Shown: one piece after another, positions 1-40,404 of the stretch
Position numbering within the stretch: the stretch's first letter is position 1
Layout of the letters: each line of letters begins with the position of its first letter
Assembly: GCA_012519455.1 (NCBI GenBank)
Contig: JAAYQE010000051.1
Location: 1 to 40,404 of the forward strand
DNA: 40,404 nucleotides
Direction of reading: 5' to 3'
Source of the DNA: Syntrophomonadaceae bacterium
GTDB taxonomy: Bacteria; Bacillota; Ch66; Ch109
Made by a program: the position numbers and the translations under genes
Notes under the pieces: model-generated
Databases searched by the model: none
What the model saw: only the letters and a program-made list of their open reading frames with translations
What the model was told of the DNA's origin: nothing

Positions 1-74
1 AAGGCGCTCGCCTGGAAAGCGAGTAGACGGGGCAAAACCTCGTCTCGTGGGTTCGAATCCCACTCTCTCCGCCA
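1..74 (+). tRNA. tRNA-Ser (GGA anticodon), 5' end truncated by window start
   Basis: Anticodon arm ctcgcctGGAaagcgag, long variable arm, T-arm gggttcgaatccca, 3' terminal gCCA at 71-74. Confidence 0.9.
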
Positions 75-124
75 TTAAATATTATCTTGAGATTAACTTT
101 TTTAATATAAGTAAACATATTAGT

Positions 125-390
125 CGTGCTAGGCGGGGAGGTAGCGGTGCCCTGTACCCGCAAACCGCTGTAGCGGGGCTGAACCCCCACCCGAGGGTTT
201 GTCTTGTGGGGTCTGGTAAGCGTAAGTGGTGAGGACCTCTGGGTCCCACGCAACTGGAACTCCTGAATCGTGTCAGGTCCGGAAGGAAGCAGCACTAAGG
301 GAACCCTTCAGTGTGCCGTGGGGCAGCCTGGAAAGAGCTAACTGCGTTTATAACGCCCGGAAGGCTAATTCGAAGGTGGGTGCACGGCTA
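125..390 (+). ncRNA. ffs: Signal recognition particle RNA, large (Bacillus-type) form
   Basis: Conserved core GTCAGGTCCGGAAGGAAGCAGCACTAAGG at about 272-300; about 265 nt; sits between tRNA-Ser and dnaX as in many Firmicutes. Ends approximate. Confidence 0.9.
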
Positions 391-409
391 TAAATTATTT
401 TGGCCTTAA

Positions 410-436
410 TTGAGCCGCCAGAAAAGGCGGCTTATT
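410..436 (+). terminator. Rho-independent terminator-like hairpin after SRP RNA
   Basis: gagccgcc-agaaaa-ggcggctt followed by a modest T-rich tail. Confidence 0.55.
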
Positions 437-482
437 TCAGTTGGTTTGCTTTCAATTCTTTCAGATGATGAGGGGGGCCACT

Positions 483-2192
483 GTGAGCTACGTAGCCTTA
501 TATCGGGAATGGCGACCGCAAAATTTTCAGAATGTAGTGGGGCAGACCCATGTTACCCGTACCTTGCTTAATGCTTTACAGCAAGGCCGGATTAGCCATG
601 CTTATCTTTTTTGTGGTCCTAGGGGCACGGGTAAAACGAGTGTGGCTAAAATTTTAGCTAAAGCGGTTAACTGTAGCGAAGCCCAAGAAGGTGAACCTTG
701 TAATCAGTGTGTTAGTTGTCGGGCGATCGTAGAAGGTAGTTCGCTGGATGTCTTAGAAATTGATGCCGCTTCTAATCGCGGTATTGATGAAATACGGGAA
801 CTGAGGGAACGGGTCCAATATGCTCCTTCTGGTGGACGCTTTCGGGTTTATATTATTGACGAGGTACATATGCTTACTACGGAGGCTTTTAATGCTTTGC
901 TTAAGACGTTGGAAGAGCCTCCTAGTCACGTGATTTTTGTATTAGCTACAACTGAGGCCCATAAGGTGCCGGCCACTATTTTATCGCGCTGTCAACGTTT
1001 TGACTTTCGTCGGATTACCCCGGCAGAATTAATAGAACGTTTGAAGCTAGTGGCGGAGCATCAGCAAATAGAGATTTCTGAGGAAGCTATTATGGCCATT
1101 GTCCGCGCGGCTGAAGGCGGGCTGCGAGATGCTTTGAGTTTGCTTGATCAATGTATTGGTTTTGCCACAAACGCAATTACCTTGGAAGAGGTAAACCAGG
1201 TTTTAGGTACTGTTTCAGAAGAATTTTTAAGGCAAGCGATAGATGGTTTGGCTTTTAATGAGTCAGCTCGATTAATGTACCTGGTTTAAGAGGTAGTTAA
1301 CCAGGGCAAAGACGTCCGTAAGTATGTACGTGATCTAATTGGTTATTTACGGGACTTATTAATCATTAAGCTGGGCGATACCGCAGGTCAGATTATTGCC
1401 GTATCGGATACGCTACGGGAGCAGATGTGCGTTCAGGCTGATCGTTGGAGTAAAGCTCAGTTAATCGAGTTGATTAGCTATTTTACTCGGGTAGAAGCGG
1501 ATATGAAGTGGGCGATTCAACCTCGCTGGGTTTTGGAAGCCGCTTTGATTGGGGCCGGCACTCAATTACAAGAGAAGTCTTTTGGGGACCAGATGGCGGA
1601 ACTAAACCGGCGTCTGGAGGTATTGGAACAGGACTCAAAACTAAAAACCTTGGAAACGCTTCCAGCCAGGAGTCCGGGGTCAAAGGAGAGCCCAAGAGAA
1701 ATTAAACCGATTAAAGCAGGTTCTATCCCCGATCTTTTCCCCCCGGAGACTAGTCGGTTGAAGGAGGGGGTTAAAAGCAAGCTTCCGTTAGAACCGCAAC
1801 TCGACTTGGCCCAGATTCAGGCACACTGGAAGGTAGTAATGGATTCTCTACGTAAGAAAAGCGTGGCCTTACAAGCTTTACTATTGGAAGCTGAGCCGGT
1901 AGCCTTGCAGGGGGATTGTTTAATTCTGGCTTTTAAAAAAGGACGGAATTTTCATCGGCAGAAGGTCGATGAGCCGGCGAACAAAAAAGCCATTGAGGAG
2001 GTGCTGACTCGAGTCTTTCGACAAACTTTGGTGGTTCGCTGTACCATGCAGGAGGCTTTAGAAGACCTTCAGGAGGCCTCAGCGCCTAAAGCGTCGGAGC
2101 CGGAATCTCCTTTAGCAGATCCTTTAGTTAAAAACGCGGTAGAAATTTTTGGCCCGGAACGGGTTAAAATTCGGGATAATCAGGATAATTGA
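483..2192 (+). CDS. dnaX: DNA polymerase III subunit gamma/tau, interrupted by in-frame TAA at 1287-1289
   Basis: GTG start at 483; SYVALYREWRPQNFQNVVGQTHVTRTL, P-loop GPRGTGKTS, Cys zinc motif, DEVHML. ORFs 441-1289 and 1425-2192 are in the same frame, and the 1290-1424 intervening codons read EVVNQGKDVRKYVRDLIGYLRDLLIIKLGD, i.e. continuous DnaX domain III. Confidence 0.9.
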
Positions 2193-2245
2193 GGTAGAGT
2201 AATACCTTATTATTAAATATGAAGTGATAAAAAGGAGAGGAATTT

Positions 2246-2563
2246 ATGAAATTCACAGACATGGGCAAGATGATGAAACAGGTACAAAAAATGCAGGCGG
2301 ACATGGCCCGGATGCAGGAAGAACTTAAGGATATGACGGTAGAAGCCTCTAGTGGTGGCGGCGTAGTACGTGTGGTGGCCACGGGGCGGCAGGAGATTCG
2401 GGAGATTAAGATCAGCCCGGAGGCTATTGATCCCGAGGACGTAGAAATGCTGGAAGATCTGGTGGTCGCTGCTGTGAATGAGGCGTTGCGTAAATCAGTG
2501 GATCTGCAAACAGAAGAAATGGGAAAAATCACCGGTGGAATCAAAATCCCGGGCCTATTATAA
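2246..2563 (+). CDS. YbaB/EbfC family nucleoid-associated protein
   Basis: MKFTDMGKMMKQVQKMQADMARMQEEL...; position between dnaX and recR. Confidence 0.92.
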   Translation: MKFTDMGKMMKQVQKMQADMARMQEELKDMTVEASSGGGVVRVVATGRQEIREIKISPEAIDPEDVEMLEDLVVAAVNEALRKSVDLQTEEMGKITGGIKIPGLL

Positions 2564-2592
2564 AACCGGTCTGGTAAAAGCGAGGATTAGAG

Positions 2593-3192
2593 ATGACTTA
2601 TTATGTAGGTCCGGTCGCGAACTTGATCAGGGAATTGCATAAACTTCCCGGCATAGGGCCTAAGTCGGCTCAACGCCTGGCTTTTTTTATCCTGCAATTG
2701 CCGGTGGCTGAAGCTCAGCGCTTAGCGGAAGCAATTTTGGTGGCCCGTGAGAAGATTAGTTACTGTTCCATTTGCGGTAACTTAACCGATCAGGACCCTT
2801 GTTCGATTTGCCGTGATGAGGCCCGTAACCCCGCGCTTATTTGTGTGGTAGAGCAGGCGCGAGATGTTATAGCTATTGAAAAAACCCGCAATTATCGGGG
2901 ACGCTACCATGTTCTCCAGGGAGCTTTATCGCCAATGGATGGCATTGGCCCGGAGAAACTACGGATTACGGAATTGATCGACCGCATCCAAAATGGTGGG
3001 GTGCAAGAGGTAATTCTGGGGACCAATTTAAACCCTGAGGGGGACGTGACCGCTATGTATTTGGCCAAGTTATTAAAGCCATCTGGGGTACGCGTGACTC
3101 GTTTGGCGCATGGCCTTCCGGTCGGAGGAGATCTGGAGTACGCGGATGAACTTACGCTTAGTAAATCCTTGGAAGGACGCCGAGAAATGTAG
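2593..3192 (+). CDS. recR: Recombination protein RecR
   Basis: LIRELHKLPGIGPKSAQRLAFF, C4 zinc motif CSICGNLTDQDPCSIC, Toprim region. Confidence 0.95.
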   Translation: MTYYVGPVANLIRELHKLPGIGPKSAQRLAFFILQLPVAEAQRLAEAILVAREKISYCSICGNLTDQDPCSICRDEARNPALICVVEQARDVIAIEKTRNYRGRYHVLQGALSPMDGIGPEKLRITELIDRIQNGGVQEVILGTNLNPEGDVTAMYLAKLLKPSGVRVTRLAHGLPVGGDLEYADELTLSKSLEGRREM

Positions 3193-3250
3193 TAGGCTGA
3201 TCGTTGTTATTTAAGAGGTTCTAACCTTTCCCTTTCCAACGTAAATATAA

Positions 3251-3607
3251 ATGGAAGAGTTTGGGAGGGGTGAGGGTGGCTTGAAAGCGTGTAATTTTTT
3301 TCGCCAGGCGAGCGGGTGGTGCAGAAGGGGTTGGTTAAGGCGAAAAAGGAGAAGGCCTGGAACCGTGGTTCAAGAAGGTCATCTTGGGTTCGATCAACCG
3401 GAAATATTAAAGCTCGTTTGGGAGGCCCATGCGGATTGGGTGGATGCTGATTGTTTTTTTAACTTTGCGCTAGATCCAGATTTAATTGATTACGCGATAC
3501 AAACCCTAGGTGCAACGGAGAGTAAATACCGTTATTTACTGAAGCAAGCCCGGCATAGCCAGGTAATCGCTTTTGATCCTGACTTACTGCAGGAGGTGAG
3601 TCAATAA
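3251..3607 (+). CDS. DUF2508 (YaaL-like) family protein
   Basis: C-terminal WVDADCFFNFALDPDLIDYAIQTLGATESKYRYLLKQA; located between recR and bofA. Start codon uncertain. Confidence 0.7.
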   Translation: MEEFGRGEGGLKACNFFRQASGWCRRGWLRRKRRRPGTVVQEGHLGFDQPEILKLVWEAHADWVDADCFFNFALDPDLIDYAIQTLGATESKYRYLLKQARHSQVIAFDPDLLQEVSQ

Positions 3608-3879
3608 TGCAATATATAGATGTTGCTATTGCTTCTATTTTTGCACTATTTCTTATCGTACTTCTAGGACGGGTAATTTTTACGCCTTTGCGGTGGATTT
3701 CTAAACTCTTAATTAATTCAGCGGTAGGCTTGTTTTTATTATGGTTAATTAATTGGGTGACGGGCCCCCTAGGTTTCAGTTTACCGATTAACTTGGTTAC
3801 CGTGCTGGTAGTCGGATTTTTAGGTTTGCCCGGGGTGCTTTTATTAGCCATATTACGATGCTTAAACATAATTATGTAA
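3607..3879 (+). CDS. bofA: Pro-sigmaK processing inhibitor BofA-like protein
   Basis: Small hydrophobic protein downstream of recR; NSAVGLFLLWLINWV...LPINLVTVLVVGFLGLPGVLLLAIL. Confidence 0.85.
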   Translation: MQYIDVAIASIFALFLIVLLGRVIFTPLRWISKLLINSAVGLFLLWLINWVTGPLGFSLPINLVTVLVVGFLGLPGVLLLAILRCLNIIM

Positions 3880-3940
3880 AATAGGTAAGTTTTATAGGAC
3901 TAGATTAACCCCGGTAAAGGAAAAAGGGATATTGTATTCA

Positions 3941-3970
3941 AAAGGCGCCGTAAACGCCTTATATTTTTAG
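3941..3970 (+). terminator. Terminator-like hairpin after bofA
   Basis: aaggcg-ccgtaaa-cgcctt followed by atattttt. Confidence 0.5.
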
Positions 3971-4015
3971 AACTTTCTAAATCATGCTGTTTTTTGCCCT
4001 CTTATCACCGATTGC

Positions 4016-4044
4016 TTGACGAATCCGGAGCGCTTAAGTATACT
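4016..4044 (+). promoter_or_regulatory. SigmaA-type promoter for the kor operon
   Basis: TTGACG-N17-TATACT. Confidence 0.65.
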
Positions 4045-4093
4045 AGTAGGAAGCGCAGATTTGAGGAATAGGTAGAGAGAGGATTAAGAAGCT

Positions 4094-4798
4094 TTGAACC
4101 GGGGAGAAAAAAGCAAATCTATAAGTGAAACCCAGGGTACACGGATTGTCGAAGCCTATGTAGGAGAATACGCGAGCGGTAAAAGTGAAAACGCGGTAAA
4201 CCGGGCGCTTTTTTTAGCCCAACAGGGGCGAAAAGTTGTTTTGGTAGATTTAGACATGGTAGAACCGTGTTATACTTTACGCCCGTTAAAGGACCCACTT
4301 TCTCAACTAGGAATCGAGGTTATTGCCTGGGAAACAAAACAATTAATCGGTCTCGGCGAGACAGGGATGATTCTTCATCCAAAGGTTCCCCGGGTGTTAG
4401 ATCGTCCGGGGGATATCATTTTAGATATTGGTTATGGGGCCGGAGGAGCCCGGATTCTTAATCTGGTGAATGGTGCTTTGACTTCTCCGGAGCTGTGCGT
4501 GCTGGTGGTAATCAACGTTGCGCGACCATTTACCAGTACGGTTGAGGATATTGTGGAATACATACAGGGAATTGGTACCGTACATGCGTTGATTAATAAC
4601 TCCCACTTGGGAGACGATACTGATTTGGATATTATCCAGTTAGGTGTACGCTTAGTAACCGAAGCTGCCAGGAAAATAGGCCTTCCCGTAGAAGCTACGG
4701 TGGTCGAAGAGAAATGGCAAAAGGAAATTGGGCCGGTTGATTGTATGGGTAATCCTGTGCGAACGATTAAACGTTATATGGTAGATAGTTTCTGGTAA
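4094..4798 (+). CDS. P-loop ATPase of the CobQ/CooC/ParA-like type in the kor operon
   Basis: EAYVGEYASGKSENAVNRALFLAQQGRKVVLVDLDMVEP: Walker A plus the DxD region of SIMIBI-like ATPases. Confidence 0.6.
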   Translation: MNRGEKSKSISETQGTRIVEAYVGEYASGKSENAVNRALFLAQQGRKVVLVDLDMVEPCYTLRPLKDPLSQLGIEVIAWETKQLIGLGETGMILHPKVPRVLDRPGDIILDIGYGAGGARILNLVNGALTSPELCVLVVINVARPFTSTVEDIVEYIQGIGTVHALINNSHLGDDTDLDIIQLGVRLVTEAARKIGLPVEATVVEEKWQKEIGPVDCMGNPVRTIKRYMVDSFW

Positions 4799-4819
4799 AT
4801 GGATAGGAGGTGCCAATTT

Positions 4820-5905
4820 TTGGCCAGCGTTATCGAAGGTGAAAAGAAAGTATTCATGACCGGTAATGAAGTGGCGGCCTGGGCCGCGCTGGCTGCCGGG
4901 GCAGACATCATGTTTGGATATCCTATTACGCCCCAAAATGAGGTAATGCACTATTGGACGCGCCTGGCCCCTAGGTATGGCCGCAAATTTTTACAAACCG
5001 AAGATGAGATATCGGCTGGTTTTACGACTTGCGGCGGCCTACAAGCCGGATGTAAAGCGTTTACGGCTACGGCGGGTCCGGGCAATGTTTTAATGCAGGA
5101 ACCTTACGGCATGGCCGAAGCGATGCGGTTGCCGTTACTAGCAATTATTCAACAACGGGGCGGACCTTCTTCGGGCACGGTTGTATATTCGCAACAAGAA
5201 GTCACTTTAACTACTTACGGGGGTAATGGCGAGGGCCACCGTATTGTCTATTCTACAGCCTCGCACCAGGAAATATACGATTATGTGATTAAAGGCTTTA
5301 ATGTGGCCTGGAAGTATCGTTTTCCTACCTTTGTAATGGGCGATGGCTATCAAGCCAAGATGAGGGAGTCAATGGTTATGTACGATCCGGCTGCGCGAGG
5401 CATTGAATTAGTGCCGGCGAATCCTATTATAGGTCTGTCGGGGGAAATCGGTGTAGACCGAGAATGCGTACACCTCTGCAATATTTACAGTTTGGAAGAA
5501 GAGCTGTATGAGGTATTACAAAAAATGGAAGCCGATTATCAGAAGATGACGCCCGAGGTCGTAGAGTATGATGCCCGTTTTTGTGAGGATGCGGAAATAA
5601 TTGTGGTTTCCCACGGGGTAGTTTCCCGGGCCGGACAGGATGCGGTTAAAATTCTACGTGCTCAGGGATTCCCGGCGGGTTATTTCCGACCTATTACTTT
5701 ACGTCCTTTCCCGCAGGAAGCCCTAAGAAAGGCCGTGGAAAATTGCAAGAAGGTTTTAGTTGTCGAATCGGCCCTGAATCAGTTACAGCGTTTAGTAAAA
5801 GAAAACCTGTATGACGTGGCCTTAGAAGTCGATGCGCTGGCGAAACCAGCGGTAGGCATCATTGCCGATGAGATTGTAGCCCGGTATAAAGAATTTCGAA
5901 AATAG
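4820..5905 (+). CDS. korA: 2-oxoacid:ferredoxin oxidoreductase alpha subunit (KorA-like)
   Basis: FMTGNEVAAWAALAAGADIMFGYPITPQNEVMHYW...; SD aggaggt before TTG 4820 (ORF track start 4799). Confidence 0.85.
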   Translation: MASVIEGEKKVFMTGNEVAAWAALAAGADIMFGYPITPQNEVMHYWTRLAPRYGRKFLQTEDEISAGFTTCGGLQAGCKAFTATAGPGNVLMQEPYGMAEAMRLPLLAIIQQRGGPSSGTVVYSQQEVTLTTYGGNGEGHRIVYSTASHQEIYDYVIKGFNVAWKYRFPTFVMGDGYQAKMRESMVMYDPAARGIELVPANPIIGLSGEIGVDRECVHLCNIYSLEEELYEVLQKMEADYQKMTPEVVEYDARFCEDAEIIVVSHGVVSRAGQDAVKILRAQGFPAGYFRPITLRPFPQEALRKAVENCKKVLVVESALNQLQRLVKENLYDVALEVDALAKPAVGIIADEIVARYKEFRK

Positions 5906-6036
5906 AAAGAGGTCTCACCTGTATCTCGTTAACTGCGCCGTTTAGAAACAAGCTATGAGATGCTTATAGAAGGTACACATATCTAAGCACTAGAGAAGTA
6001 AGTTTAAACATTGTCATTAGAGAGGAGGGCTGATGA

Positions 6037-6801
6037 GTGTCAGCTGCTCAACCTGTAATCCAGCCCAAAATGCCTAAATCATGGTATAAATCCAATAAAC
6101 CTCATCTTTTTTGTCCCGGTTGTGGGCATGGGATGGTTCTCAAAGCCCTAGGTGAGGCCATAGATGAATTGGGTATTCAAAGCAAAGCCGTTTTCGGTTG
6201 CGATATTGGATGTTCTTTATTGGCCTGGAATTTCTTGGACGTTGATTCTACCCAGACTCATCATGGCCGGACCACACCGGTAATGGTAGGAATTAAACGG
6301 TCCCGTCCGGAGTTAATTACCATTGCTTACATGGGCGATGGAGGGGGATATGCCATTGGTTCCCAGCATACTGTAAATGCTGCGATTCGCAACGAAAAGA
6401 TTACCGTAATTTTAGTGAATAATACTAACTATGGAATGACCGGCGGCCAAATGGCCCCAACTACTCTACCTGGCCAAATAACCGAGACTACCCCTTTTGG
6501 CAGAGATCCTGAAGAAACCGGATATCCTACTCGGGGGCCAGAGATGGTTGCCGCGATTGCTTCCGAGGGAGCTTATGTGGCCCGGGGAACGGTAGCTAAC
6601 TTCCGCCAGCTTAAGGGGTTTATTAAAAAGGCCTTGGAAAATCAAATCGCCGGTCGAGGGTTCTCCTTTGTTGAGGCGCTTTCGGTTTGCCCGACAAACT
6701 GGCGCACCAATGCCAGGGATACCTGGGCATTTTTGGAGGACAAAATGACCCAGTATTTCCCGGTGGGCGAGTTTAAAGTTCCGCAGGTGAAGGAGGAATA
6801 A
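6037..6801 (+). CDS. korB: 2-oxoacid:ferredoxin oxidoreductase beta subunit (KorB-like, TPP-binding)
   Basis: FCPGCGHGMVLKAL, TPP motif MGDGGGYAIGSQHTVNAAIRN...NNTNYGMTGGQMAPTT. Confidence 0.9.
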   Translation: MSAAQPVIQPKMPKSWYKSNKPHLFCPGCGHGMVLKALGEAIDELGIQSKAVFGCDIGCSLLAWNFLDVDSTQTHHGRTTPVMVGIKRSRPELITIAYMGDGGGYAIGSQHTVNAAIRNEKITVILVNNTNYGMTGGQMAPTTLPGQITETTPFGRDPEETGYPTRGPEMVAAIASEGAYVARGTVANFRQLKGFIKKALENQIAGRGFSFVEALSVCPTNWRTNARDTWAFLEDKMTQYFPVGEFKVPQVKEE

Positions 6802-6803
6802 AT

Positions 6804-7376
6804 GTGGGGGGTAAAGTAGTCCGAATCGCTTTGGCCGGTGAGGGCGGTCAGGGGGTTCAATCGATAGCTGAAATTATTACCGAAGCAGCTTTTAATGAAG
6901 GAAAAGAAGCCCTCTATTGTCCTAACTTTGGTTTAGAGCAACGCGGCGGAGTTTCTATCGCTTTTGTCCAAATTGGTGATAGCCGGATTGGCGCGCCGAA
7001 GTTTAAAACTGGAGACATTTTTATTGCCTTGAGTCTTCGCGCTATAAAAAGGTGTCGGCAGTATATAGGACCGGAAACTACGCTTGTTTACGATAGTTCG
7101 ATTGTAGGAGCCGAAGCAGAAGTGCCACCTAATGCCGCTCGAGTAATGGCGATCCCGGCGATCCAGCGTTCCAAAGAAGAACTCCATCCCCGGGTGTTCA
7201 ATATTGTGATTATGGGTGCGGTTATTGGCGCCACAGGAGTAGTAACTATGGAACAGGCGCGAGAAGCCCTGGAAGCTAAATTAGGAGGAAAGTTTAAACA
7301 GAATCCGGATTTACGCGAACTGAATTACCGGGCGCTGGAAATGGGTCGAGACTTGATTGGAAAAAGTGGAGAATAA
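6804..7376 (+). CDS. 2-oxoacid:ferredoxin oxidoreductase gamma subunit
   Basis: IALAGEGGQGVQSIAEIITEAA...GLEQRGGVSIAFVQIG. Confidence 0.88.
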   Translation: MGGKVVRIALAGEGGQGVQSIAEIITEAAFNEGKEALYCPNFGLEQRGGVSIAFVQIGDSRIGAPKFKTGDIFIALSLRAIKRCRQYIGPETTLVYDSSIVGAEAEVPPNAARVMAIPAIQRSKEELHPRVFNIVIMGAVIGATGVVTMEQAREALEAKLGGKFKQNPDLRELNYRALEMGRDLIGKSGE

Positions 7377-7397
7377 ACGGAAGGAGAGAAGACCAAG

Positions 7398-7655
7398 TTG
7401 AGTACCTCCGCAGAAGGCGTATTGAGCGTTGAAGTACCACGCGGGGCATTTCACCTATTTACTAATTTGTGTAAAGGTTGCGGCTTGTGCAAAGAGAAAT
7501 GCCCTAAAGATTGTCTAATATGGTCCGAGTGTCTGGGCAGTTTTGGGACCCCAGCTGTAATCCCGGATGACCCGCAAAATTGTATTGCCTGTGGCATTTG
7601 TCAACAGGTATGCCCAGACTGTGCCATTTTAATTGAAAGAAAAAGGGTCAAGTAG
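7398..7655 (+). CDS. 2x[4Fe-4S] ferredoxin, KorD-like delta subunit
   Basis: CKGCGLCKEKCP and CIACGICQQVCP motifs. Confidence 0.88.
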   Translation: MSTSAEGVLSVEVPRGAFHLFTNLCKGCGLCKEKCPKDCLIWSECLGSFGTPAVIPDDPQNCIACGICQQVCPDCAILIERKRVK

Positions 7656-7725
7656 TTATGCTTAGACAAAAGAAACAAGCCAATAAAACTACGGTAACCC
7701 CAAAACCATACCAGATCCAACACCC

Positions 7726-7762
7726 GGGCCTTTCCGAGACAGGAAAGGCCTGGCGGTTTTAA
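7726..7762 (+). terminator. Terminator of the kor operon
   Basis: GGCCTTTCC-gagaca-GGAAAGGCC then tggcggtttt. Confidence 0.75.
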
Positions 7763-7824
7763 GAGGAAAGGGAGAAGTGTTTCCAGTGGCGGTTGGCTAG
7801 TGTATAATTGATTTATCGGGGGGG

Positions 7825-8355
7825 ATGGCGGAAATGGATTTAAAGGAGCAAATGAGAGAGGCAGGAGTTGATTTTTCGGCCTGTTACCAATGCGGCAAGT
7901 GTACCGCCAGTTGTCCGGTGGCTTTTGCTATGGATTACGGTCCCCGTCATATAGTCCGTTTTTTACAGCTTGGCTGGTGGGACGAGGCCTTAAAGTCTCG
8001 TAGCATCTGGCTTTGTGCAGCTTGTGATACCTGTTCTACGCGCTGTCCTCGGAGCGTTAATCCGGCGAAGATGATGGATTGCCTACGGGTACAAGCCGGA
8101 AACCGGAGAATCGTAGCCGAACCAAAGGTAAAGGTATTTAATGATACCTTTCTTCACATCATACGACGTTATGGGCGGATCCATGAAGGAGAACTAGCTA
8201 TTCGCTTTAATCTCATCACCGGTCAGCTTTTTAAGGATGCACGCTTAGGCGTAGCTATGCTTCGTCGGGGTAAAATTCACGGGATGCCCCGGCGGATTAG
8301 AGGTATAGGTACTTTGCGTCGAATCTTTGCCCAAACGGATGGTAGAAAGGAGTAG
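7825..8355 (+). CDS. HdrC-like 4Fe-4S heterodisulfide reductase subunit
   Basis: CYQCGKCTASCPV and CAACDTCSTRCPRSVNP. Confidence 0.8.
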   Translation: MAEMDLKEQMREAGVDFSACYQCGKCTASCPVAFAMDYGPRHIVRFLQLGWWDEALKSRSIWLCAACDTCSTRCPRSVNPAKMMDCLRVQAGNRRIVAEPKVKVFNDTFLHIIRRYGRIHEGELAIRFNLITGQLFKDARLGVAMLRRGKIHGMPRRIRGIGTLRRIFAQTDGRKE

Positions 8356-8362
8356 GAATCGG

Positions 8363-9226
8363 TTGAAACGAGCTTTTTTCCCCGGGTGTTCCTTGCAGGC
8401 TACGGGACGGGAATATGGAATATCCACCCGAGCTGTAGCGCGGCACCTGGATCTGGAATTAATTGAAATTCCTGATTGGAATTGTTGCGGGGCTAGTTCC
8501 GCACATAGTACGGACGAGCTTTTAGCGCTAGCGCTACCGGCCCGAAATTTGGCTTTAGCAGAAAAGATGGGCTTAGATATCGTGGCCCCCTGTGCCGGCT
8601 GTTTTAACCGATTACGCGCTGCGGAAGTGGCTTTACGTAAACCGGCTTGGCAAACCCGGGTGGAACAATTATTAGGGATGCCGGTAACAGGAAAGATTAC
8701 TACCTGTAATTTGTTGGATTTTTTAGTCAATCAAGTTGGTCCGGAGACGATTCGGCGTAAAGTTATACGCCCCTTAAGGGGATTGCGGGTAGTTTGTTAT
8801 TATGGCTGTTTACTGGTCCGTCCTCGGGCGCTAACCGGGTTTGATGATCCCGAAAATCCGCAGTCTATGGACCGTTTAATGCTCGATCTAGGAGCAACGG
8901 TGATTGACTGGCCGTTCAAGACCGAATGCTGTGGCGGGAATTTGGCTATTCCGTGTACCGATTTGACGCTAAAAATGTCTGGCCAGCTTTTACGTCGGGC
9001 GCAGGAAGCCGGAGCGGAAGCTATCGTTACGGCCTGCCCTTTGTGTATGCTTAATTTAGATGCCCGACAAGAAGAAATGGAAAAGTTCGGGATGAATTTA
9101 CCATTGCCGATCTTTTATTTTACTGAATTAATGGGATTAAGTATGGGATTGGCCCCTGAAAGTTTGGGGCTGCAGTGTCATTTTACGGACCCGCAAAAAC
9201 TTCTGCAGGCAAAATTGTTATTATAA
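8363..9226 (+). CDS. HdrB-like CCG-domain protein (CoB-CoM heterodisulfide reductase subunit B family)
   Basis: FFPGCSL, NCCGA, APCAGCFNRL, CYYGCLLVRP, ECCGGNLA, ACPLCMLNLD. TTG start at 8363. Confidence 0.83.
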   Translation: MKRAFFPGCSLQATGREYGISTRAVARHLDLELIEIPDWNCCGASSAHSTDELLALALPARNLALAEKMGLDIVAPCAGCFNRLRAAEVALRKPAWQTRVEQLLGMPVTGKITTCNLLDFLVNQVGPETIRRKVIRPLRGLRVVCYYGCLLVRPRALTGFDDPENPQSMDRLMLDLGATVIDWPFKTECCGGNLAIPCTDLTLKMSGQLLRRAQEAGAEAIVTACPLCMLNLDARQEEMEKFGMNLPLPIFYFTELMGLSMGLAPESLGLQCHFTDPQKLLQAKLLL

Positions 9227-9336
9227 GGTTTAGGTTAAATAATTTCCAGTAGATAATTAAGCCCTACGGTTACGCATTTTACCGGGCAGGGCATACTATA
9301 GATAGTAAGAACGCGCTAATAAAGAGGCGATATCAG

Positions 9337-9579
9337 ATGAACCGTCAAAATAGTAATCTTCTTCCCCAGTGTTTAATTTGCAACCAGACTCCCGTTCAGG
9401 GAATTGGGGGCGGTATTTTATTGTGCAAGCAATTTTTGTGTGATGCTTGTCAGGACAAGATGGTCTCTTGTTCGATCGACGAACCTTTTTACCTACAGGC
9501 ATGTGAGCGTTTGAAAACACTGTGGCACTCCTCAACTGGGGTGGTGAAGTCAACGGGACAAAGAACCGGAAGTCGTTAA
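9337..9579 (+). CDS. Sigma-G inhibitor Gin (CsfB)-like zinc protein
   Basis: CLICNQTPVQGIGGGILLCKQFLCDACQDKMV. Confidence 0.78.
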   Translation: MNRQNSNLLPQCLICNQTPVQGIGGGILLCKQFLCDACQDKMVSCSIDEPFYLQACERLKTLWHSSTGVVKSTGQRTGSR

Positions 9580-9665
9580 AACTAGGGGTCGTTAGAACTT
9601 GGATATAAATACCGGGATAATGGCGTGTATTTTGAAATAAAATGAAATAGCTTCGGTTTTCTTGC

Positions 9666-9697
9666 AGAAAGGGCGGCTTGGCTAGCCCTTTCTTTGA
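9666..9697 (+). terminator. Terminator after gin
   Basis: AGAAAGGGC-ggcttggcta-GCCCTTTCT followed by TTG. Confidence 0.65.
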
Positions 9698-9709
9698 TTA
9701 TATGATACA

Positions 9710-11233
9710 ATGGCACCAAAAACTAGAAGAGGTGCTGCAGTGAAGCCCTCACCAGGAAAAGTGCCCCTTATTCAAGCCCTAATTGACTATCGAGATAAAG
9801 GTTACCGTCCTTTTCATATGCCGGGGCATAAGCAAGGGGCTGGTCAATCTCGGTGGTTTAAAGCATTGCTAGGGAAAGAGATTTTTACTTTAGATCTAAC
9901 TGAATTACCCGGTCTGGACGATTTGCATCAACCCCAAGACGTGATCCAGAAGGCCCAGCGGGCCGCGGCCCAGTGCTTTGGGGCAGAAGAAAGTTACTTT
10001 TTAATTAATGGTTCTACGGTAGGGGTACAGGCTATGCTTCTAGCTACGGCCGGGCCGGAAGAAGAAGTGTGGATTACCCGGCAGGCGCACCGTTCAACTC
10101 TGGCGGGTTTAATTTTATCCGGTTCCCGTCCGCGGTACTTGCCGGTGCCGATAGATCCGGTTTATCAAATTCCTCTGGCTCTAAGCGTTACTGAGATACA
10201 AAAGAGACTAGAGGCCGCTCTAAAGACCCCGAATGAGGGGTCTTTGGTCCGAGGATTGCTAGTAGTTCATCCTAATTATTACGGTATAACTAGTGACCTT
10301 TCTGCTATAAGGCAGATAACGCGAGAGCAAAATCAAGTATTATTAGTAGACGAAGCCCATGGTCCTCATTTTTACTTTCACGAAGCTTTACCGATTTCGG
10401 CGTTGGAAGCCGGGGCCGATGTAACGGTACAAAGCTGGCATAAAGTACTTACTTCTTTAACGCAAACCGCTCTTTTACACCGGCAAGGGGTTCGTGTCTC
10501 GAAAGAACGTTTAAGGCGTTGTCTAATGCTCCTTCAATCTTCTAGCCCTTCGTATATTCTTATGTCTTCGTTAGATGCTGCGCGGTGGCAGATGCAGGAA
10601 GAAGGCCGAACTAGATTGGAACAGACTCTGGAATTAGCGGAAAAAGCCCGGGAATTAATTAATCAGATTCACGGATTAAGCTGCCTGGGCCAAGAGGTTC
10701 GGCAGTTTTGTTCTGTAGGGGATTGGGATCCAACCCGCCTAGTGATCAAGGTGAGTGGACTGGGGTTAACCGGTTATCAGGCTGCGGATATTTTACGACA
10801 AGACTACGGTCTACAGGTTGAGATGGCGGATAATTGTAATCTTTTAGCGTTAATTACCCTTGGAGATGACCAGGCGGCTATAAACGATCTGGTAGAAGGG
10901 CTGAAAGACTTAGCCGCTCGGTGGTATAATGGAAAGGATAAGGCTAAAAATGCTCCCTGGTCGATGAAGGCTTACCCCGAACCAGAGGTAGCTTTAACCC
11001 CGCGGGAAGCTTTTTTCTGGTCGCGAACTAGGAATTGTTTCTTGAAGGAAGCGGAGGGAGAGATAAGCGCAGAGTTAATCTGTCCTTATCCGCCCGGGAT
11101 CCCGCTTTTATCTCCCGGAGAAACGATTACCCGAGCGGTAATCGAGATAATAGAAGAACTCCAGGCGGCCGGTGCGACCTGGCAGGGCCCGGCGGATCCT
11201 ACTTTAAAGAAGCTAGAAGTTTTAGTCTTATAG
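9710..11233 (+). CDS. Orn/Lys/Arg decarboxylase family (PLP-dependent)
   Basis: FHMPGHKQGAG, LLVDEAHGPHFYFH, VQSWHKVLTSLTQTALLH (PLP lysine). Confidence 0.9.
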   Translation: MAPKTRRGAAVKPSPGKVPLIQALIDYRDKGYRPFHMPGHKQGAGQSRWFKALLGKEIFTLDLTELPGLDDLHQPQDVIQKAQRAAAQCFGAEESYFLINGSTVGVQAMLLATAGPEEEVWITRQAHRSTLAGLILSGSRPRYLPVPIDPVYQIPLALSVTEIQKRLEAALKTPNEGSLVRGLLVVHPNYYGITSDLSAIRQITREQNQVLLVDEAHGPHFYFHEALPISALEAGADVTVQSWHKVLTSLTQTALLHRQGVRVSKERLRRCLMLLQSSSPSYILMSSLDAARWQMQEEGRTRLEQTLELAEKARELINQIHGLSCLGQEVRQFCSVGDWDPTRLVIKVSGLGLTGYQAADILRQDYGLQVEMADNCNLLALITLGDDQAAINDLVEGLKDLAARWYNGKDKAKNAPWSMKAYPEPEVALTPREAFFWSRTRNCFLKEAEGEISAELICPYPPGIPLLSPGETITRAVIEIIEELQAAGATWQGPADPTLKKLEVLVL

Positions 11234-11304
11234 TCTTGTTTTTTATTTTTTAGCACCCGATCCGGTAATACTATAGCGATAGGGTGTGAAGGGGCGGGTA
11301 GTGT

Positions 11305-12000
11305 TTGATTGCGCAGATAAAGGAAAACCCGGTAATCGGTCATCGGGGGTTTTTTCTTAGCGTGGAAGGCATCGACGGAGCGGGCAAAACCACGGTAGTT
11401 AAAAAAATTGGAACAGAACTGACTAAACAGGGTTATGCGGTACAGATAGTTAGAGAACCAGGTGGTACCTTAATTTCGGAGCAGATTCGTAGTATATTAT
11501 TAGATCCGGATAATCGAAATCTAGTGGCCCCGGCTGAAGCGCTTTTATATGTAGCGGCACGAGCTCAACTAGTGGAAGAGGTTATTAGGTCGAGTTTAAG
11601 TACGAATAAGTTGGTAATTTGTGACCGTTATATTGATTCAACGTTGGCTTATCAGGGTGGAGGCAGGGGCCTCGATCTAGCGTGGTTACAGACCTTGAAT
11701 CAATTAGCTACCGGAGGCTTGGAACCAGATCTTACCTTGTTGTTAGATCTTGAACCGCTGGAAGGCTATCAAAGAAGAAACGCACGGTTTAAACCAAATG
11801 AGTTACCGAAAGATCGATTGGAGGAGGAGTCAGAGGCTTTTTACCAACGGGTACGAGAGGCTTATTTGGCTTTAGCTCGTAAAGAACCAAAGCGAATAAA
11901 GGTACTTAATGCTAGTAAATCTCAGCCCGAAGTGGAGGAGAAAGCTTGGAGTCTGGTGAGGGAGGCGCTCGCCTGGCATGAAGGTAAAAGAACTATCTAG
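11305..12000 (+). CDS. tmk: Thymidylate kinase
   Basis: FLSVEGIDGAGKTTVVKKI...REPGGTLISEQIR...DRYIDSTLAYQGGGRG. Confidence 0.95.
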   Translation: MIAQIKENPVIGHRGFFLSVEGIDGAGKTTVVKKIGTELTKQGYAVQIVREPGGTLISEQIRSILLDPDNRNLVAPAEALLYVAARAQLVEEVIRSSLSTNKLVICDRYIDSTLAYQGGGRGLDLAWLQTLNQLATGGLEPDLTLLLDLEPLEGYQRRNARFKPNELPKDRLEEESEAFYQRVREAYLALARKEPKRIKVLNASKSQPEVEEKAWSLVREALAWHEGKRTI

Positions 12001-12433
12001 GGATAAATTAAGTTCAACGGATAGAACCAGAAGTAAAAAACGGATTTTGGAAACCGAAGGATCCGGTCGTACTTTTGTGGAAGAGATTAAACGGGTAGAG
12101 GCGGTGCAGTGGCAGGAAAAACTGGACCAGCTGATGCAAAGCATTGATGAACAGGCCGAACGTTTACAAAAAAATCAGACCGTACGGGAACTGCAGATCT
12201 ATAAAAACCTAGTTCGAGAGTTTTTACAGGAAACTACGGGAAGTAATTATCGCAAGGTACAGGAAAGTCGCTGGGATCGGCGAGGAAATCTGCGGGTCTT
12301 GACGGTAATTGCGGAAATTGATCAACAACTAGGGGAATTAACCCATCTAGTTATGCAGGAACAAAAGGATCCGTTGAAGATTTTACAAAAGTTAGGGGAA
12401 ATAAGAGGTATCCTGGTGGATTTATATGGTTAA
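11978..12433 (+). CDS. yaaR: YaaR family protein (DUF327)
   Basis: Size, charged helical content and conserved position between tmk and holB. Confidence 0.8.
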   Translation: MKVKELSRDKLSSTDRTRSKKRILETEGSGRTFVEEIKRVEAVQWQEKLDQLMQSIDEQAERLQKNQTVRELQIYKNLVREFLQETTGSNYRKVQESRWDRRGNLRVLTVIAEIDQQLGELTHLVMQEQKDPLKILQKLGEIRGILVDLYG

Positions 12434-12482
12434 GACCCGGATTTAGAAATCCAAGTTCGTTAGGTAATGAGGAGGGGAGCGC

Positions 12483-13502
12483 ATGTCCTGGTCGGAAATC
12501 ATTGGCCAACCGGTAGCGGTTCGCCAATTACAGAATGCCGTAAAAAGGGATCGGATCGGACATGCCTACTTGTTTTATGGTCCGGCCGGGGTAGGTAAGC
12601 GTACTACGGCCCGAATTTTTGCCCAGACATTGAATTGTCTGGAGAGCGGGACGGGTGACGTCTGTGGACAATGCCGTTCCTGTCTCCAAAGTAAGGCCGG
12701 TAATCACCCGGATATACTGGAAATCACTCCTATGGGTACTTCTATCCGTATTCAACAAATACGGGACCTATCACGGGAAGCTTTGTTTCGGCCTTTAGCG
12801 GGCCGGCATAAGATTTTTTTGATTCTAGGTGCCGAAAATATGACTTTAGAGGCCGCTAATAATTTATTAAAAATACTAGAGGAACCTCCGGCGTATGTAG
12901 TCTTTATCTTAACTACAACAGCCAATTTAAGGCTATTACCGACGATCCTTTCCCGCTGTCAGCAGATCCGGTTTGCGCCGTTGACGGTTCAAGCTATAGA
13001 AAACTATTTAGTCCAGCAAGAGGCCGTAGACCCGGTCTTAGCCCGGCAAATGGCTCATCTGGCCGGAGGTAGTTTAAGCGAGGCCATGGAACTACGGCAA
13101 GAGATACAAACGGAAAAATCGCTGCGGGAGGCAGCCTTAGAAATGCTAACCCAAATGGGGGAAGAGGATAGTTTAGCGGCCTTATTACGGTTTAAACCCT
13201 GGGAAGAGCGTTCCCAAGTAAAGCTATTATTACAGGTGTTAGGTTTATGGTTTAGAGATTTAATGATCTGGCAAAAGACGGCGGAAGAACGTCTACTGGT
13301 AAACCAGGATCGATTAGATTTAATTCGACGGCATGCTCATTTATGGAAGCAGGCGGATCAAGTTTTATCCTTAATTCAGGATGCCCGCCAGAAGCTGGAA
13401 AAAAACGCTAATATACCATTGCTCCTGGAAGTATTCCTATTGGAGCTTTTTGAATATAGAGGGGGATTAGTCAGTGCCAGTCGTAGTAGGGGTCCGCTTT
13501 AA
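12483..13502 (+). CDS. holB: DNA polymerase III delta' subunit
   Basis: IIGQPVAVRQLQNAVKRDRIGHAYLFYGPAGVGKRTTARIFAQTLNC. Confidence 0.92.
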   Translation: MSWSEIIGQPVAVRQLQNAVKRDRIGHAYLFYGPAGVGKRTTARIFAQTLNCLESGTGDVCGQCRSCLQSKAGNHPDILEITPMGTSIRIQQIRDLSREALFRPLAGRHKIFLILGAENMTLEAANNLLKILEEPPAYVVFILTTTANLRLLPTILSRCQQIRFAPLTVQAIENYLVQQEAVDPVLARQMAHLAGGSLSEAMELRQEIQTEKSLREAALEMLTQMGEEDSLAALLRFKPWEERSQVKLLLQVLGLWFRDLMIWQKTAEERLLVNQDRLDLIRRHAHLWKQADQVLSLIQDARQKLEKNANIPLLLEVFLLELFEYRGGLVSASRSRGPL

Positions 13503-14853
13503 ACGGGCGGGCAAGATATACTTTTTTGATCCAGGTGATTTTACGTTAGCGCCGAAGGATAAAGTGGTAGTGGAAACCGCTCGGGGAATAGAATACGGAG
13601 AAGTGGTTATAGGACCTCGGGAGGTTTCAGAAGATGAGCTAGTTCTACCGTTAAAAACGGTTTTGCGTTTAGGTACCGAAGAAGATGCTAGACAGGTAGA
13701 AGAAAACCTACAGAAACAAAATGAGGCTTTTAAGATCTGTTTAGAAAAGATCCACGAGCATGAACTGCCAATGAAACTAATCGACGTGGAATATACTTTT
13801 GATAATAGTCGGATTATCTTTTATTTTACCGCAGAAGGACGCGTAGATTTTCGGGAACTGGTTAAGAGTCTGGCCTCTGTATTTCGGACACGGATCGAAC
13901 TGCGGCAGATCGGGGTACGTGATGAAGCGAAGATGCTGGGGGGAATCGCTAGTTGTGGCCGGGTTCTCTGTTGTCATGCCTTTCTTGGTGATTTTGAGCC
14001 GGTTTCGATTCGAATGGCCAAGGACCAGAATTTATCCCTTAACCCCACTAAGATTTCGGGAATTTGTGGTCGGTTAATGTGTTGTTTAAAATATGAGACC
14101 GAGGTTTATGCCAACCAAAAAGAGGTTCAGGTAATTCCTCCCGGTTTGAAAGAAGGCTGGGACAGTAATAATGGTATCATCCCGGTTTTAGAGGAAAATA
14201 TCGAAACCGGGATGGAGTCAGCCGAAGAAACCCCAGTAGAAACAGTAACGCAACCTGAATTGCCGGTCCGGCTAGAAGAGGCTAAGGAATCGCCGGAGGA
14301 AGAGACGAATAAAACCGGTTCCACCGTAACGGTTGAAAACCATCTACCCCAGGAAGGTACGGGGAACCCAAATAGTAAACCTAAAGACCATCCCCACCCC
14401 CGCTTTCGTACGGGCAAATTGGGTCATCAAGGCCGATCTCGGGGTAACGGCCCGTCCGTGCCTAACCTATCTAAGGACCATGCACGCACCCCTTCTCGCT
14501 CTGCAGATAGTTTAGAACAACGGGGTAAGTCGGAAACCCGTGTGAATGCCCCATCAACCAATGGGACGAATAAACGGGTAGACACGCGGAATAATTATTC
14601 ACCTCGCGATAACCGTCGGCCCCGGAAAAATGGCTCTTCTCGGGGCAATGATTTGGAGCGGGTTCGTGATCCTATTAAAGTACAAAATAATGAAAAACTA
14701 AAAAATAATGGCCGTAAAAATAAAGTTAATCCTCAACCGTATCCGAGAAAGTCATCGGTAATGCCCCGACCGGTGGAACCGCAAAAAACTAAAACCGGTA
14801 ATTCAGAGAAAGGGCCGACGGAAAGCCATATGCCTCAATCAACAGGGGGTTAA
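13474..14853 (+). CDS. ricT: PSP1-domain protein RicT (YaaT) with long low-complexity C-terminal tail
   Basis: GVRFKRAGKIYFFDPGDF...CGRVLCCHAFL...ICGRLMCCLKYE; GTG start. Confidence 0.9.
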   Translation: MPVVVGVRFKRAGKIYFFDPGDFTLAPKDKVVVETARGIEYGEVVIGPREVSEDELVLPLKTVLRLGTEEDARQVEENLQKQNEAFKICLEKIHEHELPMKLIDVEYTFDNSRIIFYFTAEGRVDFRELVKSLASVFRTRIELRQIGVRDEAKMLGGIASCGRVLCCHAFLGDFEPVSIRMAKDQNLSLNPTKISGICGRLMCCLKYETEVYANQKEVQVIPPGLKEGWDSNNGIIPVLEENIETGMESAEETPVETVTQPELPVRLEEAKESPEEETNKTGSTVTVENHLPQEGTGNPNSKPKDHPHPRFRTGKLGHQGRSRGNGPSVPNLSKDHARTPSRSADSLEQRGKSETRVNAPSTNGTNKRVDTRNNYSPRDNRRPRKNGSSRGNDLERVRDPIKVQNNEKLKNNGRKNKVNPQPYPRKSSVMPRPVEPQKTKTGNSEKGPTESHMPQSTGG

Positions 14854-14856
14854 GTT

Positions 14857-15192
14857 ATGCAGATATCTTCGATTATAATGGAGATGGAGGAGAAGATAGC
14901 GGATTTAGGTAAAGAGTTAAAGGCGATTAAAGAGGGGGTAAGGGCGCTTGAGAAGGAGAATCAGTTACTCCGTCAAAAGCTTTATATGCCTTCTTCTCCA
15001 GTAACACCAAACGAATCGCATAAATCACCTAAGGAGAGAAAATCCGGAGCCGGCTATCGTAATTTAGGCTTTCTTTATGAGGAAGGGTATCATATTTGTC
15101 CGCATAATTTTGGACGCGTACGCACCGAGGACTGTCTTTTTTGCCTAAGTTTCTTAAAACAGGCGGAAGGATCGGAAGGGAAACCTGAGTAA
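14857..15192 (+). CDS. yabA: Replication initiation control protein YabA
   Basis: N-terminal coiled coil; C-terminal zinc motif [24 protein letters not shown]. Confidence 0.9.
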
Positions 15193-16004
15193 TGGAAGGG
15201 TTATGCTTACCTGATGAATTTGTGGTAGATTTAAAACAAGGACTAAAATTAATCCAAAGCCGTCAGGGTTATGGTTTAACCATGGATACCGTACTGTTGG
15301 CCCATTTTGTCTCTCTGCAACCGGGAGATCGGGTCGCGGAGTTAGGTACCGGTAACGGGGCTATCCCCCTTTTATTGACTACGCGGGTGGAGGAGTTAAC
15401 TGTTTGGGGCTTAGAATTGCAACCGAGCCTTGCGGACCGGGCGCAGCGTAGTGTATTTCTGAATAGATTGGAAGAGCGAATTAAGATTCAAAGCGGGGAT
15501 TTGCGGCAGATTCAAGAAATTAAGGCCCCTAACACTTTTGAGGTGGTAATTAGTAATCCCCCTTACTGGCCGGTCGGGAGAGGGAGATCTAATCTTCGCT
15601 GTGAGGTAGCTTGGGCTAAGGAAGAACTAGGTTGCAAGTTGTCGGAGGTAATCATAGCTGGCCATTGGTTATTACGTCCTGGTGGGAGAATGGCGTTAGT
15701 TCATCTGTGGGAACGTCGGCAGGAAGTCATAGAAACTTTACTGCGGCATGGAATGAAGCCTCGGGTTTATCAAGAAATTCAATTTAACCCAAAATCCTTA
15801 CCGACGCGAATTTTGGTGGAGGCGGTTAAATCCGACCAACCCGAGAGCGCAGAAGTTATTCCGATTGAAGTGAAAGGTAAGGAAGGAGACGCATTGACCG
15901 CCTGGGCCCAGGCGGTGATGACAAAGATTAAGCGGGAGCCCTTGATCCTCTATACGGCTAACCGCGAGTTTACCCCGGAGGTCAAGGTGATGTACGATGA
16001 CTAA
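15192..16004 (+). CDS. tRNA1(Val) (adenine-N6)-methyltransferase family (TrmN6/YabB)
   Basis: VAELGTGNGAIPLLL, catalytic VISNPPYW. Confidence 0.9.
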   Translation: MEGLCLPDEFVVDLKQGLKLIQSRQGYGLTMDTVLLAHFVSLQPGDRVAELGTGNGAIPLLLTTRVEELTVWGLELQPSLADRAQRSVFLNRLEERIKIQSGDLRQIQEIKAPNTFEVVISNPPYWPVGRGRSNLRCEVAWAKEELGCKLSEVIIAGHWLLRPGGRMALVHLWERRQEVIETLLRHGMKPRVYQEIQFNPKSLPTRILVEAVKSDQPESAEVIPIEVKGKEGDALTAWAQAVMTKIKREPLILYTANREFTPEVKVMYDD

Positions 16005-16953
16005 TTTAAAAAAAGGGCAGTCGGTTAACGAGTTTGGTCAATTGTTTTTATGCGCGACGCCGATTGGTAATCTAGAGGATATTACTTTGCGGGTGTTGAG
16101 GGTATTCCAGGAAGTAGATTTGATTGCTGCAGAGGATACCCGGCGTACCTTAAGGCTATTGAATCACTATGGGATCAGTAAACCGCTTACCAGTTACTAT
16201 GAGCATAATCAACGCCAAAAAGGGCCCTTTATCATCGAACAGCTTTTACAAGGAAAAAAGGTGGCGTTAGTGTCCGATGCCGGGATGCCCGGCATTTCTG
16301 ATCCGGGAGAAAATTTGGTTCAGGAAGCGCTCGCAGCGGGGGTACCGGTGACGGTATTACCGGGACCTTCTGCCGTGTTGGCGGCATTGAGTCTTTCTGG
16401 TCTTTCTACGCGTAGATTTGTTTTTGAAGGGTTTTTGCCACGACCGCGAAGGGAACGGAAGCAGCGTATTCAGGAATTAGCCGGTGAACCCCGAACCCTG
16501 GTGCTTTTTGAGTCACCGCATCGTTTGCTAGAAACGTTGCCCTTGCTTCTAGAATCCTGGGGACCTAGAAAGGCCGCAGTCGTGCGAGAAGTCACCAAAA
16601 AATTTGAAGAGGTGATACGGGGAACGCTCGCAGAGGTCTGGGAGCATTTTAAGGTTGAAGCTCCTCGAGGGGAATTGGTGTTGGTCATTGAAGGCCAATC
16701 GATATTAAACAAGGCCAATGATGGGGTTGAAACTAGCCGGGAAGGAGCTTCCTCCGAAGCCATTGAGGAGCGTATTGAGGAATTATTGGATATGGTAGCT
16801 TTCCGGGCTGAGAGGGGCGAAAATCCCCGGGATGTATTACGGGAGATAGCCCGGAAATATAACTTAAGCCGACGCAGGCTCTATCAGTCCTGGATTAAAG
16901 CCCGCAACCAAAAAGCAGATAGCCCTTCGCATTTAAAAAAGGGAGAGAGCTAA
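15997..16953 (+). CDS. rsmI: 16S rRNA (cytidine1402-2'-O)-methyltransferase
   Basis: LFLCATPIGNLEDITLRVLRVFQEVDLIAAEDTRRT...SDAGMPGISDPG. Confidence 0.95.
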   Translation: MTNLKKGQSVNEFGQLFLCATPIGNLEDITLRVLRVFQEVDLIAAEDTRRTLRLLNHYGISKPLTSYYEHNQRQKGPFIIEQLLQGKKVALVSDAGMPGISDPGENLVQEALAAGVPVTVLPGPSAVLAALSLSGLSTRRFVFEGFLPRPRRERKQRIQELAGEPRTLVLFESPHRLLETLPLLLESWGPRKAAVVREVTKKFEEVIRGTLAEVWEHFKVEAPRGELVLVIEGQSILNKANDGVETSREGASSEAIEERIEELLDMVAFRAERGENPRDVLREIARKYNLSRRRLYQSWIKARNQKADSPSHLKKGES

Positions 16954-16966
16954 ATTTACCTAAAAA

Positions 16967-16996
16967 AAAGAACCCCGGGCAAGTCGGTGTTCTTAG
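16967..16996. terminator. Hairpin between convergent rsmI and abrB
   Basis: AGAACCCCG...CGGTGTTCT with an upstream A-run; possibly bidirectional. Confidence 0.45.
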
Positions 16997-17047
16997 GATA
17001 AATGGTTAAGATAAGCGATATTAGTCTTGGAATGATTGGAAGCGTAA

Positions 17048-17296
17048 TTAACCGGCCTGTTGCGTCATTTCCTGCATACATTGACGACAAACATTTTTAC
17101 CGCGGAAATGGTTAACATCATCGGCACTACTACAAAAAACACAAGCCGGTTCATATTTCTTAAGGACGATTTTTTCATTATCTACATAAATTTCGAGTGC
17201 GTCCTTTTCTTCGATGCCCAAGGTTCTACGTAATTCGATAGGAATTACTATTCTTCCTAATTCATCCACTTTACGAACGATTCCGGTAGATTTCAT
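17048..17296 (-). CDS. abrB: AbrB family transition-state regulator
   Basis: MKSTGIVRKVDELGRIVIPIELRRTLGIEEKDALEIYVDNEKIVLKKY. Confidence 0.92.
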   Translation of the reverse strand: MKSTGIVRKVDELGRIVIPIELRRTLGIEEKDALEIYVDNEKIVLKKYEPACVFCSSADDVNHFRGKNVCRQCMQEMTQQAG

Positions 17297-17425
17297 CTTT
17301 TATTTGCTCCTCCTTCTATGCCTAACATTTTTGAAGAAAAACCCTGTGTAAATGGTACCAATGATTCCAAAAAAAGTCAAGATATATTTCTACACAATAC
17401 GACATTTCGGGTAAAAATTTTTAGC

Positions 17426-17455
17426 TTGACTAAAATTCGTGAATTTTAATATACT
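17426..17455 (+). promoter_or_regulatory. SigmaA promoter for the T-box/metG transcript
   Basis: TTGACT-N18-TATACT. Confidence 0.65.
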
Positions 17456-17494
17456 ATCAATATGTGATCTATACGGAAAGAATTAAAAATTGTA

Positions 17495-17768
17495 TGATCA
17501 GTGATGAAGGGAAGGTAAGCCGAATTTACCGTTACAGAGAGCGGGGAAGGGTGGAATCCCGGTACGGTGGACGGCTGAAGATGGCCTGGAGCTGCCTGCG
17601 CGAAATTAGGCGAGGACTAATAGTAGTTCAGGCCGGCGGCGGACGTTATCCCGCTACAGTTAAATGATTACTGGTTGAGGTTTTAGCCGTGAGGTTGAAA
17701 TAAAACAGGGTGGTACCGCGAGGGAATCCTCTCGCCCCTGGAATGGGGGATGAGGGGCTTTTTTACTT
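17495..17768 (+). promoter_or_regulatory. T-box leader, predicted Met specifier (AUG at 17581-17583)
   Basis: cagagagcgggg distal Stem I motif, gaagATGgcc specifier region, T-box AGGGTGGTACCGCGag, terminator with T-run at 17763, directly before metG. Confidence 0.88.
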
Positions 17769-17814
17769 TTCCAAGTCCATTAAACAAGCTAATTAACATG
17801 AGGAGGCGAGATTT

Positions 17815-19779
17815 ATGTCAAAAGCCCAGGGGACTTTTTATATTACGACCCCTATTTATTATCCCAGTGATTCTTTGCATATCGGACACGCTTATACCAC
17901 GGTAGCGGCCGATGCCATGGCCCGTTATAAGCGGATGCGGGGTTATGATGTTTTTTTTCTCACCGGTTCAGATGAACATGGACAGAAAATCGAGCGGAAA
18001 GCGATTGCCGCCGGTCTGGCCCCTGAGGCCTATGTGGACCAAATTGTAGAAGGATTTAAACATTTATGGAAAAGGTTAGAGATTTCTAATAATGATTTTA
18101 TCCGTACTTCAGAAGCCCGTCATCAAAAGGTAGTACAGGAGATATTTCAAAAAATCTATAACCAGGGGGATATTTATAAGGCAGAATATGAGGGCTGGTA
18201 TTGTACGCCTTGTGAAACTTTTTGGACGGAACGGCAGGCCGAAGATCAGGTATGCCCCGATTGTGGGCGTCCAGTGGAACTATTAAAAGAAGAAAGTTAT
18301 TTCTTCCGTATGTCCAAATATCAGGACCGATTACTGGAACATATTGCGACCCACCCTGAATTCATCCAGCCGGTGTCCCGACGGAATGAGATGATTAATT
18401 TTATTAAACAGGGCTTAGAGGATCTCTGTGTATCGCGTACAACCTTTCAGTGGGGTATTCCGGTTCCTTTTGCGCCGGGGCATGTCGTTTATGTTTGGTT
18501 TGATGCTTTAGTTAATTACCTGACCGCCATCGGTTATACGACGGATGCGGCCATGTTTAATCGGTACTGGCCGGCAGATGTGCATCTGGTGGGTAAGGAC
18601 ATTGTGCGTTTTCATACGGTAATTTGGCCCATAATTTTGATGGCCGCGGAATTGCCGTTGCCGGAGCGGGTATTCGGTCACGGCTGGTTGCTTTTGGAGG
18701 GGGGCAAGATGTCTAAATCCAAAGGGAATGTGATTGATCCTCTGGTTTTGATTGATAAGTATGGGGTAGATGCGGTTCGTTATTATTTACTACGGGAGTT
18801 GCCTTCAGGTTTAGATGGCTATTATTCGGAAGAAGCTTTAGTGAAACGGATTAATACCGATTTAGCTAATGATCTGGGGAATCTGGTTAGCCGTACCCTA
18901 GCCATGGTGGAACGATATTGTGATCGTAAAATACCGCAACCGGGTGAATTAGAACCGGTAGATCGAGAAGTGATAGAACTGGCCCAAACAGTAGGACAGG
19001 AAACAGAAAATTTATTGGATAACCTTGAACTATCTAATGCCCTAGCGGCGATCTGGAAACTGGTTGGGCGTTGTAACAAATATATTGATGAAATGGCGCC
19101 TTGGGCTTTAGCCCGGGATGTGGCTAATCAAACCCGGCTCAATACCGTGCTTTACGTAATGGCGGAAAGTTTACGCCAAGTTACCATTCTTTGCACCCCG
19201 TTTATGCCTCTTTTCCCAGAACGGGTTTGGGGACAGTTAGGGTTGGAAGGAAAGGAAGAACTGCAAACCTGGGATAGTTTACGTTGGGGTCTACTACCGG
19301 CCGGAACCATAGTAAAACGCGGGGCTTCGTTGTTTCCCCGGATTGAATTCAAGGAAGTATTGGAAGGAGCAGAAAACCCGGTGAAATCAGAAAAAAAGGG
19401 ATCACCAGATAAATCCCCGAAGGAAGAGATGGTAAAGGAGAAGCCAGCTGTGGGGCAAAAAATAAAGTACGAAGATTTCGCTAAATTAGATCTACGGATT
19501 GCTCAGGTAATCGAAGCGCAAAAAGTAGAAAAGGCCGATAAATTATTGCAGCTAAAGGTAGATCTAGGTGGGGAGCAACGCACGATTGTAGCCGGGGTAG
19601 CGCAGCACTATCGTCCGGAAGAATTATTAGGGAAAAAAGTCGTATTACTAGCTAATCTAGAACCAACGAAAATTCGGGGGATTGTTTCTGAAGGCATGCT
19701 CCTGGCCGCTTCCGATGACCAGAGTTTAGAAGTTTTAACTTTGCATAAGGAACTAGACCCTGGGGCTAAAGTTAAATAG
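17815..19779 (+). CDS. metG: Methionyl-tRNA synthetase with C-terminal tRNA-binding domain
   Basis: YITTPIYYPSDSLHIGHAYTT, KMSKSKGNVID, C-terminal DFAKLDLRIAQVIEAQKVEKADKLLQLKVDLG. Confidence 0.97.
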   Translation: MSKAQGTFYITTPIYYPSDSLHIGHAYTTVAADAMARYKRMRGYDVFFLTGSDEHGQKIERKAIAAGLAPEAYVDQIVEGFKHLWKRLEISNNDFIRTSEARHQKVVQEIFQKIYNQGDIYKAEYEGWYCTPCETFWTERQAEDQVCPDCGRPVELLKEESYFFRMSKYQDRLLEHIATHPEFIQPVSRRNEMINFIKQGLEDLCVSRTTFQWGIPVPFAPGHVVYVWFDALVNYLTAIGYTTDAAMFNRYWPADVHLVGKDIVRFHTVIWPIILMAAELPLPERVFGHGWLLLEGGKMSKSKGNVIDPLVLIDKYGVDAVRYYLLRELPSGLDGYYSEEALVKRINTDLANDLGNLVSRTLAMVERYCDRKIPQPGELEPVDREVIELAQTVGQETENLLDNLELSNALAAIWKLVGRCNKYIDEMAPWALARDVANQTRLNTVLYVMAESLRQVTILCTPFMPLFPERVWGQLGLEGKEELQTWDSLRWGLLPAGTIVKRGASLFPRIEFKEVLEGAENPVKSEKKGSPDKSPKEEMVKEKPAVGQKIKYEDFAKLDLRIAQVIEAQKVEKADKLLQLKVDLGGEQRTIVAGVAQHYRPEELLGKKVVLLANLEPTKIRGIVSEGMLLAASDDQSLEVLTLHKELDPGAKVK

Positions 19780-19797
19780 GGAATAGGAGAAGATACC

Positions 19798-20580
19798 ATG
19801 TTGATTGATAGTCACTGTCATCTTACGGATTCTGATTTTAAACGCGATCAAGCTGAGGTGCTGCAGCGAGCCCAGGCTATGGGGGTAGAACGGGTGGTGT
19901 GCGTGGGTTTTGATTTGGCCTCTTCCCTGGAGGTAGAGGCCTTAGCCCGGCAATATTCCAAAGTATATGCGGTGATTGGCGTTCATCCGCATGATGCGCG
20001 TCTAGTTCGGGAACAGACCTATGTTATTTTAAAACGTACCGCCCAGTCTCCCCGCGTTGTAGCTATTGGTGAAACCGGACTCGACTATTACCGTAATCTT
20101 TCCCCCCGCGAGGCCCAACAACAAGCTTTTCGGGGGCATATTCGGTTGGCGCGCGAACTAGGCTTACCCCTGGTCATCCATGACCGGGAGGCCCATGCAG
20201 ATGTTTTGCGGATTATGCGGGAAGAAAAAGTGAATGAGGTGGGTGGAGTGGTCCATTGCTTTTCAGGGAGTTGGGAGATGGCTCAGGAATGCATGGATAT
20301 GGGATTTTATATTTCTCTGGCTGGCCCGGTTACCTACAACAATGCTCGGCGACTCCAGGAGATTGCCACGCGGGTTCCCTTAGATCGATTGTTAGTGGAA
20401 ACCGACGCCCCCTATCTAACTCCGGTACCTTTACGTGGAAAACGCAATGAACCGGGCTATGTTCGGTACGTAGCGGAAAAGATTGCGGATTTGAGAGAAA
20501 TTACGCTGGAAGAACTAGCCAGGGCCACTACCGCTAACGTAGAAAAGATTTTTTATCGTATGGCAACTTCGACCTCTTGA
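19798..20580 (+). CDS. tatD: TatD family DNase
   Basis: MLIDSHCHLTD, AIGETGLDYYRN, VIHDREAH, LLVETDAPYLTP. Confidence 0.95.
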   Translation: MLIDSHCHLTDSDFKRDQAEVLQRAQAMGVERVVCVGFDLASSLEVEALARQYSKVYAVIGVHPHDARLVREQTYVILKRTAQSPRVVAIGETGLDYYRNLSPREAQQQAFRGHIRLARELGLPLVIHDREAHADVLRIMREEKVNEVGGVVHCFSGSWEMAQECMDMGFYISLAGPVTYNNARRLQEIATRVPLDRLLVETDAPYLTPVPLRGKRNEPGYVRYVAEKIADLREITLEELARATTANVEKIFYRMATSTS

Positions 20581-20775
20581 GACGTTCAAATTTCGTTCTT
20601 TTTTCTAATCTCCTTTAGGAATTCGAAGTATTTCGAGTAAACTTCTCTTCTTTAGCAGCAGGAAAAATCGTCAGGATGGAGAATATTTTAAACTGGCAGA
20701 CTGGAAAACTTTTTGAGGTTGTCAGGTAATATGATGAATTAGATTAGTTAATTCATTACCTAAATTGACGATTTA

Positions 20776-20909
20776 TTTAGCAAACTAACTGTTACCGTGT
20801 TTATGCCTTGGTGGTCCCAGGGCTACCGACTTATAAGGGCATGACTTAAGTCAGGGCGGTAGATGCATATGCATAATTAACGGCTTTTAATGATTGGTTA
20901 GTTGCTAAA
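20776..20909 (+). ncRNA. Candidate structured 5' leader upstream of the yabE-like gene
   Basis: Closing stem TTTAGCAA(A)CTAAC (20776-20789)/GTTAGTTGCTAAA (20897-20909) enclosing hairpins 20805-20823, 20823-20862 and 20863-20874. Confidence 0.5.
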
Positions 20910-20915
20910 GGGTGG

Positions 20916-21941
20916 ATGGGGCAAAAGGAGGTTAGAACCGAAGTGAATTGGAGAAAGAGATGGTTATCGGGAATAGTTAGACCAGGAGCATATCGACTTT
21001 ATTTAGGTGGGTTGGTCCTGCTCGCCCTAATGGTAGGGATAGGAGCAGGCCTTTCTCTGACTACCCGGACCGTGGCTATTCAAGTTGAAGGTCAGACGAT
21101 TGTTCAGAATACCAGGCATAATACGGTAGGAGAAGTAATACAATCCGCCGGTATTGAAGTGGGCCCAGAAGATCTGGTTAGACCCAGTTTAGAAACGAGC
21201 CTTGCTTATAACCAGACGGTTGAGGTAGTTCGTAGTTTTCCAGTAGTTGTTTTGGTAGACGGACAAGAGTTGGAAGTAGTTACTTGTCCGACCACGCTAA
21301 AAGACATCGTGCAGCGGGCCGGGATACAAATGGGCCCTCTGGATCGTATCGATTTATCGCCGGAAACCTGGGTGGACGAACCAACTGAAGTTAAGGTGGT
21401 GCGGGTAGAACAAAAGGAAATAACGGAAAAAGTGAAATTGCCGGTACCAGTGGAACGAACCCAGGATCAGACTTTGGTGAAGGGGATTCAACGTACAGTT
21501 CAAGCCGGATCTCCGGGGGTGGAACAACGTAAATTAATGGTAACCTTCGAAGATGGACAGGAAGTTAAGCGGGAAGTAATCAGCAGTGAAATTGTGAAAC
21601 CGGCGATTAAAAAAATTGTGGCGGTTGGTGCACTAACCAGCGTATCGCGGGGGGGGACAAGAATTGAATTCGATCGGGCGATGCAGGTGCGTGCTACGGC
21701 TTATAGTTATAATGCCGGTAGTCGAACCTCTACCGGACAACGGTTACGCGTTGGCGGTATTGCCGTAGACCCTCGGGTCATACCTTACGGCACCCGCGTT
21801 TATGTTGAGGGGTATGGTTATGCTACGGCGATCGATTGTGGAGGAGCGATTAAAGGCAATCGGATTGATGTCTTTTTTGAAACGGAAAAAGAATGTCGGC
21901 GCTGGGGAGTTAAAAACACCATGATGTATATTTTGGAGTAA
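20916..21941 (+). CDS. yabE: G5/3D-domain protein, YabE-like (Rpf/Sps-like cell-wall protein)
   Basis: DUF348 repeats, G5 region, C-terminal 3D domain RATAYSYNAGSRTSTG...VIPYGTRVYVEGYGYATAIDCGGAIKGNRIDVFF. Start could be GTG 20943. Confidence 0.9.
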   Translation: MGQKEVRTEVNWRKRWLSGIVRPGAYRLYLGGLVLLALMVGIGAGLSLTTRTVAIQVEGQTIVQNTRHNTVGEVIQSAGIEVGPEDLVRPSLETSLAYNQTVEVVRSFPVVVLVDGQELEVVTCPTTLKDIVQRAGIQMGPLDRIDLSPETWVDEPTEVKVVRVEQKEITEKVKLPVPVERTQDQTLVKGIQRTVQAGSPGVEQRKLMVTFEDGQEVKREVISSEIVKPAIKKIVAVGALTSVSRGGTRIEFDRAMQVRATAYSYNAGSRTSTGQRLRVGGIAVDPRVIPYGTRVYVEGYGYATAIDCGGAIKGNRIDVFFETEKECRRWGVKNTMMYILE

Positions 21942-21997
21942 TCGGACCCATTTACTATTTAGAGAGGGAATAAGCATATATAATTAATCGATAGAGA

Positions 21998-22033
21998 TAA
22001 AATTGACGGCTGCCGGCCGTCAATTTTATTATT
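21998..22033 (+). terminator. Rho-independent terminator after the yabE-like gene
   Basis: aaaattgacggc-tgccg-gccgtcaattttatt. Confidence 0.85.
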
Positions 22034-22077
22034 TAAGGGCAAATTGTAGTATAATAAAAAGCGGAGGAATTATATTG

Positions 22078-22971
22078 ATGGATTCTTATATAGCACACGT
22101 AAAACGGGCACGTACCTTGATTCGGCGCCATGAGTTTCGGGTAAAGAAAAAATTGGGACAGCATTTTATGGTTTCACCCCGGGTCTTGCAGAGGATTATC
22201 GAGTTAGCCGAGATCCAACCGGAAGATCGAGTGCTGGAAATTGGACCGGGATTAGGGGCGCTGACCCAGTTTTTAGCAGAAAAAGCGCAACAAGTCGTAG
22301 CGGTAGAAATAGATACCACTTTGCTTCCCTTGCTACGGGAAACGTTGGCTGGTTATCCTCAAGTCCAGGTAGTTCAAGGGGATATTTTACAAGTTAATCT
22401 GGATGAGGTAATGCAAGCCGCGAAAGGTTCGGCGTTAGAGGTTAATAGTCAGTATAAAGTGGTCGGTAATTTACCTTACTATATTACTAGTCCTATTGTA
22501 ATGAAGGTACTGGAAGGTGGCTATCAGATCGGAAATTTGGTTATGTTGGTACAAAAAGAGGTAGCCCAGCGGATGGCGGCTAAACCAGCTACTAAGGAGT
22601 ATGGCCTTTTAAGTGTTGCCGTGCAGTTTTATGCTGAGGTGTATTGCGGGGGGGAGGTCCCACGCGATGCATTTTGGCCCCAACCAGAGGTAGAATCTGC
22701 GTTGGTTAAACTGGTACCCCGTAAAGAGCCACCGGTAAAAGTAATTGACCGGCCATTTTTTTTCTGGGTTGCCCGGGCTGCCTTCGGACAGCGCCGGAAA
22801 ACTTTACTTAATGCCTTGGTGGGGGCCCCTGGACCGTTTAAACTTAACCGAGAAGAGGTAGAATCACACCTAGTAAATTTAAACATCGATCCCCGGCGTA
22901 GGGGAGAAACACTAAATCTGGCAGAACTAGCGGAAGTTAGCAATCGACTTTATCCAATTTTGGGCATTTAA
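22078..22971 (+). CDS. rsmA: 16S rRNA (adenine1518/1519-N6)-dimethyltransferase
   Basis: KKKLGQHFMVSPRVLQRI...VLEIGPGLGALT...VVGNLPYYITSPI; ATG 22078 preceded by gcggaggaa. Confidence 0.95.
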   Translation: MDSYIAHVKRARTLIRRHEFRVKKKLGQHFMVSPRVLQRIIELAEIQPEDRVLEIGPGLGALTQFLAEKAQQVVAVEIDTTLLPLLRETLAGYPQVQVVQGDILQVNLDEVMQAAKGSALEVNSQYKVVGNLPYYITSPIVMKVLEGGYQIGNLVMLVQKEVAQRMAAKPATKEYGLLSVAVQFYAEVYCGGEVPRDAFWPQPEVESALVKLVPRKEPPVKVIDRPFFFWVARAAFGQRRKTLLNALVGAPGPFKLNREEVESHLVNLNIDPRRRGETLNLAELAEVSNRLYPILGI

Positions 22972-22983
22972 GGGGGTAACCAG

Positions 22984-23451
22984 ATGTTTATCAGTCCTAC
23001 CCGAGGCCGAATGACCTGGGAGGAGATGCTTTCAGATATTTTGGCCTATATCATGGAAGCCAGGGAATATTCATATAAAATAATAGTTGGTACTGATTCA
23101 CAGATCAAACATGATACCTGCCTGGTTACCGCAGTAATTATTCACCGGGTAGGCAAAGGGGCGCGATATTATTATCGTAAGAGAAATCAAAGGAAAATGA
23201 GCAGCTTGCGACAGCGAATTTTCTATGAAGCAGCATTAAGTTTAGAGGTAGCGGGCCGCTTAACCGCACTGTTAGCTGAAAGGGGATTTGAGAGTTTAAA
23301 TATAGAAATCCATCTTGATGTTGGCCCCAAAGGGGAAACGCGGGAAATGATTCGGGAACTGGTAGGGATGATTGTTGGGAGCGGGTATGATGCCCGGATT
23401 AAACCGGATTCCTGTGGGGCTTCTAAAGTGGCGGACAAACATACTAAATAA
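22984..23451 (+). CDS. Ribonuclease H-like YkuK family (DUF458) protein
   Basis: IIVGTDSQIKHDTCLVTAVIIHRVGKGARYYYRK...HLDVGPKGETREMIRELVGMIVGSGYDARIKPDSCGASKVADK. Confidence 0.85.
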   Translation: MFISPTRGRMTWEEMLSDILAYIMEAREYSYKIIVGTDSQIKHDTCLVTAVIIHRVGKGARYYYRKRNQRKMSSLRQRIFYEAALSLEVAGRLTALLAERGFESLNIEIHLDVGPKGETREMIRELVGMIVGSGYDARIKPDSCGASKVADKHTK

Positions 23452-23534
23452 CGAAAAACAATCAGGATTCTATCTAGCGGCTTAAGTACTAGAGTTTAAG
23501 CTGTATTTTTCCCATTTGAACCGTAAGATAAACG

Positions 23535-23563
23535 TTGACTAGTATTACCGGTTTTTGTATAAT
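23535..23563 (+). promoter_or_regulatory. veg promoter P1
   Basis: TTGACT-N17-TATAAT. Confidence 0.8.
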
Positions 23564-23575
23564 TATACGTTAAAG

Positions 23576-23604
23576 TTGACAGAATCCGCCGGGTGTATTA
23601 AAAT
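23576..23604 (+). promoter_or_regulatory. veg promoter P2
   Basis: TTGACA-N17-TAAAAT. Confidence 0.75.
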
Positions 23605-23629
23605 GGTATGGAGACCACGAAAGAAGGTG

Positions 23630-23908
23630 ATGTTTTTGGCTCCCAAGAAAGTCCTGGCCGAGATCAAACAGGATCTCGAGTCTTTTGTTGGGAATAAGAT
23701 TCGCTTGAAAGCAAATCGGGGCCGCAATAAAGTGGTGGAACGCGTGGGAGTTTTGGAACAGACGTATCCTAACATCTTTGTGGTAAGGCTGGATGAAAAA
23801 AGATCAGAACGTCGAGTTTCATACAGTTATTCAGACGTATTAACCGAAACCGTTGAACTGGTTGTTTGTCATCAGGACGGTGATATTCGGATCGCTGGAG
23901 CCCGTTAA
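23630..23908 (+). CDS. veg: Veg family protein
   Basis: LAEIKQDLESFVGNKIRLKANRGRNKVVERVGVLEQTYPNIFVVRLDEKRSERRVSYSYSDVLTETVEL. The upstream ORF extension overlaps the promoters. Confidence 0.92.
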   Translation: MFLAPKKVLAEIKQDLESFVGNKIRLKANRGRNKVVERVGVLEQTYPNIFVVRLDEKRSERRVSYSYSDVLTETVELVVCHQDGDIRIAGAR

Positions 23909-23982
23909 GGATCTCCCGCACTTATTTCTTATCAGGGATGAGTTCCACAATATAAGTAAATGAAGCTTTATGGTCAGGTTGC

Positions 23983-24015
23983 AAAAAGGCAACGGGTAAA
24001 TCCCGTTGCCTTATT
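23983..24015 (+). terminator. veg terminator
   Basis: aaaaggcaacggg-taaat-cccgttgccttatt. Confidence 0.85.
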
Positions 24016-24238
24016 AAATGTGCATGGCAGCCTAAGGTAGATAATGGTAGATGCATGAACTAGGGTGGTAGGAGGCACCATTTATCAGTTGAATACATAT
24101 TATACTAAAAAAAAGATTGAGTAAAATCTACCCAAAGATGTTCTTTGAGGTCAGGATTTATGCAGTGCATAAAAAGTAACCCGACGCATCAGAGAGGGGG
24201 GGTACCGTGGCTACGGAAAAATTTGAACACGTAACTTT

Positions 24239-25777
24239 TTATTTGACCAGATAACAATTATTGCGCAAAATTTGAGTATTAATTTTATAGGCTACCTTAA
24301 CCTCAGGTATCTTGGGATTATCTTGACTAGGAAGCACTTCGATTTTATCGACTAACATCTTAAATAGATCTTGTTTGATTTCACTATCAGCTGAATTAAC
24401 TATATCGCCGATTTCATTAATAATATTTTGCAAATCCATACCCAAGTCAACGACTTCCTGTTTTTCTTGTTGTTGTTTTAGGATTTGCTTCTCTCTATCT
24501 TGAAGCGTTTTTAAGCCGCGATTTCTTTCTTCGATATTAGCTGAAATATCTTTTTCAGACACTATGCCTTTTGCAAATAAGTCTAATAGCTTTTTCTTTT
24601 CTTGTTCAAGATCATTTTGCATTTTTTTAATGTTATATAGTTCGTCATCTAAATTAGCGGGATTTGTCGTTTCTTGTTCTAAATACCTAGATATCTCTTG
24701 AGCTAATTTTTTTGGATTAGAAAAAAGGCTTTTAATCTCGTCCCAGATAATATTTTCTATTACTTCTGCTGGTAACCCGGGAGAATTACAGATTAGATTA
24801 TCAGGTAATTTTTTTCTACGGTTACAGCGATAATAAAAATGTTTACTACTGCATGAAGTTCCGTTATAAGAGCTTCCACAAACACCACACTTAATTAGTC
24901 CGCGTAAAAGATATATTCTTTTAGAGTGTTGTGACATTACTTTTCGCTCCTTTGCGACTCGTCGGGCTTTTTTAAAATCTTGCATCTTAATTATTGCGGG
25001 AATGGGAACGCTGATTCGTTTTTCCCCGGGTGGCTTATAGGGATATAGGCCGCTGGAGTAATACTTAGTGTTAAGGATTTTAGAAACAGAATATGAACAC
25101 CAGCCATATTTCGAGCGCGATAAATACCAGTCGCCTTTATAGTGTGCAGGAGATGGCGTCCTATGAGCATTCAAGTAATCTACGATTGCTTGAGTGCTCA
25201 TTTCTTCTTCTGTGTAAAGCCTGTAAATAAGTTTAACGGTTTTAGCCTGATCAGGCGATACCACAAGTCGTTTGTCTTTGTTTAAAATGTATCCAAACGG
25301 GATAGTGCCCTGAGGGAACTTCCCTTCACGTGCGTGACGAATTTTGCCTTCTGTAAACCTTTGTCTTATTACCGCGCGATCGTACGCAGCAAAGGTAGAA
25401 AACATACTGGCCATTAACTGCCCGGAGGGTTCAAAGTAGTCGAATGGTTCATTTATTGAAGTTAGGGACACACCGGATTTTTTAAAAAGTTGGTATATTT
25501 CTTGGGCCACAAACTCATCTCTGGCCAGACGATCCACTCTTAAAATCAAGACTTGTGTTATTTTACCCTCTAGGATGTCCAGAAGCAAGCGTGAGCCTTC
25601 CGGACGATCACGTAGAGGTAAAGCACCACTAATGCTGTCATCCTTAAACCAGTCATCTTCTGAGATAACAATGCTGTTCCGTTGACAGTACTCTTTAATA
25701 TTTTGTATTTGGGCCTGGATGGTATCACCCTTCGATTGTTCCTCGGTTGAAACCCGACAATAAGCAGCATAGGACAT
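24239..25777 (-). CDS. Large serine recombinase (integrase of the ICE)
   Basis: MSYAAYCRVSTEEQSKGDTIQAQ (catalytic Ser), LRVDRLARDEF, recombinase domain IPFGYILNKDK..., zinc ribbon CGVCGSSYNGTSC...YYRC, coiled coil. Confidence 0.95.
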   Translation of the reverse strand: MSYAAYCRVSTEEQSKGDTIQAQIQNIKEYCQRNSIVISEDDWFKDDSISGALPLRDRPEGSRLLLDILEGKITQVLILRVDRLARDEFVAQEIYQLFKKSGVSLTSINEPFDYFEPSGQLMASMFSTFAAYDRAVIRQRFTEGKIRHAREGKFPQGTIPFGYILNKDKRLVVSPDQAKTVKLIYRLYTEEEMSTQAIVDYLNAHRTPSPAHYKGDWYLSRSKYGWCSYSVSKILNTKYYSSGLYPYKPPGEKRISVPIPAIIKMQDFKKARRVAKERKVMSQHSKRIYLLRGLIKCGVCGSSYNGTSCSSKHFYYRCNRRKKLPDNLICNSPGLPAEVIENIIWDEIKSLFSNPKKLAQEISRYLEQETTNPANLDDELYNIKKMQNDLEQEKKKLLDLFAKGIVSEKDISANIEERNRGLKTLQDREKQILKQQQEKQEVVDLGMDLQNIINEIGDIVNSADSEIKQDLFKMLVDKIEVLPSQDNPKIPEVKVAYKINTQILRNNCYLVK

Positions 25778-25930
25778 AACAAAACCGTTCCTTTTGTTTT
25801 TTATCATTTTAGCACAAAAATTGAATACGCAAAACAATTGAGCAAATCATGAAGAGAACAGGTAAGTTTAGCGGATAGAGCGAAAATTAAGCGACCAGGT
25901 TTTAATTTTCCTGGAGGGAGGTAAATTTAA

Positions 25931-26146
25931 GTGACTATCAAGAAAGGCAGTTCCTGGCTCTGCGGAATGTGTGGAGCCAATAAGTACGAGGAGGTTAGAA
26001 AAGGCATTACTCGCCCTTTTCTCAAGGCATATGAAGCAGTGAATGGCCGATTATTCTTCGGGGCCCAACAAGTCTTTGTTTGCCCTAGTTGTACTGAAAA
26101 AGGTCATCGCCATAAGACATTAATTCTTTCATCAGGTCAGCATTAG
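25931..26146 (+). CDS. Small zinc-ribbon-like protein
   Basis: CGMCGAN...CPSCTEKGH; GTG start with ctggaggg SD. Confidence 0.5.
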   Translation: MTIKKGSSWLCGMCGANKYEEVRKGITRPFLKAYEAVNGRLFFGAQQVFVCPSCTEKGHRHKTLILSSGQH

Positions 26147-26354
26147 GTATACATTGTCAAGTATACAGAAGAAAACAGTAACTGGTAACGATCTTTTATG
26201 TAGGAGTTTCTGATTTTAAAACCTTGCTATTTGATTGCGTTTATCTTTGTTTAGAAGAAAGGAGGAAATGATTTGTGTCTAAGAAAAATTTCGCCTTGTT
26301 CTATCTTTTCCCTAGATTTTCCGCTAAATCTTTGCTGTTTTCTTTTAAGGCAGG

Positions 26355-26440
26355 ATAAGGGGTGCATACACACACCTGGCAAAGCCAGGTGGGGCGCGGG
26401 TTTGAGCGGGGTGCACTAACTTCAAGCGGGATGCTTAAAT
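26355..26440. other. Candidate origin of transfer (oriT)
   Basis: Perfect inverted repeat CACCTGGC-aaa-GCCAGGTG (26373-26391), GC-rich non-coding, near-repeats GAGCGGGGTGC/AAGCGGGATGC, upstream of the relaxase genes. Confidence 0.4.
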
Positions 26441-26495
26441 GACGCTCCTATTATATGGTATTTTTCATGAAGGGAGGTAGTCTGTACCAGGTGCT

Positions 26496-26909
26496 ATGAG
26501 TCAAAAATTTAAAAAATTAACTATTCATATTGACAGTGAAACTTATCAACTGCTAGTAACTTTGGCAAGTAAACGAGACGAGTCAATTTCAAAAGTTGTT
26601 CGTCGGATTCTATCTCAAGATCTAGAATCGCAAGTGGCTATTGATGCCCAAGACGTGCTTTTGACCGCCGTGCGAAAAGCGGTTGCACTGGAGCTACGCC
26701 AAGTAGAAGATCGTCTGGCCTCCCTTTCCGCAAAAGCGGCAATTACCTCCGCCTCGACGGAAAATTTAGTTTCTTATGTTCTTAAATTGCTCCATGAACC
26801 AAACATTCCTGGGGTTCGGGATGCTTGCCGAACAAGAGGGGTTGCTTATGTACGGGAACCTCTTAATCAGATCATGCAAGCTTACTCCTCCGAAGAAGAC
26901 AAAACCTAA
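26496..26909 (+). CDS. Relaxase accessory / ribbon-helix-helix-like DNA-binding protein
   Basis: KLTIHIDSETYQLLVTLASKRDESISKVVRRILSQDLE is RHH-like; immediately upstream of the relaxase. Confidence 0.6.
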   Translation: MSQKFKKLTIHIDSETYQLLVTLASKRDESISKVVRRILSQDLESQVAIDAQDVLLTAVRKAVALELRQVEDRLASLSAKAAITSASTENLVSYVLKLLHEPNIPGVRDACRTRGVAYVREPLNQIMQAYSSEEDKT

Positions 26910-26929
26910 AAAAGGGGAGGCGGTTATGG

Positions 26930-29401
26930 TTGGCAATACTAGCCCCTTTTGTGGTTAAGTTATATTCTTATTCGCCAAGTAAAGAAAATTGCGCCAAAAA
27001 CGTAGCGCATATAGGTTATATCGCTACAAGGTCTGGAGTCGATCAAGGAGGGCTTGAATCCAAGAAAGACGAAGAAATACACGTCCGATATATGCATGAA
27101 CGGCCAGGCAGCCAGGGGTTATTTGATAAAGATGGTATAGCAGATTTAAGAGCGGTTGAAAGTGAACTGAAAAGTCATAAGGGGGTGGTTTGGCGTGGGG
27201 TAGTTTCTTTACGGGAGGATGAGGCGACCCGAATCAACCATCTTGATAAATCGGATTGGGCAAATACCTTGCAAAGATCTTTTCCGGAAATTGCAGATAA
27301 ATTAGGTGTTTCTGAATCAAACCTTAGCTGGGTAGCAGCTTACCATCCCGAAGCGGGACATCCGCATTGTCATATCGTTTTTTGGGAACAGAAACCCCAA
27401 CGCCTACCCAATCGGTTTTCGCGGGCTGAGCTTAGGGACATTAGAAAAGTTATAATTAAAAAAACTTATGAGTGTGAACGCGAGAGACTGAAGCTAGAAA
27501 AAAATTATTTTCGAAATTCGTTGCAAGGCGGAGTCAGGGACATTTTGGGGTTACGCAAAGGAATAGAGGCTGCCGCAAAATTAGTTAAGGCTGAAATCGG
27601 TGATCGTCCTGGGTTGTCTCCTAGAATGTCAGAACAACAGGCACAAGAGCTTATACAAAAATTACACAATCTTTCGGATAAGTTGCCCGGCCGTGGTAAA
27701 GCAGCTTTTAAATATATGCCGCAAGAAGTTAAGGCTGAAATAAGAGATATTGCGGACTGGGTGTTACGACAACCCGGGTTTCGTCAAGAAACTGAAAAAT
27801 ATTTAGAAGCGCATACCCAAATGACTAAAACATACACTTTTCAAAAATCATCTATTGATAAGGCCAGAAAAAATGCCTATGGTGACCTTCGCAAACGAAT
27901 TTCGCAAGATCTTTTAAAGGCGGCGGTGCGGATTCAGCGTCAAAACAAAATCGGAGAAAAAAGGGAATCATCTCCTCATGAAGGCCATAATATTGGTTCT
28001 CAGGACATTCCAGATATAGGTCTACAAGACTCAATTGCGTTGGCCTCACCTTCGAAAGATCATGGTAGGGGTGGTAAATTGTCCAAACCCGAGAAAGAAA
28101 CCAGGGAATGGTGTCGTTCTGTTTTCCGCTTAGTTGAGCGTGAACGCGCGAGGGCCGGATATACAGATCGACTTAAATTACCGAAATTTAATGGTTACCC
28201 GGAGGGATTAAAAAAGCTACAGGAAATAGCCAAACAAATCCCTGAAGATTTTAAGGGACGAGCGGTAATCGCTTATTTACCTGATGAATTAAAACAACAA
28301 GCGAGGGAGGCAGCTGATTGGTTGCTTAGTAATCCGGATATACAGAAACCTTTACAGGATTATCTTGAGACTACCCAGCATGATCCCGTAGCATATAACC
28401 AAATACGGGATAGAGTAGCGGAGAACGCATTATTCCATGCTTTGCGGTTGCTAAACCGAGAAATACCAAATGTAGAAATGGTATTACATTCGCAGCGGGC
28501 AATTATGGCTATAGAGCAAATATCTAAGGCTGCGGCCGATGTAGTGCGCGACGATCCCATAGAAGCTAGGTGGACATTAGGGAAAATACACGAAGCCTTA
28601 ACCAAAATAGAAGCTTCCAAGGAACGAACCCAAGACATAGTAACTCAATGGGCAAAAGACGCAGGAATAGAGATTAGCATTAATTCGGTGCTTCAGCGCA
28701 CTTATGACGGAGAAAACGATCTAGATTTTATGGGTAAAAAAGATTGGAATCATTTGCGGGATAATCTGGGTTATCATGAACATGAACTCCTAAACCCGTG
28801 GATGGGAAAAACAAGATCAGTAGAGGAACCTGAACCTGAAAAAGAAGAAAAAGAACGGGATGCACCACAGCCCGTTAAGCCTATTAATCCGCCGGATCTT
28901 GTATCAAGATATATACCGGCGGCATTAGAAGCCTTTAACTCTGTCGCGAAACCAGAATTGTTATTGGATAAAGAAGAATTACAGTGGACCATTTGGACAT
29001 CTTCCTGGGTTTTAAAAGAGTTGGGCGTAGATTCCCCAACACGTTTACAAATTTTAAATAACTGGGCACAGCGTTCCGGTATAGAAATATCAATGGCCCG
29101 GGTAGCAGATATAGTCCACAGGTCTAATTTAACCCATGAAGAAAACATAGATCCACGTTGGCTAGGACAGGGCAACTGGGAAAGGCTGATGCGTAATATA
29201 GGCGCAAACAACGTGCCTGAGCGACCATGGCAGTATCCGTCTATACCATCTATACCATTTAACTGGGCTGGCACAATTTGGAAGGGGTTGTGGCAGTCGG
29301 TCCAGCGCGAACGAACTAAAGCTGAATTTCAAGCGCGTCGCTTGGAATTTGAACAAGAACGGGAACGCCAGGAGAAAAGCAAAGGGAGGAGAGAGAGATA
29401 A
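26930..29401 (+). CDS. Relaxase, MobP-type (MobP2/P3-like)
   Basis: HIGYIATRSGVDQGG, HxH-type motif HPEAGHPHCHIVFWEQ; TTG start; long C-terminal helical region. Confidence 0.8.
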   Translation: MAILAPFVVKLYSYSPSKENCAKNVAHIGYIATRSGVDQGGLESKKDEEIHVRYMHERPGSQGLFDKDGIADLRAVESELKSHKGVVWRGVVSLREDEATRINHLDKSDWANTLQRSFPEIADKLGVSESNLSWVAAYHPEAGHPHCHIVFWEQKPQRLPNRFSRAELRDIRKVIIKKTYECERERLKLEKNYFRNSLQGGVRDILGLRKGIEAAAKLVKAEIGDRPGLSPRMSEQQAQELIQKLHNLSDKLPGRGKAAFKYMPQEVKAEIRDIADWVLRQPGFRQETEKYLEAHTQMTKTYTFQKSSIDKARKNAYGDLRKRISQDLLKAAVRIQRQNKIGEKRESSPHEGHNIGSQDIPDIGLQDSIALASPSKDHGRGGKLSKPEKETREWCRSVFRLVERERARAGYTDRLKLPKFNGYPEGLKKLQEIAKQIPEDFKGRAVIAYLPDELKQQAREAADWLLSNPDIQKPLQDYLETTQHDPVAYNQIRDRVAENALFHALRLLNREIPNVEMVLHSQRAIMAIEQISKAAADVVRDDPIEARWTLGKIHEALTKIEASKERTQDIVTQWAKDAGIEISINSVLQRTYDGENDLDFMGKKDWNHLRDNLGYHEHELLNPWMGKTRSVEEPEPEKEEKERDAPQPVKPINPPDLVSRYIPAALEAFNSVAKPELLLDKEELQWTIWTSSWVLKELGVDSPTRLQILNNWAQRSGIEISMARVADIVHRSNLTHEENIDPRWLGQGNWERLMRNIGANNVPERPWQYPSIPSIPFNWAGTIWKGLWQSVQRERTKAEFQARRLEFEQERERQEKSKGRRER

Positions 29402-29760
29402 GAAAAGACAAAGCACTGCCATTTAGAATAGCTTTTTCACTTATAGTAATTATTCTTGATTTTGTCGTTATTCCCCAACTACTTGTTCTGCCATTTTACG
29501 TTAAACATAGTACCTTTGCTGAATTTGCTCTGACTCTTACCGGCTGGATCGATGCTTTGCCCCAGGTTAAAAGCCTTTGGCTGTGGTTGCAGCCAGTTGT
29601 CGTTATGGCTATTGCCTGGTTATGGTTAACCGGAAGAAGCCTGGTAAATGTTAATTACAACAAAGAGATACCGAACCCATCTGGGCACGGCCAGTATGGT
29701 ACGGCGAGATGGCAAACAGAAAGAGAAATTGATCAGAATTTTGTTTCCCATAGGTTTTAA
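29398..29760 (+). CDS. Membrane-anchor N-terminal module of VirD4-type coupling protein (putative AUA start)
   Basis: Open frame RKDKALPFRIAFSLIVIILDFVVIPQLLVLPFYV...WLQPVVVMAIAWLWLTGRS...GHGQYGTARWQTEREI: two TM segments then the GTARW motif that normally precedes the VirD4 ATPase domain. No ATG/GTG/TTG before 29557. Confidence 0.6.
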   Translation: MRKDKALPFRIAFSLIVIILDFVVIPQLLVLPFYVKHSTFAEFALTLTGWIDALPQVKSLWLWLQPVVVMAIAWLWLTGRSLVNVNYNKEIPNPSGHGQYGTARWQTEREIDQNFVSHRF

Positions 29761-29793
29761 CCTTTTTAGATTTTTTAGAAAGGAGTAACTGTA

Positions 29794-31290
29794 TTGCCAG
29801 GAGGGATTGTTATTGGAACCGATCCGGCCCGGAATAAATACTGGATCGTTGATGATGATACCCACGTATTGCTAATAGGTACCACCCGATCAGGTAAATC
29901 ACGTCGAGTGATCATGCCGACGATCTGGCATTTAGCTAAATCGGGTGAATCAATGATCATATGTGACCTCAAGAAAGAACTACACCCTATTACCAAGAAG
30001 CACTTGCGAAAACAGGGATACAATATCATTACTCTCGATTTCAGGACCCCTAATACAGGCAACCGATGGAACCTATTGAAACCGGTTTTAGAGGCTCTGG
30101 CTGACAATAACACAGCACTTGCGGTCCAGCATGCCGATGATATAGCTCATACTCTTAGTTACGATCCTAAATACCGTGGCGATCCAATTTGGCCATCTAC
30201 TAAAAAAGCACTGACATCCGCCCTGATCCTTGCGGTAGCAACAGAAGCACCGGCCCCACACAAACACATGGGGACGGTTTTTAATTTACTGGCCCATCTA
30301 GGGCAAGGAGGGGGTAAAGCTTTAGATTACTATTTTACCAAACTTCCGCTTGGGCATCCGGCTCGGAATCCCTACACCATTTTTCAAATGAGTATAGACA
30401 AAATGCGGAGCAGTATAGCGACGGATACGCTTACAACATTACAGTTATTTGGGGTTGATCCGGCTATTGTCTGGATGATCGCGGATCAGGACCACGACCT
30501 GGCAGCGGCAGGCAGAAATAAGACCGCTGTTTTTTTGGTTATCCCCGACGAAAGAACCAATCGAAACGTGCTGGCCTCTTTGTATATCCAACAATCTTAC
30601 AGTGCCTTGGTCGATTTAGCGAATGAAAACAAAGGACGGTTACCCATAAGAGTTAACTATTTGCTTGATGAATTCGGAAATATTCCGGCCATCCCTGACT
30701 TTACTACTAAAATAACTACCGCAGGAGGAAGGGGTATTCGATTCACTCTTGCGGTACAGGGAATAGACCAGCTTGCAGAACACTATCCTCATCGAGAAAA
30801 CACGATTATGGGGCAGTGCTGGACCTGGATCTATATTTTAACATCCGACGTGAAGACGGCTGAATTAATATCACTTAAATGCGGTAACTACACGGTGGCG
30901 ACCGAAACTTATAGTTCCTCGGCTCAGATGTCCGGGGCCCGAAGTGAAGGCGTTACCCAGGGCCTTACTTCACGGCCTCTGGTGATGAAGGATGAAGTGC
31001 TGCGTTGGCCCGTAGATTCAGCTCTGGTCTTGCGAACCCGTTTACAACCGGCTCGGCTTCCTCTGCCCGATATATCACTGCTGCCTAAAGTCGTTAGTGA
31101 TCTAGATTTGAAGCGCACAGGCAAACCTGATCCAGAAAAAGACATACAATTGCCAGAACCGTGGTTACCTTTTGTGTTAACAAAACAACCCCAACTACCT
31201 GACGCAAAAACAACAAAAGAAGTAGAGATTGATGCTCTTTTTACCAAAAAAGAAGGCGTTGATAAAGAAAGTGTTGATTTAGGTTTTTAA
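29794..31290 (+). CDS. VirD4/TraG-type coupling ATPase (motor domain)
   Basis: Walker A LLIGTTRSGKSRRVIMPTI, MIICDLKKELHP, Walker B NYLLDEFGNIPAI. Confidence 0.9.
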   Translation: MPGGIVIGTDPARNKYWIVDDDTHVLLIGTTRSGKSRRVIMPTIWHLAKSGESMIICDLKKELHPITKKHLRKQGYNIITLDFRTPNTGNRWNLLKPVLEALADNNTALAVQHADDIAHTLSYDPKYRGDPIWPSTKKALTSALILAVATEAPAPHKHMGTVFNLLAHLGQGGGKALDYYFTKLPLGHPARNPYTIFQMSIDKMRSSIATDTLTTLQLFGVDPAIVWMIADQDHDLAAAGRNKTAVFLVIPDERTNRNVLASLYIQQSYSALVDLANENKGRLPIRVNYLLDEFGNIPAIPDFTTKITTAGGRGIRFTLAVQGIDQLAEHYPHRENTIMGQCWTWIYILTSDVKTAELISLKCGNYTVATETYSSSAQMSGARSEGVTQGLTSRPLVMKDEVLRWPVDSALVLRTRLQPARLPLPDISLLPKVVSDLDLKRTGKPDPEKDIQLPEPWLPFVLTKQPQLPDAKTTKEVEIDALFTKKEGVDKESVDLGF

Positions 31291-31313
31291 GGGTTTTTAA
31301 GGGGGGGAAATAT

Positions 31314-31637
31314 TTGATTAAAAACATATCTCGATTAACGGTGGTAGTGGTTGTTATCATGTTAGTTTTTACTCCGATTGTCTTAGCTGATGATCCGGGC
31401 ATAGTAACCGGCACCAAGAACCTTTTAGATGCGGCATTGGGGTGGCTGCTAATCTTAATTCCGGTAGGTTGTGGTTGTGTAATCGGTTGGCACGCCTTTT
31501 GCAAACAACTGAATGAGGGGGATCCTGCACAAGCGACGACCCATAATCGAGCAATTAAAAACGCTCTAGTTGCGGGAGCGATTGGGATGAGCGCAAGCGG
31601 GATTGTAAAAACAGTTCTAGCCTTTTACGGCGGGTAA
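31314..31637 (+). CDS. VirB2/TrbC-like pilin or small T4SS membrane protein
   Basis: Signal-like N-terminus, two hydrophobic segments, position between VirD4 and VirB6. Confidence 0.6.
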   Translation: MIKNISRLTVVVVVIMLVFTPIVLADDPGIVTGTKNLLDAALGWLLILIPVGCGCVIGWHAFCKQLNEGDPAQATTHNRAIKNALVAGAIGMSASGIVKTVLAFYGG

Positions 31638-31695
31638 GGGTAAGATGGGGCGACTCACACAACTCAACTCAACACCCTAAAAAGGGGGAAACGGT

Positions 31696-32589
31696 TTGTT
31701 TGATTCAATTTCAAAGTGGATAACGGAGAATATAACTGAACCCTTACAGGAAATGATAGTCAGCAGCGTAAATGCTGTATTAATCACGTTTCTCAATAAT
31801 TTAGTGGACTTTGTTACCGGTATTATGCAAAAAGAAGCAGAGCTGGCCCAATCTTTAATCGATAGCCCTTATATTATTCAAGCAGTAAAATACTCCATTA
31901 CACTGGCTTTAACACTTTTGGCGGTAAGAATAGCTTTTGAAGCCTTTCAAACCTATATGGCTTACAACACTGGAGAACAAAGCAACCCGGGGGATTTAAT
32001 AAAAAAGGCTGCTGGTGCAGCTGTACTAATTGTTTCTTCGCCCTGGATCGTAAGACAAGTATTGGTTTTTTCTTTCTCCATTGTGGACGATATTCAAGTC
32101 TTTCAGGCTGTTCCTGATGTATCAACTTTCGGTCAAGCGGTGGCTGGCTTTGTTTTTACTCAAGCTGGCCTTATTAGCGCCCCGGCAATTATATTCTTTA
32201 TTTTTGCTATTATTTTATGGATCATCGTTCTGATACAAATGGCGGTAAGAGCAGTAAACATAGCGATGCTGATGATTGTTGGCCCCTGGATGTGGGCCTT
32301 TCAAAATGAATTAGGAAAAAGTTGGTTTAAAGCTTTAGTTGGACAGTGCTTTGCGATTCCGATTCAAATTTTCATGCTACGTGGGGCGTTGGGGAGTTTT
32401 ATCGCAACCTCAATGCAAGGGCCTTTATCGGGCTTGCTGTTTGTTGGGTTTTTGTGGTCTGCGATAAAATTCCCCGCTTTTCTACAACAACTTGTAGCCC
32501 AGACCGGGGTAGGGGGGGCAATTGGAGGAACCGCTCAGCATGTAGGCTCAGCTGTGTTCATCCGTAGACTGGCTAGGGGGGCGAGATAG
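31696..32589 (+). CDS. VirB6/TrbL-like polytopic T4SS membrane protein
   Basis: About six TM segments; IQMAVRAVNIAMLMIVGPWMWAF. Confidence 0.72.
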   Translation: MFDSISKWITENITEPLQEMIVSSVNAVLITFLNNLVDFVTGIMQKEAELAQSLIDSPYIIQAVKYSITLALTLLAVRIAFEAFQTYMAYNTGEQSNPGDLIKKAAGAAVLIVSSPWIVRQVLVFSFSIVDDIQVFQAVPDVSTFGQAVAGFVFTQAGLISAPAIIFFIFAIILWIIVLIQMAVRAVNIAMLMIVGPWMWAFQNELGKSWFKALVGQCFAIPIQIFMLRGALGSFIATSMQGPLSGLLFVGFLWSAIKFPAFLQQLVAQTGVGGAIGGTAQHVGSAVFIRRLARGAR

Positions 32590-32591
32590 CA

Positions 32592-32888
32592 ATGTATTTA
32601 ATTCCTCGAAATATATCGAAGCGTTTTGAGTTTTTCCCCGGCTGGGGATGGAAAGAGTTAATGATACTTTTTGGTGGTATAGGAGCGGGGGCCTTAATCT
32701 GTGCCCTGCTTAGCCTTATCACTCAAAGCCCGGCTCGATTTTTACCGATTTTATTTTTGGGTGCAGTCGGATACATGGGAAGCAAACCCATCATGGCCGA
32801 CGGCTCTACTGTTCTCCAGATTGTGCAATATGCACGAAGGTATAATTCTGGACAAAAATTGTATTTATCGAGAAAAGGGGGATTTTAA
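32592..32888 (+). CDS. PrgI/VirB3-like T4SS protein
   Basis: YLIPRNISKRFEFFPGWGWKELMILFGGIGAGALI; upstream of VirB4. Confidence 0.75.
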   Translation: MYLIPRNISKRFEFFPGWGWKELMILFGGIGAGALICALLSLITQSPARFLPILFLGAVGYMGSKPIMADGSTVLQIVQYARRYNSGQKLYLSRKGGF

Positions 32889-32889
32889 G

Positions 32890-33522
32890 ATTAAATGGCT
32901 TAGTTTTAAAAAAAAGAATACTGCTTTTTTTGAACCCGAACAGGCAAAGAGAAAAACCGCTCAAGATTGGCTTCCGTTTTATGACGTTGCCAATTCTTTT
33001 ATTTTTCGTCGCGACAATCAACTTGTGGCCGTTTTGCGCATAGAACCAATAAATATTTCACTTAAGTCTGAAGGTGAGAAAAAGCGAATAATAACTACGA
33101 TACACGAAGTTTTAAATGGCCAGCTTGAGCCCATTCAGATATTTTGCCTGCCGAGACCGGTAGACCTCGATATTTATTTAGAAAAACTTTATCGACAGGC
33201 CAGGGAAACCGTAGACCAAATAAGAAAGCGGCTTTTAGGGGAATACGTTACCTACGTTGCAACGGTGGTTCGCGCCGGAGAAGCGATTGAACACCGTTAT
33301 TATATTCTGTTGTCTCAGGAATTCGGCAAACACGCAAAAGAAGAACTATCTCAGCGGGCGTTTGAGCTTGCTTCAAATTTTTCTCGAAGCGGTCTGAAAA
33401 TCACGGTTTGCGATGATGCCGCTATTTTGGACATGCTTTTTTCTTTTTCGCAACCCGTACAAGCAGCGTTTGAGCCTGTTCCTATGGGGGCAGGAATTAC
33501 TGTTTTATACAAGGGGGGTTAG
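32890..33522 (+). CDS. TrsD/TraC-like T4SS protein (putative AUU start)
   Basis: IKWLSFKKKNTAFF...DWLPFYDVANSFIFRRDNQLVAVLRIEPINISL; between VirB3- and VirB4-like genes. Alternative in-frame start at 32701 or about 32830 would overlap the PrgI gene. Confidence 0.65.
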   Translation: MKWLSFKKKNTAFFEPEQAKRKTAQDWLPFYDVANSFIFRRDNQLVAVLRIEPINISLKSEGEKKRIITTIHEVLNGQLEPIQIFCLPRPVDLDIYLEKLYRQARETVDQIRKRLLGEYVTYVATVVRAGEAIEHRYYILLSQEFGKHAKEELSQRAFELASNFSRSGLKITVCDDAAILDMLFSFSQPVQAAFEPVPMGAGITVLYKGG

Positions 33523-33527
33523 ATATT

Positions 33528-35309
33528 TTGATCAATAATATTCAATCTGGCCTGTTGGATGCCCTTGCACCACAGGCTATAAATTTTCATCCCTCCGTTC
33601 TTCGATTCGGGGATCTCGAGGGCAGAGTGTTGGTTGTAACCGACTTCCCACCATCTGTGGGGACTGCCTGGTTAGCCCGGGTAACCCAGATTCACGGGGT
33701 TACCTCATCATTGCATATTACGCCGACGAATTCAGCAGATCTGGTTGAAAACATAAATAAAGCCATTGGCGAGTATTCGTCTCGCTTGGCCCAGGGGGGG
33801 AACGCCCTGGTGATGCAGCGTACTGAACAGGCTTTAGAAGATGCGGAAACCTTATTAAAGAAAATAGACCTTGAGCAACAGAATATTTTTTATATGACCG
33901 TGATCCTTTTTATTACTGCAATAGACCGGGAGACCCTGGATAGACGCACCCGGCAAGTGGAAGCATCATTGGCGGCAGCCGGAATGAGGGGCAGGACATT
34001 GATATTTCGCCAGGAACAAGGGCTTAAATCTGTGGGCCCCTGGATGACTCTGGAGCCCGAGATAATGGCAGCTGGCAGAAATATGCCGGTTGAAACTGTA
34101 GCCGCCAGCTTCCCGTTTGTCTCGGGCGGGTTAAATGACGCAAGTGGGATTATGCTGGGCCGCGATCAGGCCGGCGGGGTGGTGGTGATTGATATATGGC
34201 AGCGCGGTGGATACCGGACGAATTCAAATTGGACCATCCTAGGCAAACCCGGTACCGGGAAATCTTATACCGCAAAAATGTTATTACTGCGGGAATACGC
34301 CCAGGGCGCGAAAATAATTATCATTGACCCGGAAAGAGAATATCGGGCCATGTGCCGACAAGTCAAAGGTGCCTGGATAAATGTGGCCGGAGGCCAAGGG
34401 CGGATTAATCCGTTACAGATACGCTCCTTACCTTTAGATCAGGATGATGAGGATGAAGAAAAATCAATCTTTGATGCGCAAAGCCCACTGGGACTGCATT
34501 TGCAGGTTTTGAGAACATTCTTTTCACTGTATTTGCGTGATTTGGGAGACGTTGAGAGATCTATCTTGGAAGACGCGCTTATTGAAGTTTATAAAGAAAA
34601 AGGGATTGATTTCACCACCGATCCTAAAGACATTTTGCCGGAACAATGGCCGATTATGTCAGATTTATATCAGTATATTTTAGAACAGCAATCAAAAAAG
34701 CCGGATTTATTTGAAAGACTGGCCATCCTGCTTAGACGACCAGCAGAGGGCGCAGATGCGGCATTGTGGAACGGTCCAAGTGGTGCTGCGGCTAAAAATG
34801 ACTTTATAGTATTAGATGTTCACGAGCTTCAAAATGCGGATGACTCAGTTCGCAGAGCGCAGTATTTTAACGTTTTATCCTATGCCTGGAACCTAATAGA
34901 ACAGGACCGAAGCAGTAAAGTTATTCTATTTGTTGATGAAGCCTGGATGCTGGCTGATGACCAAACTCCGCAAGCTTTGGCCTTTTTGAGAGACACCAGC
35001 AAACGAATTAGGAAGTATCAGGGTAGTCTTATAGTTGCCAGCCAAAACGTGATTGACTTTTTAGATCCCGTCGTTGCCCGACATGGCCAGGCGATTTTAG
35101 ATAATCCGTCATATAAATTATTGTTAGCCCAAGGGGATAAGGATCTGATGGCCCTATCTAATATGATGAATCTCACCGAAGCTGAAGCAGAGTTGCTTCA
35201 ATCCGCAAAGCGGGGCGAGGGCTTATTAGTGGCCGGAAACCAAAGAATTCATCTCATGATTGAATCTGCACCTTATGAGGAGCCTTATCTAGTAGGAGGG
35301 GGTTCCTAG
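33528..35309 (+). CDS. VirB4-like T4SS ATPase
   Basis: Walker A ILGKPGTGKSYTAKM, IIIIDPEREYRAM, Walker B ILFVDEAWMLADD. Confidence 0.9.
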   Translation: MINNIQSGLLDALAPQAINFHPSVLRFGDLEGRVLVVTDFPPSVGTAWLARVTQIHGVTSSLHITPTNSADLVENINKAIGEYSSRLAQGGNALVMQRTEQALEDAETLLKKIDLEQQNIFYMTVILFITAIDRETLDRRTRQVEASLAAAGMRGRTLIFRQEQGLKSVGPWMTLEPEIMAAGRNMPVETVAASFPFVSGGLNDASGIMLGRDQAGGVVVIDIWQRGGYRTNSNWTILGKPGTGKSYTAKMLLLREYAQGAKIIIIDPEREYRAMCRQVKGAWINVAGGQGRINPLQIRSLPLDQDDEDEEKSIFDAQSPLGLHLQVLRTFFSLYLRDLGDVERSILEDALIEVYKEKGIDFTTDPKDILPEQWPIMSDLYQYILEQQSKKPDLFERLAILLRRPAEGADAALWNGPSGAAAKNDFIVLDVHELQNADDSVRRAQYFNVLSYAWNLIEQDRSSKVILFVDEAWMLADDQTPQALAFLRDTSKRIRKYQGSLIVASQNVIDFLDPVVARHGQAILDNPSYKLLLAQGDKDLMALSNMMNLTEAEAELLQSAKRGEGLLVAGNQRIHLMIESAPYEEPYLVGGGS

Positions 35310-36310
35310 TGGCTGCTGTGCTTAGGGTTTTACAGACAGCTATTGCCATTTTTCGAGACTTCGTTGAGAACGATGGCAAAACGCTCGCTTATACAGCCAT
35401 CGGAATTATAAGTGTGTTTTTTGCCTTATTAGTGCTAATTATAATGCCGGTAGTTATCCACGAAAGAGTTCCAGTCGCAATTACCGAGGAACAAGCGGTT
35501 TGGTATTGGCAGGGAGCAAAGGATATTACGGAAATGACACAAAGCCCTTGTGATGAAGGTGTTTACGTTGATTGGCAGGAAGTAATTGCAATAGACGCTG
35601 TAAGACTGAAGCAAAATTTCAAAAAATCTTCAGCTGGGAGAGCAAGGGATTTGGCAGCGGATTTTGTGGAGCCTGATGGTGAGTGCGCTTATTGTACCGG
35701 TAAGGATGAAGACAGAGAATGTACAACTTATACTACATATAGCCTTAACTCGATACAACAAGTGATGAACGAAATTGGTATGTCTGAAGAAGCCCAGAAA
35801 ACCGTAAGGGAAAAGTACTTAGCTATTAGGTATGACTTTCTTATTGGTTATCGTTCTGAGCCTTCCATAGTTAATTATGATTCTCTTTATTCAGGAGGTA
35901 TGGTGTGGCCAGTGCCTTCTTACCATCGTGTTTCTAGTCCCTACGGCATAAGGGTACACCCGGTAAAAAAGGGACGTTCAATGCACTATGGCATTGATAT
36001 ACCTGCTCCAGTAGGGACTTTAATTCATTCTCCCGCTGATGGAAAGGTAAAGTCTTATTCCTGGTCCGATGGAGCCGGCTGGGTAATGGTGGTAGATCAT
36101 GGCGAAAACACCCGGGGAGAACGCATAACCACCCGTTATTGCCACCTTTCAGAAAAAGTGGCCCGAGTGGGTCAGGAAGTTAAGGCCGGAGACAGCATCG
36201 CTAAAGTTGGAAACACTGGACGCTTGACTACCGGGCCCCACCTGCACTTTGAAATATACGTAAACGGAGTCACCGTCGATCCGGTGACGCTTTTCGCAAG
36301 CGTTAAATAA
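35309..36310 (+). CDS. Membrane-anchored M23 (LytM) peptidase, T4SS cell-wall hydrolase
   Basis: N-terminal TM; VSSPYGIRVHPVKKGRSMHYGIDIPAPVGT...GPHLHFEIYVNG. Confidence 0.88.
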   Translation: MAAVLRVLQTAIAIFRDFVENDGKTLAYTAIGIISVFFALLVLIIMPVVIHERVPVAITEEQAVWYWQGAKDITEMTQSPCDEGVYVDWQEVIAIDAVRLKQNFKKSSAGRARDLAADFVEPDGECAYCTGKDEDRECTTYTTYSLNSIQQVMNEIGMSEEAQKTVREKYLAIRYDFLIGYRSEPSIVNYDSLYSGGMVWPVPSYHRVSSPYGIRVHPVKKGRSMHYGIDIPAPVGTLIHSPADGKVKSYSWSDGAGWVMVVDHGENTRGERITTRYCHLSEKVARVGQEVKAGDSIAKVGNTGRLTTGPHLHFEIYVNGVTVDPVTLFASVK

Positions 36311-36406
36311 TTTTTTAAGACTACAGGGGGAAGGTTTGTTAGCGTGAGGGCGACTGTGCTTTTCATTTGTCACGTAGTAGGGCTAAGGAATAATGGCTAT
36401 TTTGAA

Positions 36407-37015
36407 TTAATTATTTTGTAGGTTTAGGGATTTACTAACCCAACCTTGTTTATCGTCTGTTAACTTGATGGAATAACCATTTTTCTTATAATAATTAATT
36501 TGAACATCACGATATTTATAATCTACAGGGGATAGCCAGCCAGTTATTTCTTCTACTCCTAAAGGCTTAACTATTTGCTCAAGTAATTGAAGAAGATGAC
36601 TCCCTATTCCAACTCGTTCTACTTTAACTCTAAGATCAACAATATGCGCTTTATGCCCATTGATTTCAAAATATAAAAATGCTGCTCTATTAGAGGAATG
36701 CGGATGTATTACATAAATATCACAATTTTTATAAGTTGGAAAAAAGTTGTTGGTTTTAGTAGGAATCATAACTATAAACCAGTAGTGGTAATTATTATTG
36801 GCAACGAAGGGAAAAAGTCCAAAAAATTGATAATAAGAAGGAGAAGGATTGTGTTTTTGTAGTATTTGAGTGGCCTTTATATTGAGTGCTGCAATCTCTG
36901 CATTAAATTTTTCCGATTCTTCAATAGCAAGTTTATTGTATTTGTCGCGGACAGCTTTCCAGAAATCATTTTCTGTGTAAAGCCCTAGAGCCTTGGCAAT
37001 CAAATTTTTAATCAT
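36407..37015 (-). CDS. GNAT family acetyltransferase
   Basis: VDLRVKVERVGIGSHLLQLLEQIVKPLGVEEITGWLSP...INYYKKNGY. Confidence 0.75.
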   Translation of the reverse strand: MIKNLIAKALGLYTENDFWKAVRDKYNKLAIEESEKFNAEIAALNIKATQILQKHNPSPSYYQFFGLFPFVANNNYHYWFIVMIPTKTNNFFPTYKNCDIYVIHPHSSNRAAFLYFEINGHKAHIVDLRVKVERVGIGSHLLQLLEQIVKPLGVEEITGWLSPVDYKYRDVQINYYKKNGYSIKLTDDKQGWVSKSLNLQNN

Positions 37016-37048
37016 ATTGCAATTCACCCCCAGGAGGTAAATGAATTC

Positions 37049-37540
37049 GTGAATAATAACTCAAATTTGGATTTGGGTAACTTTATAATTAGTTGGAAAC
37101 GGGCAAGCCATAGGGTAGTTGTAACTGGAGAAGCAAGTTATATGTATTCGATTTTTCCTAAGATTAAAGATCGATTAATAAATTACACAAAAAAACAAGA
37201 CCGTGTTTTAGTTACTAATAACGAAATGTTTTGCTTTCAAGGTCAAAAATATAATCTTGAGCGTTTTATCGAATATCAGGAGGATCTTTTTTATAACCCT
37301 AAAAATCTTAACAAACATATAGCCAGGGCAAAACTAGTAGGCAGTTATGTTTACTTAATTGGGCCTGATTTTGAAGCTTCTAAAGCCGAAGCCTTGTTGT
37401 ATCTCTGGAGAAGATCACGTATATTAGCGTGTCCTGCAATTGCGATTGTCCCGTCATCCAACGACTACTATTCAAAGAAGCTATTGTCGGCCCTAGAAGG
37501 GGGCTCTCTAACGAGGATTTATATTGAGGATTTATATTAA
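37049..37540 (+). CDS. Hypothetical protein of the ICE
   Basis: 163-aa ORF, SD caggaggt before GTG; no recognised motif. Confidence 0.65.
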   Translation: MNNNSNLDLGNFIISWKRASHRVVVTGEASYMYSIFPKIKDRLINYTKKQDRVLVTNNEMFCFQGQKYNLERFIEYQEDLFYNPKNLNKHIARAKLVGSYVYLIGPDFEASKAEALLYLWRRSRILACPAIAIVPSSNDYYSKKLLSALEGGSLTRIYIEDLY

Positions 37541-37719
37541 TGATAGAAGATTTCTATCCAATTTTAATAAAAACACATATGTAATATTAATTATATCACT
37601 TTCCAACAAAAAAGAGATAAAGGGTTGTAACCGGTAAAATAGACTTAACACTTTTGGGCAAATAAGAGTCAACACTATTTAATCTTGGCTAATGGCTGAC
37701 AATACAAAAAAGAGAGGGG

Positions 37720-39816
37720 GTGAGGGAGATTAAGGGTTGTATTGCACTCGAGAAACACGATTTCTTCGAATCAAATAATTTTTTAATTAAAGAGTATGGC
37801 TCGATGGATGACCCAGGAATTAGAAAAGTCTTAATCGAAGCCAGCCGGGTTAATTTAAGTACTTTGATTATCGATTTAGATGTAGCTCCTCCAGACCCAC
37901 TGTTACAGTCTTTACATACATATCGCGTTCTTAGGCCGAATACCCGGGTAATCGCCCTGGCCCGAAACAGACACCCTCCCGATGAAACCGTCAGCGAGTT
38001 AGTGGTGGGGCTGGGAGTATATGATATAGTAACTGAAACAGAAGAAAAATTAATTTCTGCACTAGAACAAACCCTTAACTCCTCCCCCGCAACTTACGAC
38101 CAGGCCGCAAAATGGGTTTTAGAAATTGAGGAGGAAAAGAAAGAAAAGAAAATTTGGTGGAAGGGACTAACGAAAAAGGAGGAAAAAGAGAAGAACACAA
38201 ACAATTTTGGACCACAGCCTGACCCAACTCCCTTACAACCCGAAATTAATAAACAAAAAAGCCCTTTGCCCGAAGATTTTTACTTAATTGATTCGGACGA
38301 AAAACTAAAACAAGCGTTAAAGTTTTTTGATCAAGATAACTATACGGCCATCATAATTCCTTCTGAATTTACTGGATTAGCAGAAAAAATAAAAAATATA
38401 CGACGTAGTTTTTGTTTGATGGCGATTCCTATTGTGGTTCTAGGTAAAAGTGGCTTTAATCAGAATAACTGCCCCGAGGCCGATGAGGTTATAGAGGTGT
38501 TGACCACGGAAGCGATTGAACGGATTCGGCATCGAGCGGCGCAAAACAAAGAGCTTTGGCGGAAGGCGGCCCAAGATATCCTAACCGGTGCCTATAACCG
38601 CCAATTTGCCGAAGATTATTTAGACAAATTAATCCAAAATTCCCATCGGACTGGCTTTAAATTCTCTGTCGCTATCTTAGATCTTGATAAGTTTAAAAAC
38701 ATTAATGATACCTATGGACATAATACGGGAGACGGGGTTTTGAAGGAGTTTTCAAGCTTTATAGCCAGCCATAAACGCAGCACCGATGTTTACTGTCGCT
38801 GGGGGGGAGAGGAATTCGTTATCTTCTATCCCTGTTGTAAACTGCCGGAAGCGGTGACCGTTACTGAACGAATATGCCGGGAGTGGGCTAACCATAAAAT
38901 TGTTTATCAGGATTTAATCCTAAATAGTACTTTTTCGGCTGGAGTAGCTGAATATAACAGCGGAGATATTATTGTTGAGGCGGATAGAGCTTTATATAAT
39001 GCAAAGGCGAATGGGCGCAACTGTGTAGAAACCCCATTGAGTTTAAATGCCCCATTAAAACCTAAAAATACGAAACCCGAATTCAAGCCGGTTGAACTGA
39101 CTAAAAAAATCCAAAACATCTTTCAATCCGTAAAAATGCTAAAGCCAGGGCTTGATTCAACCAAGGTGACTCCCTATGGCAAAAACAAATCGTTTTTAGG
39201 GACTCCTTATGTTTCACTGAATTCACAAGTTATAACCTTTTGCTCTCCTTGGACGCCCGAAATAAACCTGGCTAGCCCGATAATTGCTGTCGCCAGGCGT
39301 TTAGCTAAAAAGAATATATCCGTAGCCGTAATTGACGCTGACTTTAAAAAGCCTGAAATTGGACCAAGACTTGATATGCCCATAGATGAACTTTGGCGAT
39401 ATGACTGGCGCAGAGAGCCTGTTGCCTTACGTATAGATAAAAACATCTTTATTTTTGTCCTTGATCCAGTGCCTCAGACTTTTGATTCAAGGGAAATTTC
39501 ATTAGCTTTAGATAAAACCCTTAACTATATCCAAAAATTTGGGGGAATATCCAAAGTGTTGATAAATGCAGGGGATGACCCCGAATTGGATGTGCTTGGC
39601 GACAAGCTTTTGTTAGTAGATGAAAATGAGATTTCTCATGTAGTAATTGAAATGTGGGAATTTAAACAACCGTTTAAAAATGGCGGGGTCTTAATTAATG
39701 GGAATCACTATTTAGCGGAAAAGTTTGGGCTGCCGTTTTTAGGGACTTATAATCCAAACAACATAAATGCTACCGCTAAAACTATTAGCACAATTTTGAC
39801 GTCAGCTTCCGTCTGA
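37720..39816 (+). CDS. Pseudo-receiver/GGDEF (diguanylate cyclase)/ParA-CpaE-like fusion
   Basis: Receiver-like alpha/beta N-terminus, DILTGAYNRQF, DLDKFKNINDTYGHNTGDGVL, RSTD-N5-GGEEF, C-terminal VITFCSPWTPEINLASPIIAVARRLAKKNISVAVIDADFKKPEIGPRL. Start GTG 37720 or ATT 37729. Confidence 0.85.
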   Translation: MREIKGCIALEKHDFFESNNFLIKEYGSMDDPGIRKVLIEASRVNLSTLIIDLDVAPPDPLLQSLHTYRVLRPNTRVIALARNRHPPDETVSELVVGLGVYDIVTETEEKLISALEQTLNSSPATYDQAAKWVLEIEEEKKEKKIWWKGLTKKEEKEKNTNNFGPQPDPTPLQPEINKQKSPLPEDFYLIDSDEKLKQALKFFDQDNYTAIIIPSEFTGLAEKIKNIRRSFCLMAIPIVVLGKSGFNQNNCPEADEVIEVLTTEAIERIRHRAAQNKELWRKAAQDILTGAYNRQFAEDYLDKLIQNSHRTGFKFSVAILDLDKFKNINDTYGHNTGDGVLKEFSSFIASHKRSTDVYCRWGGEEFVIFYPCCKLPEAVTVTERICREWANHKIVYQDLILNSTFSAGVAEYNSGDIIVEADRALYNAKANGRNCVETPLSLNAPLKPKNTKPEFKPVELTKKIQNIFQSVKMLKPGLDSTKVTPYGKNKSFLGTPYVSLNSQVITFCSPWTPEINLASPIIAVARRLAKKNISVAVIDADFKKPEIGPRLDMPIDELWRYDWRREPVALRIDKNIFIFVLDPVPQTFDSREISLALDKTLNYIQKFGGISKVLINAGDDPELDVLGDKLLLVDENEISHVVIEMWEFKQPFKNGGVLINGNHYLAEKFGLPFLGTYNPNNINATAKTISTILTSASV

Positions 39817-39895
39817 AGGGAGAGAGGCCAAGGAACAAAAACACAGGTTCGATTGTCTAATAAGAGGAATTATAATTTAAAAGGAGGTTTTCTTG

Positions 39896-40404
39896 ATGAA
39901 AAAAATTAAATCTACGTTAATATTAGGACTATTAGCTTTATTTGTTATTGTCGGAGGAGTACATGCAACCGAACAAAAAATTGACGTTTATGAAGGAGAA
40001 AAGTTAGTTAAATCGGTGGTGTTTGCCATTGGGTTAGACGAGTATTATATTAACAACCAGCTACCGGGGATAAAAATGGATGCTGCGCCGTTTATCGAAC
40101 AGGATCGGACTTTTATTCCGGTGCGCTATCTAGGCTATGCCTTGGGCTTAACTGAAAAAGATATAGCCTGGGATCAGGAGAATCAAAAGGCCACTTTAAA
40201 AGGAAAAACTGTTTTAGAAATGACCATTAACCAAAAGGAAATTGTCACTAACGGCAAAGCTGAAAACATAGACGTAGCGCCCATCCTTAAAACCGAACCC
40301 GCTCCGCGTACTTATTTGCCAGCGCGGTATGTGGCAGAAGGATTAGGGTTTCAAGTAGATTGGGATCCGGATACCCGAACCGTAATTTGTTGGCCCCAAG
40401 GCGA
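39896..40404 (+). CDS. Copper amine oxidase N-terminal domain (stalk) protein, truncated by window end
   Basis: Signal peptide MKKIKSTLILGLLALFVIVGGVHA; repeats RTFIPVRYLGYALGL..., RTYLPARYVAEGLGFQVDWDPDTRTVI; SD aaggaggt. Confidence 0.82.
   Translation, partial: MKKIKSTLILGLLALFVIVGGVHATEQKIDVYEGEKLVKSVVFAIGLDEYYINNQLPGIKMDAAPFIEQDRTFIPVRYLGYALGLTEKDIAWDQENQKATLKGKTVLEMTINQKEIVTNGKAENIDVAPILKTEPAPRTYLPARYVAEGLGFQVDWDPDTRTVICWPQG

Follow-up and report, generated by a model that had tools for sequence, protein, structure and literature searches.

Downstream of the type IV secretion system (T4SS) genes in the window (the 40,404 nucleotides analysed, which are the whole of contig C188 of a Syntrophomonadaceae bacterium) lies a gene whose product joins receiver-like segments, a GGDEF domain and a C-terminal region resembling MinD and CpaE. 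The locus raises the question of whether this protein, referred to below as the fusion, is peculiar to one mobile element or is a component of a conserved apparatus, and what the c-di-GMP plausibly made by it could control.

Domain organization of the fusion

The fusion is encoded on the plus strand by a 698-codon ORF (37720-39816) starting with GTG, immediately preceded by GAGAGGGG, a plausible ribosome-binding site. The frame is not a product of chance, since stop-to-stop frames did not exceed 219 amino acids in 50 shuffles of the window. A pseudo-receiver, a second receiver-like segment, a GGDEF domain and a MinD/CpaE-like pseudo-ATPase domain follow one another, in the order proposed in a preliminary description made from the sequence alone; the order is confirmed, with weaker evidence for the second segment. 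Pfam recognizes the GGDEF domain only. The full-length AF2 model, obtained from three sequences, has low confidence (pLDDT 52.5), and in this form matches the PleD structure at 5e-16. Profile and hhalign tests carried out with 2-5 sequences were negative or marginal, and were reversed or strengthened by deeper family alignments.

The GGDEF domain (residues 283-434, 38566-39021) is recognized by Pfam with E=1.1e-40 and a score of 139.5 bits, to be compared with a curated cut-off of 23.8. The I-site RSTD (residues 353-356, 38776-38787) and the A-site GGEEF (residues 362-366, 38803-38817) are spaced as in PleD. The residues for metal and guanine binding (D321, N329, D338, E364) and those of the I-site (R353, D356, R384) can all be read in the sequence, at positions that we take to be equivalent to those of PleD. 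The catalytic plausibility already attributed to this domain is sustained by the presence of the A-site, metal/guanine and I-site residues, and the fusion is apparently an active diguanylate cyclase provided with an I-site.

The N-terminal pseudo-receiver (residues 1-125, 37720-38094) was identified by profile and hhalign matches. A 16-sequence profile matched the Spo0A receiver at 9e-7, and the hhalign probability against CpaE receivers was 79.9%. An aspartate plausibly ends strand 3 (D52/D54), and neither an acidic pair or pocket nor the conserved lysine was recognized on reading the residues. The fusion thus hosts an atypical N-terminal receiver of the CpaE/TadZ type. The second segment (residues 186-285, 38275-38574) is weakly similar to the receivers of PhoB (E=0.004) and FrzS (0.03), its best matches, which cover only the C-terminal half of the receiver.

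The C-terminal domain (residues 494-698, 39199-39813), identified by AF2, Foldseek and profile matches, is predicted to adopt a MinD/ParA fold rather than an unrelated one (pLDDT 92.6, pTM 0.90). The best Foldseek matches were HypB, ParA, MinD and BcsQ at 1e-6 to 1e-5, with moderate TM-scores of about 0.5-0.67. An alignment of 24 family sequences matched intact CpaE/ParA domains with 96.9% probability and, among PDB entries, MinD at 5.6e-7. At the place of the P-loop is found CSPWTPEINLAS (residues 508-519), within which the tract SPWTPEINLAS (residues 509-519, 39244-39276) lacks both Walker A lysines, while IDADFKKPEIG is retained at residues 538-548. The degenerate character of the domain, inferred earlier from these same two tracts, is therefore borne out by both alignment and fold. 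No KGGxGKT P-loop was found in the fusion or in any of the 24 aligned family members; because all of these relatives lack it, its loss is not a local decay. SPW is frequent at this place in the family, altered P-loops of intermediate type are also found (e.g. SPWIPNIGTTRLA and SPWLEGAGVTTVA), and a DWR motif (residues 562-564, 39403-39411) is invariant in all 24. As the fold is present and the P-loop lost, the fusion is best denominated CpaE-like, and not CpaE or a ParA/MinD ATPase.

Relatives between T4SS and Tad genes

The element in the window is not alone in having this architecture, and a claim of peculiarity was rejected, since the family is found across the phylum. A copy in G002 shares 42% identity with the fusion across residues 201-692, and one in G099 is more distant. 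Members were detected by the C-terminal-domain profile in 25 of the 113 genomes of one class, some with weak E-values; the classes of G343 and G203 are these same 113 genomes, counted once. No relatives of the fusion were found on viral contigs, and matches in plasmid records involve the GGDEF domain only, none covering 80% of the fusion. Family members differ in their N-terminal domain, which reads as ParA-like in G099, G343 and G203; the N-termini of the G099 and G343 proteins match ParA-type partners in phmmer searches.

Across the phylum, family proteins occupy the same slot: the last T4SS gene (M23/SLT) is followed by the slot protein, and this by CpaB-CpaE-CpaF-TadB-TadC. T4SS markers (VirB4, VirB6 or M23/SLT) flank the family protein in 18 of 24 loci and Tad markers in 19 of 24, several of the marker-less loci being cut by contig ends. 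Among the 15 loci encoding a GGDEF domain, T4SS genes were found in 10 (10/12 where about 4.6 kb or more of upstream sequence is available), and a Tad operon lies directly downstream in 12; three lack Tad genes, and two with an adequate flank lack T4SS genes. The linkage of homologues to T4SS loci is thus supported. A T4SS-only context is incomplete, given the Tad operon downstream, which is the nearest functional context; this was not visible in the preliminary description because the copy in the window has lost, or lacks, the Tad operon. The GGDEF domain is missing in 9 of the 24 slot proteins, which maintain the same genomic place (T4SS genes in 8/9, Tad genes in 7/9); what stays constant is therefore the CpaE-like pseudo-ATPase, to which the cyclase is an optional addition. 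When present, the GG[DE]EF motif is intact (15/15) and the RxxD I-site nearly always kept (14/15). In G002, G099, G343 and G203, the operon of the slot protein also has its own gene for CpaE.

For comparison, 80 GGDEF-anchored loci were fetched genome-wide with the full fusion protein, a search in which matches are swamped by unrelated GGDEF domains. VirB4, VirB6, CpaB, TadB and TadC were absent from all 80; M23/SLT was found in two and CpaF in one. Many phyla contributed to the comparison loci, and the marker queries were drawn from five loci of the family itself; owing to the different taxonomy of the two sets, lineage could account for part of the contrast. The fixed position of the slot and the order of the operon are not explained by lineage or by the choice of queries.

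Homologues of MobL and VirD4 were not found near the T4SS genes of the relatives, where other relaxase families may be present. What is conserved as partner is hence the T4SS/Tad apparatus, and not conjugation in itself.

In a tree of the pseudo-ATPase domain, presence of the GGDEF domain requires 3 changes, versus a mean of 7.4 after shuffling. In a GGDEF tree, a branch with support 99/97 separates the 15 slot domains from 43 others, mostly chosen by similarity to the GGDEF domain of the window. Because of this choice, a single origin of the slot GGDEF domains is allowed by the trees rather than demonstrated.

Several loci of the family have additional features. A T4SS (VirB-type, M23/SLT) directly followed by a Tad operon is seen in L095, L100, L133-L136, L180, L182, L183, L188, L191 and L196. 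In G343 and G203, genes for three more ParA-like proteins separate the T4SS from the Tad operon, and in another related locus a HEARO RNA lies between the genes for CpaF and TadB (L178:4504-4723, minus strand). In G446, genes for ParB (L177:13603-15057) and a NERD protein (9013-10071), both on the minus strand, are found upstream of the slot protein, which suggests a plasmid-like setting. In G099, a serine recombinase gene overlaps the 3' end of ssrA, encoding tmRNA (L121:8820-9176 and 9050-10696), a likely insertion site.

The element in the window

Chromosomal genes extend up to about 23.9 kb of the window. The following region encodes a large serine recombinase (24239-25837, minus strand) and, on the plus strand, a MobL relaxase (26930-29401), a VirD4/TraG coupling protein (29794-31290), VirB6/TrbL_4 (31696-32589), a VirB4-type ATPase (33528-35309) and an M23 peptidase (35309-36310), the final gene of the T4SS block. 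VirB4 is seemingly split in two genes (32701-33522 and 33528-35309), as in G002 (L094:11529-12263 and 12244-14070). The interval between the M23 gene and the fusion hosts a reverse-strand ORF and then an ORF of 163 amino acids (37049-37540), for which no Pfam or PHROG match was found. Integrase, relaxase, coupling protein and T4SS genes are thus all present, which supports the preliminary description of a conjugative element. Neither end of the element was located: the left flank shares no 13-mer with the available right part, which does not extend to the right end. The label of integrative and conjugative element (ICE) consequently rests on gene content.

The contig stops about 590 bases past the fusion, within a gene for a secreted Cu_amine_oxidN1 protein (39893-40404, plus strand). 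This gene continues on contig C160, given the exact overlap of the latter with the last 127 bases of C188, and the joined product is 303 amino acids long. It is followed by genes for CARDB and CHAP proteins and by an ORF of 221 amino acids without Pfam match. CpaB, CpaE, CpaF, TadB and TadC are not encoded directly downstream of the fusion on C188 and its continuation, and a search of the genome assembly gave no homologue of CpaE. A close homologue of the Cu_amine_oxidN1 protein comes after TadC in G002. A second Tad-like cluster, including two CpaF-like ATPases, platform pairs and a prepilin peptidase, is located on contig C104 of the same genome (L113, L114, L117), and no CpaE was seen in the 19 kb covered. 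C104 was considered as direct continuation of C188, but no overlap was found, and C160 joins instead.

Possible roles of the fusion

The domains, the fold, the active-site residues, the loss of the P-loop and the T4SS-slot-Tad order are computed results, and the fusion is a real and conserved combination of known kinds, a CpaE-like scaffold and a PleD-like cyclase. As in CpaE/TadZ, an atypical receiver is combined with a MinD-type domain, and the relatives are encoded with CpaB, CpaF, TadB and TadC; unlike CpaE/TadZ, the fusion lacks the Walker A lysines and hosts a receiver-GGDEF unit between the two domains. PleD of Caulobacter similarly has two receiver-like domains followed by a GGDEF domain with I-site, but the first receiver of the fusion is a pseudo-receiver, and the MinD-like C-terminus and the T4SS/Tad-type locus are unlike PleD. 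BcsQ, found among both structure and profile matches, is also a MinD-fold protein of a c-di-GMP-controlled secretion machine (cellulose); it differs in that it binds ATP and has no GGDEF domain.

The location of most relatives at the T4SS/Tad junction points to local production of the signal, for the control of one machine or of both. The fusion would be paralogous to CpaE/TadZ, the ATPase that positions the Tad pilus; having lost ordinary ATP binding, it would now serve as scaffold, with a PleD-like receiver-GGDEF unit inserted within it. CpaE dimers, formed by receiver and MinD domains, have been modelled as a ring around CpaF (PMC13170226). By analogy, the pseudo-receiver and pseudo-MinD surfaces could dock the fusion on the inner-membrane machine, either at the CpaE ring around CpaF, at the adjoining T4SS, or at both. 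Docking would pair two GGDEF domains, and c-di-GMP would be produced at the machine, its output limited by I-site feedback; local c-di-GMP might in turn tune how pili extend and retract, how cells attach to surfaces and perhaps how active the T4SS is where cells come into contact. Catalysis, docking, local signalling and target are steps that we infer beyond domain assignment. Local synthesis of c-di-GMP by a pseudo-CpaE scaffold docked on the T4SS/Tad machine has, in our opinion, about an even chance of being correct. The larger idea is put forward tentatively: such a protein, conserved as it is, would unite a T4SS of Gram-positive type with a Tad pilus in a single contact machine under local regulation, and the cyclase would be one of the structural subunits of this apparatus.

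The intact catalytic and I-site residues would also suit an element-borne cyclase that raises the overall c-di-GMP level of the host, and with it biofilm formation and adhesion, the pseudo-ATPase only dimerising or regulating the enzyme. About a dozen GGDEF loci are present in the genome, and SXT/R391 ICEs, conjugative elements which also encode diguanylate cyclases, carry these genes as variable cargo (PMC2791158). The latter are hotspot cargo in Gammaproteobacteria, whereas the fusion is encoded in the apparatus region and its cyclase is part of a CpaE-like protein; unlike hotspot cargo, the gene has a fixed position in the operon, and the slot is kept without the GGDEF domain. A cargo role is thus unlikely. 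Licensing of the T4SS for mating, as envisaged in the preliminary description, would agree with the relaxase, VirD4 and T4SS genes upstream of the fusion, with VirB4/VirB6/M23 upstream of most relatives, and with the missing Tad genes in the window; the lack of detected MobL/VirD4 homologues near the relatives, other relaxase families notwithstanding, and a Tad linkage at least as strong as that to T4SS make it quite unlikely.

Because Tad core genes are missing beside it, the fusion in the window may work for the T4SS, or it may be a carry-over, left partnerless when a T4SS-Tad locus lost its Tad core; alternatively it might act on the C104 Tad cluster. The absence of CpaB to TadC between the fusion and the Cu_amine_oxidN1 gene, and the fact that no CpaE was found in the genome, would fit such a loss. 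The intact 698-codon ORF with all key residues kept, the second Tad cluster and a gene order that may be rearranged beyond the assembled contigs render a carry-over improbable. Degenerate GGDEF proteins are known to act as c-di-GMP sensors through the I-site, and an I-site conserved in 14/15 members could similarly signal to the pseudo-ATPase scaffold; yet the A-site is intact in all GGDEF-bearing members, unlike in typical receptors, and a sensor role is highly improbable.

Control of Tad pili by c-di-GMP is already known; a cyclase built into a CpaE-like component was not found in the literature searched. With such a protein, encoded between T4SS and Tad genes, local c-di-GMP signalling would become open to direct testing at a defined machine. 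The T4SS-Tad composite locus recurs, no description of it was found in the open-licence literature searched, and it may represent an apparatus for contact or transfer that has been overlooked.

Other c-di-GMP-related parts were monitored in the loci. No c-di-GMP riboswitch was detected in the window, even when E values up to 1 were allowed. Two T4SS-Tad loci, in G504 and G455, have a c-di-GMP-I riboswitch ahead of a Big_2 surface-protein gene (L195:769-853, minus strand; L193:16357-16447, plus strand), and the slot proteins of both are without GGDEF domain; as roughly 540 kb of loci were searched, this pair of riboswitches may be background only. Downstream of the G099 T4SS-Tad locus are found genes for an EAL phosphodiesterase and an actin-like protein (L140:16755-17372 and 15124-16173).
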